Assembly (NCBI RefSeq): GCF_963675165.1
Contig: NC_087385.1
Coordinates: 6,560,912 to 6,624,911 of the forward strand
Length of the DNA: 64,000 nucleotides
DNA from: Halichondria panicea
Taxonomy: Eukaryota; Porifera; Demospongiae; Suberitida; Halichondriidae
Reading direction: 5' to 3'
The notes beneath the pieces are model-generated. The model was given only the letters and a program-made list of their open reading frames with translations. It was not told the origin of the DNA and searched no databases. How positions within the stretch are numbered: position 1 is the stretch's first letter; the number at the start of each line of letters is the position of its first letter. This document shows, piece by piece, positions 1 to 64,000 of the stretch. A program made the position numbers and the translations under genes.

Positions 1-3000
1 TGTTATAAGGTTACAGGCAGGTAGTTTTAACAATGGGGGATTTAGGTTGAGTAACGCATTGCACAGAACAGGACAGGAGCCTGACCATATTGACCGCCAT
101 ATTGACCATGGAAACTACCGCAAATTTTGAAAATGCTGGTTGTGGTAACAGCGGCTACACTGTCAAGTCAAACCAAACCAAACCAACGGCAAACCCAACG
201 TACCACCAATGTACCACCAAGCAGTTGGTACACTGGATAATAGTGACCACAGCCCCACAAGTGGTGCAGAGATTGACCACTTACTCTCACCACTGACCTT
301 CCTTATCAAGCCACAAGACTTATCACTCAGTACAACACCAACTGGTTGACACAATGAGCAAAGACGATCATTGTTACCACACCAACTGGTTGACACAATG
401 AGCAAAGACGATCATTGTTACCACCATTAGACTATCAAAATGCTCATTGTGTCCATCTTCCAGTATGGCTAACCACACCAGCCCCAGGGGTCGATGTGGT
501 AACCACTTTGGTACAATGTCTGCCATTGGGAATAGTTCCCCAGTTCAACGCCATTGTTCAAAAATAGGCCATCTGCGGGGACCACCAGTGGCTAGGCAAC
601 AATCGATCTTATAGTCCACAGGGACAAGGAGAATATGATTATACACAATTGTTATTGTACTGGACGCATTTAAACAGAATTGTGGGGGGGATGGTTGGTG
701 TCGAGGGTTAACACGAATCCTCGAGCGTGTGCAATGGTCACAGCTCTCACCAGTAAACACAGGAAACCATGCAGCAGCATGCATCATGCAGGACACAGCG
801 CTACCTAACAGGTAGTGAGAGGGGGGGAACCAATGCAGCCATAATCAGGAAATGAACTACATGCTTGTTAGTGAAGTACTCATATACTATTTTCTAAACG
901 GACGTAGCAATTATGGACATGCAACTAGTGCATGCATAAGGTCAATGTATAGCAAGGTCAGTAGATGGAGTTACAAGAAGCACACACAGTTAAAGCAAAG
1001 GCTACATATCCTAGCTGACAAATGAAGGATCATAACACTTTTGGGCTAGAGACATTCTCAAAGTGTCTTGCGTGGTGGTGGTGTGTTGTGCAATCAAATA
1101 ATTATAAACCAGTAAGACAGTAGACTCTCACAGTGGACCACTTCCTCTCTATCCCAATACACTACTATCTCTACCCAATCTCATACAATCTCATACAGGG
1201 TATAATTTTGCCATGTGCTTGTGTAAACATACCCATAGGCGGTGAGTACATGAAATATATGGGAAAAAAGACCCAAGTTCCATTTGTTATTATCTTATAG
1301 TGAACATGATGAGCTACCTTGCTCAGGAATTACCCTAGTGTAGTAAGTCTATTAGCGGCCTTGCAACTTGAAGCCATATTTAGCGAACAGCTGATTGTTT
1401 ACAGAGAATCTATCACCACGTACCTCACCTAGGCAACACATACCTAGACACCAATTAGCCAGTCTTTCACTGGTATATACTTCAAGGCCTTAAAATATGA
1501 AATCATTAGGATTTAAAGTTTTCCTCATAACAACTAATTCATATAATTTATCATAGCTACAAGCCCACATATGTCCGGAAAGGATAACGACATTAGTAAC
1601 GCAAACCTCTATTACATTAACCTCTACCATAGCTTTGGTAGACCTTCTTTTCGCTGCTGCTTAACTACACATCACATGCATAACCACATGAATACTTAGC
1701 CGTAGTCAATAACAATAAAAATCCAATTATCATCACCAGCTGATTCTTCTAAACTCATACTAATGCTGGCAGAATGTAGATCTCCAAAGCATATCATCTT
1801 ACAAACAAAGAGCTACAAGGAACACATGTGCAACCAAAGTTGGACGCGTGGTCTCTTTGAACAGCTGACAGTTGAAGGACTCAAGTGGTTAAGATAAAGA
1901 GAGGCCATCTCCTAATCCTGTACCACAGTCTGGAATGCCAGTGCAGCTTGCTACACCAATAAATACTGAGCAGGTTTCATGCATTTAGTATATGATAGCT
2001 AGCTTATTTGCTAATGTACCTAAGCTACCATAATTATTTTATGGTCTTGCATATAATTATTGTAACATGTTACAGGCAAAGCAGGTCACCACAGAACCAG
2101 ACAGATAGGAGGGGTTGTGACTGGTCAGCTTTGAGATGGTTGCCTATATATATAGGATGTATCTTAGCTCCCATAGTAAATACACTGTAGCTGCTGAGAG
2201 TATAGAATGACATACATAGTAAACAAGAGTGTTGTCTCTACTCCTGGAGCATATTAATACTACTCAAGTTAAGTGGATGTAGAGTACAATATATGACACT
2301 AATATTATAGTAAACTCAGAATTCGTGTGTTTACTGATGAAAAGTGGTCAATTCTCAACTGTACAACACTTGTATATCTTCATGCAGAAATTATTGGCTA
2401 AAATCGTTCGTTGGTTAAAAACAATACTTGGATCTCTCAAATGCATTTGGAAGGAAGACATTATTATACCTCACAAATTAACTACTGTACTGCGAATTCG
2501 AATCACAAAACACAACAGAAGCATTTACTTGCACCACCTGGCTCACCTGGCTCTGATTGTTTTCATTCATTCTTCAAGAACCAGTTAGAGCCCCGCAGAG
2601 TTCAAGTCTGAATAAAGAGAGCCATACTATAAAGTAATTATGTTCACAGGTTGATGACAAGATACCTGTGTAATCTCTCACATCAGGCCCAATGGCTAAT
2701 AGTCTAGACACACTATGAGCTAACCAATTCAGTGGTAATATTGACATAATTGCATGTGGTAATTATGCACTTCTGTGGACTGTGTTTGGGACAACCTTCT
2801 CACATAGAATGGCTGCATGTACAATAGCGAGGGACATAGGAACCAGGGAAGAAAGGGAACATAGGAACCAGGGAAGAAAGGGCTCTCGATCAGCACTGAT
2901 TCTTACTAACTATACTAGTTCTGCTATTACAATACTAATACTGAATTAAAGCAGTCCCCCTGTGAATACACCACTGACATAGAAGATTATCTATAATTAT

Positions 3001-3878
3001 AGCCCCGAAATTTTGCTTAAATTATCTTTGCACTTTGCCTTGTCTTGGGGACAAAAGGTGCTTTAATTACCCACAAAGCCTCAGAGGTGTACTATACACG
3101 GAGATGTAGCCCAGGGATAGAGTTGTTCTGGTTTCCAGTGTTGAGATAGGCAAGCCACATAGAGGGTGTGCGTGGGCCTCACTCACCACAGGGCTCCACC
3201 CAAGGAACCCAACTCCACACTCTATCAAAACCCATAGCTGTCCCAATCTCTCTATCCTAGATCCTATAGGCTATCCTTGTCCACTGCTTCCAAATAATGG
3301 GCAAGAATAGTCTCCATGCATTATAATAACTATATCGATGTTGTGTGTTTATACGATCAGCTGATTCTAACCACAGAATCCCAGCAACAGCGCTTAATAT
3401 CGTTTATAACCATAGTTCCTTACAGTTACTAGGCGAGCACAATAACAGTGCTTGTGTGTAAGCTTGTTGCACTGTGCGGCCAAACCAGACACTTTAGTCA
3501 CATACCTTTCATGCACATGTATTCTCTCTCTAGCATTTTGATTCCCTCTAACTGATCAGTAGCGACAGTGTCTCCCTGGGTGTGTCCTCGTCCTCTTGCT
3601 GGTGTTAGAGAGCATTCAGTACCCCGGTACTCTTGGTGCTTGCTAGCATGTGCATGCGCTATGCAAGCGCTGAAAATAATTCAGTCAAAACAAGTACAAG
3701 TGCGAGTGCGATCCTGTCCTAACGTGTCTGCAAACTGCAGCCCCTCCCATTCTCCAGCTCTGCACAGCAGGTAAACAATACCAGGAGAACAATACTCACG
3801 CCAGTATAATTATAACCAATATGTAAACTGCATGTGACATGTGACATTGATTTGAAGATTTGGATAAAGGTCAACAAG
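1..3878. other. Gene-poor 5' flank, no recognisable gene
   Basis: I find no convincing exon chain on either strand. Open frames are short, without recognisable domains or consistent splice signals. The stretch holds a perfect 44-base tandem duplication at 337-424 and a short tandem duplication near 2835-2885. From about 3690 onwards it is the promoter-proximal region of the first P450 gene, and that part is duplicated upstream of the second P450 gene near 7140. An exon of a gene lying outside the window cannot be excluded. Confidence 0.5.
337..424. repeat. 44-bp perfect tandem duplication
   Basis: Two adjacent identical 44-base copies start at 337 and 381. It is either a recent slippage or duplication event or a local assembly artefact. 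It contains no recognised gene. Confidence 0.85.
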
Positions 3879-6427
3879 ATGTTGGCAGCTTCAGTCTGTG
3901 GAATAACTTTACTCCTCTTACTCTACTGGATATACAAGTAGGATCAATTTAGCAGTCCAATCACATTTTAGAGCTAACTATTTTGCACAGGGTATTCTGG
4001 GCACCATTTCAGGTCTTCAAACGTCTCGGAATCAAAGGACCGAAACCAGAGCTGATCCTTGGAAATTCTAGACTCCGACAGAAGATTGTAAGTGCGTGTA
4101 TACAACTACACAAAATAATAATGGTCTAGTTTATCCTCACCCGATAACCTAGTAAACAGGATGCCTCAAATCCAGAACACAGGTTATTTATTGCTACTCC
4201 CCGTAAACCTAATGATAAGTATATTGCCTGCGATCAGGACTACAAGTGTGTGTGTGTGTGTGTGTGTGCGACTAATCTAAACCCTAAATGTATATCACCA
4301 AGGAATAACCATTCATGTGTATGCATGTACACTGCAGGGCCTGATCAAGTTCCTCAGTTTACTCTATAACGATTATGGACCCATCTCTGGGTAAGAGTGG
4401 TGATAGTAGCTGATGCAACGTCTGCTCACATTTCTATATTAGGGATGCAATTCTTTCATTTTGACTGTTCCCTCTATCATCATAATAATAGGTTCTATTT
4501 CGGGATTGCTCCTCAACTTGTGATCTTTGACCTGGACATTTTGAAGCAAGTGCTAGTGAAGGAGTTCGACTCCTTTATGGACAGACCAGTAAGTTATATA
4601 TTCGAATTAATTTCACATGCACTAGCCATAATTATGACCTGCAGATATTCCCTGACTTATTACGTCGTAAGCGCTTACCTCGTGGACTACTCTTAACGCG
4701 TGGAGAAGCTTGGAAGACTTCCAGACGAACTCTCACTCCCACTTTCTCAGCTGCCAAGATGAAGATGGTGAGGCTGTGTTAATTAAGAGTATCAAGAAGT
4801 GTTGTCTATATGTGCCACTGGTGTAGGGGGAATAGTGTATCATACGTCACTGTCTTGTACATGTATGCACAGATGGTTCCCCTGATTGAGAACAGTGCTC
4901 AGGGTCTACTGAAGAGGATGGGGGAGATTGCCGAGTCTGGACAGAGTGCAGATGTCTTCAAGTAAGATGATGCAGTGCTTTGATGACTCTCTGCCAGATA
5001 TAGCTCTATCATTATGATGTGTTTTTTTCACAGAGTCTTTGGCTCGTTCACCATGGAGACCATTATAGCGACAGCATTCGGACGAGTGATTGACATTCAG
5101 GGCGGGGAGAATGATGAGCTGACTAATGCTGCCGACCTCATATTCAGAGGAACTGCAGAAGGAAACAAAACCTCTGCGGCATATGTACTTCCTCTCATCA
5201 GTAAGTCCTTCTGTGTATTTAGTATAACGTTGGATATATATATATACATGTAGATAACTTCCCCTGGTTGGTGCCTGTTTTGCGCTTCCTTATATCCCGA
5301 TCAAAGAGGGGGCTGGCAATGGAAACGCTGCAAGATACAGCCCTTAGTTTAATAAATGAGCGCAGAAAAAGTAGCCTCCAAGGAAATGTAAGTGTCTTAC
5401 TCCTATCATTCCGGTCGTTGTGTTGACTGCTATTATCCTCACAGTACAAGGACATGCTTCAGCTGATGATAGACGCTACTGTGGATGAGGAGGGGGAGCA
5501 GTCTTGTCCAGTCGGCGGTAAGAAACTGACCAACGAGCAGATTGTTGGTCTATGTACAGGGTTTTTCCTGGCCGGCTATGAGACCACTGCCAACACCCTC
5601 TCCTACACGGCCTACTTGCTGGCACTCCACCCTGAAGTGCAGGAGAAGCTCCAGAGAGACATAGACAGTTACATGGAGGACAACCCCGTAAGCCTCAACC
5701 GTGTGTTCTGTCAGTTAATTGTCTATTCTCTGCATGCATTGCTAGGATGCTGGTCTGTACGAGGCCAGTCAGGAGATCACCTATCTGGATCTGGTGGTGC
5801 AAGAATCACTCAGACTGTACCCTCCTGCACCAATGTTAGTGAAAGAAAATAATTGCAATTGTCCCTCATCTTTATGCATGCTTTCCTACAAATTGCACAA
5901 TAAGCAAATCACTTTTTATATGATTTGTGTAGGATTCTACGCCTGTGTAACAAGACCATCACCATCAATGACCTGACTATCCCAAAAGGAGTGTCCGTGG
6001 CCGTTCCTATTGCACACCTGCACAAGGACCCACAGTATTGGGAGGAACCTGACAAGTTCATCCCTGAAAGGTTCAATGGCATTGCATGTCTATATATATA
6101 GGACAGCTCACTGATGTTACCTTCTGTATAGGTTCACCTCTGAGGAGAAGGCCAAGCGCCCACAGCTGTGTTACATGCCATTCGGACATGGCCCTAGAAA
6201 CTGTATTGGTATGAGGTTTGCTATGCTTGAGGCTAAACTGGCTCTGATTGAAGTGCTGAGGAAGTTCTCTTTTGTGAGGGCCCCCGACACAGAGGTGTGT
6301 TCAGTTGTTGTGTGAGATGACAATGATATCATCCTTACATGCACTGCAGGTTCCCCTGGAGACTGTGGTAGGGATCACCATGGCTCCCAAGAATGGAGTC
6401 TTCGTTAAAGTTATACCTAGAGACTAA
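3879..6427 (+). CDS. Cytochrome P450, CYP3-clan-like (copy 1)
   Basis: A membrane-bound haem monooxygenase, probably of the endoplasmic reticulum. Thirteen exons: 3879-3937, 3991-4087, 4338-4390, 4492-4588, 4645-4767, 4873-4961, 5034-5200, 5254-5387, 5445-5687, 5746-5834, 5933-6070, 6132-6294, 6350-6427. They join in frame to 509 residues, a normal P450 length. The start gives an N-terminal hydrophobic anchor (LLLLYWIYK). Visible marks are the I-helix oxygen-binding motif AGYETT, the K-helix ExxR in [11 protein letters not shown], and the haem loop [10 protein letters not shown] with the cysteine ligand. The [10 protein letters not shown] segment resembles CYP3 and CYP5 families; substrate unknown. 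An AATAAA signal follows the stop at 6430-6435. A near-identical neighbour starts at 7314. Confidence 0.93.
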
Positions 6428-7313
6428 CTAATAAATGAAATGCTGTAGCCAGTATATGCATGGAATGACTTGCTTATAGTTGTTACTTTTGATTGAATAA
6501 TTGCGTGTTCCAGAAGAAATGCTCCTGATAAATGAACAATTACATGTGTACTGTGTTGTGGTGGATACTAGGATATGGGTATATAAAACAAGAGTTCATT
6601 CTAGTGGTGAGTTCATTCTAGTGGTATAAACTATGCAACAATTATTATGCAACATTCACATAAATCTACTGCACTGCATGTACTATATATAATACATGCA
6701 GTGCAGTGAGTATAAAACTGTGACATAAAAAATGTTCACATAATTATATACTGCACGTGAGCTATCCTGATCCTGGAACCACCATAGTATTAGTACCCCG
6801 GTAGACTACATACCGTATAGCGCGAAATTTTCGAGGGGCTTAATTTTCGTGGATTTCGTGGGTTAGCAATCCTACACGAAAATTAAGTCCACGAAAATCG
6901 TTCTTTACCTGCTATAACGTGCAAGATCTAAAGGCGTGGCTTCCGGTAAGCAGTCATTCCGCGAACATTGTGCAACGAAATGGCTTTTAGAGGCCAATCC
7001 ACGAAATATAAGTGCCTCGAAAATTTCGCGCTATACGGTAAATCCCTGGAACCACCATAGTATTAGTACCCCCCCCCCCCCGGTAGACTACATAAATCCC
7101 TGGAACCACCATAGTATTAGTACCCCGGTAGACTACACTTAGTGCTTGCACAAGTGTGAGTGTGATCCTGTCCCTAACATGTCTGCAATCTGCAGCCCCT
7201 CCCACTTACTTTGTGTGGACTTCTCACAGGTAAACAATACCAGTGTGTAAACTGCATGTGACATGTGATATATATCTACCACTGAAGATTACCTGTGGAT
7301 CGAGGTCAACAAG
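6428..7313. other. Spacer between the P450 copies
   Basis: Non-coding. It contains the 3' end of copy 1, a block repeated three times (near 6774, 7042 and 7094, with the shared words CCCTGGAACCACCATAG and TAGTACCCC), and a MITE inserted between repeats 1 and 2. From about 7140 it duplicates the region upstream of copy 1 (about 3690-3880), so the tandem duplication included the proximal promoter. Confidence 0.75.
6811..7040. mobile_element. MITE with 26-bp perfect TIRs (TACCGTATAG ends)
   Basis: The left end at 6811-6836 begins TACCGTATAGCGCGAAATTT and is repeated in perfect inverted orientation at the right end (7015-7040). The element is 230 bases with no coding capacity. The TA ends suggest a Tc1/mariner-type non-autonomous element. 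It sits between copies of a short direct repeat in the P450 spacer. Confidence 0.85.
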
Positions 7314-9662
7314 ATGTTGGCAGCTTCAGTCTGTGGAATAACTTTACTCCTCTTACTCTACTGGATATACAAGTAGGAATTTAGCAGTCTCACACATTTT
7401 TAGAGTTATAGAATCAACTTTTTTGCACAGGGTATTCTGGGCACCATTCCAGTTGCTCGCTCAGCTCGGAGTAAAGGGGCCCAAGGCGGAACCTTTTTTC
7501 GGCAACCTTAGACTTAGTCATAAAATGGTAAGAATTAACACACTCCTGTTCATCACCCTCCTCTCACTACATTCTTTAACAGGGATTGATGAAATTCATT
7601 GACTTTCTAGTGGAGAAGTATGGACCAGTATCCGGGTTAGATCAATCACGTTCCAGCCAGTTATTGTTTTTATATTCCTTCTCCTCGATCTTCAGGTACT
7701 ATTTTGGTCGACGACCTATCATAGTAATAAGTGACGTTGAAATGCTGAAACATGTGATGGTGAAAGAGTTCGATTCATTCGTGGATAGACCAGTACGTAG
7801 TTCATCATAGTTGTCCCATTTTTATGCTTATTTGTGCACAATCAATATAGGAAGTAATGTCTGTCATAAGGCCACATAAAGTTCCACTTACTCTGTTTCG
7901 ATCGCGTGGAGAAGCTTGGAAGACTTCCAGACGAACTCTCACCCCCACCTTCTCAGCTGCCAAGATGAAGATGGTGAGGCTGTGTTAACTAAGAGTATCA
8001 AGAAGTGTTGTCTATATAGGCCACTGGTGTAGGGGGAGCTAGTGTACTATACGTCACTGTCTTGTACATGCATGCACAGATGGTTCCCCTGATTGAGAAC
8101 AGTGCTCAGGGTCTACTGAAGAGGATGGGGGAGATTGCCGAGTCTGGACAGAGTGCAGATGTCTTCAAGTAAGTAACAACCGATTTTTCTATATAAATGT
8201 TGGATCACATGCATCTCTATAGGGTATTTGGGTTGTTCACCATGGAGACCATTATATAGCGACAGCATTCGGACGAGTGATTGACATTCAGGGTGGGGAG
8301 AATGATGAGCTGACTAATGCTGCTTCCAACATATTTCAGCAAGCAACAGATTTTAGGGTTGGATATTTGTTTTCATTTGTCGGTAAGCTGTGCTATTCTG
8401 TTTGATGTGAATTATACACTACATGTAGAACATTTTCCGTTTTTGGTACCAATTGTTGAGTATTTGGTATTTAAGTCTCAAAGAGGAAAGAATATAATTG
8501 CTATGCTGGATATTGCGAGAAACCTAGTGAACACGCGTAGACAAGAAGGTCATCAAGGAAAGGTATAATATACACCGATTTAAGACAGAACTTTGTTGAC
8601 TATAGTTGTATGCCCACAGTACAAGGACATGCTTCAGCTGATGATAGACGCTACTGTGGATGAGGAGGGGGAGCAGTCTTGTCCAGTTGGCGGTAAGAAA
8701 CTGACCAACGAGCAGATTGTTGGTCAAAGTACCGGGTTTCTTTTGGCCGGCTATGAGACCACTGCCAACACCCTCTCCTACACGGCCTACTTGCTGGCAC
8801 TCCACCCTGAAGTGCAGGAGAAGCTCCAGAGGGACATAGACAGTTACATGGAGGACAACCCCGTAGGCCTTACAATTATTAGATATACACAGACTATCAT
8901 TTATATTGTTTTGCAAATAGGATGGTGATGTCTATGAAGCAACACAAGGAATTAAATATCTGGAAATGGTGATACAAGAGTCTCTTCGTCTCTACTCTCC
9001 TGCAGCACTGTAAATAGTGCACAGCACTATAATTATGTGTGTGTGATTCGTGTATAGCACTGTACGCCTGTGTACCAAGACCATCACCATCAATGACCTG
9101 ACTATTCCAAAAGGAGTGTCCGTGACCGTTCCTATTGCACACCTGCACAAGGACCCACAGTATTGGGAGGAACCTGACAAGTTCATCCCTGAAAGGTTCA
9201 ATGACATGCTTGTCTATAGGATAGCTCATCCATGGTTGGGTCACTTCTGATCAAAGTTTTTCGTCGTTACACTTTTAAGAAAATCTCGTAATATAAATTC
9301 ATATTTCGTCCCCAATGGCTTGATATATAGGTCAGTTTCAATCGTTACTGACGTTACCTTCTGTAGGTTTACCTCTGAGGAGAAGGCCAAGCGCCCACAG
9401 CTGTGTTACATGCCATTTGGACATGGCCCTCGAGGCTGCATTGGTATGAGGTTTGCTATGCTTGAGGTTAAACTGGCTCTGATTGAAGTGCTGAGGAAGT
9501 TCTCTTTTGTGAGGGCCCCCGACACAGAGGTGTGTTCAGTTGTTGTGTGAGGTGACAATGATATCATCCTTACATGCACTGCAGGTTCCCCTGGAGACTG
9601 TGGTAGGGATCACCATGGCTCCCAAGAATGGAATCTTCGTTAAAGTTATACCTAGAGACTAA
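7314..9662 (+). pseudogene. Cytochrome P450, CYP3-clan-like (copy 2, frameshifted)
   Basis: Tandem paralogue of the gene at 3879 with the same thirteen-exon structure: 7314-7372, 7431-7527, 7583-7635, 7696-7792, 7851-7973, 8080-8168, 8223-8382, 8429-8562, 8620-8862, 8921-9009, 9058-9195, 9367-9529, 9585-9662. The anchor, AGYETT, QESLRLYSPAA and FGHGPRGCIG are all present. Compared with copy 1, exon 7 has two extra bases (TA, near 8255-8258) that give an in-frame TAG directly after METII, so the frame fails although every splice site looks intact. It is a very young pseudogene, a null allele or a sequencing error. The AATAAA found after copy 1 reads AATGAA here. Exons 3, 4, 8 and 10 differ strongly from copy 1, while exons 5, 6, 9 and 11-13 are nearly identical. 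Confidence 0.8.
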
Positions 9663-10088
9663 CTAATGAATGAATTGTTGTAGCCAGTGCATGGAATGAC
9701 TTAGTTTTCTGACATCTTAATAATTATTGTGTGGTAAATAATAATGAGAAATACTCATGCTATGAACAATTATGTGCGTACATGTGTTGTGGTGGACTAG
9801 CCTCCTTCACAAGGCCTCGAAGAAGAGCGGCCTGGGATCGAGGCTAGTGGTGGACATGCTGTAGTATCAAGAGTTAATGATAGTATAACTCTTGGTGGTA
9901 TACATGGGTATACTTTACACTGTACTCTTGGTGGTATACATGGGTACTTTACACTGTACTTATTATGAGTAAACTGCAACATAAACTTCACATACTACAG
10001 TACAGTGTACATGTTTAGACACAATAAGACAAATAGATCCCTGGAACCATAGTCTAACTATAGCAACATATTTCAAGTGTTCATTGCA
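9663..10088. other. Spacer with small fold-back element
   Basis: No gene seen. It holds a 53-base fold-back sequence at 9796-9848 with ends ACTAGCCTC and GAGGCTAGT, and a short tandem repeat around 9890-9960 (CTCTTGGTGGTATACATGGG twice). Confidence 0.7.
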
Positions 10089-10490
10089 CTAAACTACAAC
10101 ACAGCAGACTTGAAAGGTTTGAGTCATCAAAAAACTGAAATTTTCCCCATCTTTCATGTAGTCTACAGCAGCGTAGTTGAACAACTGGCTTCGATTTATC
10201 ACCTGTCCTCGAAATGTCATGCTATTAACGATTCCAGAGTACGTGGTGTTATTGCTAGCTGCACTAGCTAACGGGTTCACAGTTGCTTGCTGCTGAAGTT
10301 GCTGTGCGGTCGTATTTACTGCATACTGCTCAATTAATCGAGCCACATCTTCCAATGTCATGGTGCTTTTGGGATGCATCCAAACGGACAACTGAATGAT
10401 GCCTTCTTTGGTCACCCAAGGCTGTTGAGCATCTTCTTTGAAACGTGGTATTCCGGTCAGTTCTATTATACGAGTCTGTACACTACCCAT
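10089..10490 (-). CDS. Small intronless protein of unknown family, possible dual lipid anchor (copy 1)
   Basis: An open frame of 133 residues without introns. I do not recognise the family. The start MGSVQTR fits the N-myristoylation pattern (Gly2, Thr6). The end is CCVVV, so the last four residues CVVV form a possible CAAX prenylation box. Between them the protein is hydrophilic with no membrane segment. It shares blocks with the paralogue at 10829-11221: WVTK.G.I.LSVWM, TLEDVA.LIEQY, NSMTFRGQVI and YMKDGENFS. Conservation between diverged copies supports a real gene. A palindromic NRF1-like sequence lies at 10587-10600, about 100 bases upstream of the start. Membrane attachment is inference. 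Confidence 0.7.
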   Translation of the reverse strand: MGSVQTRIIELTGIPRFKEDAQQPWVTKEGIIQLSVWMHPKSTMTLEDVARLIEQYAVNTTAQQLQQQATVNPLASAASNNTTYSGIVNSMTFRGQVINRSQLFNYAAVDYMKDGENFSFLMTQTFQVCCVVV

Positions 10491-10586
10491 ACTGATAACT
10501 TAACTAGACAGGTTTGTTGTGCTGTTGTCAAAGGTTTGTTGTGCTTTTGTCAACCTCTGGTTGTCAGCCACTCCCCTAAAGCATAC

Positions 10587-10600
10587 ATGCGCATGCGCAT
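10587..10600. promoter_or_regulatory. NRF1-like palindrome ATGCGCATGCGCAT
   Basis: A perfect 14-base palindrome containing the GCGCATGCGC core that NRF1-type factors bind in animals. It is 97 bases upstream of the start codon of the minus-strand gene at 10490, a position suitable for a proximal promoter. Function is inferred from the motif only. Confidence 0.45.
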
Positions 10601-10828
10601 AAGACTTATCGCCCACCCTAATACGTAAGTGAGGTAACTGATAGACTGAACCCTCTGGACTAGACTAGACTGAACCAGTTAAAATTATAATTATTTGTAA
10701 CATTAACAAGGGCACAAATAATGATACGAACACATATTTTTCCAGTCAATGAATCTTTATAAAACACAAATGTACACAGAATATACACTGCACTGCACTG
10801 ATCTACAAAATGTTGATATAATTATGAG

Positions 10829-11221
10829 TTAAACCAAAACACAGCAGTGATTCTCAACTCTCTGGGTCATGTACAAGCTGAAATTCTCGCCATCCTTCAT
10901 GTATACAGTGGCAGGGTGGGTTGCCATCTCAGCTCTCTCAATCACTTGTCCACGAAATGTCATGCTGTTGATTTCACCATGGTAGTTTACTTTAGCAGCC
11001 TTTTCCACTGAACTGTTGGCTGAACGAATTTTCAGTTGCTGTGATATTTGAGCTTCTACGTACTGCTCAATTAATAGGGCAACATCCTCCAATGTTATGG
11101 TGGTGCGAGAATTCATCCAAACTGATAGCGCAATCACTCCTTGTTTGGTCACCCAAGAATGATCTGCATCGTCCTTGTAGCGTGGAGTAACTGTGAAAGG
11201 TGTTACGTTTACACTACCCAT
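10829..11221 (-). CDS. Small intronless protein of unknown family, possible C-terminal lipid anchor (copy 2)
   Basis: An intronless frame of 130 residues, diverged paralogue of the gene at 10089-10490, in tandem on the same strand 338 bases upstream of it. It begins MGSVNVTP and ends CCVLV, so the terminal CVLV again fits a CAAX box; the myristoylation fit is weaker because residue 6 is Val. The central blocks SVWMNSRTTITLEDVALL, NSMTFRGQVIE and YMKDGENFSLYMTQ are shared with the other copy. I do not recognise the family or a catalytic motif. Two intronless copies among intron-rich genes could reflect retroposition or transfer followed by tandem duplication. Confidence 0.72.
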   Translation of the reverse strand: MGSVNVTPFTVTPRYKDDADHSWVTKQGVIALSVWMNSRTTITLEDVALLIEQYVEAQISQQLKIRSANSSVEKAAKVNYHGEINSMTFRGQVIERAEMATHPATVYMKDGENFSLYMTQRVENHCCVLV

Positions 11222-11645
11222 GGTACTAGTTGAGAGATGACTGTTTGAGAACTTGGAACTTGAGATTTCGCTTTTGCAGTATTAATTGAATTCAGTAACC
11301 AGTTTGCTCTTCTTATATACAGTTTCATGGCACTCCATGCACACCAGTAAGTTCTCGTGGGTGATTACATATTCTGAATGTTAATTGATATGCTCACTTC
11401 CTGTGATCATAAAAAGCCATACATGAATAGCTGTTCCCACGAACTTTAGACTCACATGAGCGAACCCATTCACCCTACACATCCTGTGATGACGCTACTT
11501 CCACCTATTTGAACTTGTACATGTAACAATGACTGTATTATTATTAACATGATCAGTGACCCTAAATTCTACACTAAACGAGATAATCAAAATGCCACCA
11601 TAACGGAGATAAACTCAGCGTCCGTTGGACCTCAACCAAAAAATG
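11222..11645. other. Spacer upstream of unknown gene, downstream of POLD3
   Basis: No coding feature recognised. It holds the promoter side of the minus-strand gene at 11221 and the 3' flank of POLD3. Confidence 0.6.
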
Positions 11646-14231
11646 CTACTTAGTAAAAAAGTTCATAAGAGTTGCTTGTTTAGTCTTTTTGGGAGACACT
11701 TTCGCCTCCTCTTTCTTAGGTTCAATCTTAGCTTTCTTACTCACTGTCAGTACACAGTCCTCTTCACCACTCGCGTCCGTGGAGACCATCTCCCAGGATC
11801 GCTCGGTCACTGTGGTGGGAAATACAAGTAATTATAAAAACCGTGACACAATGAACACGGTAGTAGTACGACGTTATGAACATTAGGAGCCATTATGTAT
11901 GAACTGAAAAGGTAATTGTATCCCTTGAAAAATATATAATCCTCTTGGCCACTCAGATAGGGACATTGTACATTATTGTAGGGTACATAGTTAAAGCATG
12001 AATACTATAACTAGTGTCTACATAACTCACCCATTTCCCCGTCATCAGTCATGTACATCTTGGGAACCAGCCTCCTAATTTTCTTTCGTCGTTTTCCACC
12101 AAGCTCAGTCTTCACCTTGGTAGCAGGTACACTCCTCAAATCACTCTCTGGTATACAACACAGAGTGATCACTTTACACACAGCTATTCCCTCACCTGTG
12201 GTCTCCTCATCACTGGACAACTCCTGCACTCTTCGCCTCTTCTGCTGTGGGTCAACTATTACTGTGAGAACAAGTCAGCGAGTAACAATCATGATCAGAA
12301 ATGCTTGTAAGTACCTCACTCACTTTTTTCTTTCTTAGCTACTTGAGTGGTTTGGTTCTTCCTGGGTTAGAGACAGATGGGAATAAGCGTGTGCAGTATT
12401 GGATAGGGGTGGACTCACCTTTTGCCTCTTTGACGCAATGGCTTTGCTTGCTTTGGCTGAGGTTTTTCTTCTTCACTGTCCTCGTCTACACAAATACATA
12501 TCACGTACTTAAACGATCTCTCTATGATTTTGTATGACTCACTATCAATATCAGAATCATCTAGCCCATCAAACAAGCCAGATGCTTTACTCTGTTGAAA
12601 GCAATCCAGATAACATACATACAGACATTACATTACAAACACCTTAGTAGTCTTTATTCGACTAGATGGTGGTTCTTCTTTTTTTGGTGAGGTGGTTGCA
12701 GGTTTGGAAACACTTGAAACAGGTTCTTTTAGTCTAGAGGTAAGAATGGGGTACACAGTCATGTTGTTTTGTGAACGTTAAAGCTCAAACTTACTGAGAG
12801 GTTTCTTTTTGCTGAGGCTTCTGCTGCTGTGGTTTTGCCTCAACTTTCTTAGCTGGTGGTGCTTTCTGTTTGTCACCTGAACAAAATATCAGTATTAAGC
12901 TGTCCATTAAATATTCAGTGGCACACACTCACTGCTTGCGATGCCAAAGAAGGACATCATTGATCCTTTAGCAGGAGGCTTGGGCTTGGGCTTACTAGAA
13001 GTGCTCACCTTCGCGGTTTGCCTAGGCTTTTCTTTTACCACTTGAGATACAGCAATATCTTAATAATAAAATAATAGAAAATAGTATTATCTTGCCAATA
13101 AACTAATGTGTCTAACCTTGTTTAGAGTCGCTGGTCCTCTCCATGTGCGACAGTGTAGGGAGAGGTGGTTTAGCTGTGGAGTCATTCTGAGAAACACTCT
13201 TCTCTTTCTTAGCAACAACTTTCTTTGTGTTCACCGAGCATTCTATGGGGCTCCATCTAGTCAGGAAAACGTACTGTAACGGCCAGTACTGATATAGGAT
13301 TCAGAAAATGTACACCCTCGGGCTCGAGAATGACCCGTCCATGTTGCTACACACTCACCTGGAGTAGTTACTAATGTGGTCCTCACCAATGTCATAATCA
13401 GTTATATACAGAGAGCAGGTCTCCTAGTAAAAAAGGCATAAAAAATGGAAAATAGTGATATTTTGCGCTACCTTTAACTTGTGTTTTTGCACAGAATAGA
13501 TATGAACACCGAGCAGCGCAGAAAACTTCTTCTTTGTATCTAAAACATTAATATTGACCAGTAAATATATTCATTGATAATAATTATGGTTACTATCACC
13601 TTCTAAATCCTCCTCCTCAACTATACACACTTGATGGCCCTATATCAGGAAAGAAGTCTAAAGAAACATTTCACATTTCCTGTACCTGATTATTGGAGAC
13701 TCCAGTGACGAGGTAGGTGACACTTAGCTGGTGGTGGGCTGAGGTGCTCTCCTGACAGCGAGACACATAAGAGTACAACATTCTGTGGGGAGGATGACAT
13801 TAATGAGGGGAGTAGCTGCACCTAATAATGCCAACAATGATTTTTTGGAAAGCTTAGAGAGAGGCCTTTTATAATGTCTTAAAATCAAAAGTCTATTTTG
13901 GGCCTGTTTTTGACAAAAACCATGGCCTTTTCTCGTTCCAAATTTAAGATTTGAGGATACCATATGAACGTTTAGAAAATCAGAGAATTGTAAATTTGGA
14001 TGACCAGAACTCTAAGTGTACAACTGATTGTGTCTTCTCACTGCTTTGCGGTATTGGCAGGCACTTCCAAGCACCTGCTCAGCCATTTGTAGGTCACCTG
14101 CAATCGATCGGAACAAGAACATTGCGATAAATTGACAATCGCTGCAATAACAGAGATAGAACGCTTACAATTTTGCTCTCATCTTGTACATACTCCTCTA
14201 TATTGTCTAGATACAGTGAATCTCCTAACAT
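11646..14231 (-). CDS. POLD3: DNA polymerase delta subunit 3 (p66)
   Basis: Accessory subunit of DNA polymerase delta that links the holoenzyme to PCNA in the nucleus. Sixteen exons read on the minus strand (14169-14231, 14042-14097, 13686-13782, 13600-13639, 13472-13539, 13359-13423, 13117-13256, 12933-13058, 12795-12876, 12643-12733, 12543-12591, 12419-12485, 12324-12361, 12196-12261, 12031-12147, 11646-11809) join in frame to 442 residues; human p66 is 466. The N-terminus LYLDNIEEYVQDESKI and VTYKWLSRCLEVPAN match the conserved winged-helix region. The middle is low-complexity and Lys/Pro/Ser-rich with KGSMMSFFG. The C-terminus QATLMNFFTK is a canonical PCNA-interacting PIP box. Intron 2 carries a fold-back repeat. 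It is divergently paired with PPP6C. Confidence 0.95.
13790..14035. repeat. Fold-back repeat copy in POLD3 intron 2
   Basis: A diverged member of a family also seen in the CUL3 and PCCA introns. Shared blocks include GCTTAGAGAGAGGCCTTT, AGTCTATTTTGGGCCTG and a central ACCATGG, with a partially complementary second arm (for example CGTTCCAAATTT then CAGAACTCTA). It lies wholly inside the intron 13783-14041. Confidence 0.65.
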
Positions 14232-14409
14232 TGTGGTTGTCTGCAGACCAATCAAGAGAACCCTGGACTATCTTTAATCAAAGGGGGAAACTGCAGAGCC
14301 CCTGATTGTAAATGCAATTAGAGTGACGTCATTATGTATTTAGTCGTGTCAGTTTAGATAGTTAAAAAGTTCATTATATAACCTCACACAGACCCTCAGA
14401 GACACAGAA
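14232..14409. promoter_or_regulatory. Bidirectional POLD3/PPP6C promoter with CRE
   Basis: Only 178 bases separate the two divergent start codons, so the promoters must be shared or overlapping. The spacer contains a perfect cAMP-response-element palindrome, TGACGTCA, at 14324-14331. Binding by CREB/ATF-type factors is inferred from the motif. Confidence 0.65.
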
Positions 14410-15760
14410 ATGGGAGCTACAGACATCGATGAGTGGATAGAGATTGTCGCAAAGTGTCAGTATCTACCGGAAAACGAGCTAAAGGTGAGGTTTAACTATT
14501 TCTTATTAAAGCACACCACTCATAACTTCTCTCGCACACTTAGAAACTGTGTGACTACGTGTGCGACCTCTTGCTTGAGGAGTCCAATGTCCAGCCAGTG
14601 TCTACCCCAGTCACTGTGTGTGGGGACATTCACGGACAGGTAAGTGGAATACTGTACTTATAAATAAAGCTTTAATAATTACGTTTTCAAGTCTTGTGTA
14701 CGTAAAACAAGACAATAATGAAGTACGGTGGATGACATGCTGACCAGACTGTCTGTAATTATATTCTTATTGTTATTCCGATAGTTTTATGACCTCCAAG
14801 AGCTGTTTAGAACAGGTGGACCCATCCCCGATACATCTTACGTGTTCATGGTAAGTCTTCAGCACACCAAATAGTTACCATACGTACGTCTCTTTGTAGG
14901 GAGACTTTGTTGATCGAGGGTATTACAGTCTCGAGACGTTCACCCAGCTCCTGGTCTACAAGGCCAAGTTCCCTAGCAAGATAACTCTGTTGAGAGGGAA
15001 TCATGAGACTAGACAGATCACTCAGGTGTATGGATTTTATGGTGAGCTGTAACAATTGAAACAACGCTGGTGTAGTTTAAAGAAGTTCAAACGATTCATA
15101 TAATTCTAGTACGTGAATGTCTTGTGTGTGGATGTCAACCAAATATTGCTTTGATTGTTGACTGTCATTGTTTTCATTCACCTTATATAGATGAGTGTCA
15201 GAACAAGTACGGGAATGCTAATGCCTGGAGGTACTGCTGTAGAGTGTTTGACCTGCTCACTATAGCTGCAGTAAGTTCCTCTCTTCAACACGTACGTGGC
15301 TGGCTATACCCAGCTTCATTGTGCAGATCATAGATGAGGAGATCCTCTGTGTACACGGAGGCCTCTCTCCTGAAGTGAAGACTCTAGACCAGGTATGTTC
15401 CAGTAGCATTCAATATTGTATATGCTATCATACAAACTCTACAGATTCGTACAATAGACAGAGGGATCGAAATTCCACACGAGGGAGCGTTTTGTGGTGA
15501 GTACACACTCTCTTTGCTAGTGTTTCTCTTTGTTTAATCTCTTCCTCTTTATCTACTGTAGATCTGGTGTGGTCAGATCCAGAGGAGATTGCTGGTTGGG
15601 CCATTAGTCCGAGGGGTGCTGGATACCTCTTTGGGGCAAGTGTCACACAAGAGGTATGTGAGATTAAACTATAATACAAGCTGTGAAAGCATGTCTTATA
15701 GAGGTGTCTAGTATGACTACAAATACTGAGCAAATCTCCCCCACCACACACACACACACA

Positions 15761-15807
<47 letters not shown>

Positions 15808-16077
15808 ACACACACACACATGCAGTTCATGCACTTGAATGGGCTGAGGCTGATCTGCCGAGCCCATCAGTTGGTCAATGAAGGCATCAAGTACATGTTT
15901 GACAGTCGCCTGGTGACTGTGTGGTCTGCCCCCAACTACTGCTACAGATGTGGAAACATAGCAGCTATATTGCAGTTCAATGATGTGCTGGACAACCGAC
16001 AGAGCAAGCTCTTCAAGGCTGTGCCAGATGCTGAGCGTGTTATCCCACAGAGAGTGACAACTCCATACTTTCTTTAA
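14410..16077 (+). CDS. PPP6C: Serine/threonine protein phosphatase 6 catalytic subunit
   Basis: Metal-dependent PPP-family phosphatase of cell-cycle and signalling control. Nine exons (14410-14484, 14544-14639, 14785-14850, 14900-15041, 15191-15270, 15327-15392, 15445-15496, 15562-15653, 15826-16077) give 306 residues; human PPP6C has 305. Catalytic signatures are intact: [27 protein letters not shown] and [11 protein letters not shown]. The C-terminus TTPYFL is the methylation-type tail of PP2A-like enzymes. The N-terminus ([11 protein letters not shown]) separates PP6 from PP2A and PP4. Intron 8 holds a long CA microsatellite (about 15742-15821) ending only a few bases before the acceptor. 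Confidence 0.97.
15742..15821. repeat. CA microsatellite in PPP6C intron 8
   Basis: A nearly pure CA run interrupted by occasional CCA. It ends directly before the 3' splice site of the last exon, where a pyrimidine tract would normally lie. Confidence 0.9.
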
Positions 16078-16457
16078 TACAGAACTCGTAGAATTATATG
16101 GTCTTGATTTTATACACTTTCATTGTGTCTCATACAGCTAAGCACTTTTTATGGTAATTATTATTGTTTGTCAAGACTGTGGTACATGTAATAGTAAGTG
16201 GTTGTCTGTGAACATGAAATTACCTCAGGGGTTTCCCCTTTATATATAAAAGAGGTGGGGCTAGTCTGCAGCTCACTTGGAGCTATGATTCTTGTATGTT
16301 TATGTTTATGGTTTATAATATTGACGTTTTGCATTCCAATTTGGTTATTCTGACATCATCACATTCCAAATCAATTATTGATAGCCGAGGGTTGTAATAG
16401 AAAATAATTATACTCTCACTAATAAAAAGAATTGTGCACACAATAAAAGTCATTGCC
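16078..16457. other. Convergent 3' flanks of PPP6C and MNNL-EGF gene A
   Basis: Untranslated or intergenic sequence between two convergent genes. No other feature recognised. Confidence 0.6.
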
Positions 16458-19323
16458 TCATGTGTTGACATCATCATAGATATCACTAGTCTGTCCCAGT
16501 CCATCATCATGCTCGGCAACGGTTGCATAGTTACCACTCATGAGTCTCTCATCCCTCCCCTCCACACTTTTGTACACTGGGGGGAGGGGCTCCGACGTAT
16601 CGTACAGGGGGTTGTCAAACTCGTGCTCTTGTAGAGAGGAGGGGGATGGGGCAGTAGGGAGGGTGTTGGGTTGAGGCTGAGCTGTGTCTGTCTCACACAC
16701 ACCGTACACTGGGTTGTCCATATTATTGACATTGTCAGCTGTTCCTCCTCCACTAACTGCAGGGAGAGCATTAAGTATTAGTTATTGCCCAGCCAGAGTG
16801 CAACATGCCATATATTGCACTGGAGCAATATATGGCATGTTGCACGAGGGCGCCTGCAATAACTAACTTGTTGCCCAATGACGTTAAACTCGTCTGGCTG
16901 GTCATATAAATCGTAATAAAAGACATGTGTTTTGAAGAAATTTAGTGTATTCATCAGTTTTGCTGAATTCCATAGTAAAATTTTTAGGTTTTCTTCCCAC
17001 TAGTAGTTATAAAAGTAGTAGCCTATAAAAGGGACCAAATGAGTTATTGGGTAGGATGGTGGGGCATAAGTCCCAAATGGATATCAGAAATCTACTGCAT
17101 TTACACACAGTGCAAGTGCATATACCGTATATGCTTGATCAGGAGCCGCGACTACTAAATGTTTCATTTTGGTGAAAGAGGAGGCTACAATTCAAGAGGG
17201 GCCACTGTTCAAGAGCGGCCTTTATTAGCTCCAGATAATTTAGTTTGTCATCAAAAGTTGTTTTCACCTGCATAAACTTGAACTCTGCCATGAGAAAGTC
17301 TTTGTGAAGCACTAACAAGCTGCTACTCATAGCTACGTACAATAACATGTAGCTATAGCTGCTAGTAATAATTTTTTTGGCTGCCACGTGCAGAAATGCT
17401 AGAGTAAAGTTCACTGAGGCTACTATTTGAGAGCGGCTACTAAATGTTTCATTTTGCTAGCAAGGGAGGCTACTATTTGAGTGCGGCCTTTATACAAGAG
17501 CGGCCTCTGATCAAGCATATACGGTAATCCAGTGCAATATGCCATTATACTGAGCACTGAAGTGCATATAATCCAGTGCAATATATGGTAGCCATGGCAG
17601 TGATGCAACATGCCATATACTGAGCACTGGATTGCTTTGATCTGCCCACTCACTGGGCAACAAGTTATTATACAGTACACACACACACACAAACACACAC
17701 ACACTGAGGTAGACCTACCGTTGTATTTAGACCACTCTTGTTTGTTCTTGAGGATAATTACTGCGACTATGACAATCACTATGACTACAATCAGCACAAC
17801 GCCAACCAATCCCCCCACCACTCCACCAGCTATAGCAGCTGTTGCATCATCTGATCTAGCCTCTGCAGCAAATACAAAGAAATAAATGGTATTCACAATG
17901 AATATAATAGCTATGTGCTCCCCACTTATTGGTGGAAGGAAGTCAGTGTTTACGTTGTGGTAAGGAAGTTAGTGTTTACCTTGTGTCTCCACACTGCACA
18001 TCTCTCCAGTGAAGCCAGACACACACTCACAACTGAAGGAGTTGACACCATCCACACACACACCATTTCCACTGCAGTTCCTATTCATACAATCATCAAT
18101 GTTGGTCTCACAATCAGCACCAGTGTAGCCAGGATCACATGAGCAGGTGTAGGAATCAAGGCCGTTATTACACGTTCCTCTCTCATTGCAATTTGTGTTG
18201 AAGCAAAAATCTTGACTCTCACAGTTTTCACCAATATAGGGAGGGTTACAGTCGCAAGTGGAACCATTAAATCCATTCACACATGTTCCTCGTTCACTGC
18301 ATGTGACAGCATTGGACTCACAGTGATTGAGTATCTCACAACTGCTTCCATTGTAGAATGGAGCACACAGCACAGTAGCCCTAACAATGATAGCAGCCCT
18401 GTTACCATTAATTGTGCCTCTTGCTGTGTTTCCAACTGGGAGAATAGCATCACTATTTAAACTCACATCACTTCCAAGCCTTTCAATAACATCTGCACCA
18501 TTGCCATCTAAATCAAACACTTGTATATAAAGCTGAGCTCCCTGCAATAACAAGAGATGGTTAATTGAATTACAAACAACAGTGATCAATACCTCCCAGG
18601 CTGTCGATATTCCAGTCAGATTGAACGGATTAGGGAGTCCTAGTACAGTAGGTTGTGAGAATTCAATGGTTGCCCCATCGACAACATTGGTGCTATTTGC
18701 AATAAATCCGGGCTCAGTATTGGGACACACTATAGTAGTAGCCTCAGTGAACCGTGGCCTCAGACAGTAGGTGAAGTAGGTGTCACAGCGCTCCCCAGAG
18801 TTACATGGTTCTACACCATTGAATGGCTGTGGTGAATCACAGCATTGACCATCAGAGCGTGTGTTGGATGGATTACTGTAGGAGACCACCTCCACTTGTA
18901 GCACATAGTCTGCAGACACCAGTACACTGAGCTGCAAGCATTGGGACTCTCAACTGCAGTTATAATAATAGCCTCGTTCCCAGGCCGATTTTTCTCCAAA
19001 AGAACGTGAGGGAAATTTTTTCCCTCTAAGAGAAATCGGCCTGGGAATGAAGCTACTTGACTATCATAATAATAATCATTATAATTATAAACTGGTGAGC
19101 GTTTTAATTTGGCAAATTTCACAGAATTTTATAAACCCTAAATTAAAGTTTTTCCGGTGTACATAACGTCATTGCTGTAGTAGCCACGCCTAAGACGCCA
19201 AATTAAGTCGGTTCAAATGGTTCATTCACCAAATATAATACTCTCCAGTTATACGGTATTAGTACAACTCACCTTCCCCAGCCATAGACACAGGCAGCTC
19301 ATACACACTACAAGGACACTCAT
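16458..19323 (-). CDS. MNNL-EGF transmembrane protein resembling Notch ligands (copy A)
   Basis: Single-pass membrane protein. Five exons (19273-19323, 18593-18931, 17980-18541, 17719-17862, 16458-16756) give 464 residues. Order: signal peptide (MSVLVVCMSCLCLWLG); an MNNL-like domain with CDTYFTYCLRP and PFNLTGISTAWE as in Delta/Jagged N-termini; a VTVLCAPFY-type segment that looks like the first part of a DSL domain but stops after two cysteines; three EGF repeats, the last two being calcium-binding type; a membrane segment (LVGVVLIVVIVIVIVAVI); and a cytoplasmic tail with NPVY and NPLY (NPxY type) and PPVY (PPxY type) motifs. The likely role is cell-surface signalling. The missing DSL makes Notch activation uncertain. 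It heads a tandem array with copies B and C. Confidence 0.85.
16778..16867. mobile_element. Small fold-back MITE in copy A intron
   Basis: It contains a perfect 21-base inverted repeat: GTGCAACATGCCATATATTGC at 16798-16818 and its complement at 16825-16845, with a 6-base loop. Outer ends TTAGTTATTGC and GCAATAACTAA extend the stem. Related fragments lie at 17527-17650. It sits in the intron before the last exon. Confidence 0.75.
17123..17526. mobile_element. MITE with TACCGTATATGCTTGATCAG termini
   Basis: The two ends are inverted copies over about 27 bases (left 17123 onwards, right ending 17526). The interior has internal repeats such as GAGCGGC and CTACTAAATGTTTCATTTTG. About 404 bases, no transposase, within an intron of copy A. 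The end sequence resembles that of the MITE at 6811. Confidence 0.75.
18971..19261. mobile_element. Two MITEs in intron 1 of copy A
   Basis: The first (18971-19053) is a fold-back with arms GCCTCGTTCCCAGGCCGATT and the complementary GGCCTGGGAATGAAGC. The second (about 19083-19261) has degenerate inverted ends, AACTGGTGAGCGTTTTAATT against a right end terminating CTCCAGTTATACGGTA. Both recur at the same place in copy B (21579-21665 and about 21690-21874) and copy C (24221-24307 and about 24340-24503), so they inserted before the tandem duplications. Confidence 0.75.
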
Positions 19324-19892
19324 TCTCAGCAGTATGTAGTATCTGAATACCCAGTAACTATCTCGTTTGTTCAGCTATTTGTTCATGATCTGGAGACCAC
19401 TCTAAGTCTTTCGGAAAGGGATTGATAATAATTATAAGTTTACTATCGAGCTCAGTTACATGTACTTCCTTCCCAGCAGAATGCAATTAGAACCAAAAGT
19501 GCTGCTACACAATGTAAATGTGTGTGGGTGTATCATCAGCTTCAAGTCACTTTGGGATGACTCTCAACTGCTGAGCTACCATGCACTAGCTCACCTTCCC
19601 CAGCCATAGACACAGTCAGCTACACAATACATGGAACAATTATACTGGCTATAAATAATTCAATTATTGAAGACATGTTTTCGGGCTAACATGTTGAGAT
19701 AAAAATAATAATGGTGATGTGATGAGATTATGCAAGTAACATGTGTTGAGGGTTATGTCCTGGTTTGCAGACATACCAAAAGCTAAAAAGTTATACTTGC
19801 TTACATAAACACACACTTAGAACAAGGACATAATTATAATTATTTGATGAATCAAAGTTGCAGGGCTAGTGAAATGTTCCCAGAAGTGATCA
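19324..19892. other. Spacer between copies A and B
   Basis: Upstream region of copy A and 3' flank of copy B. At about 19588-19635 it contains a second, decayed exon-1-like stretch (CACCTTCCCCAGCCATAGAC on the plus strand) whose frame would not continue correctly into exon 2. The same arrangement is repeated upstream of copies B and C. Confidence 0.7.
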
Positions 19893-21936
19893 TCATTGCC
19901 TCATGTTGACATCATTATAGATACCACTAGTCTGTTCTAGTCCATCCTCACGTTCGGCAACGGTTACATAGCTAACATTTACATTTAACATGAGTTTCTC
20001 GTCCACACTTTTGTACACTGGTGGGAGGGGCTCCGACATATCACACAGGGGGTAGTCAAACTCGTGCTCTTGTAGAGAGGAGGGGGGTGGGGCAGTAGCG
20101 AGGGTGTTAGGTTGAGGCTGAGCCATCTCACACACACCGTACACCACGTTGTTCTGACATGGTATGTCATTGTTGGTTGTTCCTCCACTAACTGTAGGGA
20201 GAGCAACCATGCAGTTATTATTATACACGCACACACACGGAGATGGACCTACTGTATCGTGATGACTCTTGCTTGTTCTTCACTATGAGAATGACTATGA
20301 CTACAATCAGCACTGCAATCAGCACAATGACAACCAGTCCCCCAACTACTCCACCAGCTATAGCAGGTGTTGCATCATCTGATCTCATCTCTGCATGAAG
20401 CCAACATGATGAAAAGCCTTATACAGCATTCACTATAATATATATGAAGCTGTCAAGTTAGTGTGGTAAGGAAGTTAGTGTTTACCTTGTGTCTCCACAC
20501 TGCACCTCTCTCCAGTGAAGCCAGACATACACTCACAACTGAAGGAGTTGACACCATCCACACACACACCATTTCCACTGCAGTTCCTATTCACACAATC
20601 ATCAATGTTGGTCTCACAATCAGCACCAGTGTAGCCAGGTTCACAGTCACATACGAACATGTTCACCATGTCAACACAACGACCATTTCCACTGCAATTT
20701 ACGTTAAGACAATCATCAATATCATCCTCACAATCAGTACCAGTATAGCCAGGATCACATGAGCAGGTGTAGGAATTAAGGCCGTTATTACACGTTCCTC
20801 TTTCATTGCAATTTGTGTTGAAGCAAAAATCTTGACTTTCACAGTTTTCACCAATATAGGGAGGGTTACAGTCGCAACTGGAACCATCAAATCCATTCAC
20901 ACATGTTCCTCGTTCACTGCATGTGACAGCATTGGACTCACAGTGATTGAGTATCTCACAACTGCTTCCAGTGTAGAATGGAGCACACAGCACAGTAACA
21001 CTAGCAGTGATAGCAGCCCTGTTACCATTAATTGTGCCTCCTGCTGTGGTTCCAACTGGGAGAATAGTACCATTAATAAAACTCGCATCAAATCTAAACC
21101 TTTCAATAACATCTGCGCCATCGTCATCCAAATCAAACACTTGTATATAAAGCTGAGCTCCCTGCAATAACAAGAGATGGTAAATTGAATTACAAACAAC
21201 AGTGATCAATACCTCCCAGGCTGTCGATATTCCAGTCAGATTGAACGGATTAGGGAGTCCTAGTACGGTAGGTTGTGTGAAATCAATGGTTGCCCCATCA
21301 ACAACATTGGTGCTATTTGCAGTAAATCCGGGCTCAGTATTGGGACACTCTATAGTAGCAGCCTCTGTGAACCGTGGCCTCAGACAGTAGGTGAAGTAGG
21401 TGTCACAGCGCTCCCCTCCGGTACATCCTCCACCATTGCGTGGATCACAACATTGACCATCAAAGCGTGTGTTGAATCCATGATTATAGAAGACCACCTC
21501 CACTTGTAGCACATAGTCTGCAGACACCAGTACACTGAGCTGCAAGCATTGGGAGTATCAACTACAGTTATAATAATAGCCTCGTTCCCAGGCCGATTTT
21601 TCTCTAAAAAGAACGTGAGGGAAATTTTTTTCCCTCTAAGAGAAAAACGGCCTGGGAACAAAGCTACTTGACTATCATAATAATAATCATTATATAAACT
21701 GGTGAGCGTTTTAATTTGGCAATTTGGCAAATTTCACCGAATTTATAACCCCCAAATTAAAGTTTTTCCGGTGTGCATAACGTCATTGCTGTAGTAGCTA
21801 CGCCTAAGACGCCAAATTAAGTCGGTTCAAATGGTTCATTCACCAAATATAATACTCTCCAGTTATACGGTATTGTACAACTCACCTTCCCCAGCCATAG
21901 ACACAGGCAGCTCATACACACTACAAGGACACTCAT
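19893..21936 (-). CDS. MNNL-EGF transmembrane protein resembling Notch ligands (copy B)
   Basis: Tandem paralogue of copy A. Five exons (21886-21936, 21213-21539, 20486-21161, 20253-20390, 19893-20191) join to 496 residues. It has the same signal peptide, MNNL-like domain, truncated DSL-like segment and membrane segment, but four EGF repeats; the extra one (DDCLNVNCSGNGRCVD) sits before the last. The cytoplasmic tail differs from copy A. NPVY is replaced by NVVY and NPLY by YPLC, while PPVY is kept. VSYVTV fits the ITIM pattern (V/I/L/S)xYxx(V/I/L). It is the only copy with four EGF repeats and an unbroken frame. Confidence 0.85.
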
Positions 21937-22534
21937 TCTCAGCAGGATGTAGTATCTGAATACCCAGTAACTATCTCGTTAGTTCAGCTATTTGTTCATG
22001 ATCTGGAGACCACTCTAAGTCTTTCGGAAAGGGATTGAGTTTACTATCGAGCTCAGTTACATCAGAGATAGAGTATATTATCTCTGATTACATGTACTTC
22101 CTTCCCAGCGGAATGCAAAAGTGCTGTTACACAATGTAAAATAATGTGTGTGGGTGTATAATCAGCTTCAAGTCACTTTGGGATGACTCTCAACTGCTGA
22201 GCTATATAAACACCATGCACTAGCTCACCTTCCCCAGCCATAGACACAGTCAGCTACACAATACATGGAACAATTATACTGGCTATAAATAATTCAATTA
22301 TTGAAGACATGTTTTCGGCTAACATGTTGAGAGAAAAATAATAATGGTGATGTGATGAAATAAAAGAGATTATGCAAGTAACATGTGTTGAGGGTTATGC
22401 CCTGGTTTGCGGACATACCAAAAGCTAAAAAGTTATACTTGCTTACATAAACACACACTTAGAGCAAGGACATAATTATAATTATTTGATGAATCAAAGT
22501 TGCAGGGCTAGTGAAATGTGCCCAGAAGTGATCA
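21937..22534. other. Spacer between copies B and C
   Basis: Duplicate of the A-B spacer, including a second decayed exon-1-like stretch at about 22225-22270. No independent gene seen. Confidence 0.7.
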
Positions 22535-24566
22535 TCATTGCCTCATGTTGACATCATCATAGATATCACTAGTCTGTTCTAGTCCATCCTCACGCTCGGC
22601 AACGGTTACATAGCTAACATTTACATTTAACATGAGTTTCTCGTCCACACTTTCGTACGCTGGGGGGAGGGGTTCCGACATATCACACAGGGGGTAGTCA
22701 AACTCGTGCTCTTGTAGAGAGGAGGTGGGTGGGGCAGTAGCGAGGGTGTTGGGTTGAGGCTGAGCCATCTCACACACACCGTACACCACGTTGTTCTGAC
22801 ATGGTATGTCATTGTTGGTTGTTCCTCCAATAACTGTAGGGAGAGCAACCATGCAGTTATTATTATACACACACACAGAGATGGACCTACTGTATCGTGC
22901 TGACTCTTGCTTGTTCTTCACGAGAATGACTATGACTACAATCAGCACTGCAATCAGCACAATGACAACCAGTCCCCCCACCACACCACCAGCTATAGCA
23001 GCTGTTGCATCATCTGATATCATCTCTAAGAATAAAAAGCAAACACGATGAAAGACTTACAAAGCATTCACTATATGAAACTAAATAGGCTGTCAAGTGT
23101 GATAAGGAAGTTAGTGTTTACCTTGTGTCTCCACACTGCACGTCTCTCCAGTGAAGCCAGACACACACTCACAACTGAAGGAGTTGACACCATCCACACA
23201 CACACCATTTCCACTGCAGTTCCTATTCTCACAATCATCAATGTTGGTCTCACAATCAGCACCAGTGTAGCCAGGTTCACAGTCACATAAGAACATGTTC
23301 ACCATGTCAACACAACGACCATTTCCGCTGCAATTTTCGTTAACACAATCATCAATATCATCACAATCAGCACCAGTATAGCCAGGATCACATGAGCAGG
23401 TGTAGGAATCAAGGCCGTTATTACACGTTCCTCTCTTATTGCAATTTGTGTTGAAACAAAAATCTTGACTCTCACAGTTTTCACCAAAGTAGAGAGGGTT
23501 ACAGTCGCAAGTGAAACCATTAAATCCATTCACACATGTTCCTCGTTCACTGCATGTGACAGCATTGGACTCACAGTGATTGAGTATCTCACAACTGCTT
23601 CCAGTGTAGAATGGAGCACAGGACAGTAGCACTAACAGTGATAGCAGCCCTGTTACCAGTAACTGTGCCTCCTGCTGTGGTTCCAACTGGGAGAATAGTA
23701 CGATTAATAATACTCACATCAAATCTAAACCTTTCAATAACATCTGTGCCATCATCATCCAAATCAAACACTTGTATATAAAGCTGAGCTCCCTGCAATA
23801 ACAAGAGATGGTAAATTGAATTACAAACGACAGTGATCAATACCTCCCAGGCTGTCGATATTCCAGTCAGATTGAACGGATTAGGGAGTCCTAGTACAGT
23901 AGGTTGTGAGAAATCAATGGTTGCCCCATCAACAACATTGGTGCTATTTGCAATAAATCCAGGCTCAGTATTGGGACACTCTATAGTAGCAGTCCCTGTG
24001 AACCGTGGCCTCAGACAGTAGGTGAAGTAGGTGTCACAGCGCTCCTCTCCGTTACATGGTGTTGCACCGTTGAATCCCGGTGGTGAATCACAACATCGGT
24101 TGTCTGAGCGTGTGTTGAATCCATGATTGTAGGAGACCACCCTCACTTGTAGCACATAGTCTGCAGACACCAGTACACTGAGCTGCAAGCATTGGGAGTA
24201 TCAACTGCATATATAATATAGCCTCGTTCCCAGGCCGATTTTTCTTTAAAAAGAACGGAAGGGACATTTTTCTCCCTTAGAGAAAAATTGGCCTGGGAAT
24301 GAGGCTATAATCATTGACTATCATAATAATTATTATAACTGGTGAACGTTTTAATTTGGCGATTTGGCAAATTTTACCGAAGATTGCTATTTAAAACCGC
24401 CAAATTACCGGTGGTCATAATATCATTGCTGTAGTAGCCACAAAACACCAAGTCGATTCAAATGGTTCATTCACCAAATACAAATGTTCCAGTTATACGG
24501 TATTGTACAACTCACCTTCCCCAGCCATAGACACAGGCAGCTCATACACAATACAAGGACACTCAT
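22535..24566 (-). pseudogene. MNNL-EGF transmembrane gene (copy C, frameshifted)
   Basis: Five exons at the positions expected from copy B: 24516-24566, 23844-24182, 23122-23792, 22891-23025, 22535-22833. All splice sites, four EGF repeats, the membrane segment and the tail (PPAY, VSYVTV) are recognisable. In exon 3 (near 23620-23630) the segment encoding VTVLCAPFY is two bases shorter than in copy B, which shifts the frame and truncates the protein just before the first EGF repeat. As it stands it would encode a secreted MNNL-only product. It is a young pseudogene, a null allele or a sequence error. Confidence 0.75.
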
Positions 24567-25112
24567 TCTCAGCAGTATGTAGTATCTGAATAGCCAGTAA
24601 CTATCTCGTTTGTTCAGCTATTTGTTCATGATCTGGAGACCACTCTCGGGATTGATTATAGACTGCCCCAGCGGAATGCAATTAGAACAAAAGTGCTGTT
24701 ACAAATGTAAATATGTGTGGGTGTATAATCATCAGCTTCAAGTCACTTTGGGATGACTCTCAACTGCTTTAGCTATACTAGAGTATACCATGCACTAGCT
24801 CACCTTCCCCAGCCATAGACACAGGCAGCTACACAATACATGGAACAATACTGGCTATAGATCTATTAAATACAGCAAATACATAGACTAATAATAATTG
24901 AAGCTTTACAACATGCTGAGAGAAAATAATGGTGATGTGATGAGACTATGCAAGTAACATGTTGAGGGTTATGTCCTGGTTTGCAGACATATCAAGCTAA
25001 AAAGTTATACTTACGCTTTACATAAACAAACACTTAGAGCAAGGACATACTAGGTGGAATATAATTATGAATCAAAGTTGCAGGGCTAGTGAAATGTGCC
25101 CAGAAGTGATCA
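24567..25112. other. Third copy of the array spacer
   Basis: Homologous to the A-B and B-C spacers, with small deletions. It contains the decayed exon-1-like stretch at about 24797-24842. It marks the upstream edge of the tandem array. Confidence 0.65.
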
Positions 25113-25208
25113 TCATTGCCTCATGTTGACATCATCATAGATATCACTAGTCTGTTCTAGTCCATCCTCACGCTCGGCAACGGTTACATAGCTAACATTT
25201 ACATTTAA
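25113..25208 (-). pseudogene. Fourth, fragmentary copy of the last MNNL-EGF exon
   Basis: The final 96 bases of the last coding exon and the 3' flank match copy C closely (encoding NVSYVTVAEREDGLEQTSDI and the terminal residues). The similarity then stops abruptly and unrelated AT-rich sequence follows. It is the remnant of a further tandem unit: stop codons of B, C and this fragment are spaced 2,642 and 2,578 bases apart. Confidence 0.85.
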
Positions 25209-25368
25209 TTAATAAGAGAAGATCAGCTATTATAGAGTTTGATAAAAACATTGTTTTTTGCTATTACAAATTGAAACATTTATCTTAATGTAGCGTATGT
25301 ACTATAATCTTGCTACAGTTCATGAGTTTCTGCTTGCTAGGAATTTATACATTCAGTTCTACCGTGCA
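25209..25368. other. AT-rich spacer
   Basis: Sequence between the fourth array fragment and the stop codon of the YHYH gene. Nothing recognised. Confidence 0.6.
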
Positions 25369-27093
25369 TTAAGCAATTACAGCAATGAAGATAAGCAGCA
25401 CTAGTGTGCCGATCATAGCCTGTGCCTTGTTGGCACTATTATCACCGACGGGCGGAACAAAACCAGGATCTTCAGCTAGGCCCTCAGGGCAACCGTAGTC
25501 ATTGCCATTAGCAAAAGACAGTTGGCCTTGGTTATTTTCTACTCGAGGGCAGCCTTTGAAACAACCGATTATCCATGGAAACTGATCAGGGATATGATAA
25601 GGCCACTCCAAGTGATACTCTGGTTTCTGGTCCACCGCCCGCATCAGATTTTATTCTTGGATTTCTATCTCATTACAGTAGAACCTCGATTATCCGGCCC
25701 TCCATTATCCGGAACCTCGATTATCCGGCTTGGCAGTTTTCTTTTTATCAGATTAAATAATTCAGAAAATGGGCGTGTCCCTAAAATGCGCATGCGCGTT
25801 GCAGCTGTTACCATGGAGACATGCCTGCTTATCTTCTGCGCATGCGCAGACAACCATGCGGCACTGCTGTTTATCAATAAAGTGGGTGGATCAAGGCGTG
25901 GTTTATCTATTCGATTATCCGGCATATTCACTTATCCGGCCTGCTTCTGGAACCAAGGTGTCCGGATAATCGAGGTTCTACTGTATTGGATTTCTATCCC
26001 ATTATTTCTACTACGCATGCGCATAATGGTCCATGCGGTACAAAATAGTGTGATAATGATATTCATTTGCAAAATAATGAGTTCATATGATAATGACATA
26101 ATGAGAAAGCCGCCCGCCCGCATGCAATTAGAAAAACTTCAGGACCAGAAACCAGAGTGTCACTTGGAGTGGCCTAATGATAGGTCATAACTCCATCAAT
26201 CTCGTGGGTGTGCCCACTGCATCGATCCAGGTCTGTAGGTACTTCACCGTTGAGTGAATAGCGGCCGTAAATTCCAAATCCATCATACATCCATCCCAGA
26301 CGAGTCGAGTGCTGTCCAGCAGTGTCGATAGGAAGACCACAACGCTCACGACCAGCGTTACTAGCAGTGAATGTTGCACCAGAATGAACATGGTACTCTA
26401 AGTCGATTGGAGTAGGATGTCCCCCACAATAGTCTATGGTATCACCTTCGGAGCCCACTGCGTCCCCCACAATAGTCTATGGTATCACCTTCGGAGCCCA
26501 CTGCGTCCACCCATATGCTTGGAGCATTTGCATCTGTAGTTGGGCAAGCTGAGCCAAACCCACACGGAGAGCTGCTCCCATAGATGTATACACCGTTGTC
26601 GAAGAGACCGATCGAGCCAAGGACAGGGGTCGGAGTCGCCTCTAGGTAAGTGATTCCGTCAAAATCTGAGAGAGCAGTCACAATTGGGACAGGGGTTGTT
26701 GCAAAGCGAGGGGTGAGGGGAATTTCAATGGTTCGATCATTTATGCACGCCTCTTGCATCACGGTCCAGTTTTGTGGATAGGGGGGACAGCTTGTAGTTT
26801 GAATGAGGCGATAGTTGCTGCTAGCTGTCACAATGACTGGCTGGAATGGTTCTTGCATGGGACATCGTGTAAGGTTATTGCCTGCACATGTAAGGTCTCT
26901 TTGCTGCCCACCACCTCCAGGAGGGCGAGGCGGCTGGGCTATCACCACTGAAGCACACAGCACCAACACTGCTAGGGCCTGTATAATAGTAGAGTATGCA
27001 GTGACTTCAATGGCTGCTAGATGTCTAAAGCATGCAGTTAGTTACATGTAGATCGTGACAAACCAACTTATTCTAGCAGCTCACCTGAAACAT
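25369..27093 (-). CDS. YHYH-domain secreted or surface protein, coding region interrupted
   Basis: Exon 1 is 27085-27093 (MFQ), then exon 2 from 26978 completes a signal peptide (MFQALAVLVLCASVVIAQ). The body has GVYIYGSS, DAVGSEGDTIDYCGG, LEYHVHSG, YDGFGIYGRY and FPWIIGCFKG, the pattern of YHYH domains found in marine bacteria and some eukaryotes; biochemical function unknown. A hydrophobic C-terminus (IGTLVLLIFIAVIA) suggests a GPI-type or membrane anchor. Two oddities interrupt the reading frame: a 43-base tandem duplication at 26421-26506 that can be read as an intron (26446-26488), and a TIR element of about 576 bases between GVMTYH and the last block (25369-25599). Without splicing of both the protein is broken. 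Confidence 0.75.
25600..26175. mobile_element. TIR element inside the YHYH coding region
   Basis: The ends are inverted copies over about 33 bases, beginning AGGCCACTCCAAGTGA and running into CTCTGGTTTCTGGTCC, with one mismatch. ATGATA flanks both sides (25594-25599 and 26177-26182, one extra base on the right) as a likely target duplication. No transposase is visible. It is interrupted by a pogo-like MITE. It lies between sequences that encode adjacent parts of the YHYH domain. Confidence 0.65.
25676..25983. mobile_element. pogo/Tigger-like MITE with NRF1-like and X-box-like motifs
   Basis: Terminal inverted repeats CAGTAGAACCTCGATTATCC and complement, flanked by TA on both sides, are typical of the pogo/Tigger branch of Tc1/mariner. 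308 bases, no transposase. The interior carries TGCGCATGCGCG (25787-25798), GTTACCATGGAGAC (25807-25820, close to an RFX X-box) and TGCGCATGCGCA (25837-25848). Confidence 0.85.
26421..26506. repeat. 43-bp perfect tandem duplication in the YHYH gene
   Basis: Two identical 43-base copies start at 26421 and 26464. On the minus strand each holds CGAAG|GTGATA, so the duplication creates GT at 26488-26487 and AG at 26447-26446 around exactly 43 bases. Splicing there restores the frame and the sequence DAVGSEGDTIDYCGGHPTP; without splicing the duplication shifts the frame. Confidence 0.85.
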
Positions 27094-27361
27094 GGTAGAT
27101 AATAGTTGACAGAGCTAGGGAGATTTTGTAGCAGGTAGAGACACCTCAATACACCATTAATATTAAACAGCTGCATGCACAGTGTTATTATACAATGTGT
27201 AGGAGTAGCTCACATGCTCAGTGGAATGGTAATTAACTCAATGCTAGCGCTGTTCATGAATAACAGTATCATAAAATAATATGATCATCAATAATCATCA
27301 TTATCAAAGAATGCACTATACACAGTATACATGCACACAGAGATAAGTCAGTGTTTATTGT
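27094..27361. other. Short spacer YHYH/CCDC40
   Basis: Promoter side of the YHYH gene and 3' flank of CCDC40, both on the minus strand. No other feature recognised. Confidence 0.6.
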
Positions 27362-30300
27362 TTATGCTAGTTCAGTCTCTTTGTGAATAGCTCCCGAGCG
27401 TTGAGACGACAATCTGGACTTGATGGACATCGACATGTTTCTCAACTGACTGCGACAAGTAGGAAAGTCTGATTCGAGTCTCTCCAGTATGGCGTGTAAC
27501 GAGCGCAGCTTCTCCTGTTGTCTCTGCCACTCCCCCTCTCTAGCTTCCTTGGTTTTGTTGAGCAGCTTGTACTTGCCATCTCTCGCAGCATTCATGTACT
27601 TAACCCTCGCCTGACTCGAAATAAGCTCACCCATGTTCTGTGAACAAAAAAAACAGAGCCTATCAATTGCAATTATAAAGTCCATCAAAACAAGTATAGA
27701 GTAATCTATGTAACATTGCCTATAATATTATTGTATACACTAATTATCAACATGACATCACTTCATTGTACCTGTTTCTTTTTCTCCTCAGCATAAATGA
27801 GTTGTGCGTGTAGTCCCTCCAGAGTGGCCCTCAATTCTTGACAGTTTAATTTCCTCTCCTCTAGTTCATTAGCAACGCTTCCCTGTGTAGACTGGAGCTC
27901 ACGGGCCAGACTCTCGTGCCTGCATGGAGTGACAACATGACAAAGTGTACTAAAATAAAACTCTTACTTCGATATTTCTTGTGTTGTTTGTTTGATTTGC
28001 CGTTGCAAGTCCATAATCTTTTTCTTTAAATAACCCTTTGTCTGATCCATTTTCCCAGACTTGGTTTGAGCCTCACCTCTGAAACAACATAATTATAATA
28101 CATACATAATTTGTCATTTCAGATCAGACCCACCTTAGCATGATGGCTTCTCTTCTGTAAACCGCCTTCTCCATATCTTGTATCATTTTCTCTTGCTGTC
28201 TCATCAGTTGGTCATGTCGAACCTGTGAGGGTAGTTAGAATGAGTTCACAGAACAACTATACATCAAAATGCACGTTCAATGAAAAATAAGTTTGTACCT
28301 GCATTCGATGAATCTCAGCTTTCATGGCTCTGACCTCAGCCTGACCAGCCTCAGAGTTGACTGCTTCCTTCATCTCACGAGACACTTGGATCTTTTTCTC
28401 CCAGAGCATAATCTGACGTCTGAGTGTGGTTAGGATTACTAACGTACGGACGGGACACATGAACAGTACTTACTCTGACTCCACTACACTGTTGAGAAGT
28501 CTCTCTTTCTCCTCTTGCAACTGGTCTATGTTTGACTGTATTTGAATGGATTCCAACTCTGACTCCTATAGCGTAGAAAAAAGAATGCATAGCAACAATG
28601 TGCATATATTGTCCTGCTAGTATACTAGGTTCAATTCAATAATAAATTAATGACCAAAAATTATAATTATTATAAGTAAGTGTAGCATTACCTTGAGTGC
28701 ATTAATGAAATCATTCTCTGTGAATATGTTTCCCTGAGCAAGTCTCTCCTGTTGCCCCCTCTTGTTTGTGATGAGGGTATTGAGGCGAACCATGTCCTTC
28801 TGTAGAGACCCTATCCCATACTCCACACGACCTCGCTCCTTCTCCTCGTGGTTTAGCAGGCCTACACGGGGGAGGGAGGGGAACAATCGGCTGACAACTA
28901 ATCAATCACTTACTGTAACTGTATATACATTCCAGACAAAAATTGTTTGTGTGCAGCACTAAGACCCACTAACCTACATTCTTTGCATGTACAAAGGAAT
29001 GCTACAGTGTAAACAAAATACTGTACAGTGTTGCAATGTTACGAACCATCAGTCCTGATCTTTTTCTGATCAAGGATGAGCAGTTGCTTCTTGAGTGAGT
29101 CGACAGCCTGAGACTGCTCGTCAGATTGCCTTGTCTTCTTGACCAGGTCGTTCTGTTGTCGTAGCCAGAACTGCTGCATCTGAGTGCACCTGTCCACACT
29201 GTTGTCAATCTGCTTCTGGAGACCATCAATCTTAAGCTCCAACGGGCCCAAGTCCTCACCCTGTATTGGATAATAATTATTATTACTAAAAGGCTGTAGC
29301 AAAGCTATAACTTGACACACAATACATCATTATTGTACACACTCACCCCTTCCATTTTGGATATCTTTTGCTCAATTTTTTTGTTGAATTGATCAACTTG
29401 TGTTTGCTTCCTCTCAATCAAAGCGTTGTTCTTGGCAATCTCAGCCTCAGCCTTGGAGATGAGCTCATTCTTCTCTTGGGTGGCTGCATTGTGTTCATCC
29501 AGGGTTTGCTGAAGCCTCCTCAGCTGACCAGTCACATGGGACAGCTGGAGACGAGACTGCGATATCTCATTCTCCACATTGGCAAGCAAGATATCCTGTA
29601 GGACAAAAAAAAGAAGATGTCATCATAAAATCAGATATGTTGTGTGTACAGAAACGTGGGTTTATAACTCACCAATTCATCAGACCTCTTCCGGATTTTT
29701 GTTACAGAGTTCTGAGTGTAGCGAGTGGCCTTGTCCATGGTGAGGCGCTGCATCATCTTCTCCATGACTGCATCCTCCAGCTTGTGCTTCTCCAGTGACT
29801 CTCTCTGGGTCTGGGTCCTGATGGACTGCACCTCATTCTGCTTCACTACACAGTCCTGGGGAGGGGGAGTGCTTTAGATAGGGAGAGTCAACAGTTAAAG
29901 TATGCCATCTTCATGATATTGATGAGGTGGTATAATTATGGCTATGAGATAATCTGGTAAGGTACTCTGAACTAGGCCCAAAAGATGAATAATTTTATAG
30001 CCTATTATAAATGTGCTGTTGTACTCACAGTTCTTGCTTTGGCTAGTGACTGCTCTGTCTCCTGCAAGGTCCTGGTGTAGGTCATGTACTCCACTTTGAG
30101 AGCTTCCTTCTTCATCATGGAGGAATCTATTTGCTTCTTAATGTGCCCAATATCAGCGTTGAGTTTATTGAGCATCATGGTGAGCTCCTCGTTGCGTTCC
30201 TGCTCTTTGTTGACGCCCTTCTTGTAGTTGTCAATCTCTGCCTCCAGACTACGCATTTGCTGATGCTGGGCACTGTAGATGGTACGTTTGTGAACTAGAA

Positions 30301-31650
30301 TGTTTAACACCACAGAGACTTACTGCACAGCAGACACCATTCCAGCATAAGCATCATCCCTCCTGCGCATTCCTATGAGAGCATTATTCCACTGCTGAAC
30401 AAGCTTCTTCTTCTCCAATAGCACAGTCTACAAGCACACAGAGGCAACAATCACATTACCGTAGAGACTGTCAGTGTAGAGTACTCACCTCTAACTCCAT
30501 AGTGGCGTCAGTGAGTATCTCCCTGATGGCCTTGGTCTCCTGGGCCTGTGCAGTGCACTGTGCCTGGGCTAGGCCCAACTGCTCCTCCAGATTGTTCAGC
30601 TCTGAAGTCAGGTGCTCAACATATACATCCTGCAATGAATCAGTAGTTAAGTGCATATCTACAACAAAAGGAGATAAAGACTGACCTGCTGTAATTTGTC
30701 TCTCTGAGCCTTGGTCACATCTAAGGTGGCTTTCTCGGTGACCCTCTTAGTGAGAGCAATGTCGTCTTTGATAGTGGAATGGGCCTCATCCAGATAACGC
30801 AATCTAGCTGTTGTGCTCTCCACCTCATGACGAAGCTGTAAGGCTGGTGAGACAGGTAACGATAAACAAGACCTTGGGTATAGATATAATCTTGCTTACA
30901 TTGTTGCCTCTCTTTCTTCAGTTGATCTTGCATGTTCCTATAGAGCTGCCGAACATCACTGAGAGTCTTCTCTCTCTGCTCTCTGAATTGGCTCATACTC
31001 GACAGTGTGTCCTGTTCCTGCTCCAAGAGCATCTGCTGTCGGGCCAATTGCTGCTGAATGCCATACAACTCTACACCGAGGCTCTCACGGTTAGTTTGAA
31101 GACTCTTTAACGTCTCATTCTTAGGTAGAAGGATAATTATAAATCACTGCTACGAGTATCATAAGTGAATCACCTTTTCACGAAACTCAATTTCTAGTTT
31201 CTCATTCTGTCTGCTCAGTTGTTCTTTGAGGGCGGCTTGGACCCTTTGCATAAGAGGCTGTAAGAACAAGTGAAATGTCAATCAAACTATCGTATTCGAG
31301 TGCAGCACATAATTATGCAAATAGTGACTTACATGACTTGGATCCAGGACCACCAGCTCATTCTCATCATCAGTGTCTTCTTCATAACTTTCATCATGGT
31401 CTGTATGGAATGGGTAAGGATCATCATCAACATAAAGTACATGTGAAGTACACTAATACAGCCTAATAATTAAATTTTTTTATACTGCTATTTTACCTGG
31501 TAGGATGATAGCGTTCATCTGGGGATCTCCACTAGCTTCAAGAGCATCATCTGAAGTTGTGCATACACATAAAATTCCTCATTTAGCTACCAGTTTACAC
31601 TGACCTTGAACCTCACTTTCACTGAAGACTGGAGATAGATCTGTACTCAT
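27362..31650 (-). CDS. CCDC40: Coiled-coil domain-containing protein 40 (ciliary ruler)
   Basis: CCDC40, with CCDC39, forms the 96-nm axonemal ruler that places inner dynein arms and the dynein regulatory complex in motile cilia. Nineteen exons on the minus strand (first 31605-31650, last 27362-27637; others include 30900-31119, 30029-30272, 29347-29595 and 29047-29260) join in frame to 923 residues, shorter than human (1,142) mainly at the acidic N-terminus. Matching blocks are [28 protein letters not shown]-type repeats ([20 protein letters not shown]), [36 protein letters not shown] and [13 protein letters not shown]. Nearly the whole protein is heptad coiled coil. Presence of this gene implies motile cilia or flagella in the organism. 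Confidence 0.95.
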
Positions 31651-31872
31651 GCTGGTAGCTTTAGAGGTGCTTAGATTACTTGTTTTCTGTCTTTTGATGC
31701 TTGGTAATTAAAGCTTTCTTGTCGGCATGGAAACTCAATAGGGGGCGTGGTAATTCAGTTTTAGTAAACCGCGATTATTAATCAATGCAATTTGGGGACT
31801 TTCCCTAATTTGAGGGCTTTTCCCTGGACAACATTAAGTAATCATGATGGATATTAAGAGCGAGACAAAAGA
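31651..31872. promoter_or_regulatory. CCDC40 upstream region
   Basis: 222 bases between the CCDC40 start and the TAF9 stop, both on the minus strand. It must hold the CCDC40 promoter and the TAF9 3' end. No specific site assigned. Confidence 0.4.
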
Positions 31873-32817
31873 TTAATCCAGTTTAGATATGTGTGGCATG
31901 TTCATGATTAGTGTGTTAAGTGTAGTGTCTCTACTATTGTTAGTGTTCGTGTTCTTCCCAGTCAGTGTAGGCATGCTTGTTCCATTAGACCCAATGCCAG
32001 GAGGAGCTGAGCCGAGGGGACTGGTCAACTGTGTTCTTAGGGAAGAAGTGGCAGTAGTGGTCTGCTGCTTGGGTAGTCGGAACGTTGCAGATAGAGTTAC
32101 TTGAGGTTTCTGTACAGAGGGCTGCACAACAAAAATTGCTATCATGATTATAATTATAGCGTTAAAACTTACGGCTTTTTGTTTTTCCTTGAGTTTGTAG
32201 TTGTTAGCAGTAAGGCAATATCTTTCCGGGGGCAATCGAGGTCCAAACTTCTCAGGTATGAGGGGAAGAGGAGTGGAGTTTTTCTTCCGAGCAACTTCAA
32301 TCAGAAACTAGATTTTACAAAACAAAAACAAATGTATTAATTACCTTGGGAGCTAGCCAATGACAACAGAAGGCCTAATTGGAATTTATTTAACTCACAT
32401 CTCTGGGAGGGGGTGTGGCAAAGGAGTGGTCCACTCGGGTTTGCACGGCAAGTTTAACATCAGACACATCAATCTCCTTCTTCTGAGCATGCTCTGAATA
32501 CATCCGTGCGTCCTCCAGCACATTGGTGACATAGCCTGGGGACACAGACACAGTTGAACGCTTGTAGCCACTCTATACAACTGAGTGTCTTGTACGTACA
32601 TACGAACAAAGGTGTATATGGTAATCAGTCCATGCTGCTACTCACGAACAAAGGTGTATATGGTAATCAGTCCATGCTGCTACTCACGATAGCTGAACTC
32701 CAACATCTGATGGACGACATTGGGATCGTATTCTTGGACTCCCATTTCCTTAAGGATTGCCTCCATAACAGCTGCATCTTTGGGTCCAGTGGATCCATCA
32801 GCCCCGTCTTCAGCCAT
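31873..32817 (-). CDS. TAF9: Transcription initiation factor TFIID subunit 9
   Basis: Histone-fold subunit of TFIID and SAGA that pairs with TAF6. Four exons (32688-32817, 32399-32535, 32173-32307, 31873-32121) give 216 residues. The histone fold is evident: [62 protein letters not shown]. The conserved block [20 protein letters not shown] follows. The Ser/Thr-rich C-terminal tail is diverged and lacks the acidic end of the human protein. The start at MAEDGADG is preferred because an upstream in-frame ATG would add a non-conserved extension. Near the 5' splice site of intron 1 (32588-32690) there is a 49-base tandem duplication (starting about 32604 and 32653). It is divergently paired with CUL3. 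Confidence 0.95.
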
Positions 32818-33159
32818 TCTAGCTAGTGCGTAGCTCGGACAGAGAGTCAGTGAAGAGATTAGTACAAACAAATATAATGTGGATTATTTGGAATTAGACA
32901 ACTTGGAAAGTGCACGTGATAGATCTACTTCTTATGCGTTCAGCTTTGCTAATAATGTACAAAGATCTGGTCGTTTTTAGCGTATAAAGTTAGCTTATAG
33001 TGTTCTCTGCTGCTTATCCTGACCCCAGTGGATCATACAATACTTGTGTGCCGACTATTTCAGTGTGGAGAAGTGTGCTCTGGGTCTGTGACTCTTCAAG
33101 ATTGGTGATAATTTGTCAGAGTTGTGGTGTACAGTATAGAAACAGAGACAGTTGCAAGT
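32818..33159. promoter_or_regulatory. Bidirectional TAF9/CUL3 promoter region
   Basis: 342 bases between divergent start codons. No strong dyad seen. An E-box-like GCACGTG occurs near 32912. Confidence 0.45.
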
Positions 33160-36100
33160 ATGAGTGGCACTGGAGGTTCACAGAAGAAGGAGGGAAAGAT
33201 GAGAATCAGAGCTTTCCCTGTGAGCGATGCACACACCATATTTTGAGTATAAGTCAACGCATAAATCTATTGTATAACGCTTACCACTACACAAGTTGTT
33301 CAGTGCTAGGCGTACAGGTCTTGTATCAGTTCCAGGCGTACAGGTCTTGTATCAGTGCTAGGCGTACAGGTCTTGTATCAGTGCTAGGCGTACAGGTCTT
33401 GTATCAGTTCCAGGCGTACAGGTCTTGTATCAGTGCTAGGCGTACAGGTCTTGTATCAGTGCTAGGCGTACAGGTCTTGTATCAGTGCTAGGCATACAGG
33501 TCTTGTATCAGTTCCAGGCGTACAGGTCTTGTATCAGTGCTAGGCGTACAGGTCTTGTATCAGTGCTAGGCGTACAGGTCTTGTATCAGTGCTAGGCGTA
33601 CAGGTCTTGTATCAGTGCTAGGCGTACAGGTCTTGTATTATACTAGTTGACTATTGATATTCCCTATCCCTTCAGGTACAAATGGACCCAAAATACGTAG
33701 AGGACATACTCAGACTTCTTCGTAACGCCATTAGGGAAATACAAAAGAAGAACAACAGTGGTCTCAGCTTTGAAGAGCTGTATCGGTCAGTTAGTACAGT
33801 CTCTCTTTAGCACAGTGCCTATGTGTCCCCTCTGTAGCACAGTGCTTATGTGTCCCACACAGTGCTTATGTGTTCCCCTCTGTGTACACACCACACACAC
33901 ACACACCACACACACACACACACTCCTCCTCCTCCACCTGGACCATGCAGTAATGCGTACACACTGGTGCTGCACAAGCAAGGCAAGAGACTCTACACAA
34001 CCCTCACTGAGGTCATCAAGGAACACTTGTTCAACGAGGTAACACCACCAGTACATGTGCCTACAATGAATTGATACCACATTCCTCTTGGTATACAAAA
34101 TAATTTATGGTGATTTGTCGCTAACTGCATGTAGACAAGAAAAACAATAGTGTGTCCCTGAATGGTAAACTATGACAGTGTATTGCTTTGCCATATTTGT
34201 GTATTCATTGAGTGTTTTACAGCTTTAATTGCTGCTATTTTTAGCAACATGGTATAGAGTTCTGTTGGCTCTCAGTCAAATAGTTTGCTGAGTAAGCATT
34301 GCAATACAGGCTATAACATATTGCGTGTGTGTGTGTGTGTGTTTGTGTACAAGATATAATGTACTGTCTACTGGAAGACCTCCTACCCTTGACTATAGAA
34401 CTTAACTTTAGAATGATGCTTTGATATTGTGTCATGATGGTGTGTACAGGTAAGAGAGGCTGTGATCAGCTCTCTGCATGGAAACTTCCTGGAGGTGCTC
34501 AGTGTAGCGTGGAGTGATCACCAGACTGCCATGGTCATGATACGAGACATCCTCATGTACATGGTGAGCTGTGTGTGTGTGTGTGTGTGTGTGTGTACAT
34601 GGTGAGCTGCCTGTGTGTGTGTGTGTGTGCAGTAAACGAATACATGTACAGGTGCAGTTGGAGGGTTGCATGGAGATGGGCTCTAGCTATGATACAATGT
34701 GCAATGTATGTCATAGACTATTATCATGATATGTATCATGTATGTAGCAGCTTTTTCACTTTCTTGTGCAATTGATGTTAGAAACATGGCATCAGTAAAA
34801 TGGAGCTAAGACTAGTACAAGGCAGTCTGTGTTACGTTGCTAGGTCTATTATTACCTCCTCCAGGATCGAGTGTATGTGACACAGAATGAGGAAGTGACC
34901 GTGTATGATCTAGGGCTGACACTGTTCCGTGATGAGGTGGTCCATCACTCGTTGGTCAAGGAGCACCTACAGAGCACTCTACTGGCCATGGTGGCTCAGG
35001 AGAGGAAGGGGGAGATTGTTGACAGGTAGAGAGAGAGAGAGAGAGGGGGGGGGGGGGGGTCTGGTAATAGCGGTATTTAATAGGCAGTGTAACTGTATAC
35101 AGTATTGTGTGCTGTGAGTATAGTCACCGCCAGTGTGTGTGTATACCGTATCATGTGTGATGGTTGTTCTACAGAGGGTCTGTGAAGAACACATGCAAGA
35201 TGCTCATGGCTCTCGGTATTGGATCCAGAGAAATATACGAGGAGGACTTTGAGAAACCTCTGCTGAAGGAGTCTAGAGAGTTTTATAGAGTGAGTGGAGT
35301 CTTCTTGTTTACTGTGAGCTCATCACTGTGTTGTGTTCATTCTTGTAGATTGAAAGTCAGAAGTTTCTTGAGAACAACAGTGCATCTGTGTACATCAGAA
35401 AGGTACAATGTATTTTGATGATCTTTACCTAATCTTAAGATCCAGCCACATACTCTGTGTTTATGTGTATTGTCTGTCCCCTTGTTTCAGGTTGAGGCTA
35501 GAATAGTGGAGGAGGCTGAGAGAGCAGAGCACTACCTGGACCCCAGCACAGAGAGCAGGATCACCAAGGTCTGTGATGCAATACAGTGTAGCACATCGAG
35601 CATAGACTGTGTGTATGCTTTATACTTGCTCTGACTACACAGGTTGTAGAGGATGAGCTAATCAAGAACCACATGCACACCATTGTGGAGGTGAGGGTTT
35701 GCTCACTAAGATACTACCCCATACCACGTTCATCTCTCCCTCCATTGCTCTCCCTCCATTGCTCTCCTCAGATGGAGAACTCTGGTGTAGTACACATGCT
35801 CAAAACCAATAAGACAGATGGTAAAGTCAACTCTCACACACACAACACTGTACTCTCAATATCACCTCTTTGGTCTTCACTCATAAATATAACTTCTCTC
35901 ATATAAATATAATATGCATTTTGGCATTTTGTATATAACCCTTTGAAATACCTATCCAATGATGTCTTTAGATCAGTGATTGCTTTACTCGCTGTGTTTG
36001 CCATTACCCTCTCCCCTTTAGACTTGCAGTGTATGTACAAGTTGTTCCAGCGTGTGGAGGGTGGTCTGACGTGTGTAGTCCGCTGCATGAGCTCACACCT

Positions 36101-39100
36101 CCGAGAGTCAGGACGCAGCATTGTCACAGAGGAGCCCGGGGCAGACACACCGGGGAGAAATGCCATCTCTTATATCCAGAACCTGTTAGACCTCCATGAC
36201 CAGTACATGGTATTTCTAGAGCAATCCTTCAACAATGATCAACTCTTCAAGCACGCCATACAATCAGTGAGCTAGTGGATTGTTAGTCTAGTGCGTGTGT
36301 GCACTGCGTGTGTACAGTGCATGTGTACAGTGCATGTACAGTGCGTGTGTATATATTGCTGATGGTTATGTGTAGTTTGTACGTGTGATGGTCACTGTTG
36401 ATTTATGATGTGCTACAATGTATGCGTCAGTCTTGAATGATGTACTGTGCAGGATTTCGAATTCTTTGTGAACCTGAATGAGAAGTCTCCCGAATACCTG
36501 TCTCTGTTCATTGATGAGATGCTCAAGAAGGGAGTCAAAGGAGTAAGTCTATCAACAAAATGGTGCTTTGTAGAACCTTCCACTCCACATGTATACCTTT
36601 GCCCTCACGTATGATTAAGAAATAATTTCCTATTCCAACAACAGTGTCAATGTATGTACATGTATGTATGGTAATTAAGGTATCTGTGGAGATTAAGAAT
36701 GTTAGTGATGATGTCATTACCATCCTCGTTCCAGCACTCTGAGCAGGAGGTGGAGACCATCCTGGACAAGACTATCCTGCTGTTCCGCTTCTTGCAAGAC
36801 AAGGATATCTTTGAGCGTTATTACAAACAACATCTGGCTAAGAGATTACTGCTCAACAAGACTGTGTCTGATGACTTTGAGAAGAGTATGATTTCAAAAC
36901 TAAAAGTGAGTATAATTATAATAATTATGGCAATATACACATAACCTCTATCTTTAGTTCACAACTATCTATCTCCTTTTAATGCGTGCGTACTGAAGTT
37001 ATACAGTGTATGTGGAGTCATCTACATTGTACATGTATAACAACATAATAAAAATTATGTTGTTTCCGACCTCTTTTAGACTGAGTGTGGGTGCCAGTTC
37101 ACCAGTAAGCTGGAGGGAATGTTCAAAGATATTTCATTGTCCAACACCACCATGGAGAAGTACAGAGAACACGTCCAGGCCTCCTCAGTGAGTCAGTCTG
37201 TAACACACATAGCTGTGTACCAACAGTCAATGGTTATCATTATATGAAGTTGAGAGCCTGTAACTTGATTTCATAATTATGGGCAGAAAGAAGAATTATG
37301 TTTCTGTGTGTGTATCTAGGAATGCTTTTATGATGGTGGCCAAATCCACTGTCTGTTTCAGTAGGTGTGTATACTGTATGTGTTAATTGTTCATATAGCT
37401 TTAATTATCACTCCCCCCCCCAGATCAGCATGGAGGGCATAGACCTGAGTGTCAGAGTCCTCACAACAGGTTACTGGCCGACCCAGTCCACCAATGCCCC
37501 CTGTGTGGTGCCTGCCGTCGCTCAGAGAGCCTTTGATTCATTCAGACGCTTCTATCTGGCCCAGCACAGTGGCAGACAACTCACTCTACAGACACACATG
37601 GTGAGCACTAGGTCATTCTTGGCTTTTTAGTATGTGATCTTTACCCAAACATTTTCTCTTTACTTGCAGGGCTCTGCTGATTTGAATGCTGTGTTCTACC
37701 CCTCATCAAAAGTATGAATTGCTAATTTACAGTACTATGTATATAAAGTAGTTCTGTTCAAGTTGACTAGTCTACTACTCTCTCTAGTCTACTACTCTCT
37801 CTACTCTCTCTAAAAGTTTTTCTGTCCATGTCCATATTACTGGGTTGTCTACTCGGTCTTGACTTGCTGGTGTATAGGACATCCTGTACCCACCAGCTCT
37901 TGTCCTCTTACTAGGTCCTCGGGGGTAGCCTTTCCTTGCAAAGCTCTCAGAAAGCCCTCAAACTTTATGTACACTTCTAGCTTGAGAATCTTCAAATCGC
38001 TGTTGACAGTAGCTATTGTAAATCCGTACAGCTCAATCTTCTGGCCATCTCCTTTGACCCCTTTGTACTTTCCGCTGAACGCCCCCCAGTGACGCCACGA
38101 GAAGGCCACTTTAGGAGGCCCACTGTACACCTCCAACACCTCCCAAGGAAAGCCACCCGAAAATGCTTCTCGAAAAAGTTTATGCGACGATTCGAATGTT
38201 TCATTTTCAGCATCGTAGAGATCTTTGCTAGCCTTCTCCATAATCCAGTTGTATGTGCCAACCTTGACAGCATCCTGCCCAGTCATTTCTTGGCTGTGAT
38301 TCACCATCACTCGATATTCGTCCAGTTTCACAGTACTCCAATCTTTCGGGGAAGTTATGTGTGTCATTTGCATCTCCCATTTCTTGACAAGATTCTCCAC
38401 GATTATCTCCAGTGACCCGACAGCATGATTCTTGCTCTTGCCTTTATAGTAGAGTAGATCTAGACTCCTATAGTCAGGCTTTCCCTCTCTCCACTGTATA
38501 TTGGGGTCCTCTAAGCTCCCTCTGTCTGGTCTAGTGAACCCGTGCTGGGCTTCTAGGCTCTCTAGCTCCTGGTCAGTCTTGCTCTTGATTTCAGTCATTG
38601 TTGCTGTAGCTGAATATCTGTTTGTGCGTGCTGTTTCTACAGTAATATATAATCGGTAAAACCCTCTAAGTGCAATCTGAAAATAAATACTACAAGCTAA
38701 TACGTGTTCCCATACAATTGTAGGTGCCTTTAATCTGACACAAACATACGTGGTTCCGTATCTGCTTTGAAATGCTTGTTTCTACAAATTATAATAATTG
38801 ATAAACCCTCCAAGTACTCACCACAGCACATACCTACGTGTTCTCGTAGGTGCCTCCAAACATACCTTAAGCTAGTACGTGTCCCTATACAACTGTAGGT
38901 ATCTCCAATCTGACACAAACATACCATAAGCTAGTATGCGTTTCCATAGATATATTTTAATCTGATCTATTACCCTAACACCACCACCCCCCCATACACA
39001 CATCAGAAGGCAGAGGCTTCCTCCTCGGGTCCCACTGTAAAGAGACACATCCTGCAAGTGTCCACACACCAAATGTCTGTCTTAATGCTCTTCAATAAGA

Positions 39101-41196
39101 AGACTGCCATAGCCTTTCAGGTGAGTTAAATCTTACGTGTAAATCTCTACCACAGCTCATGATTACCGATCAATACTATATCCATCTATCCCTCTCCTCT
39201 CAGGATTTGCTCCAAGAGACCCAGATTCCCCAGAAGGAGTTGACTCGTGCCATTCAGTCACTGGCCATGGGGAAAGCTCAACAGAGAGTATTAGTCTGGA
39301 GGAACAAGAGAGTAGATACTGGCTCCAAAGAGTTCAGTGAGTATGAGAATTCCCTGTACTGTACTACATTCCTGTATTGCGCTTTTATTTGTATACTCCT
39401 TTTGCGTTATTGTACGGTTTTATTGTCTTTCAGTTGCCACGGACCAGTTTGCAGTCAACGATCAGTTCACGTCCAAGCTAACTAGGGTCAAAGTTCAAGG
39501 TGTGTCTGCCAAGGGAGAGTCTGATCCAGAGAGAAAGGAGACCAAACAAAAGATTGACGATGACCGGAAGCATGAGTATCCTTAATTATCTAGAGTGATA
39601 ATCTTCTAGTCTCCTTTGTACATTTTGTTTCCTTAACAGATTTACAGAATTGAAGCTGCTATTGTTAGAATAATGAAAGCAAGGAAGAAGCTGTCCCATA
39701 ACCTTCTAGTATCTGAGGTATTATTGCCATGCCTGTATTGTCTGTCTGCATGCTGGCTCCATTAGTACATTGTGTGTGGTACATACATGTATGAACTACT
39801 TGACCCTAGCTCTGCTGTAACCTGTGTGTGGTTCCTTGTACAGTGTGTTCAGCAGCTACGAAACAGATTCAATCCCAACCCTGTGGTCATTAAGAAGAGG
39901 ATGGAGAGCCTGATTGAGAGGGACTATCTGGCTCGAGCACAGGAGGACAGGTATGACCTCAACACTGCATGCATGGGTCTTTCAGTGTAGATACTATTCC
40001 TGTACTTGGCAAATTCAAATACTTTTATCTCTCAAATATGAACTTTGATGACACCATTTGAAAGGTATTTTTCTAAGCTTTCAGAAAATTCTAAAATTTT
40101 TGAGTTTTGATCCACAGAATTCAAGTTATGGCAGCTGAAAGATATTGATTCAACGGAGGGGGTGGAGGTGTAGTTAAACATCTTTCAACAGCCTTAACTT
40201 GAGTACAGTTGATCCAATGTCAAACATTTTATGATTTTCTGAAAGCTCAGAAAAAAACCTTTCAAATGGTGTATTTCAATCCAAAATTTCGTCTGGGCCC
40301 TAATTTGTCATTTTTCGCCCTCGGACCATGGGCTATAATCCATGGTACGGCTAAATTGGCAAATACTTTTATCTCTCAAATATGAACTTTGATGACACCA
40401 TTTGAAAGGTATTTTTCTAAGCTTTCAGAAAATCCTAAAATTTTTGAGTTTCGATCCACAGAATTCAAGTTATGGCAGCTGAAAGATATTGATTCAACGG
40501 AGGGGGTGGAGGTGTAGTTGAACATCTTTCAACAGCCTTAACTTGAGTACAGTTGATCCAATGTCAAACATTTTATGATTTTCTGAAAGCTCAGAAAAAA
40601 ACCTTTCAAATGGTGTATTTCAATCCAAAATTTCGTCTGGGCCCTAATTTGTCATTTTTCGCCCTCGGACCATGGGCTATAATCCATGGTACGACTAAAT
40701 TGGCAAATACTTTTATCTCTCAAATATGAACTTTGATGACACCATTTGAAAGGTGTTTTTCTAAGCTTTCAGAAAATTCTAAAATTGTTGAGTTTCGATC
40801 CACAGAATTTAAGTTATGGCAGCTGAAAGATATTGATTCAACAGAGGGGGTGGAGGTGTAGTTGAACATCTTTCAACAGCCTTAACTTGAGTACAGTTGA
40901 TCCAATGTCAAGCATTTTATGAAAGCTCAGAAAAAAACCTTTCAAATGGTGTATTTCAATCCAAAATTTCGTCTGGGCCCTTTTTTCGCCCTCGAACCAT
41001 GGGCTATGGTACGACTACATTTCCAGGTCTTCCAAACTGGTGTATCAATTTGTTTACTATTATAGGCTGGATGATTGTTTTTGTGTTTAAAATTCATGTG
41101 TAATAATTATATTGCTTGTAAAACACCCACCCTTTACATACACACACACCCCTTTACACACACACTCACAGGAAGGTGTACACGTACGTAGCGTGA
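33160..41196 (+). CDS. CUL3: Cullin-3
   Basis: Scaffold of BTB-type CRL3 ubiquitin ligases. Twenty-two exons give 766 residues (human 768): 33160-33219, 33676-33785, 33951-34038, 34450-34563, 34865-35025, 35175-35289, 35349-35402, 35491-35568, 35643-35690, 35772-35820, 36022-36266, 36453-36542, 36735-36905, 37080-37187, 37424-37600, 37670-37711, 39007-39120, 39204-39336, 39434-39575, 39648-39717, 39844-39950, 41172-41196. The N-terminus KMRIRAFP and [15 protein letters not shown] bind BTB adaptors. The cullin-homology core ([10 protein letters not shown]) and the neddylation region [14 protein letters not shown] with [18 protein letters not shown] are intact, ending KVYTYVA. Intron 16 hosts an antisense gene, intron 1 a minisatellite and intron 21 three fold-back repeats. 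Confidence 0.97.
33300..33642. repeat. 26-bp minisatellite in CUL3 intron 1
   Basis: About thirteen head-to-tail copies of a 26-base unit (GTGCTAGGCGTACAGGTCTT plus GTATCA), with a recurring variant TTCCAGGC for TGCTAGGC arranged in a higher-order pattern. Each unit contains ACAGGTCTT, so AG/GT pairs recur at 26-base spacing. Confidence 0.9.
37849..38598 (-). CDS. Intronless pathogen-related-protein-like (SnoaL-like fold), nested in CUL3
   Basis: A 249-residue intronless frame inside CUL3 intron 16, antisense to the host. The sequence matches the plant pathogen-related protein family of SnoaL/NTF2-like proteins: [90 protein letters not shown]. Enzymatic activity of this family is not firmly established; NTF2-like folds usually bind small hydrophobic ligands. 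A second copy at 42294-43043 is about 90 per cent identical by eye. Intronless structure and antisense nesting point to retroposition, transposition or horizontal acquisition. Confidence 0.85.
   Translation of the reverse strand: MTEIKSKTDQELESLEAQHGFTRPDRGSLEDPNIQWREGKPDYRSLDLLYYKGKSKNHAVGSLEIIVENLVKKWEMQMTHITSPKDWSTVKLDEYRVMVNHSQEMTGQDAVKVGTYNWIMEKASKDLYDAENETFESSHKLFREAFSGGFPWEVLEVYSGPPKVAFSWRHWGAFSGKYKGVKGDGQKIELYGFTIATVNSDLKILKLEVYIKFEGFLRALQGKATPEDLVRGQELVGTGCPIHQQVKTE
40003..41020. repeat. Three tandem 344-bp fold-back repeats in CUL3 intron 21
   Basis: Units start at about 40003, 40351 and 40695 and are nearly identical, the third slightly shortened. Each unit is itself an imperfect inverted repeat: the arm around CACCATTTGAAAGG...GCTTTCAGAAAAT is complementary to the arm around ATTTTCTGAAAGC...CCTTTCAAATGG, with ACCATGG/CCATGGT in the centre. 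About 100-base arms would form long RNA hairpins in the pre-mRNA. Related single copies occur in POLD3 intron 2 and PCCA intron 4. Confidence 0.85.
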
Positions 41197-42293
41197 GATC
41201 CAGCTGCCACCAATTCTTATTCATGACAGAGGACCTGTGTAGTGTGCTTGCTTGTGTTACTAGTGTTCAGTTCGTCTGTTTAGTTTTTGTCCTGTATGTT
41301 GTTGTTATGTTCGCACTCATTTTCACTGCATTATAACAATTTGGCTTGATATACATGAAATCGGATGATTGTGTTCTTACCTGGGTCAACTGAAAGTTGT
41401 AATTAATAATTAATAAGTAAGCTATAATCATAGTAAGGGATATAATAATTGCAGAAAAAAAATGATATAATTATGCATGCTGAATTGAAGGCTCACTGGG
41501 TGCAAAGTTAAATGTTGAAGTGAGACTCACCACTAAACCACAAAGTTGAGTCTAGGTCACAGCTTTGTGGTTTAGTGACTAATTTCAACATTCATTTTCA
41601 ACCTACTTGAAAAGCACTGTAAGGGTCTACTGCTAAGGCAGCATAATGAGCAGTCACAGAACTCTGGACAAAGTATAAACACGACTGCAAAGAAGCTCAG
41701 AGACTTAGCAGATTGTAGACAAACTGGATTCGAAGGCCATTGTCAATCCAACAAGAGATGGACATAAAGTCGTTTGTTGTTAAAATACTGACACTGAGCA
41801 GCTGCTATTCAATAGCCTTATAATACTGTCATTGCATTGCACTGGAATAATCACATGCATGCACAGCAACTATACAGGCTACACCAGATCCTCGGGCAAT
41901 CATCTACTCCTCTGCGTGGCAATTAACACTTCTTGGGTAATTTCGACTATGGCATGCGATGGTGAGCTCTTGTGTACGTGTAAAAAAAACAGTTTACAGG
42001 TGCTCTTAATGCACGTTAGAGGTTGGAAATGAGTTCTGCCCATGTTAATGCACGTTAGAGGTTGGAAATGAGTTCTGCCCATGATTATTGTCCTCGTATA
42101 CACTTTATTGCAGGGCTCTGGTTTTGGCCCTTATATATAGTGGGAGATCTCCTCATGTGCTCCTGTATGGTAGTAGATACAGCGAGCTTGGGCCTGCTAC
42201 CCATCATCAAATAACATTATCTAATAGTACTATTCAAGTTGACTAGTTCACTACTCTCTCTCTCTAAATAGTTTTACTGGCTAGGTCCGTTGT
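41197..42293. other. CUL3 3' flank and spacer
   Basis: No gene seen. It contains a hairpin at 41510-41592 (arms AATGTTGAA and CACTAAACCACAAAG with complements) and a 41-base tandem duplication at about 42008-42085. From about 42240 the sequence resembles the 3' flank of the nested gene at 37849. Confidence 0.65.
41510..41592. mobile_element. Fold-back element near CUL3 3' end
   Basis: The inner stem CACTAAACCACAAAG (41531 onwards) pairs with CTTTGTGGTTTAGTG; the outer ends AAATGTTGAA and TTCAACATT also pair. It is probably a short MITE remnant. Confidence 0.6.
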
Positions 42294-43043
42294 CTATTTA
42301 GTCTTGACTTGCTTGTGTATGGGGCATTCTGTACCCACCAGCTCTTGGCCTCTCACTAGGTCCTCGGGGGTAGCCTTTCCTTGCAAAGCTCTCAGAAAGC
42401 CCTCAAACTTTGAGTACACTTCTAGCTTGAGAATCTTCAAATCGCTGTTGACAGTAGCTATTGTAAATCCGTACAGCTCAATCTTCTGGCCATCTCCTTT
42501 GACCCCTTTGTACTCTCCGCTGAACGCCCCCCAGTGATGCCATGAGAAGGCCACTTTAGGAGGACCACTGTACACCTCCAACACCTCCCACAGAAAGCCA
42601 CCCGAAAATGCTCCTCGAAAAAGCTTATGCGACGATTCGAATGTTTCATTTTCGGCGTCGTAGAGATCTTTGCTAATTTCCTTCATAACCCAGTTGTATG
42701 TGCCAACCTTGACAGCATCTTGCCCAGTCATTTCTTGGCCGTGATTCACCATCACTCGAAATTCGTCCAGTTTCACAGTACTCCAATCTTTCGGGGAAGT
42801 CATGTATGTCATTTGCATCTCCCATTTCTTGACAAGATTCTCCACGATCATCTCCAGTGACCCGACAGCATGATTTTTGTTTTTGCCTTTATAGTAGAGT
42901 AGATCTAGACTCCTATAGTCAGGCTTTCCCTCTCTCCACTGTATATTAGGGTCATCAAAGCTCCCTCTGTCTGGTCTAGTGAACCCGTACTGGGCTTCTA
43001 GGCTCTCTAGCTCTTTGTCTAGCTTGCTCTTGTAAGCTGTCAT
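42294..43043 (-). CDS. Intronless pathogen-related-protein-like, second copy
   Basis: A 249-residue intronless frame, paralogue of 37849-38598. The same blocks are present ([69 protein letters not shown]). Substitutions between copies are spread evenly, many are synonymous, and both frames are open, so both appear to be under coding constraint. It stands alone between CUL3 and RBMX2 on the minus strand. The 3' flanking similarity with the other copy shows that the duplication was of genomic DNA, not only of an mRNA. Confidence 0.85.
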   Translation of the reverse strand: MTAYKSKLDKELESLEAQYGFTRPDRGSFDDPNIQWREGKPDYRSLDLLYYKGKNKNHAVGSLEMIVENLVKKWEMQMTYMTSPKDWSTVKLDEFRVMVNHGQEMTGQDAVKVGTYNWVMKEISKDLYDAENETFESSHKLFRGAFSGGFLWEVLEVYSGPPKVAFSWHHWGAFSGEYKGVKGDGQKIELYGFTIATVNSDLKILKLEVYSKFEGFLRALQGKATPEDLVRGQELVGTECPIHKQVKTK

Positions 43044-43703
43044 TGTCGTTCTTATTAATTATGCTGTCTCTGTTTGTATTACTGTCTACTTGATGTGTTA
43101 GAATGTTGTTAGTAGGGTAGGTATTAACAGGAGCAAATGAGAGCCCTGTTTACACAATGCTGTTAATTTTGGGTGGAATTCGAAATCCGGTTGGTGTGCC
43201 AGTGGATTTTTCATTAATAATTATTTATACAGGGGGATTTAGCTGTGTCCTCTGTGTCCCCTGTGTCCTCTGTGTCCGCTGTGTCTTTTGTATTCGCTGT
43301 GTCCTCCGTGTCCTTGTGTGCTGGGTCGCTGGGTCGCTGGACTGCATCTCCTCACTCTTTGATTGTGAGCTATTATTAATTTTTATTGTTCACCTGATAT
43401 TACATTACATGCTCTGCTCTATTTCAGGACTTCAGGTTTTTTGAGGAACGAACTCCCCCCTACCTACCACTCCGGCCCACAGCTGCCTGGTACATCATAG
43501 ATCTACTTAATTGTAGAGTTTATTAACGATTAAACTGTAGATTTTTGTTTACTTAATAATTAGCATTGTGTTGTTTGATGTAATTATAAATTGACAGACA
43601 TTCTTAATACAAGGGTAATGTGCTAATTAATAACTAATAGAAGACAAAAATGAAAATCAGAGGATACAGATTGTACAATCATGTGCATGACTGTGCTAGC
43701 TAG
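43044..43703. other. Spacer upstream of the second PR-like gene
   Basis: It contains a degenerate GTGTCC(T/C/G)CT microsatellite at about 43243-43320 and AT-rich sequence. No gene recognised. Confidence 0.6.
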
Positions 43704-44766
43704 CTAAGAGTTCTTCTTATACTGTTCTTTCCTATCTCTAGACCGTGACCTAGATCTGTCTCTGTAGCTCTTCTTTTTGTTGTGTCGTGATGGGTATTCA
43801 TCGCCTCTTTCTCTCCGCCCTCGTGATCTACCACTCTTATCATTGACTGGCACTTGCCTATGTTCCTCTTCCATTGTTCGCTCCCTCGATTTCTCATTAT
43901 CACCAGAAGCCTTTCTCGCTTCAGGATCAGCCATTTCGCGACGAGACTGTTTCTTAGTTGTGTGTCCTTCACCCTCATTATCTGACATGCCTATTTTCTC
44001 TTTGCGTTTCTTTTTTTTCTTGTCTTTAAACTTTTTCGTCTTTTTCTTTTTGATCTTTACAGGCTCGTCTTCAGACTCACTCTCAGAGGGTTCAGGACTA
44101 GGGGTGGGGGTCTTGGGGGCACACCCCTTCTCTACGATCTCATTGCCATCCTCATCTTTAGGGCGACGATACTCGGCCACATGATCCACACGAATTGTCT
44201 TACCACACAACTGCAGTGGAAGAAGTGGTAAATACCAATCCTCCAATCAAAATAATGTACCACTCACTTTAATGCCGTTCATGTTATCGACAGCCAGTAC
44301 GGTACTCTTCTGGTTTTCATAACAAAGGAAGCAAAAGCCTTTGGCCTTTCCCGTCTTTTTGTCCCTCACCATATTGATGTTCATGATCTCTCCGTACCTA
44401 GAGTAGGAGCCAAACATTTGGACAAGCATTAACATGTTTACTCACTGTGAGAACACGGCTAACACGTCTCCTTCTGTCAGGGAATAGTTTAAGCCTCCTG
44501 GACAAAACAATCAAATTTAACTTCACATAACTCCATGTACACACACTAATCATAGAAACATGTTAGAGCAGGTTCACTAAGTGGTTCACACATAGCTTTA
44601 CGTACCTATAAAGACGTAGGCACTTCCAGCGTACATGTCGTGCCATGACTTCTTTCCCCTGCCCTGGGTCAGCTCAGTTTCAGTGATCCTCTGAATGGCC
44701 TTCACGTTACTAGGTAGGGGGAGAGTATCAGTACAGTGCACAGACTGTGAAACAATCTTACTTCAT
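43704..44766 (-). CDS. RBMX2: RNA-binding motif protein X-linked 2 (RES complex)
   Basis: Spliceosomal RRM protein, orthologue of yeast Ist3/Snu17 in the RES complex that assists pre-mRNA retention and splicing. Five exons (44762-44766, 44606-44709, 44446-44497, 44268-44397, 43704-44210) give 265 residues. The single RRM has RNP2 AYVFIGGL and RNP1 KGFCFLCYE, with SQYGEIMNINMVRDKKTGKA and TVLAVDNMNGIKLCGKTIRV strongly conserved, then VDHVAEYRRPK. The C-terminal half is Lys/Glu-rich and ends in an RS-like tail (RDRSRSRSRDRKEQYKKNS). The first coding exon holds only five bases (ATGAA). It is divergently paired with COG3. Confidence 0.95.
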
Positions 44767-44919
44767 GGTTTTGGAGCTTGCATGTGAAACTAGGGGGAAG
44801 GTCGTCTATAGGAGGGCGTTTTACTATGATGGACACAGTTCTAAAGACGACCTTTCCCTTATTTCGATAGCAAACACATGGATATGGCATAAAGACGTTA
44901 AATCACTATCAGCTAGCCC
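44767..44919. promoter_or_regulatory. Bidirectional RBMX2/COG3 promoter with dyad
   Basis: 153 bases between divergent starts. It contains a dyad: GGGAAGGTCGTCTATAG at 44795-44811 and its near-complement CTAAAGACGACCTTTCCC at 44841-44858. Each arm points toward the centre, matching the symmetry of a two-way promoter. Confidence 0.6.
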
Positions 44920-45179
44920 ATGGAGTCAAGAAGCAAGCCTCAGCAGAGCCTCCGAGACAGACTGAGTCAGTGGGAGACAAATCTAGCCCCTCTCACAGGT
45001 GCTCAGAAGAAGAGCTACATGGAACTGTCGGCTACTGCTGTCTCAAGACCAATGCCTCCCGATGTATGTACATAGAAGACAATTGATAACTTAAGTATAC
45101 AATGAGCGATCGTACTGGTTAGGTAACGAGCTGGGTATACATGTAGATGCACTTTATACTTGGTCACAGCATACACCTC

Positions 45180-45219
<40 letters not shown>

Positions 45220-48200
45220 GTGTGTGTGTGTAGGTCGTTCCAAGTGAAGGCGTTGGTGGTAGGACAAGGAGAGAGGAGTCACATGACACCTCAAGCTCTC
45301 TGGGGCTGGACAAGATTGAGAGCCCTCAGCAGGTCATTATGTGGTGTACACCAGTGTGTGCACGATTGACTAACCTTTCTATTACCTCAGTTTTTAGCCT
45401 GGTTTGATGAAGTGGAGTCCCTTGCCCAGGATGAGGAGAACAAGTGTTATAAGTTAGTCATTGTAGCCTACACTTACGCAATACATGCTCTGGTATTGTT
45501 ATACTCTCCTTGCAGAGATTACATAGGTCAGCTGAGTGACTACCAGGACAAGTGTTCAAACATGCTGACTGAGATAGACAAGGCTGTCGAGTTTCTTGCA
45601 GAGATGAGTGACAAGCACACACTGGTGGCACAGAAGACGGGGGCTCTGCATCAGGCCTGTGAGCAGCTAGTGGAGGAGCAGGTGAGGGGAAGAAACTTTA
45701 AAGCCGTTTTTGTTATACCCCTAATTATACTATGTGCTTCTAATCTCAGAGTTTAGCTGATTTGTGTGTTTTCAGAGTCCTCCAATAATGTTCACGTATT
45801 ATATCAAGTGTTGTGTCCCCCCCTCTCATGCACAGACGAAACTGGTGAGTGTAGCGGAGAGTATCAGTAGCAAGCTGTCGTACTTCACAGAGTTGGAGAG
45901 CGTTGGAGGGAGACTGGCGTCATCCACTCTCTCTGTCACCAGCAATAGTTTCACCAGCACTCTGACCAAACTGGACCACTGCATCACCTTCATACAACAC
46001 AATGTGAGACCACCAGTGTTCCTTGTAGTGACACACTGTTTGCCTAAGTTACTACTGGACTGTAGTTGTCTGTGAATTTAGTACATGTAACAGTGGAGGC
46101 CAAAAAATACATGACGATACTAACGCAGTTCCATTCTCAAAGAAGGCTATGGCGTCCGTGATTTTTCAGAAATGTTGGCCTGTTTTGACATATACTTTTA
46201 GTACTGTACATTTTCACAGTACTCTGTAGCCCTTTGTTAATTTTATGCCTGGCTTTTGTGTCATCCCCACAGCCCCAGTACAAGGAGTCTCAAGTTTACC
46301 TTGTGAGGTTCAAGCAATATCTCTCTCGAGCTCTGGGCCTCGTCAAACAGCATGTGATCAACTCTCTAAAAAACACCACAAGGACAGTCATGCCCAAACA
46401 GGTGACGTCTCTTACTAGTATATAGAGTGTACCAACTGATACCATCCGCTATGTTCGGTGTAGGGAGTGGCTCCAGGCCCCACTGAAAGTTCTTATGCTC
46501 AGTACTATGGAAAGTTCAGAGCAAATGCTCCCAAACTCCAGGTACACATACTCCTGCCAGATAGGTTCTAGCTACCGTACTTAATCGCGACTCTCTAAAT
46601 ATTTGACATTTTAACATTTCACCCACAGTTTGTCAATTATATAGTGTCTCAGAATAAGTGTGCTTTCTTGTGTGCAGGCGCTCATGAAAGAGATTGAAGT
46701 AAGAGCAGATAAAGCACCAGAGTAAGTTACTCACACCACACGGGACACACTAGCCACTGTCCTCTTGTGTCCCTAGATACGAGACGTTACTTCGAGACTG
46801 CCATCATTGCTACATGTCCCAGAGAGGGCTTCTCCTCACACCAATAGTGTCTGCTCATATCGAGGAGCTCAAGAAGGCACATGCCTCCAATAACACCGCC
46901 CTGGTCAGCACAGCATGAATAATATAGTCTTGTACAATCATAACTATACGTATTGAGATAGTCAGTGTTTTGTTTCCATACATTAGGTTCGCTCGGGCTG
47001 CAACTACTTGTGTCGGGTATGTCAAGATGAGTATCAGCTCTTCTTTCATTTCTTCACTGCAGACAGTCAGCACTTAGTGTAAGTCTGCATGATGTATGAG
47101 TGCCTGTATGTCATAGCCCTCATCATTGTCACAGTGGATTGTTGGAGAGCCTCTGTTTCTCACTGTACGACCTGCTGAGACCTGTCATCATCCACACTAA
47201 CCACCTGGAGACCTTGGCTGACCTCACCACCATCTTCAAGGTTAGTACCACTGCTCTCATAGCTACCTGTCACCATCTAACCCTCTCAATAACTGTCTGT
47301 CTAATTCTACATACCAGGTGGAGATGCTCGAGGAAAGGGTTGAACCAAAAGGTAATACTCATCAATTGTCTGCTGTTGAGACTATTTAGTGTGTTATATA
47401 TATACCTGCTGTGACACACTTCAGGCAAGGAGCTGGCTGCCTTTGGAGGAGTGGTGAAACAGATGCTGGAGGACACACAGCAGAGACTCATCTTCAGGGC
47501 ACAGGTTTGTTAGTCATTCCTATATATGCAAGGCCGGCTGTTGTTATCCCCCTCCCTTTTCCAGCGTTTCATCCAGACTGACATCCGAGGGTACCGCCCT
47601 GCTGCAGGGGACCTGGCCTATCCTGACAAGCTCATTGTAGCAGCTGGGGCCACTCAAGGAGACCAGAAGTCCACTGATTCTGACTCGGTATTTGACACCA
47701 GTGGAGCAGAAGTAAGTTTCTCTTAAAATGTTGTCTCCCATCAAGTACGATATATATTCTTTAGAACTGATGAAAGGTTTTAAGCATTTCAATATTACTT
47801 ATCATACTGAATGTGTGCTGAATTGTTTCTTTATTCTAGAGTGATGTTTCTGGTGACCATGGCAACAAGACCCCTCCCCAGAGACGCAAGAGTCGTAGTG
47901 TAGTGGCTGCAGTGGACATGCACGCCATGTGGTACCCTACTGTCAGGAGAACCCTCCTCTGTCTATCAAAGTTGTACAGATGTGTTGAGGTAAAGCCAAT
48001 TATATCCAGTCTAGAAAGTGTACAATGTATTCTATGGCTTTCTGTACACATATTAGCTATAATGATGCTGTACTCTCTATCCAGAAACCAGTGTTTGAGG
48101 GCATTGCCCACGAGGCTCTGTCAGAGTGTGTCATCTCACTTCTCTCTGCCAGCGCTGCCATTAAAGACAAGAAGGTACAACCAATGCTTGTGTGAGACTG

Positions 48201-49701
48201 TCATTAATGTCACTGACTGTGCAGCTGCCAGTTGATGCTCAGTTGTTCCTGATTAAGCACCTGCTGATTCTGAGGGAGCAGATTGCACCGTTTGACGTCG
48301 ATTTTGTCGTGACTGAAGTAACTTTAGACTGGTCCAAAACTAGAGGTGAAGCATTGTCTATGTACTATAGTGTATTATAAGTCCTTCATCTTCCACAGCT
48401 GCTGCGTATGGACTGTTGCACAAGAGGGCTCGACTCTTCTCTCTGAACAGTAGCAATGCTATCCTTGGATTCTTTATTGACGGCTCCCCTGGCATAGTGG
48501 AGACACACCTCGACTCCAGAAAGGCAAGTTTATGCCATAATATCGTACACTTGTATAATAGCATATCTTGGCATTGTACTGTGTACATTGTAGATCACTT
48601 GTTCTCTATGTACTGTGTACATACATTGTAGATCACTTGAAATGTACTGATTGACCTCTAATTGGTACAGGAAGTGGACAGACAGTTGAAGGTGGTTTGT
48701 GAGAAGTTCATAGCTGGCACCACTGACTCTGTAGTGGACCCTCTCAAAGCTTTGCTGACTAGGTTCGATGTTCTCGTCTCTCTGGCCTCAAAGGACAACC
48801 TCAATCTCACAACACTCATCCACCAGCAGCCATTTGCTGGAGCAGGTAGTGCACAATCATAGCACGTACGTGTGTATATGTACCTGCAAGCCTCACTTGA
48901 AATCTAATTTGAATGGTCCATTTAAGAGCAACCTCAATCTATTCCGAGCCACAAATTGACGTAAGAAATTTGATCGCGTACATTTTTGACAAACCATTGG
49001 CCTTGTATAAACTATTTTTAGTCGAAATTATCTCTGCATCATATAATACCTAGATCCCTCCTTTCTTTAGGTACAAAATGCATGTTTATTTGTAAAATGA
49101 GATTCCAACCTCCCACAGACAATGTCCATGAGGTGATGACCAAGACCAACCAGCTGGTGAAGAGTCGTGTCCCTGTCGTGAGGAAGAGCCTCTCCCTCTA
49201 TCTGGCCAATGAGGAGACTGAACACATTCTGTTCCGACCATGCAGGGTGAGTGGATGGGTTGTGATGCTAGAGCATGCCAGCTGTACCCATGCATTTAGT
49301 AGTACCAGCTTCTATTAAACCAACTGCCTCACTCTAGTAGCTCTACCCCTACATGGCCTGTAATGTCCTAATATTGAACACTGGCTTCACTTTTCTTTGC
49401 TTATCACCCACCCAGGCTAACATTTTGAAATCTTTTGAGAGTCTGGAGAAGCTGGTCAAGCAACACTACTCAACTGAGGACCAGTACATTGTCTCGTGCC
49501 CTACACAAGAAGAGGTGAGAATCGTACCTTCCAAAGTACACATTTCTTTCACACATAATAACTATGCATGGGCAGCCAGTGCAAAGCTTCACTACACAAC
49601 ATTGTACAATAAATGTACTGTTTTGTTTTATATTTATAATTATGTGTGTGTCTTTTTGTTTGCAGGTTTCACTGATGTTGGCTGGACAATCTGAACAATG
49701 A
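44920..49701 (+). CDS. COG3: Conserved oligomeric Golgi complex subunit 3
   Basis: Lobe A subunit of the COG tethering complex for retrograde vesicle traffic in the Golgi. Twenty-two exons join in frame to 799 residues: 44920-45063, 45234-45332, 45391-45452, 45516-45681, 45836-46003, 46273-46401, 46464-46541, 46678-46721, 46777-46903, 46987-47078, 47135-47240, 47318-47351, 47425-47504, 47565-47711, 47840-47989, 48085-48174, 48225-48345, 48399-48523, 48671-48845, 49119-49246, 49416-49514, 49666-49701. Family blocks: [72 protein letters not shown] and [16 protein letters not shown]. Intron 18 starts with GC (AAG|GCAAGT). Confidence 0.96.
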
Positions 49702-50020
49702 ACTTTTAAATTAGCCGTCTTTCAAGAACAACGAACAATAACTATAATAGATTTCATTTGCCTTTTGTAAAACTCTTGTTGGGAGTTGGTATATTGTGAG
49801 GAATTTGCACATGATACATCACATGTTGACAATGATAATAATGATAAACAATGACTTTTTCCTGCGTCCATTATGAAGTGTACTGAATGACATGTTCTTA
49901 TCATAATTGCACCCGAATTAAGAATTAAGGAAATGTGCTAACTCAGTATAATTATGCTAATGGTATTATAGGGTATATAAAGGTACATGAGATAGTAACA
50001 TAATCAGTAGATTATGCAGA
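49702..50020. other. Spacer COG3 / GH16-like gene
   Basis: AT-rich, 319 bases. It holds the COG3 3' end and the promoter of the gene at 50021. A TATATAAA sequence occurs at about 49974-49981. Confidence 0.5.
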
Positions 50021-51544
50021 ATGACTAAACTAAGTGTTCCTCTACTGTCTTTGCTCTCCATTGCACTAGCCTGGTCCTCGGTGACTGCAGGCTCGGGGTG
50101 CAGCTGGACTGGCCGAATGCCTGGCCCCGGAGGAAGTGCTCCCTGTCCCTCACCCACCAACAGTCAAGAATGCCCTAGAACACCTTCTTACGAGGAGATC
50201 GATGCGCAAGGAAAACTTTGGACATGCCCCAGTTACACTAAATCCAATGGAGGACAATATTTTGGCAATTGTACCAAAGGACAAGGCCCCAACCCTCTCT
50301 GCAGTTTTGACGCAACGTCCCCCAAGTTTGGTTGTTGTTGTCCACTAGATGGTTGCTGGACACCTCCGTACTTCAACTGGATTATTGCCACCTGTAAAGC
50401 AAGTGGCTGTGGTGCCTATAAGAACACACCAAGCACTCAGAAGTACAAAGACGCTGGAAGTGAAGTTATCGTAAACTATGCCGCTTCGTATCAATGGAAC
50501 AGTGTGCAAAGATTATGGCAACTTGTGCCAGAATCTTCATTCAACACTGATGGTTCGCAACCACCTTATGACACTTTACGACCCAACGGGGGACTAAAGA
50601 CTCCATGGATGCAGCCGCAGCCTGGAGGTGCAGCGGACTGGTCATGGGGCTATTATCCAGCTGGTGTGAAAGGTGTAGGCCCTCCAGGCATGATGTTTGT
50701 CATCTCAACAGAGAAATCGTTCAACCTTGCCTGGTACATGCTGAATCAAGTCACTCTGGACAAAGGGCCTACTACTGGATATCCGAACAACAAGTGTCCC
50801 TATGGTAATAACAATTGCTGGGCTACAGCGAATTCTGGAGAAATCGACTTTTTGGAGTCTGCTTGGACTGTGAATGCTGGAGCTGCAGATAATTACAGAA
50901 GGCTATACTCTACTCAGTGGAATCAAGTTGGTCGATCGTTTATTGGTGATCAAGGATCGACTTGCAATGCAGACGGTGGATGGTTCAATGATCAAGAGGC
51001 CTCAAACAATTATTTCCTCGGGACTGGCTACAACCAGAGTGTACCTTACATCTTTGTAGCAGTTGTTGACCACATTGGAACATTTATATACCGCATTCCG
51101 GCATCGATGGTGGAGTCAGTCTGGCCTGGTCTCTCTCGTACTACAGCTGCCTGTACTGTTTCTGCCCGCCCTACCCGTCGCCCTGATAACAGCGGCCCCC
51201 CATGTGATGACACTCACCCCTATTGTGCTCTCTTCCTCCCTAACTGTCAGGCATCAGACTGGGGTGGGGCCTCAGCCGGTCGCCAGGGTGGTGCAAACCA
51301 AGGTTGCAAGGTGAATGGTCAACAAGGATGGTGTAAGAACTGGTGGAATCTCCTCGACAACACGGAGCAGTGGCTGTGGCCTGAGAATGGCCATCCAAGT
51401 GTGGTACAATATCAAACGCCAGCTGCTCCTGTCGCTAATCCATGGAATTATGAGATGGAGGCGTGGAAAGTGGACTGGAAAGGACAACCGAAGTACAATG
51501 CAGGATGTTGTGTCAAGAACACTGGACATTGTCCTAAAGTTTAA
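50021..51544 (+). CDS. Intronless secreted protein with GH16-type EIDFLE motif
   Basis: A single 507-residue frame without introns. The start gives a clear signal peptide (LSVPLLSLLSIALAWSSVTA). The mature protein is rich in Cys, Trp, Gly and Pro. SGEIDFLES matches the ExDxxE catalytic pattern of laminarinase-like family GH16, embedded in a region of beta-sandwich character (FNLAWYMLNQVTL, VPYIFVAVVDHIGTFIYRI). Many cysteines (CSFDATSPKFGCCCPLDGCW; GCCVKNTGHC) suggest a disulphide-rich extracellular protein. The rest does not match a family I can name, so substrate and activity are open; a beta-glucan is a guess. Lack of introns beside genes with over twenty exons suggests retroposition or horizontal acquisition. 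Confidence 0.7.
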   Translation: MTKLSVPLLSLLSIALAWSSVTAGSGCSWTGRMPGPGGSAPCPSPTNSQECPRTPSYEEIDAQGKLWTCPSYTKSNGGQYFGNCTKGQGPNPLCSFDATSPKFGCCCPLDGCWTPPYFNWIIATCKASGCGAYKNTPSTQKYKDAGSEVIVNYAASYQWNSVQRLWQLVPESSFNTDGSQPPYDTLRPNGGLKTPWMQPQPGGAADWSWGYYPAGVKGVGPPGMMFVISTEKSFNLAWYMLNQVTLDKGPTTGYPNNKCPYGNNNCWATANSGEIDFLESAWTVNAGAADNYRRLYSTQWNQVGRSFIGDQGSTCNADGGWFNDQEASNNYFLGTGYNQSVPYIFVAVVDHIGTFIYRIPASMVESVWPGLSRTTAACTVSARPTRRPDNSGPPCDDTHPYCALFLPNCQASDWGGASAGRQGGANQGCKVNGQQGWCKNWWNLLDNTEQWLWPENGHPSVVQYQTPAAPVANPWNYEMEAWKVDWKGQPKYNAGCCVKNTGHCPKV

Positions 51545-51793
51545 CTTATAATTATAATATATACAGTAGTACTGTTGTAAACTGTGAGTGTATGTGTACA
51601 TATATTCATCCCCCTTATTCATACTCAGATTGACTGAACAGCAAATTAATGTTTTTTCATAATTATGACAAATGTTTACTGCAACTATTATAATATAAAC
51701 TATAGCACACTTTCAGTATAAAAATAATAAAACAGCAAGCTAGCACATTCTACGCAAACAACGACATGCATGCAATTAAACAATTAATTTTGT
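51545..51793. other. Convergent 3' flank
   Basis: AT-rich sequence between the convergent stop codons at 51544 and 51794. Nothing else seen. Confidence 0.6.
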
Positions 51794-54700
51794 TCAATTA
51801 GTTCCAGTTTTCTGTAACACAATGTGAGCCTTGCCATCTTTGTCGGCTGTCTTGTGTGACACTCCCATCCTCTCAGCAGCTTCATGCACCAGTCGCCTCT
51901 CGTAAGCACTTAGATTAGGGGACAGGTGAAGTTCCCTCTCCTTACCTGAGCAAAACTTCATCACCAAGTCAGTGTACTTGTGAGAGGCTGCAGTAGCTAC
52001 CATCTCTTCGTCTAGCTTGTACTCTTCCAACGATTCAAATAGAAGATTGATACTCATACCGTTGTTTTGTCGATACTCCGATATTTCTCCCCAGAAAGGC
52101 CTCAAGACTTGCTGAATTGCTTCTTTGTTGTTGTTGCCCTCAGGGACAGCAAAACAGAATGTGCATGTCCTCTCATCATTTGTGGTGGGGCAAGGAATGA
52201 CATCAATGCCAGAATCCAGTAGCTTTCGTATGTAAGTAGGCAACTTAGCTTCGATCACAGAGGCTGCTTTCCACAGCAATACTTCATTGCTGCTACTGAC
52301 CTGGATGCTCACTGCAGTGTAAGATGGCTGGGGGATGGGGACTCGTGTTCTTAGCGTGTAGTAGGTCTCTGAGGAGGGGAAATCACTTGACTCGACATGT
52401 CCACAAACTTTAACGAAGAGACTGATAATTTTGTCAATGTATTGACTGGGTACAAAATCGCCAAATAGCTTCTTCCATTTTGGAACTGGTAGCTGGGAGC
52501 AGCTGTTGACAAACACCTTGAATAGTGTGTCTGCGTTCCATTCTGAAGATGGTGAGACTTTGGTACGAGACTTGATAAAATCAGCAAGCAGTTGAATGAT
52601 GTGGAAGGTACGAATGCAATGGTATGCATTTCCTTTGAGGTGGCTGGCTCGTAGGATTTGTACTGTCATTTCCACCACAGCTGCAAAGATTGAACTTGAG
52701 ATAACACCTTGGAGAGCCTCCTTCACATGATGGAGAAACACAGGTCCAGTGAATGCAGTCTTGCTTGCAGCATCTCCAGGTTTGAGCATGCTCTGTAGCT
52801 CAAGTACAGTAAGATTTTCCAGACTGTGAAGAATAGCTTCTTCTTTCACAATCGCAAACACAATGTCGTAATCGATGGGTCCAATTTCATTGAAACTAAT
52901 TCTAACTTTCAGTCTTGGACAGCGGGAGCTTCGGCCAACATGGATGAACTTGATACCACATAACTCTAGCTGTGCTGCTAGTTTGTCAGCGAACTCCATA
53001 GGCGTGTTAGTGGGTGGGGCAAGGAGACAAAGGTCAACATCACTGGAACGTCCTAGAGGAAATGAACCAAATGGGTACGCCAAGAGATTGGGGTCGTCTT
53101 GAAATTCAATGATCTGAGAAAACTGTTGAGCGAGGAAATGGACTCCAACTTGAGCAGCTTGGGTGTAGGTAGCACTTGGCAAGTGGCAGTACGTTGTGAG
53201 GTTGGTCTCCAAACGAGAGTTAGGGGGTTTTGATTTCAGCACCAATTCCTCGAGGTAGTCTGGATCAAGAGAGAGAGGTTTTTCCATGAGCAGCAGCTCC
53301 ACTTGAATGCCTGGCTTGGTCAGCTTAGCAACACGTTTAACTTCTTTCAAATTCTCTTCTTTGTCGTCCCAAAACTTGATTCTGGTCAGATTGGGTAACT
53401 GAGAGAGAAGCTCCTTAATGGCAATTCCTTTGAAGACGTCACCAGACACTCTTAAATCACTAGGCTTCATCAAAACTCGTTCAGGGAAAATGGAAGCATG
53501 CTCAATAATTTTCTTCAATGGTCCTCGTGCTTTATCGATTCGTGATGTCAAAATGAACGTCTTGGAACCAGGTAGTCCTAAATGTGAGCGAAAATCGCCG
53601 ATAGCAGGTCCTGGATAGATGACCAATGGAGGCAACAGTGACTGTGGGCATCCCCACCATCCTTTGTGCGGCCAGTTCTCTCCCGTCTGCTGCTTGTAGA
53701 GTGCTTTTCCCTCCTCTGGGTAGGGTGTGTGGAATAGGGTGCCATCAAAATCAAACAGGAAGAGATCTGTGATGTCACTAGTGCCATTGTGAATGGACAC
53801 CTCCGTCTCCTCAGCTACTGCAAGTGTGGGGTACAACTTCTTTGCCACTTTCTGTTGGAACATTTTCTTCGAGGTTATTTGTAGCTTGGCAAGGTCGGAT
53901 TCACTTATCACTGAACCTTTGTTAGCTTCAGTGTCAGAGAGTTTGTCTGTTTCAAAGAGTTCACGCACAACAATCCCAACAGTTCCTTCCAGAACAATAG
54001 AGTTTTGTTGCTTTGTGGACACTTGAGTCTTGCTGAGCATAGCTGTTGCCATCTTGGGAGCCACACCGTTGTCCGTAGAGATGGTGATGTGTGGGATGTC
54101 GGCATTGCATTGTACCTCACTAGGGACTTGCACACGGACAGCTTGCACACCACTGCTTGACTCGTGACCTGTAACACGTATCTTTACTTTCTGACCAATT
54201 TTTGTGGCTGTGATAGACTCAGTAGAAGGCTTGTAACAGAGGGTCACATGATCGGCATGCACATTTGCAAAGGCTGGTGGGTAGGTAGATACTAGTAGCC
54301 ATTGTGACTCAGTGGTCAAAAAGATGCCCGTGTATATGGCAAAATGAGCGGAGAATGAATCCAATAATTGAGATTGGTATTTTCCTAGTTGAACAATCCA
54401 CTCCAATGAGAAATCAGGCCTGCTGGTCGAGCCAGTTGGGTAGGAAAGCCGGGGGGACACACGAAGAGCATTGTCATCATTCTCCCATCTTTGTACCGTG
54501 TTTTTGACTGCAGTGCTGTCAATGTTGTGAGCGTTTCGACTTTGGAACTTGCCAGCAATGAAATCGGTTGGACACGGAATCTCAACAATGTGCATGTCTA
54601 GATGCAGGATCTCACACAAGTAGGTGTATATCTGATACTCCCACACTTGGGAATTAGTGTTGTCCACAATCACAAACTTGAATTCGATGTTGGAAACGCA

Positions 54701-56801
54701 TTTCAGGAATTTCTGAAGGCAATATGCGTGGGCTTCGGGAACTAACTCAGGAACAAATGTGTATGTACCATCTTTGATGAAGTATTCATCAGCACTGCAA
54801 ACAGCAAACTCAGAAGGGTTGCTGAGGTATTCAGAGGAGTTGGTGGCTAGGAACGACTTGCCTGATCCGGGAACGCCACGAAGTATAACAACAGCTGTTT
54901 CTTGTGAGCTAGTGAGACGAGTATTCGTGAGAAGTTTGAGGGCTCGTTCGAATTTCCTTTCATCAGGTAAATCCATGGAAGAGGAAGAAACAACATTCAC
55001 AATTGTAGCCTTTTCTCTTTCTGAAAGTTTTCCGTGTGTGGATAGCGCTTCAACTGCACACAAGAGTGAGGGTCGAAGGTCAGGGGTCAGATGTACCAGT
55101 GAATTTGATATGGTGTGTAGTCGTGGAAAGAAACCATCTTCTTGCTTTGGACCAGTCAAGGAGCATAGATCGATTGTCTGAAGTTGTTGTCTTCCCATGA
55201 TATTGTTCTGGAACTTGGAGTACAAGGCCTGGCCAGCAATTCTTACGCTGAGCTCTTTTTGCATGGGTCTTGACATCTTGACAATTGTCACGTGAGGTGT
55301 GTATTCGGAGTGGTTGCCAGGGGTTTTAACACCAGCAGCTTGAAGCCGCTCAATTAGAAGATAGACAAGCTTAGAGAGAGCAGCATTCGGGGCAACCTTG
55401 ACGTATACCAATCTGTCTTTGAAGTTGTCGACGCCGTTTAGCAGTAAGTGGACATTTTGAGGCAGCATGAGTAGAAAATGTGGCTTCATCTTCTCTAGAG
55501 CAGCTTTGGCTTTGCTGATCTGATCATCGTTCTCCAGTCGGACCATACACAGAGTGATGTGGAAAGCAGTAGGAGACACAAGTCCCTCAGACAGTTGTGG
55601 TGACACGGTTAGAATGTGGTCTTGAACAATGCGTATATTAGCCACAACTTCTTGATCGCATATTTGTATGCACAGGAAATGAGTTGGTCTGTCTTTGTCA
55701 TCATAGTGCTTCTTGTTTGGACTTAACTCGAGATTTTGTGCTGGCTGCTTTTGATCACCTGCTTCAGTAGTGGGTACCATAGCCTGGACAATTTCATCAA
55801 TGGTTGAGCCACCCCGTGATCCAAAAAAGTTGTCCATCTGTGAGCGCTTGTCCCAGACAATTTGATCTCGATATTTGAAGTATTGGATCCGGTGCTTGGG
55901 AATGGAGAGGACACTTGGTCCAACTGAAGCAATGTCTTCCCAACTGAATGCAGCAAATGGCTTCTCAATAATCCCCACAAATCTGTCAAGGTACCCAATA
56001 CAAAACTGTTCTGTCGGTAGGTCGCCATCCCATAATATTCGTGAGATTACATCAGTAGCCGATCGCATTGAAGATTTCTTTTCGCTTTCTTCCCCTTCTT
56101 GAGTAGTTATAGTTGTTGGCTTTGTTTTGCCGTTTTTCTCGTCTACTTTACTGCCAGTTTGTTTCTGCTTTGATCCAATGGTTGCCATAGCACCCTCAGC
56201 CATAGCGGGGGAGTGTCCTTTTGTGGGGTGGAGTAGTTTGCATTTATCACCAAATTTGCATTTCCCTTGCTTGAAGAACTTGCATACAGTGGCGTCACTG
56301 CTCCGTATTGGGGAGACATCACGTGATCCTCGGCCCCTGTCATTTGGGTGGTTCTGTAGCCATTCTCGAGTGGCTTCGATCATCTGGAACAGCATAGGAG
56401 CACCAATGGAGTCCTTAGAAACATCGTTAATGCATTGTTCGAGCTCGGGGAAGCTGTACTGCAGAGACAGCTGGACCTCAGGAGGGGAGTTGGGATAGTT
56501 ACCTGGAAAATGAACTACATGTACATTAATGTCTTCACACAATTATGCAAAAGATGTACATTGATGTCTTCACACAATTATGCAAAAGATGTACATTGTA
56601 CAATGATAATTACGGTGGTTGGAAGCCAATAATGTTTATATGATTCAGTTGTTACAGTTATCTACCTGGTAGTTTAAGAGTAGCCATGATTTTCTTCTTC
56701 ATGAAAATGTTCACAAGCATTTGCCCATCTCTCCCAACGGAATAGGAAACATCACGACCAAAAATGGCTGTTAGAGACTCCAGCTCTTCATTCAACTCCA
56801 T
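51794..56801 (-). CDS. Swiss-Army-Knife-type RNA repair polyprotein
   Basis: Two exons, 56666-56801 and 51794-56502, encode 1,614 residues; the second exon is 4.7 kb without an intron. Regions in order: RWD domain (about 1-98, YPNSPPEV); CCCH zinc finger (C119, C127, C133, H137); MJ1316-like RNA-end domain (190-270); 2H phosphoesterase-like (318-457, HITL 360, HVTI 449); P-loop kinase (GVPGSGKS 588-595); second 2H-like region (HVTL 797, HITI 850); HAD phosphatase (DFDGTLF 963, FWDDKEEN 1089); nucleotidyltransferase (GSFPLGRSSDVDL 1191, D1200, D1202, D1256); R3H domain (1554-1611, R1581, H1585). This is the logic of end healing: cyclic-phosphate opening, 5' phosphorylation, 3' phosphate removal and nucleotide addition on one chain. 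RNA repair is inference from the domains. Confidence 0.88.
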
Positions 56802-57336
56802 TCCTTGTTATCACCTGCAGCAAGATAATTAATGTAATCACTCGTTTCATCTTTAGCTTTTATTACACATCACATTAAATTAAACTAGAGCATTACTTTA
56901 CATTGCTTTAATTACCTCAACTGCTCAGGGCTCAAAGTCAATCTAGTCAGCCTCTGGAATGTTCGGCTTTGTCTCTTCTTTTAATGTCTTCACTATAAAT
57001 AAATCGTTCTTAAGTTATCACTCAAATTTATCAAGACTGCAACTCACGTCACGTCGCGACGTAATTTCTTGGAGGCTGGAATGTTTTGTTGTGCTGACTG
57101 ATTTGTTTGCTGACTGGGTGCCCTTTTGTATCTTGTCTACTGCTGAATTATGCCTCCGGGTCTTGCACCAAGGAGATGTAATTGAAAACAAAGAGAGCTG
57201 CCATGTCATCTGGTTGCACAACTGAGGTGCAACAAGCCACGCCCCTCCTTTCTGCAGAGCTCTTGACCTCTGAACTAAGATTGCTTGACTGAAGGAGAAA
57301 GTGTGTGTGTAGGGACCAACTCACGGCCTGTATAGG
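56802..57336. promoter_or_regulatory. Bidirectional SAK/PCCA promoter region
   Basis: 535 bases between divergent starts. A 12-base palindrome ACGTCGCGACGT lies at 57051-57062, directly preceded by CACGTC, giving a cluster of CRE-like half sites. No other gene seen. Confidence 0.5.
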
Positions 57337-60300
57337 ATGTCTGCTATTGTGAGAACGGTCCTAAGGCGGAGGGGATGTTATAGGAGGCCTATCAGTGCTG
57401 GTTTGCTGAGCAGGAGAGGATATGCAACCAAGGATAGGAAGGTACAGCCAGTCTAGCCATGCCAAGTCTGTGTCTGTACTAGACTACCTCACTCTTATAA
57501 TACAGACATTTGACAAGATCCTGATTGCAAACCGTGGAGAAATTGCTTGCAGGGTGAGTTCCACTGTGACACTTAGATCGTGATAATAGGCGATCCTGGA
57601 CCTATAGCACCATTTGTTTAAAGCCTTGCAGTTATGTGTAGTACCATCTTAAATGCGGTGTATGTGCATTCTGTAGGTGATGAAGACGTGTAAGGAGATG
57701 GGGATAAAGTCTGTGGCCATTTACAGTGACGCTGATGCTCAGGCCGTGAGTAGTTGGTGTTGGTGTTATTATTGATATACACTGTATTCCTCACTTCTCT
57801 CTCAGCTGCATGTGCGTATGGCTGATGAGGCGGTGAGGGTGGGCCCAGCCACAGCCACTGAGAGTTATCTCAACATGCCTGCCATTCTCGAGGCAGTGGA
57901 GACCACTGGAGCACAAGCCGTAAGTCTAGCATCTGTGCTGGCATGGAGACTTTAACTGATAACTATGTTCCAAGCACTTTCAACACTTGTGCAACTAGGT
58001 CTGCAGTCTCTCCATCTACTGTTACAATAAACGTGTGTTCTACATTGAGCATCTTTGAACGGCCATAACTTTGGTTCCGTTGGTCCAATAACGTTAATTT
58101 TACGATTTTCTAAAACCTTAGAGAGAGGCCTTTCAGATTATGTGTTAAAATCAGAAGTCTATTTTGGGCCTGTTTTTGATGAAATACCATGGGGCCATGG
58201 TCTTTTTCTGGAAATATAAAATTATGGCCCGTTCCAAATTTGGGATTTAAGCGAACCATCTGAAAGAGCTCCTTCTAAGCTTTCATAAAATCATAAAATC
58301 ATTGAATTTGGACCATCAGAACTCTAGGTACAGAGCCAACTCCAGTACTTCAAAATGAAGGGGACCTATATACTATTCCACACAGTGCCTGTTGCTTGGG
58401 TTAGCAGGTCACTTCTTAATGCTTGGATGGCTCTTTCATTCCCCTCCAGGTGCACCCAGGCTACGGGTTCTTCTCAGAGAATAGCGTCTTCTTTGATGAG
58501 TTGGAGCATCGAGGAGTCACATTCATTGGTCCGGCCACACACGCCCTCTCTGTCATGGGGGACAAGTTAGAGAGCAAGAGGACGGCCATGGAGGCACAAG
58601 TGAACACTGTCCCTGGGTTTGATGGCATCGTAAAGGACGCAGACGAGGCTATCAAACTAGCCAATGAGATTGGTGAGGAGAATGAAGTATGTAGTGGGGT
58701 ATTGTATCACACTCTTAGTGCAGTGCTTGTTAGAACAGACCTTTATTGGAGTTTTGCATCTTTGTAAAGAGACAGTTTTAAGCCTCCTAATGTCGTCCAG
58801 TGTATTGTGTGATAGTAGCCATGGTACTAGGTTACTCAGTGATAGTAGCCATGGTACTGCAGGTTACCCGGTGATGCTGAAGGCAAGTGCAGGAGGTGGG
58901 GGGAAGGGAATGAGGATATCTTGGAATGATGAGGAGACACGACAAGGATTCCACTTAGCAACAGAGGAGGCCAAGTCAGCTGTCAAGGACGACAGACTGC
59001 TCATAGAGAAATTTGTGGACAAGTCTCGTCATATTGAGATTCAGGTGAGTGTGATTGTGTGTGTGTGTGCTCTGACATTCAGTAGGCCCTCTAGAGTTCA
59101 TTCTGTTGAGCTCTGACATTCAGTAGGCCCTCTAGAGTTCATTCTGTTGAGCTCTGACATTCAGTAGGCCCTCTAGAGTTCGATCTGTTGTGCTCTGACA
59201 TTCAGTAGGCCCTCTAGAGTTCATTCTGTTGTGCTCTGACATTCAGTAGGCCCTCTAGAGTTCATTCTGTTGTGCTCTGACATTCAGTAGGCCCTCTAGA
59301 GTTCATTCTGTGTTACAGAATCCTTTCATATAGTATATACGTGTATCAATGATATTTATTTCGTACAGGTTTTGGGAGATAAACACGGGAATGCGGTGAG
59401 TTAAGTGTATGAGTGGTTGTATTTATATAATATCTCATTACCACAGATTCATTTGAATGAGAGAGAGTGCTCCATTCAGCGCAGGAACCAGAAGGTTGTT
59501 GAAGAGGCGCCAAGGTGAGACACGGTAGAGACCTTACAACATAGCTATGACATCACTTGTTGTCGTCTCTTCCAGCACGTTTATTGACCCTGGGACCCGG
59601 AGTGCTATGGGGGCACAGGCCGTGGCTCTGGCCAAGGCTGTGGATTACAGCTCAGCAGGTCAGCATGTCCATGAGTGTGCTTATAGGGTGGAGAATTAAT
59701 GCTGAAAATATTAACTAGCCTGTTCTTGCTTGACTGTTTACGTTATTATTAAATTCTTTGAAACCATGTACTCAATATTGCAGTTGTTATGGAAAGTAAT
59801 ACGAAGTGTACTTAATTTATATAGTTTGTTTCTCTGTGTGCAGGGACTGTTGAGTTTCTGGTTGACTCTAGTAAAAACTTCTACTTCCTGGAGATGAACA
59901 CTCGCCTGCAAGTGGAGCACCCCATCACTGAGCTCACTACTGGGGTGGACATTGTCGAGCAGATGATCTACTCAGCAGCAGGTGACCATCATCACGCCCT
60001 CAGGCACTTGTGTAGTTCAGTCGATTTGAGAGAAATTTACAGTGTGTGTTGATTTATGAGGATTGTTGATTTTATATTTTCTCCTCCATGTAGGCCACCC
60101 CCTGTCTCTGACACAGGATGATATTGGAGTGAATGGATGGGCCATCGAGGCGAGGGTTTATGCTGAGGTCAGCAACACAGCCAGCTGCACACACTAAACT
60201 GTTAACTGTCACCACTCTCTCTCTCTCTGTAGGACCCAGTCCGGTTCTTGCCCTCCATTGGCTACCTCTCCACCTACATTGAGCCTACGGAAAGACCAGG

Positions 60301-63168
60301 ACTGGAAAATGTACGTCTGTCAATTGATACCAATACGTAGCTCTCTGGGTTACCATGGGAACACTGTTCTGTAGGTGCGAGTGGACACTGGTATAGTGGA
60401 GGGCAGCACCATCAGCATGTATTACGACCCTATGATCTCAAAGGTAATAATTAACTCTTTGGATGTACTTATACGTATGGTTAACTCTGATAATAGCTGT
60501 GATAATCTGTTCTGTGCAACAGTACTTACATGTACTTCATGTATGTATGACTAACTATACAGCTGTGTACGTACGGTGAGACTAGGGACGAGGCGCTGGC
60601 TACAATGGCCAAGGCACTGGACAACTATTGCATCAGAGGTACACTGAATACCCCTCTCATTGTGTGTGGTGTGTTGCCCCATTGATCAATACATGTACAC
60701 TGTTTGTACCTACAAGTACAAGTAAGAGCTAACAGTGGTCTTTTGTGATTAACTCTAACTGTCCCTGCAGCCTAACAACACAATGGTGGTGTTTGATTAT
60801 AGTGTCTGTTGTGTCTGCAGGAGTCAACCACAACATTCCTATATTGCGTGACATCATCACTCAGCCCAGCTTCATAAAGGGTGACATCACCACCAACTTT
60901 ATCAACGATGTCTACCCTGATGGCTTTCAAGGTGGGCCAGTTAGTTAGTACTTGCCCTGTAAGAAGCTGAGATTATGGAATTACCAGATTATGACTATGT
61001 ACTATTTGTTTGATGTAGGACGGACTCTGAACTCTGAGGAGACTGATGAGCTGATAGCAGCTGCAGCGTTCATGCATGTGAGGAGGGAGGAGTTAGCACG
61101 ACAGTTCCTCAACCAAGACAGGTGAGCCATGCACTGCTTAGTTCAGTTGGTCCAAGAACGTAATTTTCTGAACTCTATTTAAACAGCCGACTCTATAGAC
61201 TCGCAAGCCACTCCCTTTTCTCTGATTGGACGGGGGCGGGAGAAAAGGGACTGGTGACTCTGGGACACATTTTGTGTCTCTACCAGAATTTGGGTAGAGA
61301 TTATTCATTGATTTTTCCACGTGATCCAAAAATTGCGTGAGGTTAAGTAGAATTGCGTAGCCTGCAAAAGTGATCGCGGGCTTCTTAGCTACAGTTTAAG
61401 AATGGATGCTAGTGCTAGAAAAGAGAAGATGATGGAGTAATAACATCATCAGGCATTCAGCTAGGATATAGTCATCTAACTTCTAAGACACCAGCAGAGA
61501 TTAGCTTGTTTTAGTTTTACGTGATGAGAACTGGCAGCCGAAAGTCATTGGTTGCCTAAAGCTTTTAATAACCTGTACAATACAAGACAGATAATGGCAG
61601 AGGGCAGCAGTTGAATTGAGAGTAGTCAGACTTGTACAAGCTGTCTTAAATCGCTGCCAGTCCTCGGTTCAAAGAAGGACTGCCAAGATTTCTACGTTCA
61701 TCAGCTGTTCCATGCTAATCCACAAGTTGTGGCACAACAGACACTGGTACAAGGATCTATAAAATCAAAAGGCTGGCTAGATAGATCTGTATACTTGTCT
61801 TCTGTGTGTCTTTAGCTTTTGACGCATCAGAATAAATTGGATAATTTGCACGTGACATTAATATTTAATAGCATTCCTGATTTACACAAGCTGTAGCCCA
61901 GAGTCACCAGTCCCTTTTCTCCCGCCCCCGTCCAATCAGAGAAAAGGGAGTGGCTTGCGAGTCTACCGATTCTAGTACTCAATTGGACGTTTTGTATCAA
62001 TTTCTGTGTGTCTCTAAGGTTATCTGTTTCATTGTGCAGACAATCCGAGGACATTGACATTACTCCAGAGAGTTGGGATCTAGTAGTCACACTCAACAAG
62101 GAGCGCTATCCTGTCACCACGAGCTGGGAGATGGATGGTGGGTTCACCGTGGAGATGGACAATGGGCGAAGGATGGAGCTGAGCACTGATTGGTCAGTGG
62201 GAGAGCCCATGATGCTGGCTAACATCAACGGCAAAGACGTCACAGTACAGGTATAGCATTAAAATAGCATAGATACTCTATCTATGGGTATAGTGTATGT
62301 GCCCTGTTAACAAGTGTTTCAGTAAACATGCGCTATACTTGACTGTACTGTTTGTATATAAACATGTGCTACACTTGACTGTACTGTTTGCACTTCTGTA
62401 CAGTATGAGAGCCGCAGAGGTCGGAGGCTCTACCTGAGGCACTATGGTGACAAGGTACAGCTGCTTACCCGTGCAGTCACTGTCAGTATTCTATTGTGTG
62501 CATTTATACAGCACTCTGTTGTGGTCCAGTCTACTCGCAGTGCTGAGCTAGCTGGCCATGTTCTCGACAAATCTGCCGTGAGTTGCCCTCCCAGATCACA
62601 CCAATCTCATTCTACTCTGTTACTAATGGCTATTACCAGCTTCTCCCTCCCTTCAGGAGAGTCAGCTGAACATTCTGCGTGCCCCTATGCCGGGTGTGGT
62701 TAAGTCCATCCTGTGTGTGGCTGGGGAGTCGGTGGCGGAGGGGGCCAACATTGTCACTCTGGAAGCCATGAAGATGCAGAACCCCCTCTTTGCTCCCATG
62801 TCAGGAATAGTACGTGATCTTAGAGAATGCATTATCAATATGTAGTAGTAACCATACGATTTTAATTATCACACTTCCTCTCCACTGCTTAATAATCTAT
62901 TACTGTGTTAGGGTTTCGCACGCACTTTATCTGATTCTACCACTCCCCACCCACCCACTACCACTCCCCACCCACCCACTACCACTCCCCACCCACCCAC
63001 CCACTATGCGGCATATAAGCATCGCTGTTTAGTATGTCAGTGCTGTTGTTATTGTCTGTGCAGGTGAAGGAGGTGTTTGTGCGTGAGGGGGACAGCATTG
63101 GAGAGGATGAGGTCATTCTGGAGTTCTACCCACAAGAGCAAGAGAGCAAGGCCCAACAAAAACAGTAA
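57337..63168 (+). CDS. PCCA: Propionyl-CoA carboxylase alpha subunit, mitochondrial
   Basis: Biotin-dependent carboxylase subunit converting propionyl-CoA toward methylmalonyl-CoA in the mitochondrial matrix. Twenty-one exons give 717 residues (human 728): 57337-57441, 57506-57553, 57677-57745, 57806-57919, 58450-58672, 58863-59044, 59369-59395, 59447-59514, 59576-59658, 59844-59981, 60094-60167, 60233-60310, 60375-60443, 60563-60638, 60821-60931, 61019-61121, 62040-62250, 62404-62454, 62512-62577, 62657-62809, 63064-63168. An Arg-rich presequence ([17 protein letters not shown]) precedes the biotin carboxylase domain ([43 protein letters not shown]). The BT and biotin carrier domains end with EAMKMQN, the biotinylated lysine. 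PCCA is favoured over MCCC1 by overall match. Confidence 0.95.
58040..58345. repeat. Fold-back repeat copy in PCCA intron 4
   Basis: Imperfect inverted repeat: the arm GGCCATAACTTTGGTTCCGT...ACGATTTTCTAAAACCTTAG pairs partly with GCTTTCATAAAATCAT...GGACCATCAGAACTC. The centre has ACCATGGGGCCATGGT. It shares blocks with the POLD3 intron copy (TAGAGAGAGGCCTTT, AGTCTATTTTGGGCCTG) and, more distantly, with the three CUL3 copies. Confidence 0.75.
59069..59315. repeat. 41-bp minisatellite in PCCA intron 6
   Basis: Six head-to-tail copies of a 41-base unit beginning GCTCTGACATTCAGTAGGCC, starting at 59069, 59110, 59151 and onward, nearly identical. Confidence 0.9.
61196..61965. mobile_element. Mutator-like (MULE) non-autonomous element in PCCA intron 16
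   Basis: 770 bases with 69-base perfect terminal inverted repeats (61196-61264 and 61897-61965; ends TAGACTCGCAAGCCACTCCC). It is flanked by a 9-base target duplication with one mismatch: CCGACTCTA at 61187-61195 and CCGATTCTA at 61966-61974. Long TIRs and a 9-base duplication are typical of Mutator-like elements. No transposase frame is visible inside. Confidence 0.88.
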
Positions 63169-64000
63169 CTAATTAGATCATTGTGAACCTTTCTATTACT
63201 TTTGTGAATACTGTGCTATTGCTTCTGTTGATGTCAGATGGCAAGAAAGAGGGTGGGGGCTGGTCAATATTGTTGCTTGCATGATGTCCAATCAATTATT
63301 TCGAATTCATAGTACACACGCAGTACTAGTGTAGTTAGTCACCTTACCATAGTACACAGCAGTGTAGTTAGTCACCTTACCATAGTCCACAGCAGTGTAG
63401 TTAGTCTACAGCAGTGTAGTTAGTCTACTTACCATAGTACACACGCAGTGTAGTTAGTCTACTTACCATAGTACACACGCAGTGTAGTTAGTCACCTTAC
63501 CATAGTCCACAGCAGTGTAGTTAGTCTACTTACCATAGTACACATGCAGTGTAGTTAGTCACCTTACCATAGTACACACACAGTGTAGTTAGTCTACTTA
63601 CCAATCACAACTAGCCACTCAAGTTATGAGGGAGTGCCGGCCAGTCACCTCTATTTGAGTGTCAGATTACATTCATAGCATGCTGCTAGCACATGCCAAT
63701 ACATGGAGATATGTAATTAGAACTGACAGTAACTATAACAATGAATAACAATAACTAAAAGACAATCCCACATGAGCTAGAGTTCAGTTTAGCATAATGT
63801 ACTTATACTCGAGGATCTGTAGCTTTGAAAGTTACTAGTCTTTAGTTGCTGTGCTCAAAAAACATGAAGTCCTGGAAGAGAATTAAAAGGGGACGAGTGT
63901 CAACACTTTACATAGTAACACACTAATAAATTGCGTCAATATCATTCAGTGACTGAATCAATACAGTGAATAACTCACAATCAAGAAGCATGCTCCAACC
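63169..64000. other. PCCA 3' flank with tandem array
   Basis: Beyond PCCA a minisatellite-like array at about 63310-63600 repeats a unit of about 30-34 bases (CAGTGTAGTTAGTCACCTTA plus CCATAGTACACACG), with shortened variants. No gene recognised from 63600 to the window end. Confidence 0.7.

Follow-up and report, generated by a model that had tools for sequence, protein, structure and literature searches.

Proteins in which several RNA-end-processing domains are combined are already a known kind, listed in Pfam as "Swiss Army Knife RNA repair proteins"; they were reportedly named in print by Burroughs and Aravind in 2016. The protein of the sponge Halichondria panicea described here shares with them a HAD_SAK_1-type domain, a multi-domain make-up for RNA-end processing, and the MJ1316, 2H, kinase and nucleotidyltransferase (NTase) domains, but differs in its RWD-CCCH front, a second 2H domain in mid-chain and an R3H domain at the end. 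In T4 Pnkp and bacterial Pnkp1, an RNA kinase and a phosphatase likewise heal ends for a separate ligase, although these enzymes have far fewer domains and their phosphatase comes from another family. Trl1 carries its ligase on the same chain, whereas a Pfam scan of the H. panicea protein found no Trl1-type ligase domain, and healing of the Trl1 type leaves a 2'-phosphate. We know of no HAD, NTase or MJ1316 domain in Trl1, the lancelet PNK/CPDase or CNPase. Excerpts of the literature describe fungal Trl1, lancelet PNK/CPDase and vertebrate CNPase as sharing a P-loop kinase or kinase-like domain with a 2H cyclic phosphodiesterase after it, an arrangement also found in the sponge protein. According to the excerpted text of one study, yeast Trl1 and the lancelet enzyme possess both kinase and cyclic phosphodiesterase activities, and the lancelet enzyme prefers DNA over RNA (PMC5434554). 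To the known kind, the present analysis adds a tentative placement of the NTase, candidate ligases in the same genome, the correspondence of LENG9 to the N-terminal third and a phage-like parallel.

The gene of H. panicea comprises two exons on the minus strand (51794-56801 of the window, the whole 64,000-nucleotide stretch of DNA analysed; all features below are on this strand). It encodes 1614 amino acids in a reading frame with no internal stops. Exon 1 (56666..56801) contains the start codon and the first part of the RWD domain, the intron (56503-56665) is 163 nt long with GT...AG borders, and exon 2 (51794..56502) encodes the rest of the protein including the stop. The splice is backed by the RWD score in the Pfam scan, which is 36.7 bits (E 5e-9) for the first 143 amino acids when spliced, versus 22.6 bits for the exon-2 frame alone, slightly below the cut-off of 22.8. 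Above their cut-offs, the exon-2 frame matched AKAP7_NLS (120 bits), MJ1316 (88), R3H (37), AAA_33 (32), 2_5_RNA_ligase2 (30), zf-CCCH_4 (29) and zf-CCCH (24). Based on Pfam and structure profile matches, several RNA-end enzymes are joined in this one chain, in the order RWD, CCCH, MJ1316, 2H, polynucleotide-kinase-like, second 2H, HAD, polymerase-beta-type NTase and R3H, with one further conserved stretch without a name. The list of nine regions that a sequence-only reading had assigned to 51794..56801 was thus borne out by Pfam, the family consensus and structure profiles. In the H. panicea protein itself, the models which that reading had proposed for checking scored above cut-off for MJ1316, AAA_33, the first 2H domain and R3H, and below it for HAD_SAK_1, the second 2H domain and the NTase. 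The gene is apparently present in one copy. A bacterial contaminant was ruled out, as the gene is spliced and located on a 7-Mb contig; both the intron of 163 nt and the assembly size of 131 Mb are eukaryotic features.

The search for relatives yielded 78 proteins from 7999 scored candidates, namely those sharing most words. The alignment comprised 76 of them and the H. panicea protein (77 rows), omitting P0002 (identical) and P0079 (6% of the query matched). Alignments A1 and A2 held 69 of the 76 relatives plus the H. panicea piece (70 rows), A3 held 31 rows and the NTase alignment A4 ten (nine of twelve listed pieces from relatives plus the H. panicea piece). Across the five catalytic domains, the rows share 25 to 88% identity with the H. 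panicea protein. All 77 rows have intact catalytic residues in both the first 2H domain and the kinase, as do 76 in the second 2H domain and 74 each in HAD and NTase, which rules out chance motifs; the motifs quoted earlier as intact are indeed present and conserved. Among the full-length relatives, those that can be identified come from a sponge, probably Sycon, and from a green alga. The algal one, a hypothetical protein of Cymbomonas tetramitiformis (P0078), matches the H. panicea order from MJ1316 through 2H, kinase and HAD to NTase and keeps the active-site motifs, but lacks the second 2H domain, and RWD and R3H are absent from its Pfam list. In a Geodia sponge, relatives are present as fragments, one of which (P0075) bears the name LENG9.

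The first 2H phosphoesterase (aa 318-508; 55115..55687; AKAP7_NLS 120 bits) is of the AKAP7/LENG9 type, with motifs HIT at 360-362 and HVT at 449-451. With the 70-row profile it matched the AKAP18 structure at E 1.4e-34, and AKAP7/AKAP18 was nearest to it among the matches listed. AKAP7 has 2',5'-phosphodiesterase activity, and this proximity favours a turnover of 2',5'-oligoadenylates or cyclic nucleotides, in which the domain would cleave 2-5A-like signals and the others would process the products. We consider such a role very unlikely, since MJ1316, the kinase, the Trl1-type 2H domain and HAD indicate polynucleotide ends; moreover, a search of the H. panicea genome with OAS1_C, run without a positive control, gave zero matches.

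The P-loop polynucleotide-kinase-like domain (aa 583-717; 54488..54892; AAA_33 32.3 bits) has the Walker A motif GVPGSGKS. Its region of the 70-row profile matched the Pnkp1 structure (E 3e-5), and PNKP chains matched the 70-row full-length profile via their kinase part. The second 2H phosphoesterase (aa 767-895; 53954..54340), with HVT at 797-799 and HIT at 850-852, is Trl1-CPD-like based on its tRNA_lig_CPD match. This match reaches 17.4 bits in the H. panicea protein (cut-off 23) and 24.4 bits in the family consensus, and was found at E ≤ 0.05 in 23 of 31 scanned family members.

The HAD phosphatase (aa 955-1125; 53264..53776) features DFDGT at 963-967 (D963, D965), T1031, K1058 and DD at 1091-1092. 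For HAD_SAK_1, the H. panicea protein scored 13.2 bits (E 0.077), below the cut-off of 25.6, while the consensus passes with 39.1 bits; 28 of the 31 scanned members matched at E ≤ 0.05, the H. panicea protein not being one of them. Judged by sequence, membership in HAD_SAK_1 is therefore assigned via the family and not via the H. panicea protein by itself, and the family name given in the sequence-only reading holds on this basis. Of the three rows without the HAD motif set (K/R, D/E and T/S allowed), two are truncated and one has Q for K. Apart from the PNKP chains mentioned above, no HAD or NTase structure was found among the best 60 of 81 matches to the 70-row full-length profile. The 2'-phosphate left by Trl1-type healing could be removed by this domain.

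The polymerase-beta-type NTase (aa 1145-1412; 52403..53206) was delineated by structure matches and motif residues, namely a GS motif (1191-1192) and three carboxylates (D1200, D1202, D1258). The three rows without these residues are truncated, so that the motif is intact in 74 of the 74 rows holding the region. No Pfam NTase model scored above cut-off in the H. panicea protein, the consensus or the ten NTase pieces; MTPAP-like_central was found in three of the ten (best E 3e-4), with the H. panicea piece at E 0.069, below cut-off. With the 10-row profile, 18 distinct solved sequences matched at E ≤ 10. Every one is a polymerase-beta NTase; they represent only about seven different proteins, and each match is weak alone (E 0.0044 to 0.83). 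Canonical poly(A) polymerases, URT1 and Cid1 are among them. An OAS-like NTase was ruled out, as none of the 18 is an OAS. Across the four loci scanned, three TENT frames and a poly(A) polymerase frame headed the ORF ranking. Taken together, these sequence comparisons suggest, weakly but consistently, that the NTase groups with poly(A)/TENT-type polymerases. The earlier proposal that it may tag ends is thereby widened, since from this grouping either restoration or tailing of the 3' end would be expected.

If a clean 3'-OH let the NTase add A or U, the RNA might be tailed or marked for decay without ligation. The structure matches, the ORF ranking and the lack of a ligase domain in the chain all favour this reading, but we regard it as unlikely, given that a 5'-kinase would be useless for 3' tails and that the genome has four ATP-dependent RNA-ligase loci.

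Among the non-catalytic regions, the RWD domain (aa 2-94; 56357..56798) is split by the intron and followed by a CCCH zinc finger (aa 118-138; 56225..56287; zf-CCCH_4 29-33 bits). The MJ1316 domain (aa 191-264; 55847..56068) scored 88.1 bits (E 6e-25), and no second match to it was found in the H. panicea genome; recognition of cyclic RNA ends is predicted from its family name. The stretch without a name after the NTase (aa 1440-1525; 52064..52321) is conserved in 73 other rows (median identity 43%) and matched no Pfam family above cut-off. The R3H domain (aa 1559-1610; 51809..51964) scored 37.2 bits and matched the SMUBP-2 structure (E 9e-10).

In our preferred reading, which we hold to be probable, the 1614-aa protein heals broken RNA with 2',3'-cyclic-phosphate and 5'-OH ends for a separate ligase. 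Judging from their families, the binding of partners and RNA probably falls to RWD, CCCH and R3H, and MJ1316 is likely to sense the 2',3'-cyclic phosphate produced by metal-independent RNases. Both 2H domains would open the cyclic phosphate, HAD would take off the leftover phosphate and the kinase would phosphorylate the 5'-OH. The healed product would have a 3'-OH and a 5'-phosphate, the ends required by ATP-dependent RNA ligases. The NTase, which likewise requires a 3'-OH, may replace missing nucleotides at the 3' end, or extend it by a tail, ahead of sealing. By analogy, tRNA would be the most likely substrate. This reading is supported by the domain matches together with the catalytic sets kept in 74 to 77 of the 77 rows, and by the kinase followed by a Trl1-type 2H domain, which echoes the pair of yeast Trl1 and lancelet PNK/CPDase. 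It is further supported by a jumbo-phage survey that, in its excerpted text, argues along similar lines: ATP-grasp ligases are accompanied by kinases and phosphoesterases, 'Swiss-army-knife' HADs remove linear phosphates and NTases put back lost nucleotides (PMC7824862). Less favourable to it are the below-cut-off scores of HAD, the second 2H domain and the NTase in the H. panicea protein and the DNA preference of the lancelet enzyme.

That the protein would heal ends with no ligase in its chain had been claimed from the sequence; the claim stands, as the Pfam scan found no ATP-dependent ligase family in the protein. The associated expectation of a sealing partner can now be complemented with candidates, since the H. 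panicea genome contains RtcB exons and four loci of ATP-dependent RNA ligases (PF09414). Two of these form a tandem Rnl2-like pair, both with PF09414 and T4_Rnl2_C above cut-off, and one of the pair matched an RNA editing ligase structure (E 1.3e-5); a structure search with one ligase frame (L018) gave no match. Ligase-like motifs occur in order at three of the four loci, the motif strings having been picked after the frames were read. Searches of the genome with the RLIG1 (PF17720) and Rnl1-type (PF09511) models, run without a positive control, gave zero matches. RtcB and the four loci are thus candidate sealing ligases, tied to the repair protein by the shared genome only, and sealing would most plausibly be performed by one of the PF09414 ligases.

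The same enzymes bear on whether the protein might serve housekeeping splicing of the yeast type, joining tRNA exons or an XBP1-type mRNA, and not damage repair. A kinase and a cyclic phosphodiesterase do handle tRNA ends in yeast Trl1 and lancelet, as excerpts describe (PMC5434554, PMC3400036). However, RtcB exons are present, and the animal pre-tRNA splicing ligase is RTCB according to the excerpted text of PMC13247085; splicing also needs neither an NTase nor MJ1316, and we consider this role highly improbable.

The healing reading is also supported by a phage-like contig of 298,833 bases (IMGVR_UViG_3300042350_004528), in which a single frame encodes a CPD-like 2H domain, HAD_SAK_1 and a CCA-adding enzyme; genes for a kinase and an RNA ligase lie within roughly 13 kb. 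Its HAD is 33% identical to that of H. panicea over 153 positions. Unlike in H. panicea, the NTase is a CCA-adding one, and it lies between the 2H domain and HAD. Neither MJ1316 nor a kinase was found in the 3.5-kb stretch, whose end falls inside the frame. In a second phage-like record, a ligase search gave no match. Two phage records matched the HAD piece (E 5e-9 and 7e-5) and 14 matched the second 2H piece (E 3e-5 to 9e-3), while an NTase-profile scan of viral contigs gave 51 pattern matches and no relatives. Most of the best 80 of 489 viral and the best 80 of 382 prokaryotic related loci match the kinase region only.

The role against ribotoxins or antiviral nucleases proposed in the sequence-only reading is neither favoured nor contradicted by these data, the phage-like parallel being the sole conflict-related hint.

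In the H. panicea protein, MJ1316 is followed by an AKAP7-type 2H domain, which is the order in LENG9. LENG9 of eumetazoans has RWD (many mollusc entries) or CCCH (many vertebrate entries) ahead of MJ1316 and an AKAP7-type 2H domain, an order shared with the sponge chain, which runs on past the 2H domain. Among the best 120 of 292 LENG9-like short proteins, both HxT/S motifs were aligned in 120 of 120; these are 371-623 aa long, and kinase, HAD and R3H are all absent from their precomputed Pfam list. A tree was computed from 35 of these short rows and 29 long rows of the 77. LENG9 corresponds to the N-terminal third of the repair protein and is perhaps a shortened form of it. We tentatively suggest, at somewhat less than even confidence, that the all-in-one protein is ancestral, that sponges kept it and Rnl2-type ligases as a full heal-and-seal pathway beside RtcB, and that other animals lost the catalytic two thirds and retained the damage-recognising front as LENG9. 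Among 20 of the 41 papers naming LENG9, no title or abstract opening is on its biochemistry, and the papers listed on sponge RNA repair and on AKAP7 with LENG9 include none on the repair protein. RLIG1 is a recently found animal 5'-3' RNA ligase, for which CLP1 and ANGEL2 are proposed as healing partners in excerpts of PMC11494293 and PMC13244148. The joining of a LENG9 front to a kinase, a phosphatase and an NTase, together with the genomic Rnl2-like ligases, ties LENG9 to the question of RLIG1-type healing. If the proposed ancestry is true, LENG9 would be a sensor of cleaved RNA or a cyclic-end hydrolase, perhaps passing ends to ANGEL2, CLP1 and RLIG1. Its match to the front third of the sponge protein suggests a role in RNA repair for this little-studied animal gene.

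The gene of the predicted RNA-repair protein is located on the reverse strand and consists of two exons (56801-56666 and, stop codon included, 56502-51794), which are separated by a GT-AG intron of 163 nt. Its product is 1614 aa in length. The surrounding genome assembly comprises 131 Mb in 39 contigs. A EukProt relative, P0074, carries a label shaped like that of an assembled transcript and has a complete frame, which is consistent with one mRNA encoding the whole chain.

A 517-aa frame (49991-51541, forward strand), which by eye appears cysteine-rich and secreted, lies tail-to-tail with the repair gene; a Pfam scan of this frame yielded no family at E ≤ 0.001. Past the 5' end of the gene, an N-terminal exon of biotin carboxylase is found on the opposite strand (58420-58764, forward). 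Several similar frames form a row at 17972-24200 on the reverse strand; EGF repeats in the scanned frame (20478-21557) make a tandem family of EGF-repeat proteins likely. Two forward-strand frames (5427-5849 and 8584-8925) lie about 3 kb apart and are closely alike in the parts compared; the first matches cytochrome P450.

The domain order of the repair protein is RWD, CCCH, MJ1316, AKAP7-type 2H phosphoesterase (2H-1), kinase (AAA_33), Trl1-CPD-like 2H (2H-2, tRNA_lig_CPD), HAD (HAD_SAK_1), pol-beta nucleotidyltransferase (NTase), a conserved unnamed stretch and R3H. Pfam, family consensus and structure profiles together confirm the sequence-only reading, weakly for the NTase, which had listed RWD, CCCH, MJ1316, two 2H domains, a P-loop kinase, HAD, NTase and R3H. 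Of the Pfam models proposed there, MJ1316, AAA_33 and R3H exceed the cut-off in the protein itself, as do AKAP7_NLS (2H-1), CCCH and, once the exons are spliced, RWD. HAD_SAK_1 and the 2H-2 model fall below it in the protein and exceed it for the family consensus; no Pfam model scored above cut-off for the NTase.

In an alignment of 77 rows (the protein and 76 relatives), the catalytic sets are intact in 77/77 rows for 2H-1, 77/77 for the kinase, 76/77 for 2H-2, 74/77 for HAD and 74/77 for the NTase, with T/S, K/R and D/E accepted at some positions. The motifs that had looked intact by eye are kept in 74 to 77 of the 77 rows. 2H-2 is missing in the green alga Cymbomonas (P0078), P0075, P0077 and P0070 end early in the alignment, and the HAD lysine is replaced by Q in P0076, a EukProt entry with a 'scpid' identifier, probably from Sycon. 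Relatives from Geodia barretti are fragments, namely P0075 (named LENG9, partial) and P0201 (named N4BP2L2). Judged from sequence, this is a real, conserved multi-enzyme RNA-healing protein that is probably active.

Comparison of a 10-piece NTase profile with solved structures yielded 18 distinct sequences at E ≤ 10 (about seven proteins), all of them pol-beta NTases, including MntA, canonical poly(A) polymerases, URT1 and Cid1 (best E 0.0044). Aligning this profile with poly(A) polymerase gamma pairs all three Asp, the first two as well as the third. With a full-length 70-row profile, none of the best 60 of 81 structure matches (E ≤ 1) covered the HAD or NTase part. A 74-row NTase profile was searched against frames of four loci of the same genome that had been selected by their matches to PAP or TENT. 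The top ranks went to three TENT frames and that of the poly(A) polymerase, with E values of 5.5e-6 to 0.02 in a very small search set. On these weak matches, the NTase is likely of the poly(A)/TENT type.

The CCCH-MJ1316-2H piece retrieved 292 proteins. The 120 listed of these span 371-623 aa, and all 120 retain the two HxT/S motif pairs. Most named entries among them are annotated as LENG9 or LENG9-like and come from molluscs, amphibians, reptiles, a hemichordate, a sea urchin and other animals; human LENG9 is not among the 120 listed. The HAD-NTase-R3H piece retrieved at least 10 proteins, with Geodia as the one organism named among those listed. In a 64-row tree, 28 of 29 full-chain (long) rows and the short P0080 and P0081 fall on one side (80/0), opposite 33 short, LENG9-like rows (94/70); without P0081, the long side reaches 99/98. 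With the green alga as root, the long/short label changes three times. The tree, together with the long form in the alga, favours a shortening in eumetazoans that would have given rise to LENG9, but the rooting depends on a single, very long branch with unusual composition, and P0081 on the long side is itself short.

As noted from the sequence alone, the chain has no ligase domain; ligase candidates (RtcB exons and four PF09414 matches) sit elsewhere in the genome. RtcB exons occur at two sites of contig C13 (2032086-2035240 and 2049384-2052538) with a spacing of 17.3 kb and identical scores, explained either by recent duplication or by misassembly. One PF09414 match runs through stop codons, as would happen where an intron is crossed, and the PF09414 genes are split over several frames, as with spliced genes. 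Besides the three loci described next, one PF09414 locus lies on contig C3. A tandem pair of Rnl2/REL-like loci on contig C8 (L020 2991-6894) exceeds the cut-off for PF09414 and T4_Rnl2_C, and one copy matches an RNA editing ligase structure (E 1.3e-5). EKVHGAN, YGELFGG, FMA(F/Y)DIA, EGIVVKP and KRK, presumably ligase motifs, occur in order in both L020 copies, and a further locus, L018, has corresponding motifs; the strings were picked after the frames had been inspected, and the comparison covers the L020 pair and L018. L018 matched no structure at E ≤ 0.1. Searches of the genome with RLIG1 and Rnl1 models, in which no positive control matched either, returned no hit.

The proposed healing scheme follows known logic. 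ATP-grasp ligases are accompanied by kinases and phosphoesterases because they require 5'-phosphate and 3'-OH ends, 'Swiss-army-knife' HADs are described as removing linear phosphates, and NTases as replacing lost nucleotides (PMC7824862). Trl1 and the lancelet PNK/CPDase combine a kinase with a 2H domain and have both healing activities, with DNA preferred by the lancelet enzyme (PMC5434554). The lancelet ligase is reported to stand alone, with the healing modules on a separate chain (PMC3400036).

A parallel was found on two viral records, chosen for matching beyond the kinase; from their collection and gene types, both contigs are inferred to be phages. On L097 (IMGVR_UViG_3300042350_004528, IMG/VR, 298,833 bases), one frame (L097 1420-3501), within which the analysed stretch stops, encodes a CPD-like 2H (18.1 bits, below cut-off), a CCA-adding enzyme and HAD_SAK_1 (32.4 bits), the HAD being 33% identical to that of the sponge over 153 positions. 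An AAA_33 kinase (252543-252848) and a PF09414 ligase (248197-248895) lie on the other strand of the record, within about 13 kb of this frame. The second record (164,603 bases) has an AAA_33 kinase near a frame with the 2H-like motifs HHCTL and PHVTL (L060 2947-3414), and no ligase match.

The protein belongs to a known kind, already named in the Pfam entries HAD_SAK_1 and MJ1316. Diverse fusions of MJ1316 to RNA-repair domains are mentioned across eukaryotes (PMC6514570, citing Burroughs and Aravind 2016), and a jumbo-phage kinase ORF is listed with 'HAD domain in Swiss Army Knife RNA repair proteins' (PMC7765460). Within partial journal coverage, no paper on this protein was recognisable by title or abstract opening. 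Candidate partner ligases, a likely class for the NTase, the connection to LENG9 and the phage-like parallel add usefully to what is known of this kind.
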